This document shows positions 1-64,000 of a stretch of DNA of 64,000 bases, piece by piece. The DNA comes from Methylacidimicrobium fagopyrum (lineage in GTDB: Bacteria; Verrucomicrobiota; Verrucomicrobiia; Limisphaerales; UBA11358). Every line of letters begins with the position of its first letter. The first letter of the stretch is position 1. Under the pieces are notes generated by a model. That model was given only the letters and a program-made list of their open reading frames with translations. It made no database searches and was not told where the DNA came from. The translations under genes were made by a program, and so were the position numbers. Location of the stretch: NCBI GenBank assembly GCA_026225255.1, contig JAMFSJ010000002.1, positions 124,001-188,000 of the forward strand, given 5' to 3'.

Positions 1-94
1 CATCGCGCACGTCCCAATCCAATTCCGCCACGGGCAACTCACCTTTCAGGCGAATTTCGTGTTCCTCCAATTGGCGAAGGTTAAACTTGATCAT
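1..94 (-). CDS. YceD/DUF177 family protein (N-terminal part, runs off the window)
   Basis: Reading the minus strand from the ATG at 94-92 gives an open frame of 31 residues beginning MIKFNLRQLEEHEIRLKGEL and continuing past the window edge. The start, with a short strand, LxxxE and a later LKGELPV-type segment, resembles the N-terminus of the YceD/DUF177 family. Members of that family are linked to 23S rRNA accumulation and usually sit just before rpmF (ribosomal protein L32). The gene lies downstream of coaD on the same strand, an order (coaD-yceD-rpmF) common in bacteria, which supports the call. Only the N-terminus is visible, so the family assignment is an inference from a short stretch plus context. 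The 180 bp between it and coaD hold no obvious gene. Confidence 0.6.
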   Translation of the reverse strand, partial: MIKFNLRQLEEHEIRLKGELPVAELDWDVRD

Positions 95-274
95 AGAACC
101 CTGAATGATAGCGCAAAACTACCGTTTTACCATTGTTAATTTAAGGCGGTTAGGGCCTTGAGTCCGGGTGTTTCAGCAAAACCTGCTTTGTTTCCTCCTC
201 ATTATCGCCCTCGTCTACGAAATTTAGCCGCAAAAGAACGTAAAGAAAATGTTCAACCACCCAACCCCGGACCC

Positions 275-760
275 TCACTTCTTAGGTTTCAACTTTTTAC
301 GTAAAGCCAATTGCACGTTGGGGGTGACGAAGGAGCTGACATCGCCGCCCAAACGCGCGATTTCTTTGACTATGCGCGAACTTAGGAAGGTGTAAGTATC
401 CTTCGGCATCATAAAAATGGTTTCGATATTTTCGTTCAACTTGCGATTCATCAACGCGAGCTGAAATTCAAATTCAAAATCCGAAACGGCGCGCAATCCC
501 CGCACAATCGCCTGCGCTTTTTTTTCGACAACATATTCCACCAGCAAGCCGTCAAACGTGTCCGCTTCCACGTTGGGCAAATGCGCGACCGCCGTTTTGA
601 CCAGCACGAGTCTTTCCGCCTGCGTGAACAAAGGGTTTTTCCCTTCGTTCTTGGCGACGGCGACGACGACGCGGTCAAAAAGTTTCGCCGCGCGCTGCAC
701 CACGTCCAAATGGCCGTTAGTCAGCGGATCAAAACTGCCGGGATAAATTGCGGTGCGCAT
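275..760 (-). CDS. coaD: Phosphopantetheine adenylyltransferase
   Basis: This 161-residue protein transfers AMP from ATP to 4'-phosphopantetheine, giving dephospho-CoA, the penultimate step of coenzyme A synthesis in the cytoplasm. The nucleotidyltransferase signature GSFDPLTNGH is at residues 8-17, with the catalytic His at 17. The substrate-binding block RGLRAVSDFEFE and the C-terminal LSSRIVKEIA (equivalent to the ISSTxIR motif) are both present. Length is typical of bacterial CoaD (about 160). The start is supported by a good Shine-Dalgarno site (AAAGGAAA) about 8 bases upstream of the ATG. It is followed on the same strand by the YceD-like gene, a common arrangement. Nothing unusual was seen. 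Confidence 0.97.
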   Translation of the reverse strand: MRTAIYPGSFDPLTNGHLDVVQRAAKLFDRVVVAVAKNEGKNPLFTQAERLVLVKTAVAHLPNVEADTFDGLLVEYVVEKKAQAIVRGLRAVSDFEFEFQLALMNRKLNENIETIFMMPKDTYTFLSSRIVKEIARLGGDVSSFVTPNVQLALRKKLKPKK

Positions 761-813
761 GTGCTGGTTTCCTTTGGTGAAAGAATTTAAAACTTAAAAC
801 TTAAAATTCAAAA

Positions 814-3057
814 CTATTTGTTTTGCCACGGCACTTCGTAAATCCGCACGGCTTCGCGGAAACCTTTGACTTTTTCCGGCGATAATTCTTTGCACGTCGT
901 GGCTATTTCCGGCGCGTGGCGCAGCAGATGGAAATAAGTCGCGTCGCTGATGATAACCCGGCCGCTGCCGGAAACGCCTTCAAGTCGGCTGGCGAGATTC
1001 ACTTCACGACCAAAAACGGTGTAGTTAAAACCATGTTCGTCCGAACCCATCAAGCCGACGGTGACCAAGCCAGTGTTGATGCCCGTGCCCAATTGCAAGG
1101 CGGTGTGCATCGGTTTGGGCGGCAAACCGGCGGCGATCCGTTCCTGATTTTCAATTTGGCGCGCGGGATTTTGGGCCAGCCGTTTTTGGTTTAATTCCAA
1201 AATGGCGCGTTGCGCTTCAATCGCCGCCTTTAAAGAAAGCAGGGCGTGTTTTTCATTGGGCGCCGGCGCGTTCCAAAAGGCCATCACGCAATCGCCGATA
1301 TATTTATCCAGCGTGCCTTCGTGTTTTTTTACGGCTTCGGCAACGGTGGCGAGATAAAGATTTACTGTTTCCAGGGTTTCCCGCGCGGATTCTTCAAAAT
1401 ATTTTTCCGCGCTGGCCGGATCCAATTTGTGGGTGCGAACATATCCGGCAACCTGTTCTTGCGCTTCGTCGGTGAAGGCGGTAAAACCGCGCACGTCGGC
1501 AAAAAAGATGGTGATTTCACGATGCGCGCCGCCCAACGATAATTTTTTCGCATCCAAAAGCTCGTTCACGACGTGCGGTGAAACGAGTTTTGAAAAAATT
1601 GATTTTACGCGGCGCTTTTCACCTTCTTCAAACATGACGCGGTGGGCCACGAGGATGACGTATTCCATCAGCATCGCGCCGGCCAACGGGTAAACCAACG
1701 GCAGCCAGAAACGCGTTTTGGCGAAAATAAAGAACGTGGCAGCGGTGTAAATGGCGGCCAGCAAAATCGCGCCGCCCGCGGCCATTAGCACGCGCGATTG
1801 CCAGGTGAGAATCGCCGTCAACGTGCCCAGAATAATGATGAGCGCGAGTTCCAGCGCCAGCGGCGCGCGGCGGATAAATTCATTGGTGATAACGGAATTA
1901 GCGACGTTCCAATGTTTGCTGACGAGCAAGGTATCATTTTCCAACGGCGTCGCGCCTCGGTCGGTCAGATCATTGCCTTTGGCGGCTGACCCGAAGACCA
2001 CGAGCTTGCCGCGGTAATTATCGTTCAAACCGTTCGTTTCGCCCAGCAGCCGCAGTTTATCTTGCTTGAGCACGGTTTCGATCGGCTCGCGCAAAAGCAC
2101 CGGACTGGTCGGCGTGATGCGCCAATCAATGTAAAAATCACCGGCGGCATCCACGGGAATGGTTCGTTCGATGCCATTCGCGCCGTGAAATCGGATGTAA
2201 CCTTGCGGCAAATTAATTTCTGCGTGGTTGAGATCGAGCTTTAATTCTTGCGCGGCGATGACGATGCCCATGTCCCAAACGCGTTCAAATGGCTTATCAA
2301 AACGTTTCCGACCTTTGGGAATTTCATCACCCACAAAATCCGCGAGGTCAAAATTCCCATTCTTATCGAGTGGCACCGAAATCTGCTTGCCGTCCGGTTG
2401 CGACAAAATAATGGCGTCCGGCTTGATCTGGGCAGTGTCTAGATTGACGCCATATTCTTTGGCGGCAGATTTGAAGGCGCCGTTCCAGCGCATACTGAAA
2501 CTTTTGATGCGGCGCAAAACGCCGTCAGAATCTTTTTCCGTCGAAATGTCGCCGAGTGCGAGACTGTTCGTGGAAAATAAATCCGGCAGGATCACATCGG
2601 CGGTGAAGGCCGAAATGACATTGCTGGCCCGCTGCATTTGCAATGCAAAAAAATCATCGGATTCGATCAGGCTGCCGTCGGCCATCTTCACTGATGCGTG
2701 GTCGGGGCGTGATTCGCCAAACAGAACGTCGAAGGCGACGACTTTTGCGCCTTGAGCCGAAAGCTCTTCAATCATGCGGCCATAAACATGGCGCGGCCAG
2801 TAAAGGCCATAACCGTAAGGTCGCTCCCAAAAACGTCCACTCCTGATGAAGGAAATGCTGGAATCTTCCATCGAGACGAAGGCGAGATTAGAAGTAACTG
2901 GCGGCGAGAATTTTTGAGCTGACCGGACGCGCCAGTCGTAAGTCATGCATTCCAAGCGGTCCAGAAAGTCAGGGTTCCACAGGCGAATACCACAAATAAG
3001 TGCAAGCAACGTCAACGCCAGAAGAACCGGCGCGCGTTTGGGTCGCTTGAATCGCAC
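814..3057 (-). CDS. CHASE2-domain class III adenylate/guanylate cyclase
   Basis: A 747-residue membrane-bound nucleotide cyclase. An N-terminal membrane anchor (about residues 10-27) is followed by an extracytoplasmic CHASE2 sensor domain (about 35-395), three hydrophobic helices (about 400-475) and a cytoplasmic class III cyclase domain (about 510-740). The two metal-binding aspartates are visible: D521 in FFADVRGF and D589 in YIGDCVMAFW. The late motif reads TVFGREVNLASRLEG; many adenylate cyclases have GD rather than GR here, so ATP versus GTP preference cannot be read off. CHASE2 cyclases often sit beside FecR-domain proteins, as here (the FecR gene is just upstream on the same strand). 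An intrinsic terminator lies between the two genes, so the cyclase may have its own promoter or depend on readthrough. Confidence 0.93.
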   Translation of the reverse strand: MRFKRPKRAPVLLALTLLALICGIRLWNPDFLDRLECMTYDWRVRSAQKFSPPVTSNLAFVSMEDSSISFIRSGRFWERPYGYGLYWPRHVYGRMIEELSAQGAKVVAFDVLFGESRPDHASVKMADGSLIESDDFFALQMQRASNVISAFTADVILPDLFSTNSLALGDISTEKDSDGVLRRIKSFSMRWNGAFKSAAKEYGVNLDTAQIKPDAIILSQPDGKQISVPLDKNGNFDLADFVGDEIPKGRKRFDKPFERVWDMGIVIAAQELKLDLNHAEINLPQGYIRFHGANGIERTIPVDAAGDFYIDWRITPTSPVLLREPIETVLKQDKLRLLGETNGLNDNYRGKLVVFGSAAKGNDLTDRGATPLENDTLLVSKHWNVANSVITNEFIRRAPLALELALIIILGTLTAILTWQSRVLMAAGGAILLAAIYTAATFFIFAKTRFWLPLVYPLAGAMLMEYVILVAHRVMFEEGEKRRVKSIFSKLVSPHVVNELLDAKKLSLGGAHREITIFFADVRGFTAFTDEAQEQVAGYVRTHKLDPASAEKYFEESARETLETVNLYLATVAEAVKKHEGTLDKYIGDCVMAFWNAPAPNEKHALLSLKAAIEAQRAILELNQKRLAQNPARQIENQERIAAGLPPKPMHTALQLGTGINTGLVTVGLMGSDEHGFNYTVFGREVNLASRLEGVSGSGRVIISDATYFHLLRHAPEIATTCKELSPEKVKGFREAVRIYEVPWQNK

Positions 3058-3074
3058 GCTCCTTTAATAAACGA

Positions 3075-3107
3075 AAAACCAGCGCAACTCAAGGCTGCGC
3101 TGGTTTT
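3075..3107 (-). terminator. Intrinsic terminator after the FecR gene
   Basis: Perfect 11-bp inverted repeat, AAAACCAGCGC (3075-3085) and GCGCTGGTTTT (3097-3107), with an 11-base loop. On the minus strand the stem ends in GCGCTGGTTTTT, giving the T-run of a rho-independent terminator just past the FecR stop codon. The A-rich left arm would also give a T-run in the other direction, but no plus-strand gene ends there. Confidence 0.75.
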
Positions 3108-3143
3108 ACAAATGAACTAAAACTACCGACGTTAAAACGTTTA

Positions 3144-3992
3144 TTACGGCGGTGTTTGCGGCGGTGTCGATTGGGTTGAGCCCGCTCCGACCAAGGCGGT
3201 AACAGTATTGTTATTAAAATTTACTGTAACCGTCACAGTTTCGCTATAAGTCGTTGTCAAACTTGCAAAGATTGTCGACAAAACCGCTTGAAGGCTGGGA
3301 GGCGCAGCGCTTATATTACCGGTTAAGCCATCCAACACTTGCCCGACGGCTACGAGTTGGGTGAAAGCAACGCCGTTAATGGCTCCTGAGATAACCAAGC
3401 CGCCGTTGGAGCTTGAGAATACCACAGTCGAACCACCAGCGCTCAACGAAAATTCTGTGCCGCGAACACCGGCGATACCGGTAGGATATTTGACCAAATA
3501 TTGCGACGTGGCGTTAAGTTTTTTAACGCTGGCGAAAATACGGCCTTTTTTCAAATCCAATTCGGTGTCACCCACGCTGTCGGAATCGGTATCCGTGACG
3601 TTCAACTTATCAATCGCCAACATGGTTTCCGGCGTCATACGGATAACATTTTGTTGAGCCGAAGGCTTGCAGGAAACATAGCCGCGCACGGCTGCATCGG
3701 CCGCAGGCGAAATGCGATCCGGCGCCTTTTGCGGGCTCGGAAAATCAATGGATTTGCCGAGGACAGCGTCAACCACGCCGTTGTCACCGGTGCGGATGAT
3801 GGAGCCAGGGGGCAAAGTTTTTCCAGCCAGAAGCGGGCGCCAGTTGTCATCACCCAGCGAATAGCTGGCAATGCCTTCAACCCGGACAACCGTCACGAAT
3901 CCAGGGCGGGTAGCTTGCGCTGACGCCGTGGCACCAAGACCGATAACCGCAGCAAATAGCGTGGTAGCAAATATTGTCTTTAAATTTTTCAT
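3144..3992 (-). CDS. Secreted FecR-domain protein
   Basis: A 282-residue exported protein. A classical signal peptide (residues 1-27, ending ATASAQA) precedes a FecR domain whose hallmark is the segment VKYPTGIAGVRGTEFSL near residues 165-183. The middle contains an acidic DTDSDSVGDTELD stretch, and the C-terminus is low complexity, rich in Thr and ending STPPQTPP. FecR originally names an anti-sigma regulator of iron transport, but in this phylum stand-alone secreted FecR proteins next to CHASE2 cyclases and exopolysaccharide genes are thought to be envelope proteins of unknown role. No sigma factor gene is adjacent, so a FecI/FecR pair is not supported. A terminator follows the gene. Confidence 0.85.
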   Translation of the reverse strand: MKNLKTIFATTLFAAVIGLGATASAQATRPGFVTVVRVEGIASYSLGDDNWRPLLAGKTLPPGSIIRTGDNGVVDAVLGKSIDFPSPQKAPDRISPAADAAVRGYVSCKPSAQQNVIRMTPETMLAIDKLNVTDTDSDSVGDTELDLKKGRIFASVKKLNATSQYLVKYPTGIAGVRGTEFSLSAGGSTVVFSSSNGGLVISGAINGVAFTQLVAVGQVLDGLTGNISAAPPSLQAVLSTIFASLTTTYSETVTVTVNFNNNTVTALVGAGSTQSTPPQTPP

Positions 3993-4063
3993 AAAATTCT
4001 ATTACTCCAATTTCAAACTGAATCAAATATGACGTCGGACCGGGAATTTGTCAACCGGCTTTT

Positions 4064-5971
4064 TTAGTAATCAAAAGGTAGCTTGGGATGGTCGGAGGCG
4101 CCTTCGGCCAGCTTGGTTTCGCAAATATTGAGGTAGGTATGCGCGTAGTCATTATTCTTATAATCGAGTCGGATGGAACGGAGGAAATATTGCCGCGCGG
4201 CCGCGTAATCGCGAATTTGGACAAAATGCCAACCGATATGGGCGATCATGTAAAAACCTTGCGGATCAAGCGTCTCGGCCTGACTGTAATAGGGTTCAGC
4301 TTTGACGTGGTCGCCAAGCCGGTCCAGACACATGCCGGTGTTCAAATAACTGTATCCATCGTAACGGTTTAGTTGGATGGCGCGAGCATACCAATTGATC
4401 GCGGATCGCGCATCCGCATCCTGTTCGCTATAAATGCTCTGTTTGTTGAAACATTCTCCGATATCGAAAGCTGTCTGGAAGTTTTTGGGTTCGCAGATGA
4501 AAGCTTTTTCCAGCAATACGGCTCGAGCGGGCGAATACGGTTCCAATCGTTCCGCCCGCGCCAGCCACAATGTCTCGCCACCGCCGCGCCATTCGACAAC
4601 CGTAAAAATGCCGATCACCGCCACAAGCACGGTGGTCAAAGCCCATTTGGTCGGCGGGCCAACGCGAAACCAGTGTTGCGCGGTCGCAAACCGGAGGTTG
4701 CTTGCCAGCAGGGCCAGCAAGGTCACGCCGACGAGCGCATTGGCTGGAATGTGCAAGTTGAAATCGCACGTCGAATGCACGGTTAACGCTAGCAATCCGC
4801 CAGTTGCTCCGATAAAAAAAGCGAATCGGTTGCTCTGGCCGCTGCGAAAAGCATCTTCCGCCCGTCGGACATGCGGCCAGGTTTTCGCCAGCGCAAAAAT
4901 GAAGATGCCCATACCCGCGAACACGATGAGGCCGCCAATGGTTCCCCAATCAGCCAGCAAATTGATGTAATCATTATGGGCCCGGTTGGGTCGTTCTTGA
5001 ATGAGTTCCGGGCGATATTCACGGAAACGATAATCAAAATGCGCCGGGCCGACGCCGCACCAGAAATTATCCTGCCACATCTGTTCCGCGGCGCGCCAAA
5101 TGACAAAGCGTGTCAAGGTATCCAGCACGCCGGGCGCGCTGGCATCGGGTTTGACGATCCGATCCGCGAAACCGGTCGTTTTTGAGAGGTATTTCCCCAC
5201 GAAAAGGCCGCCCCCAGCCAACAAAACCACCAGGCACAAAAGCGCGCGCCAGCGGTGATTCCGATGACAAACTAAAACCAGCAACACAAACAAACAGCCG
5301 ACGCCGCAAGATACCCAGCCGGCGCGTGAAAAAGTTGCCGCTAATCCTCCGCCCATCGCTAAAACGGCATAACCCAACAAAATTCGCGTCACAATGCTAA
5401 CGCGCCCCGCCAGCAAATAACCCAGCGCGAGCGGCAATAATAGTTCCAATAAACCCGCGAAGGCATTGGGCGAAACGTAAGTGCCGCCCGCCCGCCCGAC
5501 GTAGCCGGAATACACGTTCCAAACGCGTTCCGAATGCGTGACCATTTGGAACACGGCGTAACCGGAAATCGCCGTGCCCAGCGCGATGAGGGTGAAGCTG
5601 ATGACTTGCGATTCACTCTGGCCGTGCAAATTGTTGACGACCACAAAAAAAACGAAGGCGAACAGTAAAACCTGAATGACTTCCGCGCGCGCGACATATT
5701 CAATATCCGCTGTGAAATAGCGCCCCACCGCATAAATCGTGAAGGCCACGACCACCCAAGCCAGCGGCGGCCAGAGCAATTTTGGTTTGGGATTCAACCA
5801 CAACCGCACGAGCCACAAAATGAAAATGGCGATACTGATTCCTTGAATGACCAGAACCGACCATTCCTCCACCGCGCCAAACGCCAGCGGCGCGAAGATC
5901 ATCATTCCCAAAAGCAGAAATAAAATGCCGCGCTCGCACCAATGATCCAGATTTTTTTGCAATGAAGCCAT
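4064..5971 (-). CDS. O-antigen ligase/polymerase family membrane protein with C-terminal TPRs
   Basis: A 635-residue inner-membrane protein with about 12 hydrophobic segments between residues 15 and 450. The Wzy_C-type periplasmic loop (about 270-345) carries the conserved RAHNDYINLLADWG segment typical of O-antigen ligases and polymerases. The last 150 residues form a soluble tetratricopeptide-like region: repeated AINWYARAIQLN, KAEPYYSQAETLDP and AARQYFLRSIRLD helices. Such Wzy_C-TPR proteins move lipid-linked glycans onto acceptors or polymerise exopolysaccharide; which one applies cannot be told. It lies 71 bp upstream of the FecR gene on the same strand, followed by the cyclase, so the three may form an envelope-polysaccharide and signalling unit. 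The opposite-strand aminopeptidase gene is divergent across a 207-bp gap. Confidence 0.88.
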   Translation of the reverse strand: MASLQKNLDHWCERGILFLLLGMMIFAPLAFGAVEEWSVLVIQGISIAIFILWLVRLWLNPKPKLLWPPLAWVVVAFTIYAVGRYFTADIEYVARAEVIQVLLFAFVFFVVVNNLHGQSESQVISFTLIALGTAISGYAVFQMVTHSERVWNVYSGYVGRAGGTYVSPNAFAGLLELLLPLALGYLLAGRVSIVTRILLGYAVLAMGGGLAATFSRAGWVSCGVGCLFVLLVLVCHRNHRWRALLCLVVLLAGGGLFVGKYLSKTTGFADRIVKPDASAPGVLDTLTRFVIWRAAEQMWQDNFWCGVGPAHFDYRFREYRPELIQERPNRAHNDYINLLADWGTIGGLIVFAGMGIFIFALAKTWPHVRRAEDAFRSGQSNRFAFFIGATGGLLALTVHSTCDFNLHIPANALVGVTLLALLASNLRFATAQHWFRVGPPTKWALTTVLVAVIGIFTVVEWRGGGETLWLARAERLEPYSPARAVLLEKAFICEPKNFQTAFDIGECFNKQSIYSEQDADARSAINWYARAIQLNRYDGYSYLNTGMCLDRLGDHVKAEPYYSQAETLDPQGFYMIAHIGWHFVQIRDYAAARQYFLRSIRLDYKNNDYAHTYLNICETKLAEGASDHPKLPFDY

Positions 5972-6178
5972 CGCTCAAAAAATGAACTGCGCCCGTCGAG
6001 GAGTAAAGAATTTAACCGCCGATACAAAAAGCACTTAGACATGGATTTCGCGGGTTTGCACAAAGGGATTAAACCGCGGTCATTCGTCAAATCCGTGCCC
6101 AAACCTTTCCCTCGTTTTGACTCACCAAAAAAGGTGATAGACCGATTGCCCGTCTTTCTTTACAAATAACCAACATTT

Positions 6179-7288
6179 ATGACCGACCCGCGCTACGCCA
6201 AATTGGCAAAATTACTGACTCAATATTCCACCGAGCTCAAAAAGGGCGACCGCATTTTGCTGGATATGATTGATGTGCCGGACGAATTCACCATCGAACT
6301 CATTCGCGCCGTGCGTGCCTTGGGCGCGACGCCGTTCGTGGAAACGCGCCACACGCGCATCGGGCGCGAGCAATTGCGCGGCATCACCGAAACGCAGGCG
6401 GCGGACATCCGCGACTTCGAAATGTTCCGCATGAAAAAAATGCAGGCATATATCGCCATCCGCGGCGCGGCCAACATCAGCGAAAATTCGGATGTGCCGA
6501 GCGATAAGATGCAGATGTATTCCAAAATTTTCCGCCCTGTGCAAGATCAGCGCGTGAACCAAACGCGTTGGTGCGTTTTGCGCTGGCCCACGCCGAGTAT
6601 GGCGCAAGCCGCGAACATGAGCACGGAAGCGTTTGAAAATTTATACTTCGACGTTTGCACCATGGATTATGTGAAAATGGCGAAGGCGATGACGCCGTTG
6701 GAAAAATTGATGGCGAAGACCGATCGCGTGCATTTGAAAGGCCCGGGCACGGATTTGACCTTCAGCATCAAAGGCATCGGCGCGAAGAAATGCGAAGGCA
6801 CACGCAACATTCCCGACGGCGAAGTTTTTTCCTGTCCCGTAAAAAATTCCGTGAACGGCACGATCCAATACAACACGCCGACGATTTATGCGGGCACAAA
6901 ATTTGAAAATGTCCGTCTCGTTTTGAAAGCCGGAAAAATAGTGGAAGCCACGTCAAACAACACCAAGCGCCTCAACGAAATTTTAGACACGGATGCGGGC
7001 GCGCGTTACATCGGCGAATTTTCGCTCGGCTTCAATCCTTATATCCAAAATCCGATGTGCGATATTTTGTTCGACGAAAAAATCGCCGGCTCGTTGCACT
7101 TCACGCCGGGTCAGGCTTACGAAGATTGCGGCAACGGCAATAAAAGCGCGGTGCATTGGGACATGGTATTGATTCAGCGTCCCGAATGGGGCGGCGGCGA
7201 AGTGTGGTTCGACGGTAAATTAATCCGCAAAGACGGCATCTTTTTGACGAAAGAATTGAAGCCGTTGAATCCGGAAAATTTGAAGTAA
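6179..7288 (+). CDS. M29-family metallo-aminopeptidase
   Basis: A 369-residue cytoplasmic aminopeptidase of the thermophilic metalloprotease (AmpS/AmpT, MEROPS M29) family, which removes N-terminal residues using two divalent metals. All six expected ligand or catalytic positions can be seen in order: E215 in IPDGEV, E280 in YIGEFSLG, H307 in GSLHF, Y314 in GQAY, and H326 and D328 in VHWDM. Length is close to the family norm (about 360-410). It is transcribed alone, divergent from the O-antigen ligase, and is followed by a strong hairpin before argG. No signal peptide. The physiological substrate is not predictable from sequence. Confidence 0.93.
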
Positions 7289-7328
7289 TTCATTTCAACG
7301 GCGGATCCACGCTGTTGAAAATCAACTT

Positions 7329-7359
7329 GCAAGGCGCGGGCAAGGTGCTCGCGCCTTGC
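7329..7359 (+). terminator. Hairpin between aminopeptidase gene and argG
   Basis: Perfect 10-bp inverted repeat GCAAGGCGCG (7329-7338) and CGCGCCTTGC (7350-7359) with an 11-base loop, 40 bp after the aminopeptidase stop. Few T residues follow, so termination could be weak or factor-assisted. Confidence 0.55.
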
Positions 7360-7415
7360 TTATGCCTGCATTTCCGTTTTGCGTTTTCGCGCGCTTCGCA
7401 GTTTAATATCCGCAC

Positions 7416-8645
7416 ATGAAAATTGTTTTAGCGTATTCAGGCGGTCTCGACACTTCGGTGCTGATGTCGTGGATCAAAGAAAAATATAACGCCGAGATGA
7501 TCGGCTTCTGCGCCGACGTCGGCCAGGGCGAGGAATTGCACGGCCTCAAACAAAAAGCCATCAAGACCGGCGCGTCGAAGATTTACATTGATGATTTGCA
7601 GGAGGAGTTTGCCCGCGACTTCATTTATCCGATGTTGCAGGCTGGGGCGATTTACGAAGGCCAATATTTTCTCGGCACGAGCATCGCGCGTCCGCTCATC
7701 GCCAAGCGCATGGTGGAAATTGCGAAACTCGAAAAAGCTGACGCCATCGCGCACGGTGCGACGGGCAAAGGCAACGATCAAGTTCGTTTTGAACTCACCG
7801 CCGCCGCCCTCGCGCCCGATTTGCAAGTCATCGCGCCGTGGCGTGATGAACGTTACCGCAAAGATTTTCCCGGTCGTCAGGAAATGATTGATTACTGCGC
7901 CAAGCACAAGATTCCCGTGCAGGCGAGCGCCAAGAAACCGTATTCGATGGATCGTAATCTCCTGCACATTTCTTACGAAGCCGGCATTCTCGAAGACCCG
8001 TGGTATGACAGCTACGATCCGAAGAACCGCGATTATTTCACGACCCTTTCCGTGTTTCCCGAAGACGCGCCGGACAAGGCGGAATTTGTGGAACTCGATT
8101 TCGTCAAAGGTGATTGCGTCGCGGTGAACGGCAAGAAATTGAATCCGCTCGGGGTGATGCGGGCGTTGAATAAAATCGGCGGCAAGCACGGCGTTGGCCG
8201 CGTGGACATGGTGGAAAACCGGTTCGTCGGCATGAAATCGCGCGGAGTTTATGAAACGCCCGGCGGCGCAATTTTGCTGTTCGCGCATCGCCAGATGGAA
8301 TCGCTCACGATGGATCGCGAAGTCATGCACCAACGCGACGCGCTCATCCCGAAATATGCCGAACTCGTTTACAATGGTTTCTGGTATGCGCCGGAACGCT
8401 TGGCATTGCAGGCTTACGTGACCGAAAGTCAGAAGAACGTGACCGGCACGGTGCGCGTGAAACTTTACAAGGGCAACATCATGGTCAGCGGCCGCAAATC
8501 GGCCGTGAGCCTTTACAATCCGCATATCGCCACGATGGAAGCTGACCCGACGAAGGCTTATAATCAAGACGACGCTACCGGTTTTATTCGGTTGAATGCA
8601 TTGCGCTTGAAAGTCGCGGCGAAAGTGCACGCGAAGAAAAAGTAA
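7416..8645 (+). CDS. argG: Argininosuccinate synthase
   Basis: A 409-residue cytoplasmic enzyme that condenses citrulline and aspartate with ATP to argininosuccinate, the penultimate step of arginine synthesis. The N-terminal ATP pyrophosphatase P-loop [11 protein letters not shown] is at residues 6-16. Other family blocks are present: [15 protein letters not shown], which contacts ATP and citrulline, and [20 protein letters not shown]. Length is in the usual 395-445 range and the sequence is intact. It is monocistronic, with hairpins on both sides, and no argH is adjacent. A long opposite-strand open frame is an artefact of codon bias. Confidence 0.97.
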
Positions 8646-8656
8646 GTTGCCATTTC

Positions 8657-8687
8657 AACTTGCAGTCGCAAATGGCGGCTGCAAGTT
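8657..8687 (+). terminator. Hairpin downstream of argG
   Basis: Perfect 9-bp inverted repeat AACTTGCAG (8657-8665) and CTGCAAGTT (8679-8687) with a 13-base loop, 12 bp after the argG stop codon. The T-run is short, so it is either a weak terminator or an mRNA-stabilising 3' hairpin. Confidence 0.5.
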
Positions 8688-9055
8688 TGGATGACGTTGG
8701 AATTTGAAAGGTTGGGTGAGAGGTAGTTTTGACCTCGAAATTGCGATATCGAAGCCCGCACCTGGCGGGCGATGCTCCTTGCCGCAAGCTTTCATCGGAA
8801 ACGTCAAAATGTCGGATTGGTTTTCAGATTGAGCCGAAGGGAAAAGTAGTTGCCACTAAATTTGGAAAAAATTGTGACTTGGCAGTCGCCCAAGCTGGCT
8901 TTCGTATCTCTCCGGTTGGAACCTTGCTTTCGAACTGAGTTGCCCAAGGTTTTCATCTTTATAATCAAGACTTAAGGCCGATTTCCCAAATTTAGTTGAA
9001 CTCCTGTGGAAAAGATGTTTGTATTTCATGCCTTCAATAAAAAAACAAACCCATC
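8688..9055. other. Intergenic region without recognisable gene
   Basis: About 370 bp between the argG hairpin and the LamG/FG-GAP gene. It contains a small hairpin (GCCCGC at 8754-8759 with GCGGGC at 8765-8770). A 69-codon open frame (8729-8938) has a composition and sequence unlike any protein I recognise and no clear ribosome site. The last 60 bp are A/T-rich and probably hold the promoter and leader of the next gene. No riboswitch class was recognised. Confidence 0.4.
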
Positions 9056-12000
9056 ATGAAAGCCACTCCTACCATTTTTCGACTCGTGTTATCGAGCATT
9101 TTGTTTTTAGGTCTGATCACTAGTGTGCGCGCCCAAAGTTTCACCACCACATTACTTTCTCCGACCCATCCGATTGTTGTATCCAATTTTAATGCGTCGC
9201 AAATTTTTGCAACCTCGCCCAGCCAAGGCGTAATCACAATCGTGCCGTGGGCTCCGATTAATCCGTCAAATCCACTGCCGCCACCGCCGGCTGCGCCCAT
9301 CATACCTGATTTGCGCCCGCCGTCGCCCGGTTCCGACTGCGTCACGCCACCAGTCGGCTTAGTTGGTTGGTGGAAAGGTGACGGTGACACATTGGACAGC
9401 GTTAGCGAAAATAACGGGGCTAATCAAAATGTCACTTACACCAGCGGCGTGGTCGGTCAGGCATTTGCTTTTGATCCAGAGAATTTTTCCTATGGCACTT
9501 ATACCGGCATTCAAATTGCCGACCAGCCGGCTTATGCATTGACGAATTCATTGACGATCGAAGGTTGGATCCGCCCGCGGGGCGACAGTTATATAATTTT
9601 CTGGCGCGGTGACAATCGCCCGGGCTTGGATCCCTACTATCTTTCCATGCAGGACAACCATACCCTTCGCTTCGGCATCTGCGACGCCAATAACAATGCC
9701 GCGCTGGTAGATACAACTTTGAACTACTCTAGCTGGACGCATGTGGCGGCAACTTTAGACGGCGGCACTGGCACTTTAAGCATTTATACCAACGGCGTTT
9801 TGGCGGCGCAAACGAGCAGCAGCGTTCGCCCCTTTGGAAATCTGGAGCCAGATCAATCGCCTGGCATCGGCATCGGCAATCTGAATGACGGCGGAAATAG
9901 TTTCCCCTTCATCGGCGATATTGACGAAATTTCTTTGTATAACCGCGCCCTTTCTTCCACTGAAATCGCCGCCATTTACAACGCTGGTAGTGCGGGGAAA
10001 TGTCCGATGATTTCGTCGACGAATGATTGTGTCACGCCGCCAGCCGATTTGGTTAGTTGGTGGAAGGCCGAAGGTAACGCGCTTGATAGTGTTGGCGGTA
10101 ACAACGGCATTAATCAAAACGTCACTTACACAACCGGCATAGATGGTCTGGCCTTTAGTTTTGATGGCAGTGCCAGCAGCTATATCTCGATTCCGGCGTC
10201 CTCAAACTTGGATATTGGAGCGACGGGAAGCGGGATTACAATTGAAGGTTGGATCATTCCAAACTATTCAGCAACAGAGGATTTGCCAATTGTAGAATGG
10301 GATTCTGCCTCTACTGATGGGTTGCAGTTATGGGCCGAGACACCATATAGGCTCTACATGAACGTTAAGGATACCGCAGGCAATGATCATGCATTGTTTT
10401 CCGCTAACAATTTAATCAATACCAACACGTGGCAACATGTAGCCGGAACCTACGATAAGAACACTGGTATAGCGGCTCTTTATATTAATGGTGTTGCCGT
10501 TGCGTCGACGAATTTTGGCAATATTACGCCCCAGACCACTTATTCACTCCTGAACATCGGCAGAAGGACGGGCCAGCCCATTGGTCTCAATCAGACTTTT
10601 CACGGACAGCTAGACGAGCTCAGCCTCTACAATCGCGCCCTTTCTTCCACTGAAATCACCGCCATTTACAACGCTGGCAGCGCGGGGAAATGCACCGCTG
10701 AAGAGCCATCGACCGTGCCGCAGATTTTTAACATCACTCCAGCTATTGCCACGAACGGCGCGAGGATCACCGTCTCCGGTGCCAACTTCAATCCGAATGG
10801 CGCGGGCGACACCGTTTATTTCGGGGCGGTACAGGCGAACGTTTTGTCCGCCACAGCGACAAATCTCGTGGTGCAAGTTCCCGTCGGCGCGATCTACTCG
10901 CCGATCACGGTGACGGTCAATGGACTTACGGCATTCTCAGGCCAGTTATTTGAACCGACATTTGTCGGCGATGGATCAGATATCAGTCCGGCTTCGTTTA
11001 ATTCGCGGCTCGATTTGCCAGCCGGCAATGGCCCCTTCAAAGTTGTGATTGCCGATCTGGATGGCGATGGTAAACCTGACTTGATTGTGGCGAATGATTA
11101 TAATAACACCATTTCATTGTATCGTAACATCAGCACAAATGGTTTGCTGACTGCCAACTCCTTTGCGCCGCGCGTGGATTTGACAACGCCGCCGGGGCAA
11201 TACACGCCCTACGGACTACTGGCGACCGATGTAGACGGGGATGGCAAACTAGATATAGTTATTTCTGATTACGGCAGCAATATGGTTTCGGTTTATCGGA
11301 ACACCTGCACGCCCGGCAATATCAGCTCCAACACCTTCGCTACCCGGGTGGATTTTCCTTGCGGCCCCCAACCACAAGGCATTGAAGTCAAAGATATCGA
11401 CGGTGACGGTCGCCCGGAAATTTTGACGGCGAACGGGGGAGACGGCACGGTCTCTATTTTAAGAAATACCAGTGTCACCGGCAGCCTCACCACCAATTCA
11501 TTTGCACCGCACGTTGACATCGCAACCGGCAGCAGTTGCGGCAGCATCGTGGTGGGCGATCTGGATGGCGATGGCAAGCCGGATATTGCGGCGGCCAACA
11601 ACACAGACGGCGCTGTGTCGGTGCTACGCAATCTCAGTTCACCCGGCAATATCACCACCAATTCGTTTGCGCCAAAAGTGGATATTGCGATTTCCGATTA
11701 CGTGCAGCAATTGGCCATCGGTGATCTCGATGGCGATGGGAAACTAGATTTAACCGTGGCAAGTTATCTTTCTCAAAAAGTTTCAGTGTTGCGTAACACC
11801 AGCACGGTCGGAAATCTTTCATTCGCTTCGCCGGTTGATTTTTCTCTCAGTGGTCGGGGACATTCACCGATTCTTGCCGACTTGAATGGCGATGGTAAAC
11901 CGGATCTGACCATTGTAACCGAGCTTAATAGCGCACTTTCCATCTTTCAAAATATTGGCGAGTCCGGCAGTTTTACCACCGACTCACTGGCTCCGCGCAT

Positions 12001-12934
12001 CGATTTCGGCACCGGCTGGAATGCTTGGGGCGTCGCCGCCGGCGACCTCGACGGCGATGGCCGACCGGATCTGGTTTTCTGCAACAGCTATGACAACACG
12101 ATTTCGATCTACCAGAACCAAACACCGTTGTTGCGTAACAATCCGCCAACCATCACCTCGCAGCCGTTGAGCCAAACAGCTTTGCAAGGTGCCGGCGTGA
12201 GTCTCTTCGTGACGGCCATCGGCAGCAGTCCTTTGCGCTATCAATGGAAATTTAACAAGTCGAATATTTCAAAGGCAACTAATGCCACGCTGACCTTGAC
12301 TAATCTGCATCCGGCACAGGCGGGGAATTATACCGTCACCGTCTCCAATCCTTACGGCACCGTCTCCAGCTCGAATGCCACGCTCACGGTGACTGCGCAA
12401 AACGTGCTCGTTTATAATTATTCTGGAAACGAAAAGGTCACCACGGCTAAACAAGAATTCGCTTACAATTATTCCGGCCAAATGTTTTTAATTCCCGGCG
12501 GCACCAATGGCGTCTTCGTCGGCTGGGCAGTCATCAGTGGCAAGCGACAATACTGGGTTAGCGCATTCTCGGATTACCTCTGGGTGACTATTCCAGGCTC
12601 GGCGAACCGCACTTACACCGTTCTTGGCAAGGCCGGCAATGACATTGACGCCAACGGCCAACCCCACATCTGGTCCTATTTGCACAAGGGACAAAACACG
12701 ACGCTTACCATCGGCACGAAAAAGACTTTTTCATTCCCTAGCACTTTTGCTTGCAACGACAGTCACGTCTATCCCGACCCGCAGACGGGCGTGATGATTC
12801 TTCGCGAAGCCACTTCGACCTATACCTATACGACTCTGGCCACGCAGACGGCAAATAACAGCGGCGAGACATTGGCCGATCTCGTGAATTCCTTGACGCA
12901 AAATTTGGCTAAACTAGGTTATAAATCGCAATGA
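9056..12934 (+). CDS. Large secreted LamG/IPT/FG-GAP/Ig protein
   Basis: A 1292-residue exported protein with a signal peptide (residues 1-26, cleavage after SVRA). Order of parts: a proline-rich linker (about 75-95); two LamG/concanavalin-like domains (about 100-318 and 325-545), each opening DCVTPP and closing LYNRALSSTEI..IYNAGSAGKC; an IPT/TIG domain (about 555-635); seven FG-GAP/VCBS-type repeats (about 650-1022) with calcium-binding DxDGDGxPD loops; an Ig-like domain (about 1030-1115); and a C-terminal domain of about 170 residues that I do not recognise. The FG-GAP repeats are expected to form a beta-propeller as in integrin alpha chains. Likely a surface or extracellular binding protein; ligand unknown. 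It is 22 bp upstream of the GNAT gene, so readthrough is possible. Confidence 0.88.
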   Translation: MKATPTIFRLVLSSILFLGLITSVRAQSFTTTLLSPTHPIVVSNFNASQIFATSPSQGVITIVPWAPINPSNPLPPPPAAPIIPDLRPPSPGSDCVTPPVGLVGWWKGDGDTLDSVSENNGANQNVTYTSGVVGQAFAFDPENFSYGTYTGIQIADQPAYALTNSLTIEGWIRPRGDSYIIFWRGDNRPGLDPYYLSMQDNHTLRFGICDANNNAALVDTTLNYSSWTHVAATLDGGTGTLSIYTNGVLAAQTSSSVRPFGNLEPDQSPGIGIGNLNDGGNSFPFIGDIDEISLYNRALSSTEIAAIYNAGSAGKCPMISSTNDCVTPPADLVSWWKAEGNALDSVGGNNGINQNVTYTTGIDGLAFSFDGSASSYISIPASSNLDIGATGSGITIEGWIIPNYSATEDLPIVEWDSASTDGLQLWAETPYRLYMNVKDTAGNDHALFSANNLINTNTWQHVAGTYDKNTGIAALYINGVAVASTNFGNITPQTTYSLLNIGRRTGQPIGLNQTFHGQLDELSLYNRALSSTEITAIYNAGSAGKCTAEEPSTVPQIFNITPAIATNGARITVSGANFNPNGAGDTVYFGAVQANVLSATATNLVVQVPVGAIYSPITVTVNGLTAFSGQLFEPTFVGDGSDISPASFNSRLDLPAGNGPFKVVIADLDGDGKPDLIVANDYNNTISLYRNISTNGLLTANSFAPRVDLTTPPGQYTPYGLLATDVDGDGKLDIVISDYGSNMVSVYRNTCTPGNISSNTFATRVDFPCGPQPQGIEVKDIDGDGRPEILTANGGDGTVSILRNTSVTGSLTTNSFAPHVDIATGSSCGSIVVGDLDGDGKPDIAAANNTDGAVSVLRNLSSPGNITTNSFAPKVDIAISDYVQQLAIGDLDGDGKLDLTVASYLSQKVSVLRNTSTVGNLSFASPVDFSLSGRGHSPILADLNGDGKPDLTIVTELNSALSIFQNIGESGSFTTDSLAPRIDFGTGWNAWGVAAGDLDGDGRPDLVFCNSYDNTISIYQNQTPLLRNNPPTITSQPLSQTALQGAGVSLFVTAIGSSPLRYQWKFNKSNISKATNATLTLTNLHPAQAGNYTVTVSNPYGTVSSSNATLTVTAQNVLVYNYSGNEKVTTAKQEFAYNYSGQMFLIPGGTNGVFVGWAVISGKRQYWVSAFSDYLWVTIPGSANRTYTVLGKAGNDIDANGQPHIWSYLHKGQNTTLTIGTKKTFSFPSTFACNDSHVYPDPQTGVMILREATSTYTYTTLATQTANNSGETLADLVNSLTQNLAKLGYKSQ
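9331..10692 (+). repeat. Tandem duplication of a LamG-encoding cassette
   Basis: Two adjacent units of about 680 bp, starting near 9331 and 10021, encode the two LamG domains. Their ends are almost identical at DNA level (9938-10002 against 10628-10692, differing at only a few positions), while their centres have diverged. This suggests an older duplication with later homogenisation of the ends. Confidence 0.7.
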
Positions 12935-12956
12935 CGTAAGCGCGAGAAAAGGTAAA

Positions 12957-13376
12957 ATGCTTTTTCGTGCCGCCACGCTCGGTGACTCCGGTTTGCTCGC
13001 GGAGTTGAATCATCAATTGATCCGCGACGAAGGGCATCGAAATACGATGACGGTTGCCGAATTGGAACAACGGATGCGCGGTTGGCTGGCGTCCGAATAC
13101 AACGCGGTCATTTTTGAGCAGGCGAACGAAGTGGTCGCTTACGCTCTCTATCGTGAATCAGCGGCAGAAATTTATTTGCGCCAACTGTTTGTCGCCCGCC
13201 ATCAACGTCGAAAAGGGATTGGGCAACAAGCGGTTGAAATTCTCCGCGCAAAAATCTGGCTGACCCATAAGCGGTTGACCGTAGACGTTCTAGTTCAAAA
13301 CCTCGCTGCAATTTCGTTCTGGCGCACCGTCGGCTACCAAGATTATTGTCTGACGCTCGAAATCAAAAATGTCTAA
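12957..13376 (+). CDS. GNAT-family N-acetyltransferase
   Basis: A 139-residue cytoplasmic protein of the GCN5-related acetyltransferase fold. The acetyl-CoA binding motif A reads LFVARHQRRKGIGQQAVEIL (about residues 77-96), with the Q/RxxGxG/A signature as RRKGIG. The C-terminal NLAAISFWRTVGY is the usual motif B end. The substrate cannot be predicted. Its stop overlaps the start of the SMUG1-like gene by 8 bp, so the two are probably co-transcribed and translationally coupled. The start ATG lies 22 bp after the preceding secreted-protein gene. Confidence 0.85.
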   Translation: MLFRAATLGDSGLLAELNHQLIRDEGHRNTMTVAELEQRMRGWLASEYNAVIFEQANEVVAYALYRESAAEIYLRQLFVARHQRRKGIGQQAVEILRAKIWLTHKRLTVDVLVQNLAAISFWRTVGYQDYCLTLEIKNV

Positions 13377-14097
13377 AACTAGCCAGCAACTCATCACCGT
13401 TACGCAGGAATTTTCCGAACAGGTCGGACGCCTGAAATTCGCTGTGCCCGTCACGCACGTTTACAATCCGCTCGATTATGCGTGGGCGGCGCATGCCGAC
13501 TACTTGCAAAAATTTGGCGGCACAAAAAAGCGCGTCATTTTTCTCGGCATGAATCCCGGTCCATTCGGCATGGCGCAAACCGGCGTTCCGTTTGGTGAAA
13601 TCGCCGCCGTGCGCGACTGGCTCGGTATTCACGCTAAAATCGGCAAGCTCTCGACGGAGCATCCTAAACGCCAGATCGTCGGCTTTGATTGCAAACGTTC
13701 TGAAGTCAGCGGCCGCCGCCTGTGGAAACTTTTTGCGGAACGATTTGGTTCGCCCGGAAAGTTTTTTGCCGAACATTTCGTAGAAAATTATTGTCCGCTC
13801 GCATTTCTCGTTGAGAGCGGCGCGAATTTTACGCCCAACAAATTACCCAAGGCCGAGCGCGAACAATTATTCGCCCTGTGCGACGAACATTTGCGGCACG
13901 TGCTGGAAATTCTCCAGCCGGAATGGCTGATCGGTATCGGTGGTTTTGCGCAAGAACGTGCAGAATTGGCCGCTGTCGGCACGCATGTCCGCGTCGGCCA
14001 GATTTTGCACCCGAGCCCGGCCAGCCCGAAAGCCAACCGCCACGATTGGACCAAAACAGCGGCCAAAGAATTGATTGAGCTCGGGGTTTGGAAATGA
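13369..14097 (+). CDS. SMUG1-type uracil-DNA glycosylase
   Basis: A 242-residue enzyme of the single-strand-selective monofunctional uracil-DNA glycosylase family (UDG superfamily family 3), which removes uracil and oxidised pyrimidines from DNA. The catalytic motif I, GMNPGPFGMAQTGVPFGE (about residues 60-77), closely matches that of vertebrate SMUG1, with the catalytic Asn in GMNPG. Motif II near the C-terminus reads ILHPSPASPKANRHDW with the catalytic His. Conserved NYCPLAF is also present. Length is close to known SMUG1 proteins (about 240-270). It overlaps the upstream GNAT gene by 8 bp. SMUG1-like enzymes are patchily distributed in bacteria and are known from Verrucomicrobiota and Planctomycetota relatives. 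Confidence 0.93.
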   Translation: MSKTSQQLITVTQEFSEQVGRLKFAVPVTHVYNPLDYAWAAHADYLQKFGGTKKRVIFLGMNPGPFGMAQTGVPFGEIAAVRDWLGIHAKIGKLSTEHPKRQIVGFDCKRSEVSGRRLWKLFAERFGSPGKFFAEHFVENYCPLAFLVESGANFTPNKLPKAEREQLFALCDEHLRHVLEILQPEWLIGIGGFAQERAELAAVGTHVRVGQILHPSPASPKANRHDWTKTAAKELIELGVWK

Positions 14098-14223
14098 TTT
14101 TGCCGAGCAAGCAAGTTGGTTCTCGCCAGGCGAAGTGGTGAAGGCAGAAAAGCCCGCTCAATTTGTCGCCGGAAAAACCTTGCATTTTCACTGCCAGCCG
14201 ATATTTTGTTTTCCCTTTTGGCT

Positions 14224-14300
14224 GCACCCATAGCTCAATTGGATAGAGCGGCTGACTACGGATCAGCAGGTTATAGGTTCAACTCCTATTGGGTGCACCA
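14224..14300 (+). tRNA. tRNA-Arg (anticodon ACG)
   Basis: A complete cloverleaf can be folded by eye. Acceptor stem GCACCCA pairs with TGGGTGC; D arm GCTC/GAGC; anticodon stem GCTGA/TCAGC with loop CTACGGA, placing ACG at the anticodon; T arm ATAGG-TTCAACT-CCTAT; discriminator A and an encoded CCA (14298-14300). ACG is read as arginine (A34 normally edited to inosine, decoding CGN). An integrase-like remnant follows directly. Confidence 0.96.
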
Positions 14301-14336
14301 CCTTTTTCAACGAAATTCACGTTTTCTCTGGTTTCC

Positions 14337-14729
14337 AACACGAATTTTCACGGGATTCTCCTCGATCATCCTGACCGGATGCGTTCGTATCGGAATTATT
14401 CGGAGGCTAAAACTGACGCCGAGCGTATTGTTCGAGAAATTGCGCCAGGCTCGCAATCAGCCGGTTTTTCGGCAAGCCAATCAAAAGACGCGGTTGCTGC
14501 GTTGGAGCGGCTTGACGTTTTACACCGATCCATTGGCAATAAATTTTCCCTACGGAGCGTGATTTCTGAATTTGCGGATTGCACCGCCAAATTGCCGGGA
14601 GGCTCGTTGCGCGAAGCCGTAATCGCATCTCTACAGACAGTTGCGGCGGTTAAACGAAAAATAGTTTCGGAGGCCGTCGCGCAGTTTATCGAAAGCCGCA
14701 AACATAGCCGGGCAAACCGATTTTCTTAA
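14337..14729 (+). pseudogene. Truncated tyrosine-integrase remnant (N-terminal part)
   Basis: Starting about 35 bp after tRNA-Arg there is an open frame in which the stretch RMRSYRNYSEAKTDAERI, then ALERLDVL, SLRSVISEF and SLREAVIASLQTVAAVKRK resembles the N-terminal arm-binding and linker region of site-specific integrases found in Planctomycetes and Verrucomicrobiota. It ends at a stop (14727-14729), just where the core-binding domain should begin. No catalytic R-H-R-Y domain follows in any frame up to 14994. No convincing start codon or ribosome site precedes it; the frame simply opens inside the tRNA. Position next to a tRNA 3' end is what an old integrative element would leave. Family assignment is from memory of sequence style and should be treated as tentative. 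Confidence 0.45.
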
Positions 14730-14994
14730 TGCAGTTCGCTTCGAGGGTGAGCATGATTTTTATTTCTTTATGATCCGGTTGAAATAACGTCCCGCTTCGG
14801 GATCAACAAAATAGGGCGTTGGTATTAATAAAGATGGCTAGAGATAGTCATAGACTTATAACCCCAAATCAGCAGTCATTGCGGTTTATCGCGCGAGTCT
14901 TCCACGGATTACTTAAACACGATGCCGTGTCATTCAGCCGTTACTTAGCTAAGTCTTTAAACCTCCAACTTATAGCGTTTCGTTTTCAAACGCG

Positions 14995-15624
14995 TCAGAT
15001 GTTTTGTGAATACTTCATTACCGCTTCAGTTCGGCAACGAACATGTAATTTTTCATAAATTCGCCGTAAATGGGCGCGAACTGTGTCGTAGCTTATGTTC
15101 AGAGTCGGGCCGATCTCTTTATTGGTTAGTCCTTTGGCAACCAGATTTAAAATTTCAATTTCGCGCGGGGAAAGGTCGACGGTAGGCGGCGTTTCAGTGG
15201 TTGTTTTTTGAAAGGTTTCAACCACCATACGGGCGATTTCTCCCGTCATGGGCGCACCGCCGGAACGCACTTCGGCAATGGCGCGCAAAATTTCTTCGGG
15301 TGAGGAACGCTTCAGCAGATAGCCGCTGGCACCGGCTTTGAGCGCCTGAAAAAGCAACTCACGGTCACGATAAACGGTAACCACAATCACCTGAATTTCA
15401 GGCATCATCTGTTTCAGGCGCGCCGTGCAAGCAATGCCGGAATCTTTTGGCAGGTGGATGTCCATCAGCACCACATTCGGCTTAATTCTAGGTAACTCAA
15501 TTAAAGCGGTTTCAGCATCGCCGCAGGTGCAAATACAACGATAGTCGGACGCCGAATCGACCCACTCTTGAAGCGACTTTCGAATACTGGCATTATCTTC
15601 AACAATAGCGACGGTTGTTATCAT
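14995..15624 (-). CDS. NarL/FixJ-family response regulator
   Basis: A 209-residue two-component response regulator. The receiver domain (residues 1-120) has the acidic pair E9/D10, phospho-acceptor D55 in VVLMDIH, a Thr in VVTVYRD and the conserved Lys in YLLKRSS. The LuxR-type helix-turn-helix (about 148-205) reads LSPREIEILNLVAKGLTNKEIG..LNISYDTVRAHLRRIYEKL. It is divergent from the large sensor kinase gene at 15812 across 187 bp, and the kinase is of the HisKA_3 class that pairs with NarL-type regulators, so the two very likely form one system. NarL-type proteins bind inverted heptamers with 2-bp spacing, matching the 7-2-7 repeats found four times in this window; that this regulator binds them is an inference. 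Confidence 0.93.
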   Translation of the reverse strand: MITTVAIVEDNASIRKSLQEWVDSASDYRCICTCGDAETALIELPRIKPNVVLMDIHLPKDSGIACTARLKQMMPEIQVIVVTVYRDRELLFQALKAGASGYLLKRSSPEEILRAIAEVRSGGAPMTGEIARMVVETFQKTTTETPPTVDLSPREIEILNLVAKGLTNKEIGPTLNISYDTVRAHLRRIYEKLHVRCRTEAVMKYSQNI

Positions 15625-15811
15625 AGGATGGCAGTTAAAATAGTTTTCAATGAAAACGCATTATTAAATGGGTCTTAAGGTTGCGTGATCAATTATGGAT
15701 GGTCAAAAAATAAATTCCCAGATGAATTCCCTTAAATAAGCGAACCAAAATTTTGCTGATGCGTTGACGGTTCAGTTATGAGATTCTCACTTTAATTACA
15801 TTAATACTGCT

Positions 15812-18800
15812 ATGAACCGACTGACCCCCGTTGGCTGCCGAAAGCGATTTGCCTATAATTTGCTCTTGTGGCTAACGTATTGTTTTGGTTTTGGCGTAGC
15901 CCCAGCCGAACCGGTTGAATCAACCCTGCCTTCGGTCACGAATATTTTTCAACTTCGTAGCGCAGTCACCTTACAGTCGGGCCGCATTTGCGCTTATGAT
16001 TTAGAGGGAATAATTCTTGTGGTGAACAGTAATTCTGGAGCGCTTTTTTTTCAAGATAATTCCGGCACGGTGGTCTTGGAGTTAGGGTTGAAGGGATTGG
16101 AATTACGCCCTGGACAGAGAGTTCGCTTGCGTGGAACGAACTACGTGGCTTACACGTATATGGGTTTAAGTCTGGGTGCCCGTCCTGTAATTGATGCCGA
16201 CAATCTACATTCGACGATTGAAAGGTCGGGCGAACTTTACCTCAAGGCCGGTTATCATCCTATTCGGGTTGTTTGGTTCAATCAATCAGGGGCCTATGCG
16301 CTCAATCTGGCCTATGCGGGGCCGCAGATAACGAAACAAACAATCCCCACTTCGACGCTATTTAGGACGGCTTCTACTGCCGAGGATGGCAACGTGAAGC
16401 CCGGTTTGAGCTATCGTTTTTTTGAGGGTGATTGGGAAAGGCTGCCTGATTTTAATTCCTTGGTGCCACAAAAAATTGGAAATGTTTCAAATTTTAACGT
16501 CTCGGTTGCAACCCGGATAGATAACGCGGGGTTGGAATTTAATGGATTTTTGAAACTGACCAATGAGGGGAATTATACTTTCTATTTAAGCTCGGATGAT
16601 GGCGCTCAGATGTTTCTTGATGATACGTCGCCGGAAGTAAGTATTATTGGAACCGCGCCGGTTCCGGTTCCCCAACCCATCGCGGTCAGTCAGCCTTTGT
16701 CCGATGGAATTGATAATCCTTGGGCCAGATCTGAAGGCACAATCACTTACCTGAGTCGGCACCAGAATAGCGTGCGCTTTGAACTGACCTTTGGGGAAAA
16801 CCAAATGCAGGTCGAGGTGCTGAATACTGCGGGCAATGTTCCTTGGTATCTGTTAAATAGCCGGGTGCGGGTCACCGGCATTCTCCCAGACATTAAAAGC
16901 ATCGTAGGGCAGAAATATGCGGGGTTAATGATTGTGGCCGGTTGGCAAGACGTGTCAGTGCTGGATGTGATGCCAGAACAATGGTCATCCTTTAATAAAA
17001 CCACGATTGGTGAGTTAAGCCGGAGAGTTGCTGCCGGCAGCAACAACATCGTCTGTTTGCAAGGCCGCTTCCATACCGATCCAGCGACGCAAGCCCTCCG
17101 TTTTGAAGATGCCACTGGTTCTGCCACCGTTCAGCTCCTGAATGCACTTTCCGTTGAAACGAATTTAGATATGGATTGTTTATGTCAATGGAGCTGGCAA
17201 GGAACGAATTTATTTCTTAACGAAGCCATCGCCCGCGAATCTCTCCATGGACCGGACAAAAAAATAAATGTTGCCCGGGTTTTGACTACCGCCATGGAGG
17301 TTCAACGGTTAACCCGCGATGAAGCCGCACACGAATATCCGGTCAAAATTCACGGGGTCATTACTTCGGTGGCACCGGATTTCCGGAGTCTGCTCATTCA
17401 AGATTTTACCCGTGCGGTTTTTGTTTGGACGGGCGATGCATCGCCAGCAAGTTTGCCGCAGGTGGGTGATTATTGCGAACTGGATGGCATCACCCGGCCC
17501 GCAGACTTTTCACCCATTGTGCTTTTTAGCAAGGCCATAGTGTTGTGGCAAGGGCGTATGCCTCAACCCATCCGACCCACCCGGGATCAATTAATCAGCG
17601 GAAGTTTGGACGCCCAGTATGTGGAAATTCGCGGATTGATTATTGGCACGCACGATACCTATATGACCCTTTTGACCGCGGATGGGATGCTTGATCTGGA
17701 CGTTTTGTCGGCGCCGGGCGAGCAATGGAAGTCGTTGCTTAATTCGATCGTTCGGGTGCGGGGTTGTTTGGTGGCTAATTGGAATCCGACGACGCATAGT
17801 GTCATTATTGATTCGGAGGTTCATCTTAATATTTGGAACGCGACTTTTTCAGTGGATTCACCGCCACCGATCGATCCATTTGCGCCGGATCAGGTGCGCG
17901 CCAAAGATCTGATGCAGTTTGATGTGCGGTTCGATACGTTTCGGCGGGTAAAAGTTAGCGGACAGATTATTCATTGTAGTCCGGACATGGATTACTTGAT
18001 GGATGGTCAAACGGGTCTGCGGTTTCAACTGGCTAAACCGGCATCATTTAATCCTGGTGATGAAGTAGAAGTGGTGGGGCTGGTCGAGCTGGGCGGAGCT
18101 TCGCCGATTTTGCGACAGGCAATTGCCCGCAAAACAGGATATCGTTTATTGCCTGATCCCCGCGATTTTTCAATCAATTCACTTAGTAATAATTATGATT
18201 CCACCCTTGTCAGCGTGAACGGAACTTTGGTGGATATTCAAAATCACGGCACTCAGCAGACTTTGGAATTGCAGGTGGGTATGAAAAGTTTCATTGCGCG
18301 ACTGGACTATCATAAACAACGCCTGCCGTCCGCCTGGCTGCTGGGCAGTCGCTTAAAACTCACTGGCACATTCTCGGCGCTGGATGGCGACCGGTTGGCT
18401 GGGCGGGACGTGAATTCATTCGAACTACTGTTGAATACGCCGGACGATGTGGAAGTGATCGCCCGACCAGCGTGGTGGACCTTACGCCGTCTGCTGGTGG
18501 TGACTACTGGTTTGCTGGCAGGACTAACCTTAGCGTTCGCGTGGATTGGTTTATTACGGCGTCAAGTGGAGCGTCGGACGCACCAACTTAGGAATGAAAT
18601 CGGCGAGCGAGAACGGACTGAGAAATTACGAGCCATTGAGCTAGAGCGCGCCCGTATCGCCCGCGATCTGCACGACGATCTGGGCAGCGCCTTGACTGAA
18701 ATCAGCATGATGGCAATGCCTCGCCCAGGATTGAATGGACTAAAAACCGGATCGGAAATTGCCGCCGAACGACTTCGGGAAATCGCCGAGAAATCCCGTT

Positions 18801-19249
18801 CCATGGTTTCCGCATTAGATGGTGTCGTCTGGGTGATTAATCCCAAAAACGATACGCTTTCTTCTTTGGTCGAATATCTTGCCAGTTATGCTGAAGAGTT
18901 TCTGGGCAAAGCCCAAGTCGCCTGCCGAGTCGAGCTGCCCCAAGATTACGTCGAACGGGTTATTGCGTCTGAAATTCGTCACGAAGTGATGCTTGTGGTT
19001 AGGGAAGTATTTAATAATGCCGTCCGACATGGGCGGCCGAACGAAGTGCTTTTGCGGCTGATTATTGCCCGGGAAAATCTCGAAATTTTGATTCAAGACG
19101 ATGGGTGTGGTTTTAATCCAATCCAAGCAAGGGGCAATGGGTTGGGTAATCTTAAGCAGCGAATGAGCAAATTGAACGGCTCCTGCCAGATAGAATCTAC
19201 TTCCGGCAGCGGCACGTCGATCACGTTGAAACTGGTTTTGCCAAAATAA
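15812..19249 (+). CDS. PA14/OB-like sensor histidine kinase (HisKA_3 class)
   Basis: A 1145-residue membrane sensor kinase. After a hydrophobic export segment (about residues 12-32) comes a long extracytoplasmic part: an OB-like strand module (about 45-130), a PA14-like carbohydrate-binding domain (about 195-335, with GFLKLTNEGNYTFYLSSDDGAQMFLDD-type core), then several further OB-like modules up to about 880. One transmembrane helix (about 893-915) leads to a coiled coil, a HisKA_3 dimerisation domain with the phospho-acceptor H954 in RDLHDDLGSAL, and an HATPase with the N-box near EVFNNAVRHG (about 1064) and GNGLGNLKQRM. This class phosphorylates NarL-type regulators, and one is encoded divergently next door. 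PA14 suggests that a glycan is sensed. It is immediately upstream of the secreted carbohydrate-active gene block. Confidence 0.92.
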   Translation: MNRLTPVGCRKRFAYNLLLWLTYCFGFGVAPAEPVESTLPSVTNIFQLRSAVTLQSGRICAYDLEGIILVVNSNSGALFFQDNSGTVVLELGLKGLELRPGQRVRLRGTNYVAYTYMGLSLGARPVIDADNLHSTIERSGELYLKAGYHPIRVVWFNQSGAYALNLAYAGPQITKQTIPTSTLFRTASTAEDGNVKPGLSYRFFEGDWERLPDFNSLVPQKIGNVSNFNVSVATRIDNAGLEFNGFLKLTNEGNYTFYLSSDDGAQMFLDDTSPEVSIIGTAPVPVPQPIAVSQPLSDGIDNPWARSEGTITYLSRHQNSVRFELTFGENQMQVEVLNTAGNVPWYLLNSRVRVTGILPDIKSIVGQKYAGLMIVAGWQDVSVLDVMPEQWSSFNKTTIGELSRRVAAGSNNIVCLQGRFHTDPATQALRFEDATGSATVQLLNALSVETNLDMDCLCQWSWQGTNLFLNEAIARESLHGPDKKINVARVLTTAMEVQRLTRDEAAHEYPVKIHGVITSVAPDFRSLLIQDFTRAVFVWTGDASPASLPQVGDYCELDGITRPADFSPIVLFSKAIVLWQGRMPQPIRPTRDQLISGSLDAQYVEIRGLIIGTHDTYMTLLTADGMLDLDVLSAPGEQWKSLLNSIVRVRGCLVANWNPTTHSVIIDSEVHLNIWNATFSVDSPPPIDPFAPDQVRAKDLMQFDVRFDTFRRVKVSGQIIHCSPDMDYLMDGQTGLRFQLAKPASFNPGDEVEVVGLVELGGASPILRQAIARKTGYRLLPDPRDFSINSLSNNYDSTLVSVNGTLVDIQNHGTQQTLELQVGMKSFIARLDYHKQRLPSAWLLGSRLKLTGTFSALDGDRLAGRDVNSFELLLNTPDDVEVIARPAWWTLRRLLVVTTGLLAGLTLAFAWIGLLRRQVERRTHQLRNEIGERERTEKLRAIELERARIARDLHDDLGSALTEISMMAMPRPGLNGLKTGSEIAAERLREIAEKSRSMVSALDGVVWVINPKNDTLSSLVEYLASYAEEFLGKAQVACRVELPQDYVERVIASEIRHEVMLVVREVFNNAVRHGRPNEVLLRLIIARENLEILIQDDGCGFNPIQARGNGLGNLKQRMSKLNGSCQIESTSGSGTSITLKLVLPK

Positions 19250-19312
19250 AACCACCATACAAAATCGGTAAACCGCAGAAAGTATCACGTCGCACTACCT
19301 CGACTTACAGTT

Positions 19313-19326
19313 GAGGATATATCCTC
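19313..19326. promoter_or_regulatory. Perfect 14-bp palindrome in the 19250-19496 gap
   Basis: GAGGATATATCCTC is a perfect palindrome 64 bp after the sensor kinase stop codon. The half-site GAGGATAT recurs at 19420-19427, with a near copy GAGGAAAT at 19410-19417, flanking the 19392 operator. An additional short inverted repeat GTCAG-TTTA-CTGAC lies at 19428-19441. Possible second regulator site; function unknown. Confidence 0.4.
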
Positions 19327-19391
19327 CAGCTATTATCTACGTTTAGAAATTCACCTGTTTGCCTAGTGACGGGGTAGATTCTTCAAACCGT

Positions 19392-19407
19392 TAGGCCATT
19401 CTGCCTA
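19392..19407 (-). promoter_or_regulatory. 7-2-7 inverted-repeat operator, copy 1
   Basis: TAGGCCA-TT-CTGCCTA, which on the minus strand reads TAGGCAG-AA-TGGCCTA and so matches the other three copies (35682, 51093, 59472). It is flanked by AAT on the TAGGC side, as the others are. It lies 89 bp upstream of the ATG of the 19497 secreted protein gene. Confidence 0.7.
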
Positions 19408-19496
19408 TTGAGGAAATATGAGGATATGTCAGTTTACTGACGCACCTAATCAACCCCGAAACCAAAACCACTATTATTTTAACTCGTTAACCGAAT

Positions 19497-21770
19497 ATGA
19501 AAATGAAGCAAACAAGAACAGCCGCGCTGGCATTGTGCGCCTTAATAAGTAGCAGTGTTTGTAGTGTCCACGCTGACTCATGGGGCATCAAATTTTTGGG
19601 CCGGACCACTTCAACTAATTATACCGCCGGGCCTGATTTGGTCACTGGAACTGCTGGGGCGGCGCCCATTCCAGGCTGGAATAATATCACCAATTATCAA
19701 GATTCTACTGGCTATGGTTTCACCACGGGAACCATCAAGTCGAGCGACGGCTCGGCCACGGCGACCTTGACCATCTCCGGCACTACCAAAGGTCAGGGAA
19801 ATAGTGGTGGTTGGCAGAGCGGAGCGCCGAGCGACGGGGGCAATGGCTCGCTGGCCAATGGTTATTTGGATTTGGGGGCAAACATCGGCGGGGCGGAAAC
19901 CAACGTCGTCAGCGGTCTGACTGGTGCTTCTTATACCTTATATATCTATAACTATAGCGATGCCTCCCACCCGGGGAATGGCGGGGACTACTTGCCCAAT
20001 TATTCTGCCAATGGCATAACGTATTTTGCCCCTCAATTTGGCAATGGAGCAACAACTTATAATAGCGCTAATGTAGCTGTCGGCGGTCCTTTTCCGGGAT
20101 GGAAAAAGTCAACCTCGAGTCTCGTCAATTATAATACGGCGATCGCCAACACCAATTATTACGGAGACTACGTTGAAGTTGATAATGTTAAGCCAATTAA
20201 TGGCGTAATCACATTTGTTGGACAAGCGAACAATCAATCCTGGCGTTCGCCGTTGGACGGATTTGAACTCGTGCTGGAAACAACGGCGGTAGCGCCCGCG
20301 ATTGAAGCGCAAACACCGTCATCTACCAACTATGCTGGCACTACCGTTCAGGTGCAAGTAGTGGCCGACGGCACACCGCTTAATTTTCAGTGGCAGGCGG
20401 GCGTAATTGGTAGTGGCATTTATACGAATCTGATCAACGGCGGTCAATTTTCCGGCGTTACTAACTCGACCTTGACCATCAGCAATTTTACCCCGGCCAA
20501 CGTAGCGGATTACATTGTGGTCGTTACCAATTCCGCCGGATCAGCGATTAGTCCAGCGCCGACCACGTTGAATGTGGCGCCCATGACTATTACCGGCGCA
20601 CTGCCAGCTGCATCTCAGGTCTATCCCGGTGCCTCGGCTTTATTTGCCGTGGTCGTCCAAGGTTCTCAACCGCTGGTTTATCAGTGGCGAAAGAACGGCA
20701 TCGCGCTAGCGAATGGGGGCGATATATCAGGGGCCAATACAAATATTCTAAAGATTTCGAATGCCGCTCCCGGCGACGTGGCTACCTATGACGTGGTTGT
20801 GACCAATGGTTTTAATTCGATCACCAGTGCGCCGGCGATCTTTAGTCTTACCGCCGCGCCGATTGCCGCTAGCTATGCTCAAACGATAACCAATAAAGCT
20901 CCGGTGGCTTACTGGCGGTTAAATGAAACCAGCCCTGACCCGACGAGCAGCACTGCCTGGGCTTACGATTTCATTGGCGGTCACGCGGGCGCTTATGGTG
21001 CCTCAACTTTGAATGGCGCCGACAGCATTGCCGGACCGGCCAGCCCGACTTGGCCTGGTTTTGAGACGGCCAATTATGCCCTTGAAACATTCAATGGTTA
21101 CACCAATTCACTGGTAGAAGTGCCATCGTTGCTGGCGTTAAATCTTAATACCAACACTATCACCATAACGGCTTGGATAAATCCGTCGTCCCCCCCCATT
21201 ATAAATGTTGGTTTGATATTTGAACGTCAAGGCGAGACGGCTGGCTTAACTTTTGGCACCAACGCAAATCTCGGATTCAGTTGGAATAATGCCGAGCCAA
21301 CGTATGATTTCGATTCCGGACTGGCCGTGCCCGTCGGACAGTGGTCATTCGTGGCCTTGGTGATGACGCCCACAACGGCAACGTTGTATTTGGATAATGC
21401 GAACGGCCAGACGAATGTGACCTTGGTGGGAACTTATGCGAATGCCGCTTTTGCCTCGCCGCTTGATTTTGGAACCGACACCCAAGCTCCAAGCGCACGT
21501 GGATTTAATGGCAGCATTGATGAGGTAGCAATCTTCAAGCGTTCGCTGTCAAGTTTCGACATCGCCCAACTTTATGCCGTTGGTTCTGGAGGGCCGGTGC
21601 CGGCCAGCATTTCCATCAAGGGATCAGGCGCAAATGCAGTTTTGACTTGGACCGGAACCTTGCTTCAGTCCGCCAATGTAAACGGTCCTTGGGTAACTAA
21701 CAGCGCGGCTGTTTCGCCTTTAACGATCGCCCCGGTTGGGCCGCAGATGTTTTATCGCGCCCAACAATGA
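19497..21770 (+). CDS. Secreted protein with novel N-terminal domain, two Ig domains and LamG
   Basis: A 757-residue exported protein. Signal peptide (residues 1-26, ending SVHA), then a domain of about 230 residues beginning SWGIKFLG that is shared with the proteins at 28823 and 56826. Conserved marks are GTIKSSDGSATATLTISG, DGGNGSLANGYLDLGAN, YSDASHP and WRSPLDGFELV. Two Ig-like domains (about 265-355 and 360-455) and a LamG domain (about 470-705) follow, the last containing VAYWRLNE and GSIDEVAIFKRSLS. The end is a short tail finishing MFYRAQQ, a type seen at the C-termini of the two relatives. No catalytic domain was recognised. An operator sits 89 bp upstream and a pseudopilin gene 108 bp downstream. 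Probably an extracellular or surface polysaccharide-binding protein. Confidence 0.85.
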   Translation: MKMKQTRTAALALCALISSSVCSVHADSWGIKFLGRTTSTNYTAGPDLVTGTAGAAPIPGWNNITNYQDSTGYGFTTGTIKSSDGSATATLTISGTTKGQGNSGGWQSGAPSDGGNGSLANGYLDLGANIGGAETNVVSGLTGASYTLYIYNYSDASHPGNGGDYLPNYSANGITYFAPQFGNGATTYNSANVAVGGPFPGWKKSTSSLVNYNTAIANTNYYGDYVEVDNVKPINGVITFVGQANNQSWRSPLDGFELVLETTAVAPAIEAQTPSSTNYAGTTVQVQVVADGTPLNFQWQAGVIGSGIYTNLINGGQFSGVTNSTLTISNFTPANVADYIVVVTNSAGSAISPAPTTLNVAPMTITGALPAASQVYPGASALFAVVVQGSQPLVYQWRKNGIALANGGDISGANTNILKISNAAPGDVATYDVVVTNGFNSITSAPAIFSLTAAPIAASYAQTITNKAPVAYWRLNETSPDPTSSTAWAYDFIGGHAGAYGASTLNGADSIAGPASPTWPGFETANYALETFNGYTNSLVEVPSLLALNLNTNTITITAWINPSSPPIINVGLIFERQGETAGLTFGTNANLGFSWNNAEPTYDFDSGLAVPVGQWSFVALVMTPTTATLYLDNANGQTNVTLVGTYANAAFASPLDFGTDTQAPSARGFNGSIDEVAIFKRSLSSFDIAQLYAVGSGGPVPASISIKGSGANAVLTWTGTLLQSANVNGPWVTNSAAVSPLTIAPVGPQMFYRAQQ

Positions 21771-21794
21771 GTTGACCGCCGAGTTGGTCGAAGG

Positions 21795-21816
21795 GGTAGA
21801 TCGCTCATGGTCTACC
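21795..21816 (+). terminator. Candidate hairpin after the 19497 gene
   Basis: GGTAGA (21795-21800) and TCTACC (21811-21816) form a 6-bp stem with a 10-base loop, 24 bp after the stop codon, followed by TCTTCATTT. Weak T-run, so only a candidate. Confidence 0.35.
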
Positions 21817-21878
21817 TCTTCATTTATTGATGGGCCAACTTAGATTAATTAAATGTTCACTCTAATTATCAAACGAAT

Positions 21879-22718
21879 ATGACTAGCAAAAATAAGCCAA
21901 CTACCTCGGCGGCTTTTACTTTAATTGAATTACTCGTGGTGATTGCGATCATCGCCATTCTAGCTGCAATGTTACTACCTGCGCTCTCGGCGGCCAAAAG
22001 GAAGGCGCAAGGAATCAGTTGTATGAACAATACCAAGCAACTGGTGCTTTCTACGATCATGTATGTGAATGATAATTCGGGCCTTTTAGTGGGTCCGACC
22101 AATAGTGTGAGTGGCAATCTTTGGATGGGAACGCTAATAGGTCAATATGCTTCGGTGGATAAAGTGCGGTTATGCCCGACGGCTTCAGAAACCAATTGGG
22201 TCGCCCCGGCGGGCGCGGCGGGGGCATTGGACAAGGCCTGGGTTCACGGGGGAGCGGCTGGAAGTCCTAATTTAGCTGGCAGCTATGCTTTTAATGGCTG
22301 GTTATATGTTGGCCAAAATGCCGCCTCCCAATGGCGTAGTGATATTCCTAACGCCGATAGTTATTTATATAATAAGGATTCGGCGGTTAATCAAACGACA
22401 TTGACGCCAATTATTTCTGATTCCTATATCTGGGATTGTTGGCCATGGGAAACCGATCAACCATACAACAATCTTTATATCGGGCAGGGGCTGGGAAATC
22501 CGCCGGAAATCGGACGGGTCAACATTCCCCGGCACGGCGGTAAAGGCTCGGTATCCCAAGGCACCATGTTCCCTCCGCCAACCAGAAAATCAATGCCGCC
22601 CGGAGGAGTGAACGTTGGCTTTTTTGACGGGCACTCGGAATTCGTCAAGTTGCCGGCACTCTGGACCTTTAACTGGCACAAAAATTGGAATCCAGCCTTA
22701 ACTCCTCCCGCAAATTGA
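21879..22718 (+). CDS. Pseudopilin-like protein (prepilin N-terminus, H-X9-DG type)
   Basis: A 279-residue protein with a type IV prepilin signal: a short polar leader, then [21 protein letters not shown] with the conserved Glu at position 5 after the expected cleavage site. The hydrophobic helix is followed by [24 protein letters not shown], typical of Planctomycetes/Verrucomicrobiota secretion pseudopilins. The C-terminus has the processing-associated element ending [14 protein letters not shown], here with an insertion between the conserved His and DG relative to the strict H-X9-DG pattern. Such genes are highly expanded in this phylum and their substrates are mostly unknown. It directly follows a secreted protein with the novel domain, as the 28084 pseudopilin also does. 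Confidence 0.9.
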
Positions 22719-22793
22719 AATCTTAGGTTTGCTTTCAATATCCACTGTAAAAAATAATTGCTAGTGCTATGATGAAACTATTGATGCTTGATT

Positions 22794-23387
22794 ATGAAAT
22801 GCGCACTGTGGTTATTGTTTTTGGGGCAGGCTTGGTCAGTTTGGGGGCAGACAAATATAGTCCTCCCAAATTCTGACCAGTCCGGCGCGACGGCAGACAA
22901 GCCGGTTGTCTCTACTAACGTTGATTTGGATGTTTCCCGCAGCCAGTCAGCGGAACAGGTTCGAAATAATTGTATTCTTGGGCGTCGTTCCATCTGTGGA
23001 AAAATTCTCCAAGTATTGCCCGGCGGCTTGGTGGTTGAAAGTGGTTATACCGACCTCTTACGCCCGGAGTTGAATAAAACCTGGTGGGTGCCCGGCCTGG
23101 TTAGCGCGCATCGTCCGGCCGACCTGATCGAATCTGCCGCGGTCGGTTCGCCCTGTGTCGGGGTGGTTTTCCTGACGGATATTCCTAAGATTCGCGGTTC
23201 TGGACCCCGCCCAAAGCAATACGATTACGTCGTGCTGCTGGGTTATCCGGCGGGGAAATACACTTATTCCTCCGTGGGCGACATTCGTAAAACGGTCCGT
23301 CAATTTTCAGCTAACCTACTCCAGGCCGTAGACATTAATATCGCGGCTGAAAAGAAATCAGATCCATCCACAACTGAAGTAAAATGA
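22794..23387 (+). CDS. Small secreted protein of unknown function
   Basis: A 197-residue protein not matched to a named family. The ATG at 22794 is preferred over an upstream in-frame TTG because it directly begins a signal peptide (MKCALWLLFLGQAWSVWGQ). The mature part has a compact region with CGKILQVLPGGLVVESGY and YVVLLGYPAGKYTYSSVG, suggesting a small beta-rich domain of the OB or SH3 kind. Its stop overlaps the start of the diheme cytochrome gene by 4 bp (ATGA), and that gene overlaps the TonB receptor gene the same way. The three are therefore almost certainly one translationally coupled operon, and this protein is likely to act with them in the envelope. Confidence 0.8.
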   Translation: MKCALWLLFLGQAWSVWGQTNIVLPNSDQSGATADKPVVSTNVDLDVSRSQSAEQVRNNCILGRRSICGKILQVLPGGLVVESGYTDLLRPELNKTWWVPGLVSAHRPADLIESAAVGSPCVGVVFLTDIPKIRGSGPRPKQYDYVVLLGYPAGKYTYSSVGDIRKTVRQFSANLLQAVDINIAAEKKSDPSTTEVK

Positions 23388-24766
23388 CGGCCACCCTCCG
23401 ATTCTGCCGCCAAGAATTTAAACATCCGGCACGTTGCCTTGGAGTGATCATGATTCTGGCGTGGGTGTTTTGTTCCGTGGGACAGGCTCAAAGCGCTTCG
23501 CCTTTCAGATTGGATTCGCGAGTTTCATCCCGCCCGTATTTGCAGATGCCCGCTCATTCAGATGGTGCGATTCCCCAGCAGCTTTCCCAGACCGGCGCTT
23601 TTGCGGACACGGCTCGCATGATCCCTGAGCCTGGCTTAATACCTTACGATTTGATCGTGCCATTTTGGTCTGACGGCGCGGAAAAATTTCGCTGGCTAGC
23701 TCTACCAACTGGGGGAAAAATAAAATTTTCAGCCGACGGCGAGTGGACTTTCCCGCCGGGAACCGTGTTCGTAAAAACCTTTGCCCTCGCGACGAACGAG
23801 CTAAATCTTAGCCTACTCTGCCGCCTCGAAACCCGTCTACTCGTCTGCGATGCGGACGGTGGAGTTTACGGCGTCACTTACAAATGGCGCGCGGATAATA
23901 GTGACGCAGACTTGCTCGCCACCAACCTGACCGAAACGATTTCTATCCAGACGGCCACCGGTAAGCGGACGCAGGCTTGGTATTATCCGAGTCGACAAGA
24001 TTGCCTCACCTGTCATACCCCACTTGCGGGCGGTGTGTTGGATGTGAACACGCGGCAGTTAAATCGGAACTATGTCTATCCGTCCGGGATCACGGATAAC
24101 GAATTACGCGCTTGGAATCAGCTCGGTTTGTTTGACACGAATCTGGCCGGGGTGGATTGGAATCATTTTTCCAAGCTCGCCGGGCTCGACGATCCAACCC
24201 GCAGCCTGGCGGACCGGGCCCGTTCATATCTTGACGCGAACTGCGCCAACTGTCACCGCCCCAAAGGCACGGTGGCCTATTTCGATGCTCGCTATGACAC
24301 GCCGCTCGCGCAGCAGCATTTGATTGGCGGTCGGGTCTTGATTGACGAACGGATTGACGGTTCGCGCGTCATCGCCCCGAATGATCGCTGGCGTTCGATT
24401 CTTTACCTGCGCGCGGATACCACCGAGGCGTTCAAGATGCCGCCGCTGGCGCGCCTGATGATTGATGAGTCCGGCATGAAGCTGCTGCGCGAATGGATCG
24501 GAAGTCTACCCGGCCCGCCGGTGCTGGCACCGCCAACGGTTTCGCCGTCCGGCGGAAATTTTACGAAACCGCAAACCGTCATTTTGCGAAGTGAACCGGG
24601 CGCGACGATCCGTTACACATTGGATGGCACGGTGCCGACGACGTCCGATTTGCTTTACGAAAAGCCGATTCAACTGGCTGGCCCGACGATCTTGCGGGCG
24701 AAAGCATTCAAGCCCGGGTTCACAAAAAGTATCACGACGCAGGAAATTTTTCTGATTGGCGGATGA
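23384..24766 (+). CDS. Secreted diheme c-type cytochrome (HNE_0200/SO2930 type) with chitobiase C-terminal domain
   Basis: A 460-residue exported protein. After an N-terminal hydrophobic signal (about 17-36) comes the HNE_0200/SO2930-type module (about 45-375), with [30 protein letters not shown] and [17 protein letters not shown]. It carries two c-type heme sites, CLTCH at residue 207 and CANCH at 287. A small CHB_HEX_C/Fn3-like domain (about 380-455, IRYTLDGTVPTTSDLLYEKPI) ends the protein. The same cytochrome module occurs inside the giant proteins at 28823 and 51320. It is flanked by 4-bp ATGA overlaps, joining it to the small secreted protein before and the TonB receptor after. An envelope electron-transfer role is inferred; the redox partner is unknown. 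Confidence 0.9.
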   Translation: MTATLRFCRQEFKHPARCLGVIMILAWVFCSVGQAQSASPFRLDSRVSSRPYLQMPAHSDGAIPQQLSQTGAFADTARMIPEPGLIPYDLIVPFWSDGAEKFRWLALPTGGKIKFSADGEWTFPPGTVFVKTFALATNELNLSLLCRLETRLLVCDADGGVYGVTYKWRADNSDADLLATNLTETISIQTATGKRTQAWYYPSRQDCLTCHTPLAGGVLDVNTRQLNRNYVYPSGITDNELRAWNQLGLFDTNLAGVDWNHFSKLAGLDDPTRSLADRARSYLDANCANCHRPKGTVAYFDARYDTPLAQQHLIGGRVLIDERIDGSRVIAPNDRWRSILYLRADTTEAFKMPPLARLMIDESGMKLLREWIGSLPGPPVLAPPTVSPSGGNFTKPQTVILRSEPGATIRYTLDGTVPTTSDLLYEKPIQLAGPTILRAKAFKPGFTKSITTQEIFLIGG

Positions 24767-26943
24767 ATAAATTTCTTTTGAGTTCAAAATTGGCGCGGCA
24801 ATTCATGGTGTTGGTGCTGGGGCAATTTCTCGCGGCCATCACTTTTGCTCAATCTACCAATCCACCAGCGGCGACGATAAAAAGCACGAACGGGGTGACG
24901 ATACTGCCACCGGTCACAGTGACGGGACGGGCAATACCGGGTTCGTTGACTTCGCCTTCCATTGCTAAAGCCAAGGCGCAAAAGAAAGCAATTCCCGGCG
25001 GTTACACAGTCAAAACGACGGACGAAATGAACCAAGGCCGCGCCTCCAATTTTCAAGATTTGCTGCAAGGTGTGCCGGGACTATTCATGCAAAGTGAAAA
25101 CGGGATGGAGATTTCCAAAGTATCCATCCGCGGCTCGGGCATTGAATCGGATGATGAACCGCTCGGCGTGGAATTTTTATTGGATGGGATCAGTTTTGGC
25201 CAAGGCGACGGCGAAACGATCATCGAAGATTTTGATGTGAACACTTTGAAATACGCGGAGGTTTATCGCGGCGCCGCTGCTTTCAAATATGGCGCGCTGA
25301 CGATGGGTGGCGCGATCAATCTAATTCCGCTGACGGGCTACGATGCCGATCCGTTTCAAATCCGATTGGAAGGCGGCAGCTACGGTTTTATACGCGGACA
25401 GGTAAGTTCGGCTGGGGTGGACGGAAAATTTGATTATTACGTTTCGTTATCGGGCCGTTCCCGGGACGGTTACCGCGACCACAGCCGGGAAAATACGGAG
25501 CTTTTATTTGCGGATTTTGGTTACAAGATCAGCGATCAGTTGGAGAATCGTTTTTATCTGACCACCGACCAGACGGATCGCCAATTGTCCGGCGGACTGA
25601 CTCAGGCTCAAATGCAGTCTAATCCAAAGCAGGCTGACCCGTTGGCGGAACCATTAGATTACAACAAGCAATGGTATTACCTGCGTCTCGCCGACAAGAT
25701 CAGTTATCAAAACAACGGGCACGAATTGGACGCTTCAGTTTATTGGTGGCATCGCGAGTTGAAGGAGAAAGGTTTTTTTGACCCGACGGATTATGAGCAA
25801 GGCATCCAAGTGTATCACGCGAACGATGGCGGTATTAATTTGAATTCAGTCACCCGCAATTTACTTTTCGGACAACGGAACATTCTTACCTTTGGTCTGA
25901 TGCCGGCATTTGAAACCGAGCAGGATCATAATTACGCCAACCTCGGCGGCGCGGAAGGATACACCATTGCGAAGGATCTTGAGCTCTCCGTGAATGTGCC
26001 AATTTATGCCGAGAACCAGCATTATCTCACCGACAAATTATCATTGTTGACCGGTATTCAAGCGATGTATGTGCTGCGGCATTTTTATGATCAGTTCCGT
26101 GATTCTCCCGTCGGTGACGCTTCGCAAGGGCAAAACTTTTTTAGTTTGAATCCTAAAATTGGATTGCTTTACGAACTAACTGACCATAGTCAGGCGTTCA
26201 TCAATTTCAGCCGGAGCTGGCAACCGCCTTCCTTCGATAACATGGTTGGTTTTGGCGACGATGCGGGTGATAGCTTGGTCTACAATCCATTGCAGCCGCA
26301 ACGCGCCTGGACCGTCGAACTCGGCACGCGTGGCAACTCCGGACGGTTCGATTGGGATTTGGCACTTTACCATTCATGGGTTCATGACGAGCTGCAAGAT
26401 CTTTACAATTCAAGCGGCGTGGATCAGGGCGATGTCAATGTCGCCCGCTCTTATCATCAGGGCGTCGAGGCGGGGCTGGGCGTCGAATTGTGGAATTCAA
26501 AAAAGGTGTCCGATGAAACGGGGCAACGGCTAAGCTTCAACCAAACTTACACGTTCAATGACTTTCACTTCGACCATGATCCGGTTTATGGCAACAACCG
26601 CCTCGCGGCGATTCCGCTCCATGTTTACGAGGCGGATTTGATGTATCAGGCGCCCTGCGGTTTTTACGCCGGACCCAATGTGCAATGCAATCTTACCCGC
26701 TATCCCGTTGATCAGCAGAACACGCTTTATGCCGGTGCTTATGTGCTGCTGGGCTTCAAAACCGGCTATGACTTCAACTGGGGAAAATCAAAAGTTTCAA
26801 TTTTCGTTGAAGCGAAAAATTTGACGGACCAGCGTTACGCCGCCTCGGTTGACCCGATTGGTGACGGTAGTTCTACTGACTCCCAAATTTTTCATCCGGG
26901 CGATGGCCGCTCTTTTTACGGCGGCATCTCTTACCGTTGGTGA
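24763..26943 (+). CDS. TonB-dependent outer-membrane receptor
   Basis: A 726-residue outer-membrane receptor. The signal peptide (about 1-29) is followed by a possible TonB box in ILPPVTVTG, a plug domain (about 75-190, FQDLLQGVPGLFMQSENG, VSIRGSGIESDDEPLGVEFLLDG, MGGAINLI) and a beta-barrel ending in the aromatic C-terminus GGISYRW. The barrel contains the usual FINFSRSWQPPSF and VEAKNLTDQRYAASV segments. Plug and barrel style resembles siderophore or FecA-like receptors rather than SusC, and no SusD gene is near. It is translationally coupled (ATGA) to the diheme cytochrome. The cargo is unknown; metal chelate uptake linked to an extracellular redox protein is one possibility. The YVTN gene is convergent, 1 bp away. 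Confidence 0.93.
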   Translation: MNKFLLSSKLARQFMVLVLGQFLAAITFAQSTNPPAATIKSTNGVTILPPVTVTGRAIPGSLTSPSIAKAKAQKKAIPGGYTVKTTDEMNQGRASNFQDLLQGVPGLFMQSENGMEISKVSIRGSGIESDDEPLGVEFLLDGISFGQGDGETIIEDFDVNTLKYAEVYRGAAAFKYGALTMGGAINLIPLTGYDADPFQIRLEGGSYGFIRGQVSSAGVDGKFDYYVSLSGRSRDGYRDHSRENTELLFADFGYKISDQLENRFYLTTDQTDRQLSGGLTQAQMQSNPKQADPLAEPLDYNKQWYYLRLADKISYQNNGHELDASVYWWHRELKEKGFFDPTDYEQGIQVYHANDGGINLNSVTRNLLFGQRNILTFGLMPAFETEQDHNYANLGGAEGYTIAKDLELSVNVPIYAENQHYLTDKLSLLTGIQAMYVLRHFYDQFRDSPVGDASQGQNFFSLNPKIGLLYELTDHSQAFINFSRSWQPPSFDNMVGFGDDAGDSLVYNPLQPQRAWTVELGTRGNSGRFDWDLALYHSWVHDELQDLYNSSGVDQGDVNVARSYHQGVEAGLGVELWNSKKVSDETGQRLSFNQTYTFNDFHFDHDPVYGNNRLAAIPLHVYEADLMYQAPCGFYAGPNVQCNLTRYPVDQQNTLYAGAYVLLGFKTGYDFNWGKSKVSIFVEAKNLTDQRYAASVDPIGDGSSTDSQIFHPGDGRSFYGGISYRW

Positions 26944-26944
26944 A

Positions 26945-28027
26945 TTACTTTACGTTTGGCACGGCGACGACGCCCCACGGGCTGCCGGGCGATTTGACGC
27001 GCGCAATTTCTTTTTCCGTCGCGAGGTCGATCACCGAAACGTCATCCGACGGGCCATTGGCGGCGAATAGAAATTTTCCATCCGGCGAAAATGCCAGGCC
27101 CCACGGACGTTTACCTACGGGAATCGTGTTCAATACTTCGTAAGTGTTCGCATCGATCACGACCACCGTGCCGCCGCGCCCGGTGCTCGCATAAACTTTT
27201 TTACCATCGGGTGAAACCAACACGCACTGTGGCCGCGCTTGCGGTGGCAGCTTGATAACCTTCAAAAGTTTTTGGTTCACCGTATCCATCACGTTCAATT
27301 CGCCCACCGATTCCGACGGGATGAATGCCCGCGACCCGTCCGGTAGAAACGCGATGCTGCGCGGGCGCGGATGAACCACGACGTGCCCAATGATTTTGAA
27401 CGTGTCGGCGTCAATGGCGAAAACATCACCGCCGGTTTCACAGGTGATGTAGAAAACTTTGCCGTCCGGACGGACGCCGGAGCCTTCCGGTTCGCGGGTG
27501 ATGGGAATGAAGGTGATAATTTTCCCCGTCACCGTGTCCAGCACCGTCGCCACGCCCACGTCTTCATTGGAAATGTAAATCCGTTTTCCATCCGGGCTTA
27601 AACAGAATTGTTCCGGGTCGGAGCCGACGGGAATTTTGCGCAGGAATTTTTTTTGTGCGACATCCACCATGCCCATACCGTCAGCGGCCTTGTCGGATTT
27701 AGCGTCGGCATCGTCATCCTCGCCATGGCCTTTGGCGAAGATCGGATTGCCATTGGCGTCGAGCTTCGGCGGCGGTTCAATCGGGGTGCCGCTCAAGGCA
27801 ACATAAATGGTCTGACCATCGGGACTGGCATGAATACCGCGCGGACGTTTGCCCACGGGAATCGTGTCGGTGACTTTGAAGTCGCTGCCATTGATGACGG
27901 TGAGCGTCCCGGATTTTTCGTTGGAGACAAAGATCTGGTAACCGCCGGCTTGTGCTGGATTGATGGGAGATAACCAGCCGGCGAGCAGCAGGGCGGCGTA
28001 GGCGGTGAAACGAGGAGTGATTTTCAT
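26945..28027 (-). CDS. Secreted YVTN-family beta-propeller protein
   Basis: A 360-residue exported protein with signal peptide (1-27, ending NPAQA) followed by a seven-bladed YVTN-type propeller. Repeats include VINGSDFKVTDTIPVGKRPRG, SPDGKRIYISNED, VLDTVTGKIITFIPI, FLPDGSRAFIPSES and VIDANTYEVLNTIPVGKRPWG, with SPDGK turns throughout. An acidic insert (GHGEDDDADAKSD, about residues 105-120) interrupts one blade. Such propellers are often found with cytochromes and TonB receptors in periplasmic oxidation systems, but no catalytic residues are recognisable. Its stop codon nearly abuts that of the convergent TonB receptor gene. It begins 56 bp after the pseudopilin stop on the same strand. Confidence 0.88.
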   Translation of the reverse strand: MKITPRFTAYAALLLAGWLSPINPAQAGGYQIFVSNEKSGTLTVINGSDFKVTDTIPVGKRPRGIHASPDGQTIYVALSGTPIEPPPKLDANGNPIFAKGHGEDDDADAKSDKAADGMGMVDVAQKKFLRKIPVGSDPEQFCLSPDGKRIYISNEDVGVATVLDTVTGKIITFIPITREPEGSGVRPDGKVFYITCETGGDVFAIDADTFKIIGHVVVHPRPRSIAFLPDGSRAFIPSESVGELNVMDTVNQKLLKVIKLPPQARPQCVLVSPDGKKVYASTGRGGTVVVIDANTYEVLNTIPVGKRPWGLAFSPDGKFLFAANGPSDDVSVIDLATEKEIARVKSPGSPWGVVAVPNVK

Positions 28028-28083
28028 GGGTGTTAAATGTTTAAATTAAATCGAGTTGTCAGTAGAAAATTTTGACCGGTCAA

Positions 28084-28869
28084 TCATGGCAAAAGTGTTC
28101 TGCTATCTTTGATGAACTGCGTGCGGCCGTCTAGAAAAACCCGGTCGCGGCCACCGGCGTGAATGGTGCGGCCTTTCAGCGCGGGATCAACGGTCGGAAC
28201 GGTTTGCGGATAATACGGATCAACGGCCAACTCCACATCCGTCACGCCATTGATAGGGCCAAGCGTGGCATCCGTGAGGCTCGCCGCTTCGAGGTCGGAT
28301 ACCGCTTGCGCTTGCGATTTGCCCCAAAAATCCTCCTGGCCCACGGGATCATCAGGTCGATCAAACCGCCACGCCCAATAACGGCTGAGCGGAGCGTTCG
28401 TGTCATTGCCAGTAGCTTGAACGGACTGAATGGCATTGCCGGTCGGCGAGTTCAATGCCGTGGGGCAGGACCAGATATTGAGATTTGGACAATAGCTCTG
28501 AAAATTCGTGGCCGCCCAGCCAGCGCGCGGATCGGATGGCGGCCACGTAGTCCACGGATGATAGCCGCCGGGTAAACTGTTTTTTAAATCACGCCGATCG
28601 GGAAAATGATCATTCGCGTCGTTGAGATACATTTGAAAAACCAAGCCGATCTGTTTGAGGTTCGAGAGACAGACCGCCGTTTGCCCTTTTTGTTTGGCCC
28701 GGGCCAGCGCGGGCAGCAGCAGCGCGGCTAGGATCGCAATGATAGCGATCACGACGAGCAACTCGATCAACGTAAAAGCGGCTCGTATCCGGCGGTCTTT
28801 CGCTGGCGGCGCCGCGCGGTGCTTATTGCCGGAGCACGCGATAGAAGCGGTTGGGATAGTTAGCGGCAT
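28084..28869 (-). CDS. Pseudopilin-like protein with exact H-X9-DG motif
   Basis: A 261-residue protein with a long leader (about 33 residues, basic end KDRRIRAA) before the prepilin segment [20 protein letters not shown]. The start was placed at the ATG 28869-28867 rather than the TTG three codons upstream. The C-terminus holds [12 protein letters not shown], which fits H-X9-DG exactly, marking the prepilin-type processing-associated domain of Planctomycetes and Verrucomicrobiota. The middle has conserved Cys and Trp residues ([12 protein letters not shown]). The N-terminal 47 bp overlap the 3' end of the giant protein gene upstream on the same strand, so the pair is probably co-transcribed, mirroring the 19497/21879 pair. 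Confidence 0.87.
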
Positions 28870-31800
28870 TGATATCAAAAAGATTGAATAGGTTGGTGAC
28901 GGCTAGGTTGGTGCTGATAGGCATCCAGTTGATCAGGTTGGTCGAGGCTTGCAACACGTAGTTACTGCCGGTCTGGCCGGCAAAACCCAGTTCGAAAATG
29001 TTATTGGTAAAACCTTGCGAGGTGAAGTGCAGCGGCTCCACCAGGAACAGGGCGCTGAGCGCCACGCTATTATTGTAGTTGGTTTCAAAGGCGTTCGCCG
29101 AAACGATCGCGTTATTCAGCAGGTTGAACGGGCTGGTGTAAAGCAGCGAATTGGTCGTAGGCAGCGAACCATCGAGCGTGTAATAGACTGCCGCATTGGT
29201 ATCCGGCGCCGCGAGTGTGACGTTGACCGAGGCCGTATAGCTGCCGCCATTGGGGGTGATGGTGGGCGGCGCCAGCGCGGGCGTGCCAGGTAAGCTATTG
29301 ATCCAGTCGGCAAAGACTTGCACGGCATTGGTATCAATGAGCGCGCGGGCCAGCGGGGGCATCTTGTAGGCATTGTTAGTCGTGTTTATCCGTTGCCAGA
29401 TCATCGAACGCCAAACGTCTTGCGACTTGATGATGCAGGCGTGGTCGTAACCCAATGAGACGGCCGCTGGATAGTTTGTAATATTTTGATTTACAAGTGA
29501 CGTGTCATAGCGGGCATCCAGCGTAATGCCGGTGCCGCCGGGCTGATGGCATTGGGCGCAGTTTGCGTCGAGGTAAGAACGGGCGCGATCTTGCAACGAC
29601 GCGGTAAGGTTGGTTAAGGCAGATAGTTTTTCAAAGTTTGTAAGGTTGCGCTCGTCAAACGCCGGATTAAATAATCCGAGCCGATTCAGCGTTCGCAATT
29701 GATTGTCGGTGACACCAGTGGTGGGGTAGGTCTGACTATTGTTTAACTGACGCGTGTTTAATCCAAGAACGTAATTAGCAACATGGGTATGACACTGGAG
29801 GCAGTCCGCTGGGCTGGGATAATACCAGGTTTGCGTCGTCGTGCCGGTGGCGTTGGTGATCGTGATCGCTTCGGATAAACTGCCCGCGAGTAAGTCAGCG
29901 TCGCTGTTATCCGCGCGCCATTTGTAGGTCACGCCGTAGACTTGGCCGTTAATGTCGCGCATCAGCAGCCGTGTCTCAAGACGGCGGAGCACGTTTTGGT
30001 TTCGCGTATCGGTGTTCAACTCAAACGTTTTTACAAACACCGTTCCGGCGGGGAACGTCCATGAGCCCGTGGGCGCGAACGCAATCTGCTGGTCGGGAGT
30101 AATCGTGCCGCCATTATTGGGCACGGCAAGATATCGGATCTTGTAAGCGCCGTCCGACCAAAGCGGGGTGTTCGGGGTGTAAGTGATCAACCCGTTCACC
30201 GGCGTCATGTTAGGCGTGTTGGTAAATACGCCGGTCGCTGAAAGCAACGCGGGTAGCGTGCCGTTAAACGTGGTCGGCATATTGAAGAACGCCGGGACAG
30301 TTCCATTGCTAGAAAGTCCATAAGGTTGGCCGCTGCCGGGATTGACGCTAATGTTAACGGGCGCGGAAGTGCTGCTTAAACCGGACCCATCCACCGCCAC
30401 TGCGGTCAACGCATAATTGCCAGCCGCCAGGCCTGTGGCGGTCAGCGCGTAAGGTGCATTGCTGACGCTTCCCAGGAAGACGTTTGGGTTGGAATAGAAA
30501 CTCACATGGTTGACGGAATTATAAAGTAAATCGGCATTCGCACTAATCGTCACACTGGCGGCCGCGGTGAAGTTGGTGGCGCTGCCAGTCGGCCCAGTCA
30601 GAACAACCGACGGCGGGGTAGTTGTAAAGGGATATAACTGTGTTTGCGGAATAATGGCTAACGGTGTTGAGGGACTACTCCATGCAAGCGAAACGGAGGC
30701 ATTATTAGTTTTTTCATAATAGTCCAGTTCCAGGTTGTAGAGTTGTTGCGCCACGAGAGTAAGGCTATTGCTGTGGGTCGTCGCGCCAGTCTTGTCCACC
30801 CAGTCGTTGATTAATAATTGACCGTTGAGGTAAAGCCGCACGCCGTCGTCGGCGGTAGTGGAGAAAGTATAAGTTTCGTTGAACTGCGGCTGCACCGTCC
30901 CAGTCCAGCGCACCACGAAATTATTGGTGCCAACGACTGGACTCGGTGCCCCCGTGCCCCAGTTGAAATTCACTACCGCATCCGTGCGCGTCAAAGTCGG
31001 CGGGGTGTTAAACGTCACATTGGTGAACGCCACGCTGGTCGTGTTCGTCCAGTATTGACCGAGCAGTCCAAGGCCATTGCCCGTGGCGGCAGTATTAACA
31101 AAGGAAGCACTGGCCACGCTGCTATTCACGGTTCCCGGCGCGGCGGCGAGGGTTTGAACCAAGCTCCGGCTGGTCAGATTGAATGGTCCGGTGTAAAGCG
31201 TGGAATTGGTCGTCGGAGTGGTGCCGTCCAGCGTGTAATAAATAGAAACTCCCGGCGTTATATCTGCCAATGTTACCATCACGGAATTAGTGAACGTGCC
31301 GCCCGCCGGTGAAATGGTTGGAGCCGTCAGAAAAACTCCCAGACCATAGACCGACACGGCGTATTCCGCGCCAACATAAACCTTTCCATTAGCGATGACG
31401 GGCGGAACCATTTTCACGGCGCCACCGGGATTATCGCGCAAGAGGTTCTGACTGGAGTTATACAATTCAAGCGCGAGGTTCGTTGCGTTGTAAGCGTGCA
31501 ACACGGCGGGTCCGCTACTCAAGTAGGCGTCGGCTTGAATGCTCCAGGCGATACCGTTATTCGTGCCATTGGCGGAAACCGTCGGGGTCGCACCTGGAAA
31601 ACCATAGCTGGTAGCCGACTGTGATTCGGGAGTCGCGACGATAAAACCATTAGTAATAAGAAATGCTTTCATCACATCGCCATTGCCCTGGTAATAGATC
31701 CGTTTGTTCCAGTAGGCCGGTGAACTCCACGTGCCGCCCACCGCACTGGGAAGCGACTCGACAATTTGATTGTCATTGCCGTTGATCCCATCGGTGCCGT

Positions 31801-34800
31801 TGTAATGTCCCATGTTGTCGCGGTCTAAAAGATAGATTTTTCCCTCCTTGCCGCAGCCGACGATGAGGTGAGGGTGCGCGACACTCCCCGCCGAATCCGG
31901 TAGTAGCAGCGGCCCGCCGGAGCCAAGGTCGTTGTCGGCATTTTGCAAACTGAGCTGGTTGTAGGGGGTGAAATAATCTGCCACGGCCAACCGGTTCGAA
32001 GTCGTGGAAAGCTTCACAAAACTATCGGCGTAATCGCCACCGTTAGTATTTGCGCTGAACGAGCCATTGCCGGTTTCAAAATATAAATTGGTGTTCGCAT
32101 CCACGGAGAGCCCATTGCCGCCCATCCACAACGCGCCTTCACCGGCATTGTTGCCGAAGGCCGCAATGGTTGCATTGGGGGTGGTATTGAAAACGTAGTT
32201 GGTCGAGAGCACGAGATTCGTGGCGTTGTAGCCGAACACCCAGCCATGATAAGGATCCGTGTCATCATGGCTACCGTAGGCGACGTATATCATTCCGCCC
32301 GCCAGCGTCATGGCCGGACGTTCCATGTGTTGAACGGCGGAAAAGGTGACCGTGGTTCCGTTGGCCGTTTCCGTGTAGTTGTTTCCCGATATGCCGGTGC
32401 CGGGCACGGTCGCGGCCACGACTACCGGACTGTAGGCGCGTTCGGTTCCATTGGTGATGTTCAAGGCGTGGATGCGATGAAAATAATTTGTAGAAACTCC
32501 CGCGACCGTCTCCCGGGTAAACGTATCCAGATAAATCGTGCCGGTCGCCGGATCAATCACCGGCGTGGCCGCCGTGCCTTCTTCGGGAACCACATCCAGG
32601 TTGCCGACGGTATGATAACGCCGGCCATATTCAACGCTCGGCGAAGATGCCGAGATTCCCAGATTTGTCTGCCACAATAATCCCCCATTGGTATCCCCAT
32701 TACTATCGGCATCAAACGCATAAATGGAGTCATGCATAGTGGCCACAAAGACGACATTGCGCACGCCGCGCCCGGGAATATTCAGACCATTCACGATCAG
32801 CGGCTGGGCATAAACGTAGCCATCAACCGGAACAGAGAATAGTCTGCCAAAATTGGTTGAATTCACATTCCCGGGCGTCAATAGAAATTCATTCGTGTTC
32901 TGGCCCTGCCGGGTGTTGTCATAATGATAAGTCAAAACGTTGAGCCCGGAAGTATTGGGCAAAGGTAAGACGGTGAGCGTGGCGGGCAGACTATTAGTCA
33001 CCCCGAAATAGTTGGAGGCGGTCAAGGTATAATTACCGGCGGCGGCGGTCGATAGTCCAGCCAGCGTCAAGGCACTTGAAGTTGCATTGAGGATATTGCT
33101 GCCATCATGCTGCCATTGCAGTGAAATGGGCGGTGTGCCATCTACCGTTGCCGTGAAAGTGACCAGCCCGCCAACGTAGTTTGTAATTGTAGCGGGACTG
33201 GGTGGTTGCGTGAAAAGAGGTGCGGTCGGAGGATTGACTGTCAAATTTACGACCGGGCTTACATTGGTGGCGGAACTGTTGCTGACCCGCACCGAATAAT
33301 TTCCCGAAGCGGAAACGGTGGCATTCGTCAGCGTCAAGAGACTATTGGTGGCTCCGGGAATGGCAACCCCGTTGGTCTGCCATTGATATTGTAACGCAAC
33401 CAGGCCAAAGGCATTTTCAATCAAGGTCACCGTAGTGCCGCTGAATACGTTGGTGCCGGGTGAAACCAGCGGGGCGAAAACGGGCAGGAAATGGCTGGCC
33501 CCACTAAAGAAAAGTTGCAGCACCTGCGCTTGGTTCAACGAGGAATTGAAAATGGCTACCTCGTCCATGAGCCCATTGAACGTCCGTCCACCTTGAGCAT
33601 CCGCGCCGATCAAGGTGGTGCTGTTGAAAGCTTCGGCGGTGCTGGCGACCGCATTGGTGGCAAACTGCACGCCGTTGGTATTGCACAGATAGATCACAGC
33701 GTTATCAGGCGAGATGACCAAAGAAATAAACGACCACTGTTGCACCGGCGGCACCAGGCCGGAAATCCAATTGTAAGTGTTCCCGTTGTTTTGGTTCCAA
33801 GTATAACCCAATTGCCCGCCCGTCTTAATGTTTAAACCTGACGCATCGCCATTGGGGCGGCAGAATACCAGCCCGCTATTATCCCCCGGCGTGCCGATCG
33901 GATAAATCCAAGCGGTGATCGTGACGGTGTTAGTGTTTAGATTGAGTTGCGGCAGGGTGACGAATGAGTTGGCCGCACTGCTATTGAATTGAGCTGCCGT
34001 ATTAAATGACTCCAACCCCGCAAAACCAGCGACGGGATTTGGTCCGGACACGCCATCCGTCGCGCCGGAGCCATAAGTTCCGTTGAAGTTTCCGGTCAGG
34101 TCTACCGCCGTTAAATTTCCACCCGCAGTGCTATTCGTTTCGTTGAGCCGCCAATAACCGATGGGTTTGGCTTGGCTTACCGCCGCGACAAAGGTTGCCA
34201 GCGATTGAACGGTCAATTGTGCCGTGCTGGTGGCCACCGGTCCACCGATTGAATTTGACGCGAGCAAAGTATAGCTTCCCGCATTCGCCAGTTGCAGATT
34301 CGTCAAGGTGAGGGCGGCGTTGGTCGCGCCCGGAATGTTCGCCGCCCCGCTGCCGGTGTTCGCCTGCCATTGATAGTAGATCGGCAACGTGCCGTTAAAC
34401 GCGGCGGAAAAAGTCACGCTGCCGCCCACGTAGCTCATGGAGAAAGATGGCGCGATGTCGGCGACCAGCACCGGCGAGCTCGCGGCGACTAGATTCAGGG
34501 TCACGATGCTGCTCGTGGCGCTGCCCAGACTGTTGGAGACAACCACGTCGTAATGGTATGTTTTAGGTGGCCAGCCCGAAGTTGTAATCACCAAATTAGT
34601 GGTCAGCGCGCCGGGGATGTTGGTGCGCGATCCTGCGCTTCCACCATCGGCCTGCCATTGGTAGTAAAGCGGAGATTGACCACTGGCCGTTTCGCTCAAA
34701 ATCACCGTGGTGGCGGCGTAAATGGGATTGTTAGTCGGGGAAATTGTCGGCGAACTTGGGATCGGAGAATTGACCACGGCCACGACCTCGATGCCATTCA

Positions 34801-35509
34801 ACGGTGAGCGCCAGACGCTTGAATTAGTTTCCGAGGCGATGGTGATGACCCCGCTGACGGGGACGACATTATCAATTTCAATATAATTACCGAAATCCGA
34901 AGCGGCGGCAGTGGCGGTGTTGAAATTCGCGGCATAGGTTTTCGCCTTCACGAAGCCGGTAAAGGCGCCCCCAACAGTTGCGCTGGATGTATTAAACGTC
35001 GAGGTTCCGCTTCCCAGTTGAGGCGCGTAATAGATCATCCCGTTGATCGAATAATTAGGGAGTCCATCACCATTATTGCTGGGATGGGAGGCATCACTAT
35101 AAATATAAAGAAACACATTATAGGCTGCCCCGGTCAGACCGGAAATCGTGCTGACTACCGAAACGCCGCTGCTGTGATTAGCGCCGGCATCAACATAACC
35201 GTTCATCAACGATCCATTGCCCCCGTCGGCGGTGGTGCCGCTGTGCCAACTGCCGGCCGCCGCCCCGCCGCTGAGCCCTAATGTCGCCGAGACGGATCCA
35301 TCGCTGGAATGAATTGTCCCGGACGTGAAGGTTGTGGCTGGAATATTGTTCCAATTGGTGATCGGCACCAAGCCCGCCGAACTGGTAACTGGGACAGCGG
35401 TATCGCCGACAAAATTAATCCCGAACGATTCCGCCCCCGCGAGCACTTCCGCCAGGCTGAGCGCCAGTAGGGCGAAAAACGTTGCCAGAATACCGTAATT
35501 TTTTTTCAT
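28823..35509 (-). CDS. Giant secreted multidomain protein: novel N-domain, Ig, LamG, quinoprotein-like propeller, PA14 and diheme cytochrome
   Basis: A 2228-residue exported protein. Approximate order: signal peptide (1-26); novel domain starting ESFGINFVG (27-245); two Ig domains (250-435); LamG (445-665); two Ig domains (670-850); a propeller of the PQQ-like family starting [16 protein letters not shown] (855-1345); chitobiase C-terminal domain (1350-1425); PA14 (1430-1570); Ig-like (1575-1670); HNE_0200/SO2930-type module with two CxxCH sites, CLQCH near 1903 and CAQCH near 1986; a second chitobiase domain (2055-2130); and a tail ending FYRVLRQ. From the propeller onward it is a relative of the 51320 protein. 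The frame is uninterrupted. An operator lies in the divergent gap upstream (35682). Probably an extracellular glycan-binding redox protein; neither bound PQQ nor catalysis can be shown from sequence. Confidence 0.88.
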
Positions 35510-35681
35510 GGTTATGATCGATCAATTGCTTCCGGTCCTAAATCATCCTTGAAAGCATGAAGTTTCAGCCATTTTCAATAACCATCGGCGCTTGCGGCTT
35601 GAAAAGCGTTGAAAGGTCGGCTTGGAAAACAACATGATTGGAATTCCGTAGAGGGTATACAACTTAATTTATGAATCTGAA

Positions 35682-35697
35682 TAGGCAATGTGGCCTA
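35682..35697 (+). promoter_or_regulatory. 7-2-7 inverted-repeat operator, copy 2
   Basis: TAGGCAA-TG-TGGCCTA, flanked by AA before and TT after. It lies in the divergent gap between the giant protein gene (ATG at 35509, minus) and the GH2-SGNH gene (ATG at 35736, plus), 38 bp upstream of the latter. An in-frame ATG at 35688 falls inside the repeat and is therefore unlikely to be the real start. Confidence 0.75.
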
Positions 35698-35735
35698 TTG
35701 GGTTTTTTAAAAAAACCGCTAGCTTCGTTTTAAGC

Positions 35736-38700
35736 ATGTATTCCTCTATCGCAATCTCATTGGCTTTTACGACAACCAGCAAGTTTGGAAAATTAAGAGC
35801 TTCCATAGTTCTAATTGTTTTAACAGCGCTCGCGTTGGTTTTTGTCAACGCTGCCCAGGCTTCCGAAAATATTTCGCCACGCGAAAAATTATCCTTGGAT
35901 TTTGGTTGGAAGTTTTATCTGGGCAATCCTTGGGGCGACGTGATGAATCTGGCCAAGGCGGGTGACAATGGCGGACCGGCCAAGCCTGGTTTTTCCGATG
36001 TTGACTGGCGCACCGTTAATCTGCCGCATGATTGGGCGGTGGAACTGCCGTTCGATCGCACGGCCGATGTTAATCATGGTTTCAAACCCATTGGGCCGAA
36101 ATTTGAGACTAATGACGTCGCCTGGTATCGGCGCAACCTTGAATTGCCCCGGGCGGATGCGGGTAAGCGGTTGTGGCTTGAGTTTGACGGCGTGTATCGC
36201 GATTGCGATGTGTTCGTTAACGGGTGGTTTGTGGGGCACCACGACGATGGTTACGACAGCTTTTATTACGACATCACCGACGTGGCGCTTCCGGGTGCTA
36301 AAAATGTCATCGCGGTGAAAGTGAACGCCGCGCAATTTGAAGGTTGGTTTTACGAAGGCGCGGGGATTTATCGGCACGTCTGGTTGGTAAAAACTGCGCC
36401 GCTGGCCATCGCGCCGGACGGTATTTTTGTCGCGAGCCAATTCAAAAATAATTTTCCCCAAGGCGCCGCGCAGATCAATGTGGAAGCCAGTTTGTTGAAC
36501 CTGCAAACCAATTCGGCGGCGGCGACGGTGGTTTGCGAAGTCATTTCACCCGCCGGCCAAACGGTGGCAAAATTCACCACGTCGGGAACGGTGGCCAAGT
36601 CAGTTCCGCAAACGGTGCGGCTGCATGGAAAAGTATCGTCGCCGGTTCTCTGGTCGCCGGAATCACCCAAACTTTACCAGCTTATCACGACGGTTGAGTG
36701 CGACGGAAAAGTGGTAGACCGGAAGGAAACGGAATTTGGCATTCGCACCGTGGCCTACGATCCGAACGCCGGATTTTTATTGAACGGCAAGCATTATGAA
36801 ATTCAAGGCACCTGCAACCATCAGGACGCGGCGGGGGTCGGGGTCGCCGTGCCCGATGCCTTGCAGTATTTCCGGATCGCCGCGCTGAAAGCAATGGGTG
36901 GCAATGCCTATCGCACGTCGCACAATGCGCCGACGCCGGAATTATTGGAAGCGTGTGACCGGCTGGGAATGTTGGTGCTGGATGAAAATCGTTTGTTCGG
37001 CAGTGACGCGCAAAATCTGGCGCGGCTCAAAGGTCAAATCCTGCGCGACCGCAATCATCCCAGTGTCTTTACCTGGTCGCTGGGCAATGAAGAGTGGAAC
37101 GCTCAAGAGACCGCTACCGGCGCGGCCACCACTCGAACCATGCAAGCCTTGGTTGATGCGTTGGATCCGACCCGTCAATGCACCCTGGCGGTTAATGCCG
37201 GCGCTTATGGCGACTTTGGCATTTTTTCCGCGCTCGATGTGAAGGGGTTTAACTATCACTACGAAAGCATGGACGCTTATCATGCGGCCTTTCCGAAGGC
37301 GAACATATTGGGCACCGAACAGGCCAGTTCCATCGGCACGCGGGGCATTTATACCAACGATGCCGCGCGGGGTTATGTCACTGCTTACGACGATTATAAT
37401 CCGCGCTGGGGCTGTTCCGCCGAAGAATGGTGGAGTTACTTTGGTCCGCGTCCGTGGGCTTCGGGCGGTTTTGACTGGACCGGATTTGATTATCGCGGCG
37501 AGCCGACGCCCTATCAGTGGCCCTGTATTAGTTCGCACTTTGGCATTCTCGACACCTGTGGTTTTCCGAAGGATAATTTTTGGTATTACCAATCGTGGTG
37601 GACGACGAACGTTGTGCTACACCTGTTGCCGCATTGGAACTGGACGGGGCGGGAAGGTCAGGAAATCAGTGTGCGGGCTTTGAGTAATTGTCAGGAAGTA
37701 GAATTATTTTTGAATGGTCAAAGTCGGGGGCGCCAGACCATGAAAAAGTTTTCTGAGCTGAGGTGGATGGTCAAATATGAGCCCGGCACACTTTCAGCCA
37801 AAGGTTACAACAATGGAAAAGTTGTCGCCCAGACCAAGGTTGAAACGACCGGCGAACCGGCAGCGGTCACCTTGACGCCGGATCGCGCCACGATTGAGGC
37901 CGACGGGCGGGATGTGAGCGTGATTACCGTGGCGGTGACGGATGCGCAGGGCCGGGTGATGCCGCTGGCAACCAACCTGGTTCGTTTTACCTTGAGCGGC
38001 CCCGGCCAAATCATTGGCGTGGGTAACGGCGATCCTACTTGCCACGAACCCGATAAATTCGTGCGCAAACCTAATGTTGAACTGATTCCGATAAATGACG
38101 GCTGGCATTTTAAAGTTTTGCCGGACGTAAGAAATCAACAACTGGCCGAGCTGCAACCCGCTTACGATGATTCTAACTGGAACCAAGTAAACACCATGGC
38201 CAATGCAGATTCATTGGTGGAACCGGGACAGGCCATTTACCGCACGCATATTTCCGTGCAGGCCGGAGACTTGGCGAACGAAGCGGTGCAATTGAAAATC
38301 GGTCGGATTGATGACACTGGCTGGGTGTATGTTAATGGCAAGCTCGTGGGCGAATCTCATGACTGGGCAGCGTCGCCGAGCTTGGAAATAAAACCGTTTT
38401 TGCGCGTCGGCGACAATACGATCGCGGTGGCCGTCATCAACGCCGATGGTGCCGGTGGGCTAGGCAATAACGTGGTTTTGAAATTCGTAAAAAAGCCCGA
38501 GCCTTTAGAATGGCAGAGGAGCATCTTTAACGGTTACGCGCAAGTTCTGGTGCAGTCTGAAATGGCGGCCGGTGAAATTAAGCTGACGGCAACTGCGAAT
38601 GGCCTAGCGTCGGCGGTGGTGTTGATCAACACCGCAGAGTCCAAGCATCAGGATGACTTTGCGTTAACCACGACGGCGTCCGCTTATTTGACGGACTTTC

Positions 38701-39992
38701 ATCCCGTCAAAGCTCCGATCATCGCTGGACTGCAATTGAAAGCCGGCGATCGGGTGGCGATTTGCGGCGATTCTATCACCGAGCAGAGAATGTATTCCCG
38801 ACTCATGGAAGATTATCTGACGATGTGTGTGCCGCAATTAAAGGTCACGGTGCGTCAATTTGGCTGGAGCGGTGAAACGGTGCCGGGTTTTTTGTCACGC
38901 CTGACGAATGATTGCCTGCGCTTCAAGCCAACCATTGCGACTACTTGTTATGGCATGAACGATTTTGCGTATCGCCCGTATGAAGACCGCATCGGGCAGT
39001 CTTATCAGAATAACTCGACTAAGATGATCGAAGATTTCAAGGCGAATAACGTTCGCGTGATTCTCGGTTCGCCCGGTCCGGTGAGCAAAGTGCCGCCGTG
39101 GGTGCATTCGGCGACCACGACGACGGAAGATCTGGATTTAAGTTTGTGCCAGTTACGTAATTTAGACATCGGTCTCGCTGACCGTGAGGACGTCGGGTTC
39201 GCCGATGTTTTTTGGCCTATGTTTAATGCGAATATTATTGGACAACAAAAATATAGCGCCGCCTACGGCATTCCCGGAAATGATGGCGTGCATCCGCATT
39301 GGGCCGGGCATTTGGTAATGGCTTTTGCTTTTTTGAAGGCGATGGGCTTGGAGGGTGACATTGGAACATTCAACGTTGATTTGAAGCATAACACCATGAC
39401 TGTTTCGGCTGGGCATCAAGTGGTTTCCCAACAAGCTGGTGAATATAAAATTGTAAGTAGTCTTTATCCCTTTTGTGCCAGTGCACCGGCCGGCGAGGCG
39501 GCAGCTTCCTATCCGGTCGGCGGGCAGGATCCAGTGACCTCGGATAATAGCATCCAGTCAGGCATGACGCTCGTCCCCTTTAATCAACAACTGAATCGGT
39601 TAAGGCTGATAGTCAACCATGCGGCGGCTAAGCAATATCAAGTCACTTGGGGCCCGGAAAGTAAGACGTTTACGGCGCAACAATTGACGCAAGGCATTAA
39701 TTTGGCGGCGGAGTTTCCGGCTAATCCATTTAGTTCGGCTTTTGCCAAAGTAGATGCGGCAGTCGCGGCCAAGCAAGCGTATGAGACGAAACAAATCCAA
39801 AAATTGTTTCGTGGTGGCAACGGCACGAACGATGATCAAATCAGCGGAAACAACGGGATGAACATGGCCCAAGTGGCGGCGGTAACGGAGCGAGTAGCGG
39901 CGAGAGCGGAAAAAGAACATGAGGTATTTGCTGACGCCGTGCTGTCCTCATTTGTGCCGGTAACTCATGTGATCAAAATCACGGCCCAATAA
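35736..39992 (+). CDS. GH2 beta-galactosidase-type enzyme fused to an SGNH/GDSL esterase domain
   Basis: An exported enzyme of 1418 residues from the ATG at 35736. An in-frame ATG at 35688 lies inside the operator, and the later one leads straight into a signal anchor ending VNAAQA. The N-terminal GH2 part has sugar-binding, Ig-like and TIM-barrel domains. It shows acid/base Glu in SLGNEEWN (about 450) and nucleophile Glu in LGTEQASS (about 525), followed by Ig-like domains (about 640-960) with IEADGRDVSVITVAVTD. An SGNH hydrolase domain (about 1000-1200) follows, with block I ICGDSITEQ and block V DGVHPHWAGH, including catalytic Ser, Asp and His. The GH2 part is paralogous to the 48088 protein, which lacks the esterase. 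Likely removes beta-galactosyl units and acyl groups from a decorated polysaccharide. Confidence 0.9.
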   Translation: MYSSIAISLAFTTTSKFGKLRASIVLIVLTALALVFVNAAQASENISPREKLSLDFGWKFYLGNPWGDVMNLAKAGDNGGPAKPGFSDVDWRTVNLPHDWAVELPFDRTADVNHGFKPIGPKFETNDVAWYRRNLELPRADAGKRLWLEFDGVYRDCDVFVNGWFVGHHDDGYDSFYYDITDVALPGAKNVIAVKVNAAQFEGWFYEGAGIYRHVWLVKTAPLAIAPDGIFVASQFKNNFPQGAAQINVEASLLNLQTNSAAATVVCEVISPAGQTVAKFTTSGTVAKSVPQTVRLHGKVSSPVLWSPESPKLYQLITTVECDGKVVDRKETEFGIRTVAYDPNAGFLLNGKHYEIQGTCNHQDAAGVGVAVPDALQYFRIAALKAMGGNAYRTSHNAPTPELLEACDRLGMLVLDENRLFGSDAQNLARLKGQILRDRNHPSVFTWSLGNEEWNAQETATGAATTRTMQALVDALDPTRQCTLAVNAGAYGDFGIFSALDVKGFNYHYESMDAYHAAFPKANILGTEQASSIGTRGIYTNDAARGYVTAYDDYNPRWGCSAEEWWSYFGPRPWASGGFDWTGFDYRGEPTPYQWPCISSHFGILDTCGFPKDNFWYYQSWWTTNVVLHLLPHWNWTGREGQEISVRALSNCQEVELFLNGQSRGRQTMKKFSELRWMVKYEPGTLSAKGYNNGKVVAQTKVETTGEPAAVTLTPDRATIEADGRDVSVITVAVTDAQGRVMPLATNLVRFTLSGPGQIIGVGNGDPTCHEPDKFVRKPNVELIPINDGWHFKVLPDVRNQQLAELQPAYDDSNWNQVNTMANADSLVEPGQAIYRTHISVQAGDLANEAVQLKIGRIDDTGWVYVNGKLVGESHDWAASPSLEIKPFLRVGDNTIAVAVINADGAGGLGNNVVLKFVKKPEPLEWQRSIFNGYAQVLVQSEMAAGEIKLTATANGLASAVVLINTAESKHQDDFALTTTASAYLTDFHPVKAPIIAGLQLKAGDRVAICGDSITEQRMYSRLMEDYLTMCVPQLKVTVRQFGWSGETVPGFLSRLTNDCLRFKPTIATTCYGMNDFAYRPYEDRIGQSYQNNSTKMIEDFKANNVRVILGSPGPVSKVPPWVHSATTTTEDLDLSLCQLRNLDIGLADREDVGFADVFWPMFNANIIGQQKYSAAYGIPGNDGVHPHWAGHLVMAFAFLKAMGLEGDIGTFNVDLKHNTMTVSAGHQVVSQQAGEYKIVSSLYPFCASAPAGEAAASYPVGGQDPVTSDNSIQSGMTLVPFNQQLNRLRLIVNHAAAKQYQVTWGPESKTFTAQQLTQGINLAAEFPANPFSSAFAKVDAAVAAKQAYETKQIQKLFRGGNGTNDDQISGNNGMNMAQVAAVTERVAARAEKEHEVFADAVLSSFVPVTHVIKITAQ

Positions 39993-40060
39993 TTTGTTCA
40001 ATTGTCCCTAAACTCACTATTGATCACGGTGCGATCCGTCGGCAGCTTGCGTCCAAGCCT

Positions 40061-43000
40061 ATGAAAATCATTCTGTCAGGTCTAATTGGACTGATGCTCC
40101 TTACCACCGCTGCTGCCGTGCCCGTGCCGCTGGCGGTCGAGGCCCCGATTGCCGTTGAGAAATTACGCGTCAATAATCCCGCGATTCTGCCGCTGACGGG
40201 CCTCTGGAAATTTCAGATCGCCCAGGGCCGGGAACATGCCGGAACTTTTTTACCCGGATCCGACAACGCCACCGCCTCCAGCGAGCAGGGCGAGCATAAG
40301 GCGGGCGGCGCATTGGGGGATACCAACACCTACTGGTGTGCGGCGGACGGCTCATTTCCCCAATGGTGGCAAATTGATCTGGGCGAACCCCAATGGATGC
40401 AGGCTTTGCGAATTTTGTTTGAGGACAAAAAATTTACCTATCAAGGGCAGATCGAAACCAGTAGAGATGGCACGAACTGGACTACGCTGGCTGATCTTAA
40501 AACCAATTATCTGGCGGCCCATGGCGACATCGCGATGACCCCCACGGAATGCCGCTATCTGCGGATCACCTTTACCGCTGGCCAGAACGATCGCGGGGAT
40601 ATTAAGTGGGGATTCATTCGCCACCTTCAAATGATGGTAAGGCGGAATGGGAAACAGGTTGTCTGGAATCCGGGGCTCAATTCAAAGGCTGCGCAGTTAT
40701 CGAATTTCAGCCGGATGGATTTCAACGACGCTAGCTTCGCCACAATTCCCGTGCCGGCCAACTGGGAGGTCGAAGGCTTTTCCAAACCGACTTACGACCA
40801 ACCGGATGACGCGGTGGGCCTTTACCGGCGGGTGATGAACGTGCCGGCGAGTTTTGCGGGACAACGCGTGGTGTGGCATTTCGACGGCGTTTTTGACACG
40901 GCTGAGGTTTTCATCAATGGCCGACGCGTAGGCTACCATGAGAGCGGTTTCACGGCGTTCGATCTGGATGTCACCGATTTCATCAAGCCGGGTGAGAAAA
41001 ATATTTTTGCCGTCCGCGTTTGTAAGAATTCAGATTCGGTTGACCTCGACACGGGTGACTACTGGGCGTTGGGCGGCATTTACCGCGAAACGTATCTCGT
41101 TGCACTGCCCCCGACCCACGTGGCTGATGTTACCCTGGTCACGGACTTGAACCATGACTACCAAGACGCGAGTTTGCGGGCCGATATAAAAGTAGCCGGA
41201 AAACCGGGACAACCTTTTGAATTGACGAGTCAGCTCTATCAATTTGATGGAACCAAGGTGGGCAAACCGGAGATGAAGCAGGCGGGCAGATTGGACGATA
41301 ACGGCGATGGGGTCGCAAAATTGTCGCAACCGGTCGGAGCCCCAAAATTATGGTCGGCGGAAAAACCGAATCTCTATTATCTCGTCACCACGTTGACGGT
41401 TGATGGCAAGGTCGTAGAGCGAACGCAGGAAAGGTTTGGGTTCAAGCAGATTGAGATCAAAGGCGGCGTGCTCTATTGGAATGGCGTGCCGATCAAATTG
41501 ACGGGCACCTGCCGTCACGAAGAATGGGCCGTCAGCGGTCACGCGTTGACCGAGTCGGAATGGGCGACCGACGTTGCGCTCATGAAGGCGGATAACATCA
41601 ACGCCATTCGGACCAGCCATTACATTGATGCGCAGCGTTTTCTCGAGTTATGTGACGAAAAAGGTTTTTACGTTTTGAACGAGATTCCCTTCTGCTGGGC
41701 CGACCCTAAAAAAGTAGCTTACACACCGGCTTATCTGGCGCGGACGGATGAAGCTTACGAACGCGATAAGAACCGTCCTTGCGTGCTGGCGTGGAGCATG
41801 GGCAACGAAAGTGGTTTCGGCCCGGTGAACGATGCCGGATTCAAACGGATCCAAGCATTGGATCCCACGCGCCCGGCTTTCATTTCTGGCGCCAAAAGCA
41901 AAGATAACACCAATCTTGACCTGTTAGATTTTCACTATCCGCACGCGGACGAAATCAAACGGATCATCAAAAGCAAAGATCGCGCAACGAAACCCGCCAT
42001 GCTCACCGAGGGGCCGCATATCATCTATACCACTAATACGATGAACTATGATTACGGCGTGAAGGATTTTTGGGGTCAAGGATTGCTACTTCAGTGGAAA
42101 CTTCTCTGGTCGGTCGATACGATGCTCGGCGCATTCATCTGGGAATGGCAGGATCAAGGTCTCGCCGATAAATTCCCCGGTCGCGCCGGTATCACTTCCG
42201 ACGGACTACGTGAAAACAATTTCAAAGGTTTCGTGGATGGCTACCGCCACGTAAAACCGGAGTATTTTAACGTGAAGATGGTTTATAGTCCGATCGTCGT
42301 TGACGCGCGCGATTTCGAAATCGTCAACCAGAGGATCACGTTGCCGATTCAAAATCGCTACTCCTTCACCGATCTATCCGAACTGACCTGTCACTGGGAA
42401 GCGTTTGCCGGTGACAAGTTGCTCGCGCGCGGCGAAAAACAAATCCCTTGTGCGCCCCGATCCGCCAGCACGGCGAGCTTTGCGGTCACGCCAGGCATGG
42501 ATGCTTTGCGGCTGGAATTTATCCATCCCGACGGACGCTCCATTTATTTTACGCGATTGGAAATTAAAGGTCTAAAACATCCGGCACCGCCCGCGGCAAA
42601 AGTCGTCGCAGGAATGGTTAAGCTTCAGGATTTTGGTGACCAAATTCGCGTGTCAACCGGCCAGGCCGAATTCGTCGTTAACAAGCTCGATGGAGCGGTT
42701 GCTTCGTGGACGGTAAACGGCCAGCCGCTACTGGCGGGAAATTTCATTCTTAACCTCGGAGCCAACCGTCAGCCGTTGCGATCCGGTGGGGAAGACTCGA
42801 AGAATTCACTCATTAGTAAGCAGGATGCCCAATTGAAAAATGCCGTGGTAACGGCGCAATCCGCGGGCGATCGGGCGGTCATCACGGTTTCCAGCGACGT
42901 CTCGCTGGTGGAATCAACCAACTCAAAAGGCACCCTGGTTGAAAATTATACGGTTCGTCCCGACGGGCAGATTGACGTGAGCTGGCATTTGAAATGGACC

Positions 43001-43423
43001 GCCCCGGTTGGCCGAGTCTGGGAATTGGGGTTGGAATTGCCGCTGCCGTCGTCGCTGAATCAAATGCAGTGGCGGCATGACGGTTTATGGACTGAATATC
43101 CCCCGGATCACATTGGTGCCACGGTGGGAACTGCCAGGCCGCAGGACCTCACCTTTCTCTGCACCAAGCGCAATTTGCAATGGCTTACCCTGTCCGCGCC
43201 GGCTGAAAAATACGCGCTTTGTCTACTGAACGATGGAACTCCCTTGCACAGCCGCGGACGTGTGGAGAAAGCTGGCTTGCGGCTCTACGCCAGCGCATTG
43301 AACGCGCCGATTGAACAGGATTTAGCGGACGGAATGTTAGGGGATTACTTCATCTACCTGAATCCCGGCCAGACTTACGCGGGCGGCTTCAGTCTGCGTC
43401 CCGTTGAAATTAACCGTGATTGA
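40061..43423 (+). CDS. GH2 beta-galactosidase (LacZ-like) with inserted F5/8-type C domain
   Basis: An exported 1120-residue GH2 enzyme. Signal peptide (1-19), then a GH2 start (LPLTGLWKFQIAQG) interrupted by a discoidin/F5-8C (CBM32-like) domain at about 65-205 (NATASSEQGE, WWQIDLGEPQWMQALRI, CRYLRITFTAGQ). The GH2 sugar-binding domain resumes with VPANWEVEGF. The acid/base Glu is in AWSMGNESGFG (about 582) and the nucleophile in MLTEGPHI (about 650). The C-terminal 240 residues match the Bgal_small_N domain of LacZ-type enzymes (about 860-1115), which the other two GH2 proteins lack. It hydrolyses terminal beta-galactosides in its family; the exact substrate is unknown. A frameshifted relic and a GH76 gene follow on the same strand. 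Confidence 0.92.
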   Translation: MKIILSGLIGLMLLTTAAAVPVPLAVEAPIAVEKLRVNNPAILPLTGLWKFQIAQGREHAGTFLPGSDNATASSEQGEHKAGGALGDTNTYWCAADGSFPQWWQIDLGEPQWMQALRILFEDKKFTYQGQIETSRDGTNWTTLADLKTNYLAAHGDIAMTPTECRYLRITFTAGQNDRGDIKWGFIRHLQMMVRRNGKQVVWNPGLNSKAAQLSNFSRMDFNDASFATIPVPANWEVEGFSKPTYDQPDDAVGLYRRVMNVPASFAGQRVVWHFDGVFDTAEVFINGRRVGYHESGFTAFDLDVTDFIKPGEKNIFAVRVCKNSDSVDLDTGDYWALGGIYRETYLVALPPTHVADVTLVTDLNHDYQDASLRADIKVAGKPGQPFELTSQLYQFDGTKVGKPEMKQAGRLDDNGDGVAKLSQPVGAPKLWSAEKPNLYYLVTTLTVDGKVVERTQERFGFKQIEIKGGVLYWNGVPIKLTGTCRHEEWAVSGHALTESEWATDVALMKADNINAIRTSHYIDAQRFLELCDEKGFYVLNEIPFCWADPKKVAYTPAYLARTDEAYERDKNRPCVLAWSMGNESGFGPVNDAGFKRIQALDPTRPAFISGAKSKDNTNLDLLDFHYPHADEIKRIIKSKDRATKPAMLTEGPHIIYTTNTMNYDYGVKDFWGQGLLLQWKLLWSVDTMLGAFIWEWQDQGLADKFPGRAGITSDGLRENNFKGFVDGYRHVKPEYFNVKMVYSPIVVDARDFEIVNQRITLPIQNRYSFTDLSELTCHWEAFAGDKLLARGEKQIPCAPRSASTASFAVTPGMDALRLEFIHPDGRSIYFTRLEIKGLKHPAPPAAKVVAGMVKLQDFGDQIRVSTGQAEFVVNKLDGAVASWTVNGQPLLAGNFILNLGANRQPLRSGGEDSKNSLISKQDAQLKNAVVTAQSAGDRAVITVSSDVSLVESTNSKGTLVENYTVRPDGQIDVSWHLKWTAPVGRVWELGLELPLPSSLNQMQWRHDGLWTEYPPDHIGATVGTARPQDLTFLCTKRNLQWLTLSAPAEKYALCLLNDGTPLHSRGRVEKAGLRLYASALNAPIEQDLADGMLGDYFIYLNPGQTYAGGFSLRPVEINRD

Positions 43424-43436
43424 TCACCAAACGAAA

Positions 43437-43600
43437 ATGCCGAAACTTTCAATCGTTGCGCTGGTAGCCTTGGCCAGCTTGATTTTCCCGACAATCAAGG
43501 GCCAAACCAAGGCGGAGTCTTGCGGTATCAAATTTTGGGAAACACAACCAATGTGATTACCGGCGTTCCCGAAGCGATTCATTTCGGAAATATCAAGTAG
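43437..43600 (+). pseudogene. Frameshifted relic of the novel N-terminal domain
   Basis: ATG at 43437 opens a signal peptide-like sequence (MPKLSIVALVALASLIF) followed by KAESCGIKF, the start of the domain seen at 19497, 28823 and 56826. The frame then breaks. One missing T in the run at about 43532-43535 changes ATCAAATTT-TTG-GGA to ATCAAATTTTGGGA, and reading on in the shifted frame gives LGNTTNVITGVPEAIHFGNIK before a TAG at 43598-43600. The actual frame stops at TGA 43554-43556. Only about 50 codons remain, the rest of the domain being absent. It lies 13 bp after the GH2 gene and 57 bp before the GH76 gene, so it may be the broken 5' end of a former domain-GH76 fusion like that at 56826. 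Confidence 0.7.
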
Positions 43601-43657
43601 TTTTGAAGGCTGGGATATATTATAAAAAAGCATAACCAACACTTTGATGACCAATCT

Positions 43658-44776
43658 ATGAAACCAAAATCATTCCAAAATCTGGCGCGTCCATGGACGT
43701 GGCGTATCCGTGGTGTCTGGATCGTCATAAGTTTTTTGGCGGTCAGTTGCGGGTCATTCACGGCGCTGGCCTTCACCTCCACCGATGCGGACACGCTGTT
43801 CGAAGCGCATGCCAAGGCTTTTTACCAGAAGGCGGACGGCGGCGCGTTCTACCTGAAGAGCACCGAGGGAAACAAGCCCGCCGATTTTTGGACGGAAGCC
43901 GAACAAATGGAGATGGTGTTGGACACTTATGAACGAAGCACCAACCCGCAGCAACTCGTGATGTTCACGAACTTGTTTCATGGCTTTCTAGCCGAGCACA
44001 GCCGCACTTGGAGACATAATCCTTATAACGACGACATCATGTGGATGGTCATTGCCTTGACCCGGGCGCATTTGCTCACGGGCAATCCTGAATTTCTCGC
44101 CGTGGCGCGGACGAACTTTGATCTCTGCTACGAGCGCGCGGCTTCAACGAACTTAGGCGGCGGTCTGTGGTGGAAGGTGGATGTCCGCTCGAAGAACGCT
44201 TGCGTGAATGGCCCGGGATCTATCGCTGCGTTTCTACTGGGACGGTCCACGGGTAAAGCCGACTACTTTACGATTGCCACGAATCTTTTCCAGTGGGAAC
44301 GCGCCACTTTGTTTGATCCGGCGACGGGCCGGGTTTCTGACAACATCAATGAAAACGGGCGGATGGGACGTTTTGCTTTGACCTATAACCAGGGAACCTT
44401 CGTGGGCGCGGCGAATTTTCTGGGTTATACCAACGAGGCGCGACTGGCGGCGCTATATACCATGAACCGGATGTCTCGCGATGGCTATCTACCTTCCGGT
44501 GGTGAGAGCGGCGATGGTGGTGGCTTCAATGGCATTGGGGTGCGTTGGATTGCGCGGTATATGAAAGATCGCGGTGAACAGGCTACCTTTGAGCCGTGGT
44601 TGCAGAAGAACGCGGAAGCCGCGTGGCAGGCCCGCCGCCCAGCGGACAACCTTTCCAACGGCCACTGGCCGCAGCCGACACCGGAGGGTCGGAGATATTC
44701 GTGGGGTTGCAGTAGTGCGGTGGTGATTTTGCAAGTCGTTCATCCGACGGAAATGGTTAAACCCGACGCAAAATGA
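43658..44776 (+). CDS. GH76-family alpha-1,6-mannanase-like enzyme
   Basis: A 372-residue exported protein of glycoside hydrolase family 76, whose characterised members are endo-alpha-1,6-mannanases cutting yeast-type mannan backbones (and related transglycosylases). A signal sequence (about 16-38) contains LAVSC, so a lipoprotein is possible but the lipobox is imperfect. The catalytic Asp pair is D125-D126 in PYNDDIMWMVIALTRA. Other family features are GGGLWWKV, TYNQGTFVGAANFL and the C-terminal WGCSSAVVILQ. It follows the GH2 gene and the relic on the same strand, with the GH92 gene 93 bp downstream; these three enzymes would act together on a galactosylated mannan. Assignment of GH76 is confident, specificity less so. 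Confidence 0.86.
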   Translation: MKPKSFQNLARPWTWRIRGVWIVISFLAVSCGSFTALAFTSTDADTLFEAHAKAFYQKADGGAFYLKSTEGNKPADFWTEAEQMEMVLDTYERSTNPQQLVMFTNLFHGFLAEHSRTWRHNPYNDDIMWMVIALTRAHLLTGNPEFLAVARTNFDLCYERAASTNLGGGLWWKVDVRSKNACVNGPGSIAAFLLGRSTGKADYFTIATNLFQWERATLFDPATGRVSDNINENGRMGRFALTYNQGTFVGAANFLGYTNEARLAALYTMNRMSRDGYLPSGGESGDGGGFNGIGVRWIARYMKDRGEQATFEPWLQKNAEAAWQARRPADNLSNGHWPQPTPEGRRYSWGCSSAVVILQVVHPTEMVKPDAK

Positions 44777-44869
44777 AATGCTGCGTTCAATTCTAATGAT
44801 CGTGCTACTATGATCTTTGATAACGACCGCCAGAGCGTGAATGATAGCCGGCGCGAGCAACGCCCCACC

Positions 44870-47026
44870 ATGATTAAACCCATTCTTTCGCTCAGCTTGA
44901 TGCTGTTTGCGACGTGCTTCGCGCAGGCTAAAAAACAGCCCGTAGACTATGTGAATCCCTTTCTCGGAACCACCGCTCTAACCAATAGCGCCGACCTTGG
45001 CTATGTTCCTCCATGGCGAACGTGGAATGGCCTGAACGCGCCCGCCGCGACGGTGCCCTTTGCGATGGTTCAGGCAGGTCCGATAACTACCTACGGCAGC
45101 GGTAGTGGCTATGAATACGAAATCAATACGATCAAGGCTTTTGCGCAGACGAGCAACACGCAGTGGGGAAAACAGAATATTCCCTTGATGCCGCTTGAAG
45201 GAAACAGTTTCACCGCCGATGATTTCGCCTCGAGCTTTAGTCACACCAATGAATCGGCCCACCCCGGCTATTATCAGGTTTTTTTGGAACGCTACCACAT
45301 TAACGCTGAAATTACCGCTACCAAACGGTGTGTCTATTATAGATTTACCTATCAGGGCGGGCAGGAAAAAAAACTCGCCTTCGACCTGGTGCATGCCGGA
45401 GGTGGCAGCAGTAGTTGGGATTTGCAACTGGCGGGCGACCACGCTGTTTCTGGAAAGCAGGGTGGGTTGTATTTTTTTGCCGTGATGAATCACCGCATCA
45501 AAAGCATTGACACTTATAAGCGCAATCCCGACCAATCCAATCTTTCGCGCTCTCGCCAAGGTGCTGGCGGTCAAAGGAAAATCAGCGGCAAGATTGATGT
45601 CCCTGTCATCAGTTTTGAAAACGAAAACAAACCTTTGGAGGTAGAGATCGCCCTTTCTTACACCAGTATTGCAGCGGCAAAAGACAACCTGAATATTGAA
45701 ATTGCCGGCCAGAGCTTCAATCAGGTTTACAAAAATGCTGACCAAATTTGGGAAGCGATTCTCAACAAAATTCAGGTAGCCGGTGGAACTGAGCGGGAGA
45801 AAGTATTATTTTACTCGTGTCTCTTCCGGCAGTTCTGGTTCCCCAGCGTTACCAGCGACGTGAGTGCTGAGTTTGAAAATAGGGAGAGTCCCGCTTTGTG
45901 GGATGTCTTCCGCACCCAACTTATCCTGCTGGACATGCTGCTTCCCGATGTCAGCAACGACATCATTAATTCCATGCTGCGCGGCAGTGCGCGTTCGGGA
46001 TTTCTGCCCACCTCGTTCCATGGCGATTTTGCTTCGGCTTACATCACGGGGTCGTATCTGCGCGGCATCAAGGGCTTTGATGTTCAGCAGGCATACCGCT
46101 GCATGCTGAACAATGCCAACACCGCGGACGGTAATCGGGCCCGGCCTTATAACCAAGAGTATCTAAAGTTAGGCTATGTTCCTGAAACCAACCTCGCCCA
46201 TCCGGTGACCGAAACGAAATCAACCGCCGGAACCACCAAGACACTTGAATATGCCTATTCTGATTATGCCATTGCCCAGCTGGCCAAGGCACTGGGCGAT
46301 ACCAATTTTTACAGCCAGATGATGCAGCGCAGCCAGAACTACCGGAACGTATTCGACCCGGCAACGGAGCTGATGCGAGGTCGCTTGGCTGATGGAACCT
46401 GGTGCTCGCCGTTCGATCCGTTTTATCCCTACTACGAATTTATGTATCGCGAGGCTAATGCCTGGCAGGCATCTTTCTTCGTGCCGCAGGATCCGCAAGG
46501 TTTGATTAGCCTCTACCACAGCCCGGCGGATTTCGAGCGAAAACTCGACGACCTCTTCACCATTCCCTGGAAAGGATATGCCGTGGATAATCTATCGTGT
46601 TTTCTCGGGCAATTTTGCATGGGTAACCAGCCCGACTTCAACTATCCTTACCTCTATTATTTCCTGAACAAGCCAGAGAAATCACAAGCGATTCTCACCA
46701 AACTGCTCTCTCATTACTTTGGCATGGGGCCCGAAGGTCTGGCTTTGCCGGGGATGGACGATCAAGGTTCACTCACGGGCTGGTATGTCTTCAATGCCAT
46801 GGGCATATTCCCTTACTCGCCGGTCGACCCTGAATACATCATTTCGGTGCCGATTTTCGACAGAATCGCCATAACCCTTGGCAATGGCAAAAGCTTTACT
46901 ATTGTCAAAAAAGGTAAGGGCAAGAATATTGATAAAATCACCATAGATGGCAAACCGCTGGACGGTTGGTTTGTCAAATACGCTGATATGCTAGCAGGCA
47001 AGGAGCTGGATATTTATTTGAAGTGA
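44870..47026 (+). CDS. GH92-family exo-alpha-mannosidase
   Basis: A 718-residue exported glycoside hydrolase of family 92, calcium-dependent inverting exo-alpha-mannosidases acting on alpha-1,2, -1,3, -1,4 or -1,6 linkages. The start at 44870 was chosen because it begins the signal peptide MIKPILSLSLMLFATCFAQA, whereas the in-frame ATG at 44810 would add 20 polar residues. The family blocks are DYVNPFLGT near the mature start, HGDFASAYITGSYLRGI and the hallmark LPGMDDQGSLTGWYVFNAMG (about 625-645), whose Asp pair is the putative catalytic base. The C-terminal SVPIFDRIAITLGNGKSFTI is typical. Its stop codon abuts that of the convergent SGNH gene. It would trim mannose side chains released or exposed by the GH76 enzymes. 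Confidence 0.92.
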   Translation: MIKPILSLSLMLFATCFAQAKKQPVDYVNPFLGTTALTNSADLGYVPPWRTWNGLNAPAATVPFAMVQAGPITTYGSGSGYEYEINTIKAFAQTSNTQWGKQNIPLMPLEGNSFTADDFASSFSHTNESAHPGYYQVFLERYHINAEITATKRCVYYRFTYQGGQEKKLAFDLVHAGGGSSSWDLQLAGDHAVSGKQGGLYFFAVMNHRIKSIDTYKRNPDQSNLSRSRQGAGGQRKISGKIDVPVISFENENKPLEVEIALSYTSIAAAKDNLNIEIAGQSFNQVYKNADQIWEAILNKIQVAGGTEREKVLFYSCLFRQFWFPSVTSDVSAEFENRESPALWDVFRTQLILLDMLLPDVSNDIINSMLRGSARSGFLPTSFHGDFASAYITGSYLRGIKGFDVQQAYRCMLNNANTADGNRARPYNQEYLKLGYVPETNLAHPVTETKSTAGTTKTLEYAYSDYAIAQLAKALGDTNFYSQMMQRSQNYRNVFDPATELMRGRLADGTWCSPFDPFYPYYEFMYREANAWQASFFVPQDPQGLISLYHSPADFERKLDDLFTIPWKGYAVDNLSCFLGQFCMGNQPDFNYPYLYYFLNKPEKSQAILTKLLSHYFGMGPEGLALPGMDDQGSLTGWYVFNAMGIFPYSPVDPEYIISVPIFDRIAITLGNGKSFTIVKKGKGKNIDKITIDGKPLDGWFVKYADMLAGKELDIYLK

Positions 47027-48070
47027 TCAGGAAGCGGGCACGTTTCCGTTCATACGTGGCCTCTCATCGGAAGTTTTCAGCATTATCGAAGGTTGCTGAC
47101 TTAATGGCTCCAACTGCTGCGTGAGGTTGCCGGTTATCCAATTTTCCATTCGGCCGATTTGGGGGGCCATGCCGACAAGGTTATTTGTCACGGTGCGCCA
47201 GGCAACGTCCTCCAGTAGAACGGGCGTCACGGTAAAATTCAGATGCAGCGCGGCGACGGCTGGTTGCTGGGACAAACCGTGCGGACTGACGCCATAGATG
47301 CGACTATAAAATACTGCTGCCGCCAAATAATAACCATTGTCATTGCCGTGATAATTATCGCTTTTGAAAAGATTAACAAAACCCGAATTTGTTGAAGGCA
47401 AAAGACCACCGAAGTTTTGCCAAGCGTCTCCAACGGGCGCGATAACTACTTCCGGGCTCGTAGAATTATTAGAGTTCATCAAATTTGCTAACTGGAGATA
47501 ATTGTTATGCAGTTCCCGCTGCATCTCCGCTGTGCTCGCAAAACTGTTAGACGTGGAAATTCCTCGGATATACTTTTCATTAGCCACCGGGCGCGACCAT
47601 GTTTCATATAATATCACGCGAGTCTTTGGATTGTTGTCCTTGATCTCAGCATAAAGCTTTGTGCCGTATTTTATTTGATTGGCAACACTATGTTTTCCGT
47701 CCACGTAGTGAGTCGGTTCGGTGCTGTAATCCTGTAACACAACATAAGTCCAAGGTTGAGACTTGATCGCGGACTTGGTGGCGTCGCTCTGGCAATGGAA
47801 CTTGAAGTCTTCGCCGCCCGCCGTTCGCATAATGACCACGGGATTTCCTTGGCCACCCGCTCGCGCCAAGGCTGAAAATATTCCAGGAACGCCGCCGCTT
47901 TTCTCGGTGTTCATCCCCGGATCCGAATCGCCGTAGGTATAACTATTACCAATGAACAGGATATTATCTTCAGCTAGCGAAAAACTTGGCAACGACATAA
48001 CGATCAGCCAAATCAAGGCTCGGGTCAGCGTCCTGACTTGAACGCTATGACCGGCTTTTTTATTTTGCAT
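47027..48070 (-). CDS. Secreted SGNH/GDSL-like hydrolase
   Basis: A 347-residue exported protein of the SGNH hydrolase superfamily, close in style to DUF4886-type esterases. Block I is FIGNSYTYGD (Ser nucleophile), with WTYVVLQDYS in the middle and the catalytic DxxH as DNYH in SDNYHGNDNGYYLAAAVFY (about residue 237). The ATG at 48070 is preferred; a TTG seven codons upstream would overlap the GH2 stop by 4 bp (TTGA), so coupling is also possible. A signal sequence follows (ending PSFSLA). It lies directly downstream of the GH2 gene at 48088 on the same strand, so a GH2 and an SGNH enzyme are again paired, here as separate genes rather than a fusion. Likely removes ester groups from the polysaccharide. 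Confidence 0.85.
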   Translation of the reverse strand: MQNKKAGHSVQVRTLTRALIWLIVMSLPSFSLAEDNILFIGNSYTYGDSDPGMNTEKSGGVPGIFSALARAGGQGNPVVIMRTAGGEDFKFHCQSDATKSAIKSQPWTYVVLQDYSTEPTHYVDGKHSVANQIKYGTKLYAEIKDNNPKTRVILYETWSRPVANEKYIRGISTSNSFASTAEMQRELHNNYLQLANLMNSNNSTSPEVVIAPVGDAWQNFGGLLPSTNSGFVNLFKSDNYHGNDNGYYLAAAVFYSRIYGVSPHGLSQQPAVAALHLNFTVTPVLLEDVAWRTVTNNLVGMAPQIGRMENWITGNLTQQLEPLSQQPSIMLKTSDERPRMNGNVPAS

Positions 48071-48087
48071 GATCAGATCATAAATCG

Positions 48088-50991
48088 TCAAGGCACAAAA
48101 GCTGAGAATTTTCCCGGAGTTGATTCGATGGTTTCATTGGCGGTCGAAAGACCTTCGGCGGTCGCGGTCAACTTGATTTCGCCCGCCGTGTGCGTGGATT
48201 GCACGATGACCTGCGCGAGACCGTTGAACACGCTGCGCTGCCAATGTGGCGGAATGGGTTGAAACTGGTAGGTCAACGTCACCCCTTGGGTGATGCCGCC
48301 CGGTCCGCCATCATTGGCCACGCCGATGGCAAGGGTGTTTTCGCCCGGGTGCAAGAATCGTTTCACTTCGAGCACCGCGGGCATGCGCCGGACAGTTGCA
48401 TGCCCAATCCGCTGGCCGTTTACATAAATGTCGCCGTCATCGTCAATCCGTTGAAACTCCAACTTCACCGTATCGGCCGCCAAATCGTTTGCGCTTACTT
48501 GAAACCGCGCGCGAAAGACGGTTTGCTGGTGTTCCCGCAACTGACCGTTGTCGGATCGCACATCGGTAGTTGGCCAAGAAGAATCATCGTAATTCAGGCT
48601 GAACTCAGGCAGATCGTGCCGCGCATCGGCGACTGGCTTGAAGCGCCAACCTGCGCCCAGCGATTGGGAATGCACGGGGTATTGCGTTAGATAAACATCC
48701 GGCTCATGACACGCGGGATCGCCATTACCCACGCCGATGATTTTCCCTGGCCCACTCAATTCAAAATGGATCAGATTATTTGCCCCCGGCACAATCCTGG
48801 CGTGCGTGTCCGTCACCGAAACCGTGATTAAACTTAAGTCTTCGCCATCCGCTTTAATGAGGGGCCGGTCACCGGTAAGTTGAATGGCCGCCGCTTGGCC
48901 GGTAGTTTCAACCTTAGTTTCCGCAACCAGTTTTCCAGCGTTGTAACCTTTGGCTGAAAGCGTGCCGGGCGCGTATTTTACTAGCCATTGCAGATGGGAA
49001 TTTTTAGACATCGTCTTTTTGCCGAGGCTTTGCCCGTTCAGGAACAGTTCGACTTCCTGACAATTACTAAAAACGCGCACGTCTATGTCTTGGCCTGCCT
49101 TGCCCGGCCAGTTCCAGTGCGGCATCAAATGCAAGACCGGCTGGTGCGTCCACCATGATTGATAGTAATAATAAACGTCCTTCGGAAAACCGCAGGTGTC
49201 GAGGATGCCGAATTCCGAGTTGATGTTCGGCCAGCGGAACGGCGACTCTTCGCCGCGATAATCAAAACCAGTCCAGACAAACGAGCCACTTGCCCACGGA
49301 CGCGCCGAATAGTATTGCCACCATTCCTCCGCCGTTGTGCCATAATCTGGCTTATTGCCTTCATACGCCGATTGGTAGTTAGCCGTATTTTCATAAATGC
49401 CGCGGGTGAAGTAAGCGCTGGATTCCTCCGTGCCGATACAGGGAATGTTGGGGTTCGCCTCATGAAATTTATCCATGTCGCCGCGATGGAGATAGTTGAA
49501 ACCTTGGACATCCATGACTGAAGAAAAACCATCCGCTGGGTCCGCTTCAACGCGCCCATCCATCGCGGCCGTGCATAACCGCGTCGGATCCAGTTGATGA
49601 ACCAGATCTTGCATGGTTTTAAAAATACGCGCGCCGACCGCCGACCGCTGGTAGGAGTGTTCTTCGTTGGCTAATGACCAGATGAAAACGCTCGGATGAT
49701 TTTGGTCGCGTCGGATTTGCTGTTCAAGATAAGCCAGATTTTGCGGGTCGCTGCCGAGCAACCGGTTTTCGTCCATGACTAACATGCCCAACCGGTCGCA
49801 CGCCTCCAGCAATTCGGTCGTCGGCTCGTTGTGGGAGGTGCGGATGGCGTTGGCACCCATTGCTTTCAGCGTGGTGACGCGAAAATTTTGCAACGCGTCG
49901 GGTAACGCCGAGCCAACGCCGGCATGGTCTTGATGGTCACAAGTGCCCTGGATAGCATAAGGTTTTCCGTTCAGTAAAAATCCATTGGTGGTATCGAAGC
50001 CCACGGTGCGGATGCCAAATTCCGTTTCGACCCGGTCAGTCGTTTGCCCATCACGCAAATCTGTCAGAACCGTGACCAACTTATAAAGCTTGGGTGATTC
50101 CGGCGACCACAGCTCATAGTTAGCTAGTGACGTGACATTGGTGATTTCTATTTCAGACAAGGGAGGAACCGTCACGGTAGCTTGAAATTTCTGGAAGCGT
50201 TTTCCTTCCGGATTTTCAATCACAAAAGTGACCGGCACAAAAATGGAATTGGTTAAATTATTTTTCAGCCGGGTTTGAACCTGAATTTCTGCTTTACCCG
50301 CCGGCACATTGTTTTGGAATTGGCTGTAAACAAAAATTCCGTCCGGCGCGACCGCCAGAGGCGCGGTTTTTTCCAGCCAGACATGTCGGTAAATGCCGGC
50401 GCCCTCGTAAAACCAGCCCTGAAATTGCGAGGCGTCTACGCGTAGGGCGAGGACGTTTTTACCACTGCAATTAGCGACATCGGTTATGTCGCAACGGAAA
50501 CTATTGTAACCACTACCATGATGCGCTAGCGGAAAGCCGTTCAGAAAGACCGTGCAATCACGATAAACTCCGTCGAAATCCAGCCAGAGACGTTTGCCGC
50601 GATCGTCCGCCTTCAAGGCAAATGCGCGGCGATACCAGCCGACGCTGTTGGTGGGAAAACCGGGGCCGACCGGTTTATAGCCGTGATCGTAATTAGCATT
50701 GGCGTCGAAAGGCAGTTCCACGACCCAGTCATGCGGCAAATTAACCGTCCGCCAGTTTGAATCGTTGAAATTTTGATTGGCGGGGCCGGAGCTTTCACCC
50801 GCTTTGGCAAGGTTTTCACCCAAACCCCAGTCATCGCCCAGATGAAATTTCCAGTCGGAGTCCAATAACAATTTTTCGCGCGGTAAATCAGTTTCGGCCG
50901 CGCAGGCGGTGAAATTTAAACTTCCAAAAACGCTCATTAAAGCGAACAACGGAAGTAATCGACTAAGCCGGGCATAACTAAAATGTGTCAT
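48088..50991 (-). CDS. GH2 beta-galactosidase-type enzyme
   Basis: A 967-residue exported GH2 enzyme, paralogous over its whole length to the N-terminal two thirds of the protein at 35736. The ATG at 50991 was chosen; an upstream TTG would add 13 polar residues before the signal sequence (about 7-31 of this numbering, ending TACAAE). GH2 domains in order: sugar-binding (LPHDWVVELPFDA), Ig-like, TIM barrel with acid/base Glu in SLANEEHS (about 440) and nucleophile Glu in IGTEESSAY (about 520), then GH2-type C-terminal and Ig-like domains (KADGEDLSLITVSVTD). The SGNH domain of its paralogue is missing, but a separate SGNH gene follows within 20 bp. An operator lies upstream (51093). Confidence 0.92.
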   Translation of the reverse strand: MTHFSYARLSRLLPLFALMSVFGSLNFTACAAETDLPREKLLLDSDWKFHLGDDWGLGENLAKAGESSGPANQNFNDSNWRTVNLPHDWVVELPFDANANYDHGYKPVGPGFPTNSVGWYRRAFALKADDRGKRLWLDFDGVYRDCTVFLNGFPLAHHGSGYNSFRCDITDVANCSGKNVLALRVDASQFQGWFYEGAGIYRHVWLEKTAPLAVAPDGIFVYSQFQNNVPAGKAEIQVQTRLKNNLTNSIFVPVTFVIENPEGKRFQKFQATVTVPPLSEIEITNVTSLANYELWSPESPKLYKLVTVLTDLRDGQTTDRVETEFGIRTVGFDTTNGFLLNGKPYAIQGTCDHQDHAGVGSALPDALQNFRVTTLKAMGANAIRTSHNEPTTELLEACDRLGMLVMDENRLLGSDPQNLAYLEQQIRRDQNHPSVFIWSLANEEHSYQRSAVGARIFKTMQDLVHQLDPTRLCTAAMDGRVEADPADGFSSVMDVQGFNYLHRGDMDKFHEANPNIPCIGTEESSAYFTRGIYENTANYQSAYEGNKPDYGTTAEEWWQYYSARPWASGSFVWTGFDYRGEESPFRWPNINSEFGILDTCGFPKDVYYYYQSWWTHQPVLHLMPHWNWPGKAGQDIDVRVFSNCQEVELFLNGQSLGKKTMSKNSHLQWLVKYAPGTLSAKGYNAGKLVAETKVETTGQAAAIQLTGDRPLIKADGEDLSLITVSVTDTHARIVPGANNLIHFELSGPGKIIGVGNGDPACHEPDVYLTQYPVHSQSLGAGWRFKPVADARHDLPEFSLNYDDSSWPTTDVRSDNGQLREHQQTVFRARFQVSANDLAADTVKLEFQRIDDDGDIYVNGQRIGHATVRRMPAVLEVKRFLHPGENTLAIGVANDGGPGGITQGVTLTYQFQPIPPHWQRSVFNGLAQVIVQSTHTAGEIKLTATAEGLSTANETIESTPGKFSAFVP

Positions 50992-51092
50992 AGAGGTGTT
51001 TAAATTTTCCACGGGTGAATCATTCGCCAAAATTCCTTGGGCCTAGTTTTTTGGAAGGTTCAACTTTACCCGAACCTGTATTGCCCGCCCAA

Positions 51093-51108
51093 TAGGCCAC
51101 ATGGCCTA
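51093..51108. promoter_or_regulatory. 7-2-7 inverted-repeat operator, copy 3 (perfect)
   Basis: TAGGCCA-CA-TGGCCTA, a perfect 7-bp inverted repeat with 2-bp spacer, the best of the four copies. It is flanked by CAA and ATG. It sits in the divergent gap between the GH2 gene (ATG at 50991, minus) and the propeller-cytochrome gene (ATG at 51320, plus), about 100 bp from the first and 210 bp from the second. Confidence 0.75.
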
Positions 51109-51319
51109 ATGCTTATAACGGTTTAAGTCGGTAAATTTCCCGCCATCGCCCATGGCCTTAAAACATCAAACCGCTGGCGGTCATGATTTCAACGGTCACG
51201 GCCAAGTTCAATGCGGAAAATTTATCTGATTGAGAATGGCTATGAACTATAAGATTCTGAAGCTCGCAATCACCACCGTTAGAGTAAAAAACAAACGTGA
51301 ATCGCTTTCTTAAAAAGTA

Positions 51320-54300
51320 ATGAAAATTCTTTGCCCGTTGGGAATGGTCGTTGCCGTTTTGATCTTGGCTGCCAGCCGCGCGGCCGGGGAATCAATGTTG
51401 ACCTACCACCACGACAATGCCCGGACGGGCGCGAACACGAACGAGGTGTTGTTGACGCCGGCCAACGTAAACCTAAAGTCGTTTGGCCGGCTGCGAAAGT
51501 ATGCCGTGGACGGTTATATCTATGCTCAACCGTTGTATTATTCCGGGCTGACCATTCCCGGCAAAGGCGTGCGCAATGTCGTCTTTGTCGCGACGGCTAA
51601 CGACAGTGTTTATGCCTTCGACGCGGACAACGCCGAGGGCCCGGACGGCGGGTTGTTGTGGCACGATGATTTGGGTGAGGGCATTGACCTGGTCAACCGG
51701 CACGAGATCGGCGGACGTTATCACGACAATACTTTTCAAGATATGCTGCCGCAGATCGGGATAACGGGAACACCGGTGATTGATCCGGTTGCCGGCACGC
51801 TCTATGTGGATGCGTTCACGCGCACGGAGAAGGATGGCGCTCCCGTTTATCATCACAAGTTGCATGCCTTGAATATCACCGATGGTTCGGAACGATCGTT
51901 CAGTCCCGTGGAGGTGGCCGCGTCGGTGCCGGGCACGGGCGTTGACAGTGTCAACGGCGTCGTCACCTTCAATCCCCGCCGACACATCCAGCGACCGGCC
52001 CTCACGCTGGTGGGAGGGATTTTGTTCGTAGCCTATGGCAGCGCCGCGGACACCGATCCGTATCATGGCTGGATCATGGGTTTTAACGCGAGCAATCTCC
52101 AGTTGCTGCCGCATTACGTTTTCAACACGACGCCCAATGCGACGCGGGAGAAATTCGGTCCGCACGCCGGGGAAGGGGCGTTGTGGATGGGCGGTGACGG
52201 GTTAGTCGTAGATGCGGAAACTAATTTATTTTTTGAGGTCGCCAACGGCAGTTTCGACGCCGATCCATCACTGGGAAATGGGATTAATTACGGCGACTGT
52301 TTCATGAAGCTTTCTACGACCGGCAACCGGTTGGCAGTGGCGGATTACTTCACGCCGTTCAACCAGGCGGAGATGCAGGCGGACGATGCTGATTTTGGTT
52401 CGGGTGGGGCGCTGTTATTGCCCGATGAAGCGGGTAGCGCGGCGCATCCCCATCTCATCGTTGGCGGTGACAAGTCCAGCCATATCTATCTCGCCGATCG
52501 CGATCAGATGGGGCATTACCGTCCGACGGATAATCATCAGCTCGTGCAGGAGGTTTACGCCGACATCGGCCGGATTTTTAGCACGCCCGCTTATTTTAAT
52601 TTTCATCTCTATTACCAGGGCATCGGTGGGGTGATGAAGGCCTTTGCCATCACGAATGGTTATATTACGCCGACGCCGGATTCGGTGACGCGCACGAGCT
52701 TTAGCGGGTTCGGCACGACGCCCTCCGTTTCGGCGAATGGCCGGCGCGATGGGATTGTGTGGACGATCCAGAGCGACGGCGCAGTCCAGCATCGCCCCGC
52801 CATTTTACATGCCTACAACGCGTTGAATCTGGCGGAAGAATTATACAACAGCAGCCAGTTGCCCGAACGCGACAATCCCGGCAACGCCGTCAAGATGTCC
52901 GTGCCGACGATCGCGGACGGAAAAGTGTTTGTCGGTGCGCAACAGGATTTGGCGATCTTTGGGAACGGAGTTTTTCTAACCGCGCCGGTGATGTCGCCTG
53001 CCGGCGGTAATTTTAACAACGCAGTTTCCGTGACCCTGGCTGATGGCGAGCCGGACGCGGATATTTACTACACGCTGGACGGCAGCGCGCCGACGCTTCA
53101 TTCCCTGCATTATCGGACGCCGTTGGCGGTGACGAATTCGGTGACGATTCGCGCGCTGGCGGTGAAACCGGGCGCCGTCAGCAGCCCCGTGGCCAGCGCG
53201 GATTTCGTTAACACCGCGGCCGTCGGCGGCGGCACGGGACTCCTCGGCCAATACTGGGCTAATACCAGCGCGTCGGATTTCACCAATGAAACTTTTGCCG
53301 CGTCGCCCAGCCGGACACACATCGACCCTACCATTGATTTTAACTGGCGCACTAACGGCCCGGCTCCGCTGATTGGCGCCGATCATTTGATCACGCGCTG
53401 GAGTGGCTCGGTTCAGCCGCAATACGACGATGACTACACTTTCGCCGTCGTTTCTTCGGGCGGCGTGCGGCTTTGGCTCAATGACCACTTGTTGATCAAT
53501 GACTGGTCGACGCAGTCATTGTCCGTGACGAATCAAGGTGTCCTGCCATTGCACGCGCAGCAATTTTACAATCTCCGTTTGGAGTATGCCAATGGTGCGG
53601 GCGGGCCAGTTCAATTGCTCTGGCACCGGCCGTCTACGAAATCTGAAATCATTCCGCAAACCCAGCTTTACCCGCGCCCGACGGCGTCACCCACGGTTGA
53701 TTTTGTTAATCCGGCGCCGGACGCCACGTTCACCGGCAGCGCCAGCGTCACCGTTGGCGTCGAAGCCAAGTCTACTTTTAATCAAATCGCGAACGTGAAA
53801 TTTTTTGCCAATGACCGGTTACTCGGCGAGCTAAGCCAAAGTCTTTACGCACCCACCTACGCGCTGACCACGACCGGACTGGCGGCGGGTAGTTACGCTT
53901 TGACTGCCATCGTCACGGATGGAAGCGGTTTGAGCGGCACGTCCGCACCGGTTCAAATCACCGTGACCGCTGGCAGCGGACAGCCCTACGGTTTGACCAA
54001 CCGGGTGAAGGTGGTGCCTTTTCTCAAAATGCCCGCCAGCTTTGGCGACGCGGTGCCAACCTTGCTTTCCGGCACCGGCGTGTTCGGCGATATCGCGGCA
54101 CGCACGCCGGTGGCGGGATTAATTCCCTACCATCTGAACGCGCCGATGTGGTCGGATGGCGCGGTGGCAAATCATTTTATGGCCGTGCCAAATCGGGGCG
54201 ACACTATCACGCCCGACGAACAACTGCGGTTGCGCCCGACCGGTTTCTGGAAATTTCCTGACGGCACCGTCTTCATCAAAAATCTGGATCTCGTCGTGGA

Positions 54301-55030
54301 TGAAACGCATCCCAACGCGCGGCCTCGGCGGTTGGAAACGCAAATCCTCGTGCGCGACAACAACGGCGCAGTTTATGGGGCGACTTACAAATGGCGGACG
54401 GATAACCGCGACGCTGATCTGGTTACGGCTGGATCGAGCGAGGACATCGCCATCACCAACGCCACCGGCGTCCGCACGCAAACCTGGTATTACGCCAGCC
54501 CGGCGGATTGTCTGACGTGTCACACGCCTGGCGCCGGCTACGTGCTCGGAGTCAACGCCCGGCAGTTCAACGGCGAACTCACGTATCCCGCCACCGGCGT
54601 CACCGACAACCAGATTCGCACCTTGAACCGGCTGGGCCTATTTAGTCCCGCGATCAACGAAGAAAAAATCAGTGGCTTCGCAAAACTCGCGACGATCACG
54701 GATTCGAAGGCTTCGCTTGAAAATAAAGTTCGCTCCTATCTCGATGTCAACTGTGCGCAATGTCATCGGCCGGGCGGCACGGGCATCACCTTTGATGCTC
54801 GCTACGACACGCCGTTGGCCGACCAGCATCTTATCAACGCGCCGGCCGCCGTGACGCTCGGCTTGAGCGATGCCCGGATTGTGAACCCCGGAGAAATAGA
54901 GCGTTCGGTGCTCTATCAACGCCTCACCAGTGCGGTTCCCACCGTGAAAATGCCGCCGCTATCACACAGCCAAGTTGACGCTCGCGCCACGCAGGTTCTG
55001 GGCCAATGGATTAACACGCTGGCCAAGTAA
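51320..55030 (+). CDS. Secreted quinoprotein-like propeller fused to PA14 and diheme cytochrome
   Basis: A 1236-residue exported protein. Signal peptide (1-22), then a PQQ-like-family propeller beginning LTYHHDNARTGANTNE (about 25-545), a chitobiase C-terminal domain (about 555-625), PA14 (about 630-775, YDDDYTFAVVSSGGVRLWLNDHLLINDW), an Ig-like domain (about 780-890) and an HNE_0200/SO2930-type module (about 900-1230) with CLTCH at 1064 and CAQCH at 1145. It is a relative of the second half of the 28823 protein, lacking the novel domain, Ig and LamG front and the tail. An operator lies about 210 bp upstream in the gap shared with the GH2 gene, and an intrinsic terminator follows. It is likely an extracellular or cell-surface redox protein; substrate and electron acceptor are unknown. 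Confidence 0.88.
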   Translation: MKILCPLGMVVAVLILAASRAAGESMLTYHHDNARTGANTNEVLLTPANVNLKSFGRLRKYAVDGYIYAQPLYYSGLTIPGKGVRNVVFVATANDSVYAFDADNAEGPDGGLLWHDDLGEGIDLVNRHEIGGRYHDNTFQDMLPQIGITGTPVIDPVAGTLYVDAFTRTEKDGAPVYHHKLHALNITDGSERSFSPVEVAASVPGTGVDSVNGVVTFNPRRHIQRPALTLVGGILFVAYGSAADTDPYHGWIMGFNASNLQLLPHYVFNTTPNATREKFGPHAGEGALWMGGDGLVVDAETNLFFEVANGSFDADPSLGNGINYGDCFMKLSTTGNRLAVADYFTPFNQAEMQADDADFGSGGALLLPDEAGSAAHPHLIVGGDKSSHIYLADRDQMGHYRPTDNHQLVQEVYADIGRIFSTPAYFNFHLYYQGIGGVMKAFAITNGYITPTPDSVTRTSFSGFGTTPSVSANGRRDGIVWTIQSDGAVQHRPAILHAYNALNLAEELYNSSQLPERDNPGNAVKMSVPTIADGKVFVGAQQDLAIFGNGVFLTAPVMSPAGGNFNNAVSVTLADGEPDADIYYTLDGSAPTLHSLHYRTPLAVTNSVTIRALAVKPGAVSSPVASADFVNTAAVGGGTGLLGQYWANTSASDFTNETFAASPSRTHIDPTIDFNWRTNGPAPLIGADHLITRWSGSVQPQYDDDYTFAVVSSGGVRLWLNDHLLINDWSTQSLSVTNQGVLPLHAQQFYNLRLEYANGAGGPVQLLWHRPSTKSEIIPQTQLYPRPTASPTVDFVNPAPDATFTGSASVTVGVEAKSTFNQIANVKFFANDRLLGELSQSLYAPTYALTTTGLAAGSYALTAIVTDGSGLSGTSAPVQITVTAGSGQPYGLTNRVKVVPFLKMPASFGDAVPTLLSGTGVFGDIAARTPVAGLIPYHLNAPMWSDGAVANHFMAVPNRGDTITPDEQLRLRPTGFWKFPDGTVFIKNLDLVVDETHPNARPRRLETQILVRDNNGAVYGATYKWRTDNRDADLVTAGSSEDIAITNATGVRTQTWYYASPADCLTCHTPGAGYVLGVNARQFNGELTYPATGVTDNQIRTLNRLGLFSPAINEEKISGFAKLATITDSKASLENKVRSYLDVNCAQCHRPGGTGITFDARYDTPLADQHLINAPAAVTLGLSDARIVNPGEIERSVLYQRLTSAVPTVKMPPLSHSQVDARATQVLGQWINTLAK

Positions 55031-55051
55031 CCTACCGAATGAGGCGTTGCC

Positions 55052-55087
55052 ATCAGGGTGTTGAATCGTGGCGCTCCCTGATTTTTT
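55052..55087 (+). terminator. Intrinsic terminator after the 51320 gene
   Basis: ATCAGGG (55052-55058) and CCCTGAT (55076-55082) form a perfect 7-bp stem, with a 17-base loop, followed by a run of six T. It lies 22 bp after the stop codon and between convergent genes. Confidence 0.8.
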
Positions 55088-55098
55088 GCGTCTGACTT

Positions 55099-56646
55099 TT
55101 ATATTTTTTGATAAAGGAAATCGGTGAAACGCGCGCTGCCGCTGCCGCTGGCAGCCAGTGTCGGTCGCGCGGCTTGGAATCCACCATGTTGTCCGTTTTG
55201 ATCGAATTCTGATGCGTCAAAATTCGCTATCAAGCTTTGCCATTTCTGCCCGTCGCCACTGGCCAGAAACTCTACGCGGTTCTTGCGGTTCACCATTTTC
55301 AACCAAGCCGTTGCGGCTGGCCATGCGCGGCTCGCGAGCTTTTCCTTTGGCCCATATACATTTAACTGTCCATTTTCTAATTCAACAAAAACCGCTACTT
55401 TAGGATTATATTCGAGACCCAGGGCGGCGCGACTTTGATCTTCAATGCTGGCAACTACTTGCACTTCATAACTTTCATCCCGCGCTCTTAGGGTAAGAGG
55501 TGAACTTTCGGCATACGAGTTGCCTTTCGCCCGGACAATCAGCGCGCCGGTGCCCACTTGGAAGCGGCTCATATCTGTTTCTTTCCAGGCCTGCCACGTC
55601 GCCTTTAGAGTGGGCGCTTTGAAATCATCTGATAACTCAATCATCGGATGTTGTGCCCTGCCCATGGGCGCGGGCATTGGCTGGCTTCGACGCGCGCCCA
55701 GCGGCGCCCGCGGCCAGCCGTCGCCCGTCCATTCGATCGGTTCCATCAATGTATTGCGCCCCAATGTTTGGAAGCCTTTGCGATAGCCGTGATAAACGAA
55801 ATACCAACGATCATCGGGTGTGGAAACCAAGGTGCCATGTCCGACCGACCACCAATCTTCATCCGCACTATAAGTATGGATTAGCGGATTGAGCGGCGAA
55901 TTTTCCCAAGGACCCAGCGGCGATTTAGAGCGCGCCACCACCGCCATGTGGCTCGTCGGCGGCCCGGCGGTGCCACCTTCGGCGCAGATCAGATAATAAT
56001 ATTCGCCGCGTCGCGTTAGCTTCGGGCTTTCTAGCCAGAAGCCCTCGGTTTTCCACTCTTTTGGAAAATCCCAGCCAGCATAAACTTTCTTCCGTTCTCC
56101 AATTGTCGAAAGGCCATCAGCGGCTAACTCAACGACGTGGCCCCCGGCGGTATAAAGATAACGTTTCCCATCCGGCCCAACGACATGACCGGGATCAATG
56201 TCGTCAATTTTCAAATCAATCGGGGCGCTCCACGGCCCGCGCGGATGTTCGGCGTGAACGACAAAAATACCTCCCATAGGAAAATAGATGAAATAACGCC
56301 CCGTGTGTTCGACGAGGTCGGGTGCCCATATTTCTCCGTGGGTTTCATTTAGCACTTGTGAAATAGGCAACCAATTGACCAAGTCGCGCGAGTGCCAGAT
56401 CACCAATCCGGGCGCGTAAGAATAGGAAGTATGAGTTAGGTAGAAATCCTTACCCACACGCAGAATGGTAGGATCGGGATAGTCGCCGGCAAAAAGCGGA
56501 TTCTGAAACATGGGCTGCGCCATGTCACTTGCCGCCAAACTTTGCGAAGTTTGTCCCCACGCTTCCCATAGATCGCCGGTTAATGTCGCGGCCGACACAC
56601 CCGCCGTCAATTTGAGCCAGTCGCGGCGCGTTAGTCTTGATTTCAT
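55099..56646 (-). CDS. GH43-family glycoside hydrolase with Tat-like signal
   Basis: A 515-residue exported protein. The ATG at 56646 is chosen over a longer frame because a clear Shine-Dalgarno site (GAAGGTG) precedes it and it starts a twin-arginine-type signal (RLTRRDWLKLTAGVSAATL). The five-bladed GH43 propeller (about 45-350) begins NPLFAGDYPDPTI with the catalytic base D58. A mid Asp lies in DDIDPGHVV, and the likely acid Glu is in TEGFWLESPKL. A C-terminal LamG-like/DUF1349-type domain (about 365-512) follows. GH43 members are beta-xylosidases, arabinofuranosidases, arabinanases or exo-beta-galactanases, so specificity is open; given three GH2 galactosidases nearby, a galactan or arabinoside is plausible. 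A half-site GCGGCCTA lies about 120 bp upstream. Confidence 0.88.
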   Translation of the reverse strand: MKSRLTRRDWLKLTAGVSAATLTGDLWEAWGQTSQSLAASDMAQPMFQNPLFAGDYPDPTILRVGKDFYLTHTSYSYAPGLVIWHSRDLVNWLPISQVLNETHGEIWAPDLVEHTGRYFIYFPMGGIFVVHAEHPRGPWSAPIDLKIDDIDPGHVVGPDGKRYLYTAGGHVVELAADGLSTIGERKKVYAGWDFPKEWKTEGFWLESPKLTRRGEYYYLICAEGGTAGPPTSHMAVVARSKSPLGPWENSPLNPLIHTYSADEDWWSVGHGTLVSTPDDRWYFVYHGYRKGFQTLGRNTLMEPIEWTGDGWPRAPLGARRSQPMPAPMGRAQHPMIELSDDFKAPTLKATWQAWKETDMSRFQVGTGALIVRAKGNSYAESSPLTLRARDESYEVQVVASIEDQSRAALGLEYNPKVAVFVELENGQLNVYGPKEKLASRAWPAATAWLKMVNRKNRVEFLASGDGQKWQSLIANFDASEFDQNGQHGGFQAARPTLAASGSGSARFTDFLYQKI

Positions 56647-56825
56647 ATTTTCACCTTCAACCTTAATAGATGCACAGATTTTTCGCTCGTGCTTTTGGTT
56701 AAGAATTTCATTCAAAACGTCCCATTTTTGCTGGTTTATAGTGACACCAATCACTCGATTTAACCTGCGGCCTAACAATAATACTTTTCCCGGACTCGCG
56801 TTGAAGGGCAATCTCCGCCACCCAT

Positions 56826-59414
56826 TTACTGGAGTTGCACCTGATAAAATTTCTGCGGTTGACTAGGTATTACTGTGAACGGTGATATGGCATCCGTGTT
56901 GGTGATCCAAGGTCCAGTCACCGTAGTTGACTCCAAAAGTATGCCGCCATTGGGCCAAGTTAGGGTCAGCTGGTTGCCGTTCCAGCGATTGGTGATTTGC
57001 GGCGGCAAGGGCAGTCGATTGCGGGTGAAAAATTGCAACTCGGCCACATTGCAAGCGCCGTTGTTAGGCCCAAGGTAACGGACGTAACGAAAAGCCGTAG
57101 AATTTGTAATCGTCTGGGAAGTAACGACGCCATTCTCCGGCGGCGTTGTCGCAATTGTGAAAAGTGTGCTGGGGCTATTAAAGGTGAAATTATTTGCTCC
57201 TTGAAAAACCCCGCCCAACATCCGGCCGGAGTAACCGGCGCGCGGCCAGTAATTGATTTGCCCGATCACATTACTGACTCCCACGCCAAAGTCAAAACCC
57301 ACCCAATCCCCGCTGTTATCGGGCCCGTCAAAATAAGTATTTAAGTTGCCATCAAATACCTTTGCGACCGTGTTGCCGCTGTTGCTCCACGATCCACTGG
57401 TGCCAATAATTGTCCCGCTTATCTGGTTGGTGCAACTAATAAACCCGGGTTCGCTGGCGGGCGTCGCTTGCGTCATGGCCACGGCATTGACTGCCCAGTT
57501 AGCGATGATATCAATGTTTGTCGGCGTTGGTTGCGTCCAAGCATTCCAAGAAATATTATAATCGGCGCGCCGGTCAGCCCAAGCGGCATTGGCATTCGCC
57601 AACATCCAAGAGTAATAAGTGCTCCATAAATTATTATCTTTGACGAAGTGTCCCAGGCCGCGCGCAAATTCGGCGGCCCAGGTGTTTAAGTAAGTGGCAC
57701 CGTTGTTGAAAATACCATTAGACGTAAGGTTGTTCCTCGTAAATTCGACGTCGATGAGCGCGTCATTATAATAAACCGACTGCCCCGTGATATTGTGCAA
57801 CAAATTAGCACAGTCGAGAAAGGTCCCTTGGTTATAGAGGTTGGGAGTCGTATTAACTACTCCATTGGTAGAAATATTACCACAAACTAAACCCGTTCCC
57901 GGAACGAAGAGATTGGTGCGCACCCAGCTATAAATTTGGACCGCCCGATTCAAATAATTTGTGTCGCCCGTGCTTTGATAGATCATACAGACCGTTTGCA
58001 GCAGGCTATCGCAGGCCAGGGGATTTTTGCCAGGCTGGCCGTTGTTATCCGAAGGTTGTTCCTCCCAAATGCCTCCGTTATTATAGTTGGTGTCCCACCC
58101 ACGCGCAAAGGCCAGGTTAAAACCATATTCGGCTTGGGCTAAAAAATTGGCGTTGCCCGTCATTTGATATCCCCGCACTAAGGCTAGCGAAAACCATCCG
58201 ATGTCGTCGTTCCAACCATCATTCCACGGCGGCGGATTTTGCATCAGCCAAGTAGTGCATAGATTATTAATTAATTGCTGCTGCTGGGGACTTTGAGTTC
58301 TCTCAAAGGCATCTTCCTGACCTTGAATGTCGATCGAAAAAGTCCATGAACCATCCGGGGCGCTGTTGCTCAAGCTCTTTGCATAATAAGCGAAACCATT
58401 CGTTTGAACTAAGTAGGCTCGGTTGAAAGCATCGATCTGAAAATCTGCGATGGTTGGGACGACGACGTTTAAATGGGCGACTACGCTGGTGACCGAACCG
58501 AAACTATTGGTCACCACCACGGAATAATCCCCGGTATCGGTCAAAGCTAGATTTGTCAGCGTCAGCAAATTGGTTTGCGCTCCGAAAATATTTCCGCTGT
58601 TAGTCAAATTGATACCGTTTTTGCGCCAATTATAAAAAGCCGGCGCCGCGCTTTTAATGGTCACCGAAAATTGCGCTGCGCCATTGGTGTAAAGCCGTAG
58701 CGCCGCTGGTTGGGTTTGTATCAATGGGGCGCTCGTGCTCGCTACAATTTCAATGCCATTGAGTGGCGAACGCCAAGTCCGATTGTCCGAGTTGGCCGAA
58801 ATAGTGATCACTCCATTGATCGGGATGACATTATCAATCTCGATGTAATTGCCATAGGCGAGTGCTGGCGGGTAGAGATTATTGTTTACCGTAGTGACGC
58901 CGCCTTGAATTAATCCCGGGAAGGCGCCATTTCCATTGAGGGTAGCGGTATAATGCGCCGTGCCGTTGATCGTATAGTTTGGCAGCCAATCGCCATTGTT
59001 GCTCGGACGGGCAGTATCGGCGGCGGTATATAGGTAGACCGTATAAGCCGCCCCTATGAGGCCGCTGATAACATTGGTCGCGGGCTGGTTTGCCGAACAG
59101 TCGTTGTAGCCGTCCAGCAAGGATCCATTCCCGCCGTCGCCGGCCGATGCGCTGTGCCATGCGTTTGCCACACCCGCGCCACTTCTTGTCAGAGTTGCGG
59201 AAACTGAGCCATCGCTTGAAAAAATCGTTCCCGAAGTAAAAGTCGAGGTGACAATGTTTGTCCAACCTGTGATCGCGATCAACCCCGCACGGGCGTTAAC
59301 AGTCGTGGCGGAATTGCCTAAGAATTTGATCCCAAACGATTCGGCTTGAATGACACATTCATTATCAATCGCAAGAACAGCTAAAACCAGACCGACAATT
59401 TTGGAGAAATTCAT
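56826..59414 (-). CDS. Secreted GH76 mannanase with novel N-terminal domain and Ig
   Basis: An exported protein of 862 residues from the ATG at 59414, chosen because it begins a signal peptide (MNFSKIVGLVLAVLA) directly; upstream in-frame starts (59447, 59471) lie closer to or within the operator. Order: signal peptide; novel domain beginning ESFGIKFLG (about 25-235); Ig-like (about 240-330); GH76 catalytic domain (about 340-650) with the Asp pair in WNDDIGWFSLALVRG and the NQGTFLDCANLL motif; a discoidin-like domain (about 670-800, GSWSNSGNTVAKVFDGN, RYVRYLGPNN); and a short tail ending FYQVQLQ. An operator lies 58 bp upstream of the start. It links the unnamed domain to a mannan-degrading enzyme and is the only one of the three carriers with a recognised hydrolase. 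Confidence 0.88.
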   Translation of the reverse strand: MNFSKIVGLVLAVLAIDNECVIQAESFGIKFLGNSATTVNARAGLIAITGWTNIVTSTFTSGTIFSSDGSVSATLTRSGAGVANAWHSASAGDGGNGSLLDGYNDCSANQPATNVISGLIGAAYTVYLYTAADTARPSNNGDWLPNYTINGTAHYTATLNGNGAFPGLIQGGVTTVNNNLYPPALAYGNYIEIDNVIPINGVITISANSDNRTWRSPLNGIEIVASTSAPLIQTQPAALRLYTNGAAQFSVTIKSAAPAFYNWRKNGINLTNSGNIFGAQTNLLTLTNLALTDTGDYSVVVTNSFGSVTSVVAHLNVVVPTIADFQIDAFNRAYLVQTNGFAYYAKSLSNSAPDGSWTFSIDIQGQEDAFERTQSPQQQQLINNLCTTWLMQNPPPWNDGWNDDIGWFSLALVRGYQMTGNANFLAQAEYGFNLAFARGWDTNYNNGGIWEEQPSDNNGQPGKNPLACDSLLQTVCMIYQSTGDTNYLNRAVQIYSWVRTNLFVPGTGLVCGNISTNGVVNTTPNLYNQGTFLDCANLLHNITGQSVYYNDALIDVEFTRNNLTSNGIFNNGATYLNTWAAEFARGLGHFVKDNNLWSTYYSWMLANANAAWADRRADYNISWNAWTQPTPTNIDIIANWAVNAVAMTQATPASEPGFISCTNQISGTIIGTSGSWSNSGNTVAKVFDGNLNTYFDGPDNSGDWVGFDFGVGVSNVIGQINYWPRAGYSGRMLGGVFQGANNFTFNSPSTLFTIATTPPENGVVTSQTITNSTAFRYVRYLGPNNGACNVAELQFFTRNRLPLPPQITNRWNGNQLTLTWPNGGILLESTTVTGPWITNTDAISPFTVIPSQPQKFYQVQLQ

Positions 59415-59471
59415 TTGCGGCATTTTACGTTGGAAAGACATAGACATAACTTGCCAAAGCAATTCGGACAA

Positions 59472-59487
59472 TAGGCATTATGGCCTA
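59472..59487 (+). promoter_or_regulatory. 7-2-7 inverted-repeat operator, copy 4
   Basis: TAGGCAT-TA-TGGCCTA flanked by CAA and ATC, almost the same context as copy 3. It lies 58 bp upstream of the ATG of the GH76 fusion gene (minus strand), a distance compatible with a promoter-proximal activator or repressor site. Confidence 0.75.
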
Positions 59488-59607
59488 ATCAGAACTGACG
59501 TAACTTCGCTTAAGAGCCGATTCAAGAAGGCGTGCGGCGGTGTCGAAGACCAGCCGCAGCGCGAAGATTTTTTTCCGTGGTTGGAGATAGTTAATTTTTA
59601 ACTGCGT

Positions 59608-62112
59608 TTAAAATATTTTTTGCAAGATCGCGCCCAAACGGGCGGCGTCCTTTTCCTGTTCAAGTTCAGCGCGAAAATCTTCGTCCATGATTTTACGCGC
59701 CAGTTTAGCAAGCACTTGCATGTGGGTCGTGCTGGCCTGACCGGTGCGGATCGCCAGCAAAATCACCACGCGCACTGGTTGGCCATCGAGTGAATCCCAG
59801 GCCACAGGCGACCGTAGTTTGAGCAACACCAAGGAATTGAAACGCACGGCATTCGTCTGGCAATGCGGAATGGCAAAGCCTTGGCCGAAGCCGGTGGAAT
59901 AAGTCGCCTCGCGGCGCCAGACGGCGTCTTCCACCGCTTGCGAATTATCCGTGCGACCCATGATGAATAGTTGATCGACCGCCTGTTTGATCGCCTCGGC
60001 CTTGGTCGTCGCATCGGAGTCAATTAGGATCAGATCAGTCTCCAACAACGGCACGTTGACTTGCGATAAAAACTGTTCCAGCAGCGCGTTCACCTCGTCC
60101 GCCGTCGCGCATTGTAAAGCGCTTTCCAATAATTGTCGGCACGCCGCCTGGTTCAGCCGTGATAATTCCGCTTTAAGTCCGGCGATGACGGGTGCGGCGG
60201 CGCTGATTTTATTCAAACCTGAGCCTACTAGCAGCGGTAGAAAACGCACGTGACTGCCCATCTCGCCACATAAGCTGATTTCTTTTTTTTGCGTCCGCGC
60301 CGCATCCGCGATTAGTTTTAGCAAACGGAGAAACGCCGGTTGCAACGGATTGGAAAGCACACCGAGCTGAGCATTCATGCGGTCGGCCGCCATGAAATAC
60401 TGAAGTAAATCATTCGAGCCGATGCTAAAAAAATCCAATTCTCGACTCAACGCTTCTACCGCCAACGCCGCTGCCGGCACCTCGATCATGGCACCAACGG
60501 CCATGGCCGGATCAAAGGCGATTTTTTTGGCCGCGCATTTTTTTTGTTCCTCAGCAATGATGCGTTTAACCCAGCGCGCTTCGTCCACCGTTGCGATCAT
60601 CGGGATCATCACGCTTAATTTTCCAGCCGTCGAGGCACGCACGAGCGCTCGGATTTGCGTGCGGAACAGGGTTTCAAATTCAGGATAAATCCGCACCGCG
60701 CGCCGGCCTAAAAACGGATTTTCTTCCGCCGGTAAATTGAGATACGCGAGCGGTTTATCGCCGCCCACATCGAAGGTGCGGATCACCACCGGACGGCCCT
60801 TCGCGGCGGCGAGCACCGCGCGGTAACTTTCAAATTGTTCGGCTTCGTCGGGCGGCGTGGGACGATCTAGAAAAAGCATTTCAGTGCGGAACAGACCAAC
60901 CCCTTCGGCCCCGACTTCAAAGGCGGCGTCCGCTTCACCCGCAGTCGAAATATTCGCGGCGATTTCGATCCGTTGGCCGTCTTCGGTGGTAACCGCGCTG
61001 ACAGATAATTTTTCCAGCCGCATGCGTCGACCAGCGATCCGCCGTTCTTCCAACGTGTAATGACGCCGCGCCGCTTTGGTGAGGTCCGTCACGAGGGCGC
61101 CCGCGTCCGCATCCACGACGATTTCCTGGCCGCCCAATTGAATCGTCGGTAAATCCGTCACGCCGGCGAGCGTTGGAATATTGAACGAACGGGCGAGAAT
61201 GACCGTGTGCGAAGTGCCGCCAACGCTGGCGAGCACCAGGCCTTTCAAAAATTTCCGATCGAGGGCCAGAAATTGTCCAGGGGTGAGCGACTCGGCCACC
61301 ACGACGGAAGCGGCGGTTAATTGAACCGCGTCGGTCTTGACGGCATCACCGTAAATTTCACGCAACAGTTGCCGGCAAACATCTTGAATATCCAAGGCGC
61401 GTTCTTGCAGCATTTCGTTACCACTCGCCGCCAGCATTTTTGAAAAATGCGTTTCCGCCTCTTCAATCGCACCCGCCGCTGTGCGTTGTCGTTCGGTCAC
61501 GGCGGCGCGTAGGTGGTTTTGAAAATCCACATCGCGGGCAATGGCCTGGTGCACTCTAACGAGTTCGGCTTCGACGCCTTTCGCCACGACCAAACGATGG
61601 TCATAGGCCATGTTTAATTTTGCCAGCGAAGCGTCCAATCGCCGCCATTCTTTTTCGGTATCCGTCACGCCGTTACGCGGCAACGATGGCGGAATCGAAA
61701 ATTTACCGAGCTGCACCCCGCGCCCGCGACCGATGCCCGGCACCACCGGCTGGCCGCGGTAAATGATTGCGCCCGCATCACGTAAACCCGGAGATAGCGG
61801 AGTTGCCGTTTCGATTTTTGCCGCTGTCAGCGGCGCGTCGCAGTGAGGGAATTTATCGTGGAGAAAGGCTTTCAACCCGTCGATGGCTTTTTGCTCATCT
61901 GACCCACTCACTGTGAAGACGCACGTATCGCCGAGCCGGACATCGGTGCCGACCATCGCCAAAATACTTTTACCATTGGCCTGACGCTGCGTGCGCCGAT
62001 TGAGGAGCGTTACTTCCGAAACGAACTGGCGCACCACTTCTTCCAATGCGCTCGCCGGTCGGGCGTGAATCCCGCTGGGCAGCGGACAAATAAATTCCAA
62101 CTCCAAAGCCAT
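59608..62112 (-). CDS. Multiphosphoryl transfer protein HPr-EI-EIIA(Fru)
   Basis: An 834-residue soluble PTS protein combining three phospho-carriers in the order HPr, enzyme I, fructose-type IIA, as in E. coli FryA/FrwA (about 830 residues). HPr (1-90) carries the phospho-His H16 in GIHARPA and a regulatory-site-like NGKSILAMV. EI (about 110-670) has the active His in GGTSHTVILAR and the PEP-binding GSNDLLQYFMAADR. The IIA domain (about 685-834) has the active His in GFAIPHCQT. It phosphorylates the IIB encoded 5 bp upstream, taking PEP as donor, so this operon is self-contained. It is the last gene of IIC-IIB-HPr/EI/IIA. No 1-phosphofructokinase gene is in view. Confidence 0.95.
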   Translation of the reverse strand: MALELEFICPLPSGIHARPASALEEVVRQFVSEVTLLNRRTQRQANGKSILAMVGTDVRLGDTCVFTVSGSDEQKAIDGLKAFLHDKFPHCDAPLTAAKIETATPLSPGLRDAGAIIYRGQPVVPGIGRGRGVQLGKFSIPPSLPRNGVTDTEKEWRRLDASLAKLNMAYDHRLVVAKGVEAELVRVHQAIARDVDFQNHLRAAVTERQRTAAGAIEEAETHFSKMLAASGNEMLQERALDIQDVCRQLLREIYGDAVKTDAVQLTAASVVVAESLTPGQFLALDRKFLKGLVLASVGGTSHTVILARSFNIPTLAGVTDLPTIQLGGQEIVVDADAGALVTDLTKAARRHYTLEERRIAGRRMRLEKLSVSAVTTEDGQRIEIAANISTAGEADAAFEVGAEGVGLFRTEMLFLDRPTPPDEAEQFESYRAVLAAAKGRPVVIRTFDVGGDKPLAYLNLPAEENPFLGRRAVRIYPEFETLFRTQIRALVRASTAGKLSVMIPMIATVDEARWVKRIIAEEQKKCAAKKIAFDPAMAVGAMIEVPAAALAVEALSRELDFFSIGSNDLLQYFMAADRMNAQLGVLSNPLQPAFLRLLKLIADAARTQKKEISLCGEMGSHVRFLPLLVGSGLNKISAAAPVIAGLKAELSRLNQAACRQLLESALQCATADEVNALLEQFLSQVNVPLLETDLILIDSDATTKAEAIKQAVDQLFIMGRTDNSQAVEDAVWRREATYSTGFGQGFAIPHCQTNAVRFNSLVLLKLRSPVAWDSLDGQPVRVVILLAIRTGQASTTHMQVLAKLARKIMDEDFRAELEQEKDAARLGAILQKIF

Positions 62113-62117
62113 GAGAA

Positions 62118-62414
62118 TTATTTCAGTTGGGCAAAAATGGCGTCGGGATCTTTTAAGGCCGCCTGCACCGGCACTTGAATTTTACGCGCGCGTGCAAACC
62201 GGCCTTCTTGCTCAATCATAATGTCGGTGGCGAGAATGACGGCGTCGGCCCCGTCCACGTCGGCCTGGCTCAATTCGTTTTCAATGCCCATGGCACCTTG
62301 CGTTTCCACCTTGATGGTATGGCCGAGTTTCTTGGCCGTTTTTTCCAATTGGGCGGCGGCCATATAAGTGTGGGCGATGCCCGTGGGGCACGCCGTAACA
62401 GCGACGAGTTTCAT
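62118..62414 (-). CDS. PTS fructose-type EIIB subunit
   Basis: A 98-residue cytoplasmic phosphocarrier of the fructose family. The start is the ATG at 62414, 4 bp after the IIC stop, because the family N-terminus MKLVAVTACPTGIAHTYMAA begins there; the longer frame only overlaps IIC coding sequence. The phospho-Cys is C9 in ACPTGIAHT. It accepts phosphate from the IIA domain of the 59608 protein and passes it to sugar carried by IIC. In many fructose systems IIB and IIC are fused; here they are separate genes. Confidence 0.95.
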   Translation of the reverse strand: MKLVAVTACPTGIAHTYMAAAQLEKTAKKLGHTIKVETQGAMGIENELSQADVDGADAVILATDIMIEQEGRFARARKIQVPVQAALKDPDAIFAQLK

Positions 62415-62418
62415 ATTT

Positions 62419-63495
62419 TTATTTGGCGATGGTGACAGTCGATTTTTCGGTGAATTTTTTAACCAGATTAATGGTGACCGCTGTGACGACGGCGCCCGTG
62501 ACAATGGCCACGATATACATCAGCGGTTTGTCCACGACCGGTAAAACGATCGGCCCGCCGTGCGGCGCGTGATCACCGACGCCGCCGAGCATGGCGATCG
62601 TGGCGGCAATCATTGAGCCGAACATGATTGTAGGAATAACGCGCAACGGATCCGACGCCGCGAACGGAATCGCACCTTCGGTGACTCCTACCAGCCCCAT
62701 CCCTAAGGCCGCTAAACCGGATTCGCGTTGTTCTTCGCTCCAACGTTTACGGCTCAAAAGCGTGGCGAGGCCGAGGCCGATCGGCGGCGTGCAGATCGCG
62801 GCGGCACAGGCACCCATGATCGCATAATTTTGTTGCTGGATCATGGCCACACCGAAAAAGAACGCGGTTTTATTGACTGGCCCGCCCATGTCAAAAGCGA
62901 TCATTGCGCCCAACACCATGGCCAATACCACCTGCGAACCGCTTTGCATACTTTCGAGAAAATGATTCAGATGCAAAAATATCCGGGCGATCGGCAGGTT
63001 CAGCGCGAACATCAAAAAACCGATGATCATTGAAGATAAAATCGGGATGATGATGACGGGCATGATGGGCCGGAAAATTTTTGCCACGGGAAGTTTTTTG
63101 AGCACGTTAACCACATGGCCGGCCGCCAAACCGATTATCAATGCGCCGAGAAATCCGGCACTGATATTCTTGCCTTCCACCAATTGCGGCGTGCCCGCGA
63201 TGAAGCCGCCAATGAACCCGGGAACCAGACCCGGCTTTCCCGCCATGCCATAAGAAATAAAACCCGCCAGCACCGCCGGAAACAAGGTGAACGCCGTCAC
63301 TCCGATCGTGAACATGTTTTGCACGAACCAAGGACCTTGCGCCGGATCTGGGGCTCCTTTGTCGTTCAAAAGATGAAAGTGAAATGCATAGGTCAGCGAC
63401 AAGGCGATCAAAATGCCGCCGCAGGCGATGAAGGGAATGACGTAGGAAACTCCCGTCAACAGATACTGTTTGTGTTTTTGCAGTAATTCTTTCAT
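62419..63495 (-). CDS. PTS fructose-type EIIC permease subunit
   Basis: A 358-residue inner-membrane permease with about nine to ten hydrophobic helices. The ATG at 63495 was chosen because MKELLQKHKQYLLTGVSYVIPF matches the family start; the longer frame adds 42 residues unlike the family that run through the promoter. Signature blocks are FDMGGPVNKTAFFFG and GVTEGAIPFAASDPLRVIP. It takes up fructose or a related sugar (some fructose-family systems carry mannose or mannosyl sugars) with phosphorylation. It is the first gene of the operon, divergent from the AraC-type regulator, which may control it. Confidence 0.94.
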   Translation of the reverse strand: MKELLQKHKQYLLTGVSYVIPFIACGGILIALSLTYAFHFHLLNDKGAPDPAQGPWFVQNMFTIGVTAFTLFPAVLAGFISYGMAGKPGLVPGFIGGFIAGTPQLVEGKNISAGFLGALIIGLAAGHVVNVLKKLPVAKIFRPIMPVIIIPILSSMIIGFLMFALNLPIARIFLHLNHFLESMQSGSQVVLAMVLGAMIAFDMGGPVNKTAFFFGVAMIQQQNYAIMGACAAAICTPPIGLGLATLLSRKRWSEEQRESGLAALGMGLVGVTEGAIPFAASDPLRVIPTIMFGSMIAATIAMLGGVGDHAPHGGPIVLPVVDKPLMYIVAIVTGAVVTAVTINLVKKFTEKSTVTIAK

Positions 63496-63571
63496 GCGTT
63501 GTAAGTGGAAATGGTGACGTCTGACCTTATTGGCAATCCAGCGGCCGGTAAAATAAAAAGATATTGCATTT

Positions 63572-63590
63572 ATTGTATATTTGTAACAAT
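63572..63590. promoter_or_regulatory. Candidate operator/promoter in the PTS-AraC divergent gap
   Basis: ATTGT (63572-63576) and ACAAT (63586-63590) form a 5-bp inverted repeat with a 9-base A/T-rich spacer, in a 102-bp gap between the IIC gene and the AraC-type gene. The spacer could also hold a -10 element. Weak evidence, one copy only. Confidence 0.3.
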
Positions 63591-63597
63591 CAGTTGC

Positions 63598-64000
63598 GTG
63601 AACCCGCTCCCGCCGGAACATTGGCCGGAATTACAATTAAGCAAATTGCAGGTCGAAAAAGTCATCACTTGCGGCCGCCGATTGCATCCGCCGCTCTATA
63701 GTCATGTGGTGAATTTTCCCCGGCTCGAATTTCCTGTGCGCGGTTGCTATGAAAACAAAATCGAAGTCGGCGGCAAGATGGTCACCGTCAAACTGCTTCC
63801 CGGCTCGGCGCTCTTCGCGGCGCCGAATTGCTGGAACTTGCCGGCTTGGAAACCGGGTCTGGAATTGATGTCGCTGTTGTTCGGCGCCAAGCAGATTGGC
63901 ATCAGCATCGTGACGTCCCCGCGCGGGCGCAGGCCTCAGCTCGCGGCTAGGAAGTTTTCTATTTCAACGCCGCAAACCGGGCCGTTGCCGCCCTTGTTGG
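63598..64000 (+). CDS. AraC-family transcriptional regulator (N-terminal part, runs off the window)
   Basis: From the GTG at 63598 an open frame of 134 residues runs to the window end. It has a cupin-like N-terminal sensing domain with FPRLEFPVRGCYENKIEVGG, GSALFAAPNCWNLP and LMSLLFGAKQIGIS, a style I associate with AraC-type helix-turn-helix regulators in Verrucomicrobiota. The DNA-binding half lies outside the window, so the family is an inference. It is divergent from the fructose PTS operon, a common place for its regulator. The start codon is GTG, with no ATG upstream in frame. Confidence 0.55.
   Translation, partial: MNPLPPEHWPELQLSKLQVEKVITCGRRLHPPLYSHVVNFPRLEFPVRGCYENKIEVGGKMVTVKLLPGSALFAAPNCWNLPAWKPGLELMSLLFGAKQIGISIVTSPRGRRPQLAARKFSISTPQTGPLPPLL

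Follow-up and report, generated by a model that had tools for sequence, protein, structure and literature searches.

The gene at 51320–55030 (+) in the window (the whole 64,000-nt stretch of Methylacidimicrobium fagopyrum DNA analysed here) probably encodes a secreted protein that oxidizes sugars via a vitamin-like quinone, with two hemes of its own to receive the electrons. It is likely that the product is a quinohemoprotein-type sugar dehydrogenase that is regulated together with a GalA-type beta-galactosidase by a NarL-type two-component system, and that this gene pair and a similar pair in the same window were assembled separately. The computational evidence covers domain architecture, fold, the conservation of active-site and heme residues, a domain swap involving GSDH, the pqq neighbourhood of relatives, and the conservation of operator and regulator.

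The uninterrupted reading frame encodes a putative PQQ-type quinohemoprotein of 1236 aa. A Sec-type signal peptide is followed by an eight-bladed PQQ-dehydrogenase-type propeller (51392–52975, +; residues ~25–552), the modules CHB_HEX_C (560–625), PA14 (654–781), and Big_7 (791–863), and a TIGR03806-like diheme region (913–1234). The first-pass annotation had described this protein as a match, from propeller to cytochrome, to the giant propeller-cytochrome (2228 aa) encoded at 28823–35509 (−), and BLASTP indeed aligns residues 15–1234 with residues 847–2073 of the giant at 55.6% identity (common segment at 29291–32971). Because the match is limited to this part of the giant, the short protein lacks the N-terminal Ig/Laminin_G part (the "lectin-like" front of the annotation) and the C-terminal tail, as had also been claimed.

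The diheme region aligns with the whole model (2–314) of TIGR03806, the SO2930 family of diheme cytochromes (E 2.6e-59), with a score of 201 bits that lies under the cut-off of 313; the papers listed in a literature search on SO2930 were all unrelated. The first heme domain (54044–54577, +), which ends in CLTCH (54509–54523), has a cytochrome P460/c'-beta-like fold. Its AlphaFold2 (AF2) model (pLDDT 89) combines a beta-sheet fold with a C-terminal CXXCH (model residues 184–188), and the top 15 rows of the VIA alignment are all P460/c'-beta proteins (Z 4.8–7.0), after which the score falls to 3.4. At the sequence level, Pfam PF16694 gave marginal hits to the domain in 8 members out of 31, with E 0.06 at best, and a comparison with PDB sequences gave no match. 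The second heme domain (54752–55027, +) is a class I cytochrome c with the motif CAQCH (54752–54766) and the invariant Met of KMPP at 54950–54952. Among the cytochrome-only hits, all six proteins examined carry GSDH fused to the TIGR03806 region, and one of them is encoded in this genome. GSDH is a second PQQ-dehydrogenase family, and its fusion to the same C-terminus is a domain swap.

The propeller adopts the eight-bladed fold of PQQ alcohol dehydrogenases (PQQ-ADHs) in the AF2 model (pLDDT 94). Foldseek identified PedH (6zcw) as the best match (E 2e-14), followed by Eu-MDH, and the longest VIA alignments among the matches listed are with PQQ-ADHs (XoxF 6dam, Z 27.9 over 409 residues; PedH, 411–412 residues). 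The propeller profile matches only the quinohemoprotein ADHs 8gy2 and 1kv9 among PDB sequences, both weakly (E 0.035 and 0.13), and hhalign relates it to nine genuine TIGR03075 PQQ-ADHs with a probability of 94 (E 1.2e-7). In two profile comparisons, D358 falls on the catalytic Asp and K385 on the PQQ-contacting Lys. Both residues, as well as W289, are present in all 72 homologues; N309, at the position of the Ca2+-ligand Asn, is kept in 69 of the 72, and the Ca2+-ligand Glu is not clearly conserved. An adjacent Cys-Cys disulfide over PQQ is typical of PQQ alcohol dehydrogenases. The translated propeller contains a single Cys in all and was therefore not filed under the TIGR03075-type family but only as its relative, probably with a similar way of working. 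A new variant of quinohemoprotein is the most plausible reading of the protein, with putative PQQ binding, substrate, and acceptor.

An alternative reading takes the propeller for a BamB-like binding or scaffolding domain and the protein for a carbohydrate-tethered cytochrome. BamB-type propellers reach equal scores in the VIA comparison (Z 28–30), no PQQ model of Pfam or NCBIfam (including TIGR03075) matches the propeller, and the Cys-Cys pair is missing. PQQ synthesis genes were likewise not detected in this genome (86% complete), including that for PqqC, for which an order-wide search gave six positives over the cut-off. None of 15 genomes searched yielded a PqqE over the cut-off, and TIGR02109 returned only generic radical-SAM matches below it. 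Against this reading, the catalytic Asp and the PQQ Lys are unchanged in all 72 homologues, and pqqBCDE adjoins family members in two genomes. In one (G275), a member of the short clade is directly followed by convergent pqqE-D-C-B, all of which exceed the NCBIfam cut-offs; in the other (locus L219), pqqB-E adjoins another propeller gene. Together with the replacement of the propeller by GSDH ahead of this type of cytochrome, this makes the scaffold reading unlikely.

The quinohemoprotein reading is also consistent with a possible route of PQQ uptake close to the giant gene. A TonB-dependent receptor (24763–26943, +) is related to the PQQ importer PqqU/YncD (NF041535, E 1e-46; PDB 6v81, E 5e-36), and its nearest relative (in G010) adjoins pqqB-E. 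The receptor scores 159 bits against the PqqU model, under the cut-off of 1200, and pairwise alignment to PqqU shows that of the published PQQ-binding residues Y99, K274, R304, R365, and R536 only K274 and R304 are kept. A PqqU-like receptor is missing from most genomes with the fusion. The receptor is flanked by a TIGR03866-like "PQQ-dependent catabolism-associated" beta-propeller (26945–28027, −; E 8.5e-76, 255 bits, cut-off 287), a stand-alone TIGR03806-like diheme cytochrome (23384–24766, +), and a 199-aa gene of unknown function (22788–23387, +). The latter three, and not GalA, are the conserved neighbours of the giant.

Both propeller-cytochrome genes are divergent from a GH2 gene, with which each shares an operator in the intergenic region, just as the first-pass annotation had stated. 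The partner of the short gene (48088–50991, −; open reading frame 48088–51030, likely ATG start at 50991) and that of the giant, which is fused to a GDSL hydrolase (35736–39992, +; open reading frame 35688–39992, likely ATG start at 35736), both exceed the cut-off of 900 bits of the GalA model NF041462 (1040 and 1059 bits, respectively); they share 56.6% identity over 967 aa. The same pair therefore does occur twice, with one operator each and with both partners paralogous. The annotation further proposed a duplicated functional cassette. Under such a reading, an ancestral GalA, propeller-cytochrome, and operator would have been block-copied, and one copy would have gained or lost the lectin-like front and the tail. 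The similar identities of the partners (56% and 57%), the identical divergent layout, and the common operator agree with this proposal, and for the GalAs, taken alone, the tree test does not reject shared ancestry as sisters (p-AU 0.19). By contrast, the tree and the synteny speak against the copying of the pair as a unit. A single clade of the short and the giant protein with their G285 orthologues is rejected (p-AU 1.07e-05); the short-architecture proteins of five genomes and the window form one clade, and the giant falls in another. Each of the two has its own orthologue in G285, a close relative. A single contig of that genome carries the two GalA orthologues as a tandem, together with an operator; both propeller-cytochrome orthologues are located away from them and have no operator. 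In G084, the core of the regulon is present, and a search at E 1e-60 gave no match to the propeller-cytochromes; the conserved partners of the giant are other genes. Outside the window, 30 GalA loci were compared, and only one (in G243) has an adjacent propeller-cytochrome; the GalA of this third divergent pair stems from an unrelated lineage (p-AU 7e-9); in its sister genome G215, the two orthologues are on separate contigs. The annotation had named phylogenies that show independent assembly, together with a lack of linkage elsewhere, as evidence against a duplicated cassette, and this is largely what was found. Block duplication is thus very improbable; each of the two pairs was put together independently around a single regulon.

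Two gene calls at the G285 locus were discarded. A 445-aa open reading frame divergent from the short gene looks like the antisense shadow of a 385-aa forward frame, and an assignment of the upstream gene to GH27, made from its tail, did not hold up: the translations comprise this 385-aa frame without a family and a lactonase-type propeller.

The operator TAGGCCAYRTGGCCTA is a 16-bp inverted repeat located between each propeller-cytochrome gene and its divergent GalA gene. The site next to the short gene (51093–51108, TAGGCCACATGGCCTA) is a perfect 7-2-7 repeat of TAGGCCA and TGGCCTA separated by CA (0 mismatches to the palindrome); the site next to the giant (35682–35697, TAGGCAATGTGGCCTA) has 1 mismatch. 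Further copies are located at 19392–19407, where a histidine kinase gene is followed by the Ig/Laminin_G gene that begins at 19497 (with an equivalent position of the operator in G285 and G084), and immediately upstream of a GH76-type gene (59472–59487; gene 56826–59471, −). The four sites in the window compare with 0.41 expected by chance, and none of 100 shuffles yielded at least 4. Across the whole 3.9-Mb genome, only the 51093 and 35682 sites have ≤1 mismatch, and ≤2 mismatches add one single site beyond the window. The proposed operator binder is a NarL/LuxR-type response regulator (14995–15624, −; Pfam Response_reg and GerE), whose partner is a HisKA_3 histidine kinase with a PA14 domain (15812–19249, +). 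The NarL-type pair adjoins one operator copy in three genomes, and because each of the three genomes with an orthologue of the regulator (80–100%) has the operator right behind its kinase gene, the operator probably belongs to this system, with binding predicted from sequence. Five loci with paralogues of the regulator (60–66%) lack the operator. Inverted heptamers with 2-bp spacing fit a NarL-type geometry. A LacI-type site was rejected, as no LacI gene is present among the window proteins scanned. The operator is also not a general feature of propeller-cytochrome genes: a scan of eight related loci gave no site with ≥11/14 at such genes, and sites were seen only at the regulator locus of G285.

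From this evidence, we infer PQQ binding, substrate, electron route, and operator binding as follows. The eight-bladed propeller would hold pyrroloquinoline quinone (PQQ), which together with the catalytic Asp358 would oxidize a hydroxyl group of a sugar or sugar derivative, while CHB_HEX_C and PA14 may keep the protein on the carbohydrate. Electrons would pass from the propeller to the P460/c'-beta-like heme, to the C-terminal class I cytochrome c, and on to the redox chain of the cell. The NarL-type system (14995–19249) would act on the 7-2-7 operator and switch on both the short gene and the divergent GalA-type beta-galactosidase; if the two are co-expressed, the cell would therefore begin to hydrolyse a glycan, probably one that contains galactose, and to oxidize it in response to one signal system. 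The P460/c'-beta family includes NO-binding and hydroxylamine-oxidizing members, and the fold of the first heme domain (Z up to 7.0) could be taken to mean that catalysis takes place at the heme part itself, with NO, hydroxylamine, or peroxide as the substrate, and that the propeller only recognizes a ligand, but the loci examined show fusion or linkage to sugar-type dehydrogenases and GH genes rather than to recognized nitrogen genes, which leaves this reading with hardly any credibility.

Tentatively, the short protein may even represent a new class of bacterial quinohemoproteins, in which an ADH-type PQQ propeller with carbohydrate-binding modules in the same chain passes electrons to a P460-type heme. 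The host would scavenge PQQ and co-express the protein with beta-galactosidases, which would turn glycan hydrolysis and sugar oxidation into a single regulated step. If the proposed function is true, a propeller family of Verrucomicrobia, Acidobacteria, and Proteobacteria that is at best named "PQQ-binding-like" would gain a testable function, and so would the uncharacterized SO2930-type diheme cytochrome, which would accept electrons from PQQ dehydrogenases of two families.

Type II enzymes combine a propeller and a C-terminal cytochrome c in one chain. The short protein resembles these quinohemoprotein ADHs (PDB 1kv9; membrane relative 8gy2) in its eight-bladed propeller, the aligned catalytic Asp and PQQ Lys, and the attachment of a cytochrome c at the C-terminus, but it lacks the Cys-Cys pair and a match to TIGR03075 and adds carbohydrate modules between propeller and cytochrome and a P460-like heme domain. 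Within the same order, GSDH-TIGR03806 fusions such as G000:C10 and L322 likewise carry the diheme C-terminus behind a PQQ-dehydrogenase-type propeller, although GSDH (PF07995) replaces the ADH-type propeller and PA14 and CHB_HEX_C are absent. The planctomycete-type cytochromes c (PSCyt) of Verrucomicrobia are fused to PA14/Laminin_G, with a proposed role in carbohydrate use (PMC5615132); here, by contrast, the PSCyt1 match is marginal, PSD domains are absent, and a dehydrogenase-type domain is present. As with PqqU (YncD) and YncE of Escherichia coli, the PqqU-related receptor of the window adjoins a YncE-like propeller, but unlike E. coli PqqU it stays under the PqqU cut-off and keeps the published key residues only in part. 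A functional analogue is the AA12 pyranose dehydrogenase CcPDH, which differs in being fungal, in its N-terminal heme-b cytochrome, and in belonging to a different PQQ family. Its PQQ domain is sGDH-like and six-bladed. CcPDH is a secreted, PQQ-dependent sugar dehydrogenase that also carries a cytochrome domain (PMC4332668) and is reported to drive LPMOs (PMC5960967). With the proposed function, the short protein may be what bacteria have in place of the cytochrome-linked PQQ sugar dehydrogenases of fungi, here within a glycan-degradation regulon.

The gene at 51320–55030 (+) is open over 1236 codons and encodes a protein with an N-terminal Sec-type signal peptide. As the first-pass annotation had recognized, this short protein represents the propeller-to-cytochrome part of the giant propeller-cytochrome encoded at 28823–35509 (−), with 55.6% identity to its residues 847–2073, and lacks the Ig/Laminin_G front and the tail. 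Its propeller, which is matched by no Pfam model, is separated from a TIGR03806-like diheme region by CHB_HEX_C, PA14, and Big_7 domains (Pfam).

Modeled by AlphaFold2 with 72 homologs (pLDDT 94), the propeller has PQQ dehydrogenases as top Foldseek matches (PedH, E 2e-14), closely followed by BamB propellers. The fold alone is indecisive because designed and BamB propellers reach slightly higher Z scores in VIA-align, whereas PQQ alcohol dehydrogenases (ADHs) give the longest alignments (409–412 residues). Sequence profiles are more telling. The only PDB sequences matched by the propeller profile are two quinohemoprotein alcohol dehydrogenases, albeit weakly, and hhalign aligns it with nine TIGR03075 proteins of the same order (probability 94, E 1.2e-7), so that D358 coincides with the catalytic Asp and K385 with the PQQ Lys, positions that are well established for the ADH family. 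All 72 sequences share D358, K385, and W289, and 69 of them keep N309, which aligns with the Ca2+-binding Asn. We do not assign the propeller to the ADH family because the Cys-Cys pair of PQQ alcohol dehydrogenases is missing. Annotations of plasmid-borne relatives from Caballeronia and Acidisarcina read “PQQ-binding-like” or “pyrrolo-quinoline quinone”.

In a model of the heme region (pLDDT 89), the first heme domain carries CXXCH at its C-terminal end, where expected, and precedes a class I cytochrome c that has an invariant Met (KMPP). The 15 best structural matches of the first domain are all cytochromes P460 or c′-beta (Z 4.8–7.0; next match 3.4), which suggests a likeness that is modest in score (Z < 8) but notable in its family consistency. 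Pfam does not recognize this domain in the window protein; the P460 match is weak and present in 8 of 31 members. In the TIGR03806 regions at 54044–54577 and 23384–24766, it is the first half of the SO2930-type diheme cytochrome that resembles P460/c′-beta.

Three independent lines tie the propeller-cytochrome family to PQQ: pqq neighbors, fusion to glucose/sorbosone dehydrogenase (GSDH), and the receptor/TIGR03866 context. The verrucomicrobial genome G275 has a cluster of pqqB, C, D, and E (L175, 6846–9897), each gene above its curated cut-off, directly after a short-clade propeller-cytochrome gene, and pqqB, C, and E homologs lie beside another propeller gene (locus L219). Across the order, 6 of 293 genomes have a pqqC above cut-off. 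The cluster in G275 differs from the situation in the PqqU-bearing Verrucomicrobia surveyed previously, for which no PQQ synthesis genes were reported (PMC12124388). The TIGR03806-like region is fused to GSDH, another PQQ-dehydrogenase family, in all six proteins examined from cytochrome-only matches (L322, 2366–5494; L323, L324, L327, L328, and L329), one of them encoded by M. fagopyrum itself; such fusions are common in the order. The window also encodes a TIGR03866 propeller and a TonB receptor closest to PqqU/YncD. In G010 (L278, 5810–11377), the gene of this receptor's closest relative (59%) immediately precedes pqqB-C-D-E in the same orientation. The specificity of the PqqU-like receptor rests on this context because the published PQQ-binding residues are only partly conserved. 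PqqC was not detected in the M. fagopyrum genome (completeness 86%); the majority of PqqU bearers do not synthesize PQQ (PMC12124388).

Short and giant genes are flanked by GH2 genes (48088–50991, −, and 35736–39992, +, respectively), which both exceed the cut-off for GalA-type beta-galactosidases and are 56.6% identical to each other; the latter has a GDSL-family hydrolase fused to its C terminus. A dense glycan-degradation cluster (40061–62112) comprises a second GH2, two GH76, GH92, and GH43; after these comes a fused PTS enzyme I-HPr-EIIA protein. The putative operator TAGGCCAYRTGGCCTA is present at 51093 (perfect), 35682 (one mismatch), 59472 (two), and 19392 (three), against a chance expectation of 0.41 matches in the window; none of 100 shuffles reached four. 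Genome-wide, it recurs with at most two mismatches in one place beyond the window, on another contig. Its repeat has the 7-2-7 geometry of NarL-type sites. Assignment of the operator to the NarL/GerE response regulator encoded with a HisKA_3 kinase at 14995–19249, which would bind it, is well supported, given this geometry, the presence of the regulator in the window, and an operator copy directly behind the kinase gene, before an Ig/Laminin_G-type gene, in all three genomes with a regulator ortholog (window; G285, 80%; G084, 82%); none is present at five loci with 60–66% regulator paralogs. In G084, regulator, operator, Ig/Laminin_G gene, and the gene of a 2027-aa GalA-like protein form a single run (L315, 5513–15487); a propeller-cytochrome match at E 1e-60 was not found in this genome. 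The close relative G285 has an additional operator copy upstream of its tandem GalA orthologs; the gene divergent from them encodes a GDSL, F5/8 type C, and Laminin_G protein.

The two pairs of GalA and propeller-cytochrome had suggested a duplicated cassette. Tree tests do not reject a common clade of the two window GalA lines (p 0.19), but they do reject sisterhood of the propeller-cytochromes: forcing short, giant, and their G285 orthologs into one clade is 270 log-likelihood units worse (p-AU 1.07e-05). In a tree of 42 propeller-cytochromes, the short protein groups with short-architecture proteins of G285, G288, G275, and G243 (in a second tree also G215), and the giant clusters with long proteins from G285, G299, G051, G293, G222, and G239. 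In the GalA tree, the sisters of the window GalAs are the two tandem GalAs on contig C267 of G285, one for each. G285 thus has orthologs of all four genes but neither pair; no operator is present at its two propeller-cytochrome genes. Of the 30 GalA loci found beyond the window, some of which end at contig ends so that linkage may be undercounted, only the one on contig C72 of G243 has an adjoining propeller-cytochrome gene, in divergent orientation, and its GalA falls outside the line of the window GalAs (p 7e-9). Conserved neighbors of the giant are instead a TIGR03866-like propeller, a stand-alone cytochrome, and the gene at 22788–23387, which encodes a 199-aa protein without family match and in many relatives keeps its place beside genes for the stand-alone cytochrome and giant-type proteins. 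From the trees, the layout in G285, the rare pairing, and these other neighbors, we conclude that GalA and operator are part of a regulon and that the propeller-cytochromes came to lie next to the GalAs separately.

On sensing a glycan-related signal, the regulator and kinase may activate GalA and propeller-cytochrome from their shared region. GalA would free sugars, while PA14 and CHB_HEX_C would hold the quinohemoprotein on the glycan, where it may bind PQQ and use it to oxidize a sugar hydroxyl, with electrons presumably passing via the two hemes to the respiratory chain. The closest functional analog is a fungal enzyme, CcPDH, in which a PQQ sugar dehydrogenase is combined with a cytochrome domain (PMC4332668, PMC5960967).
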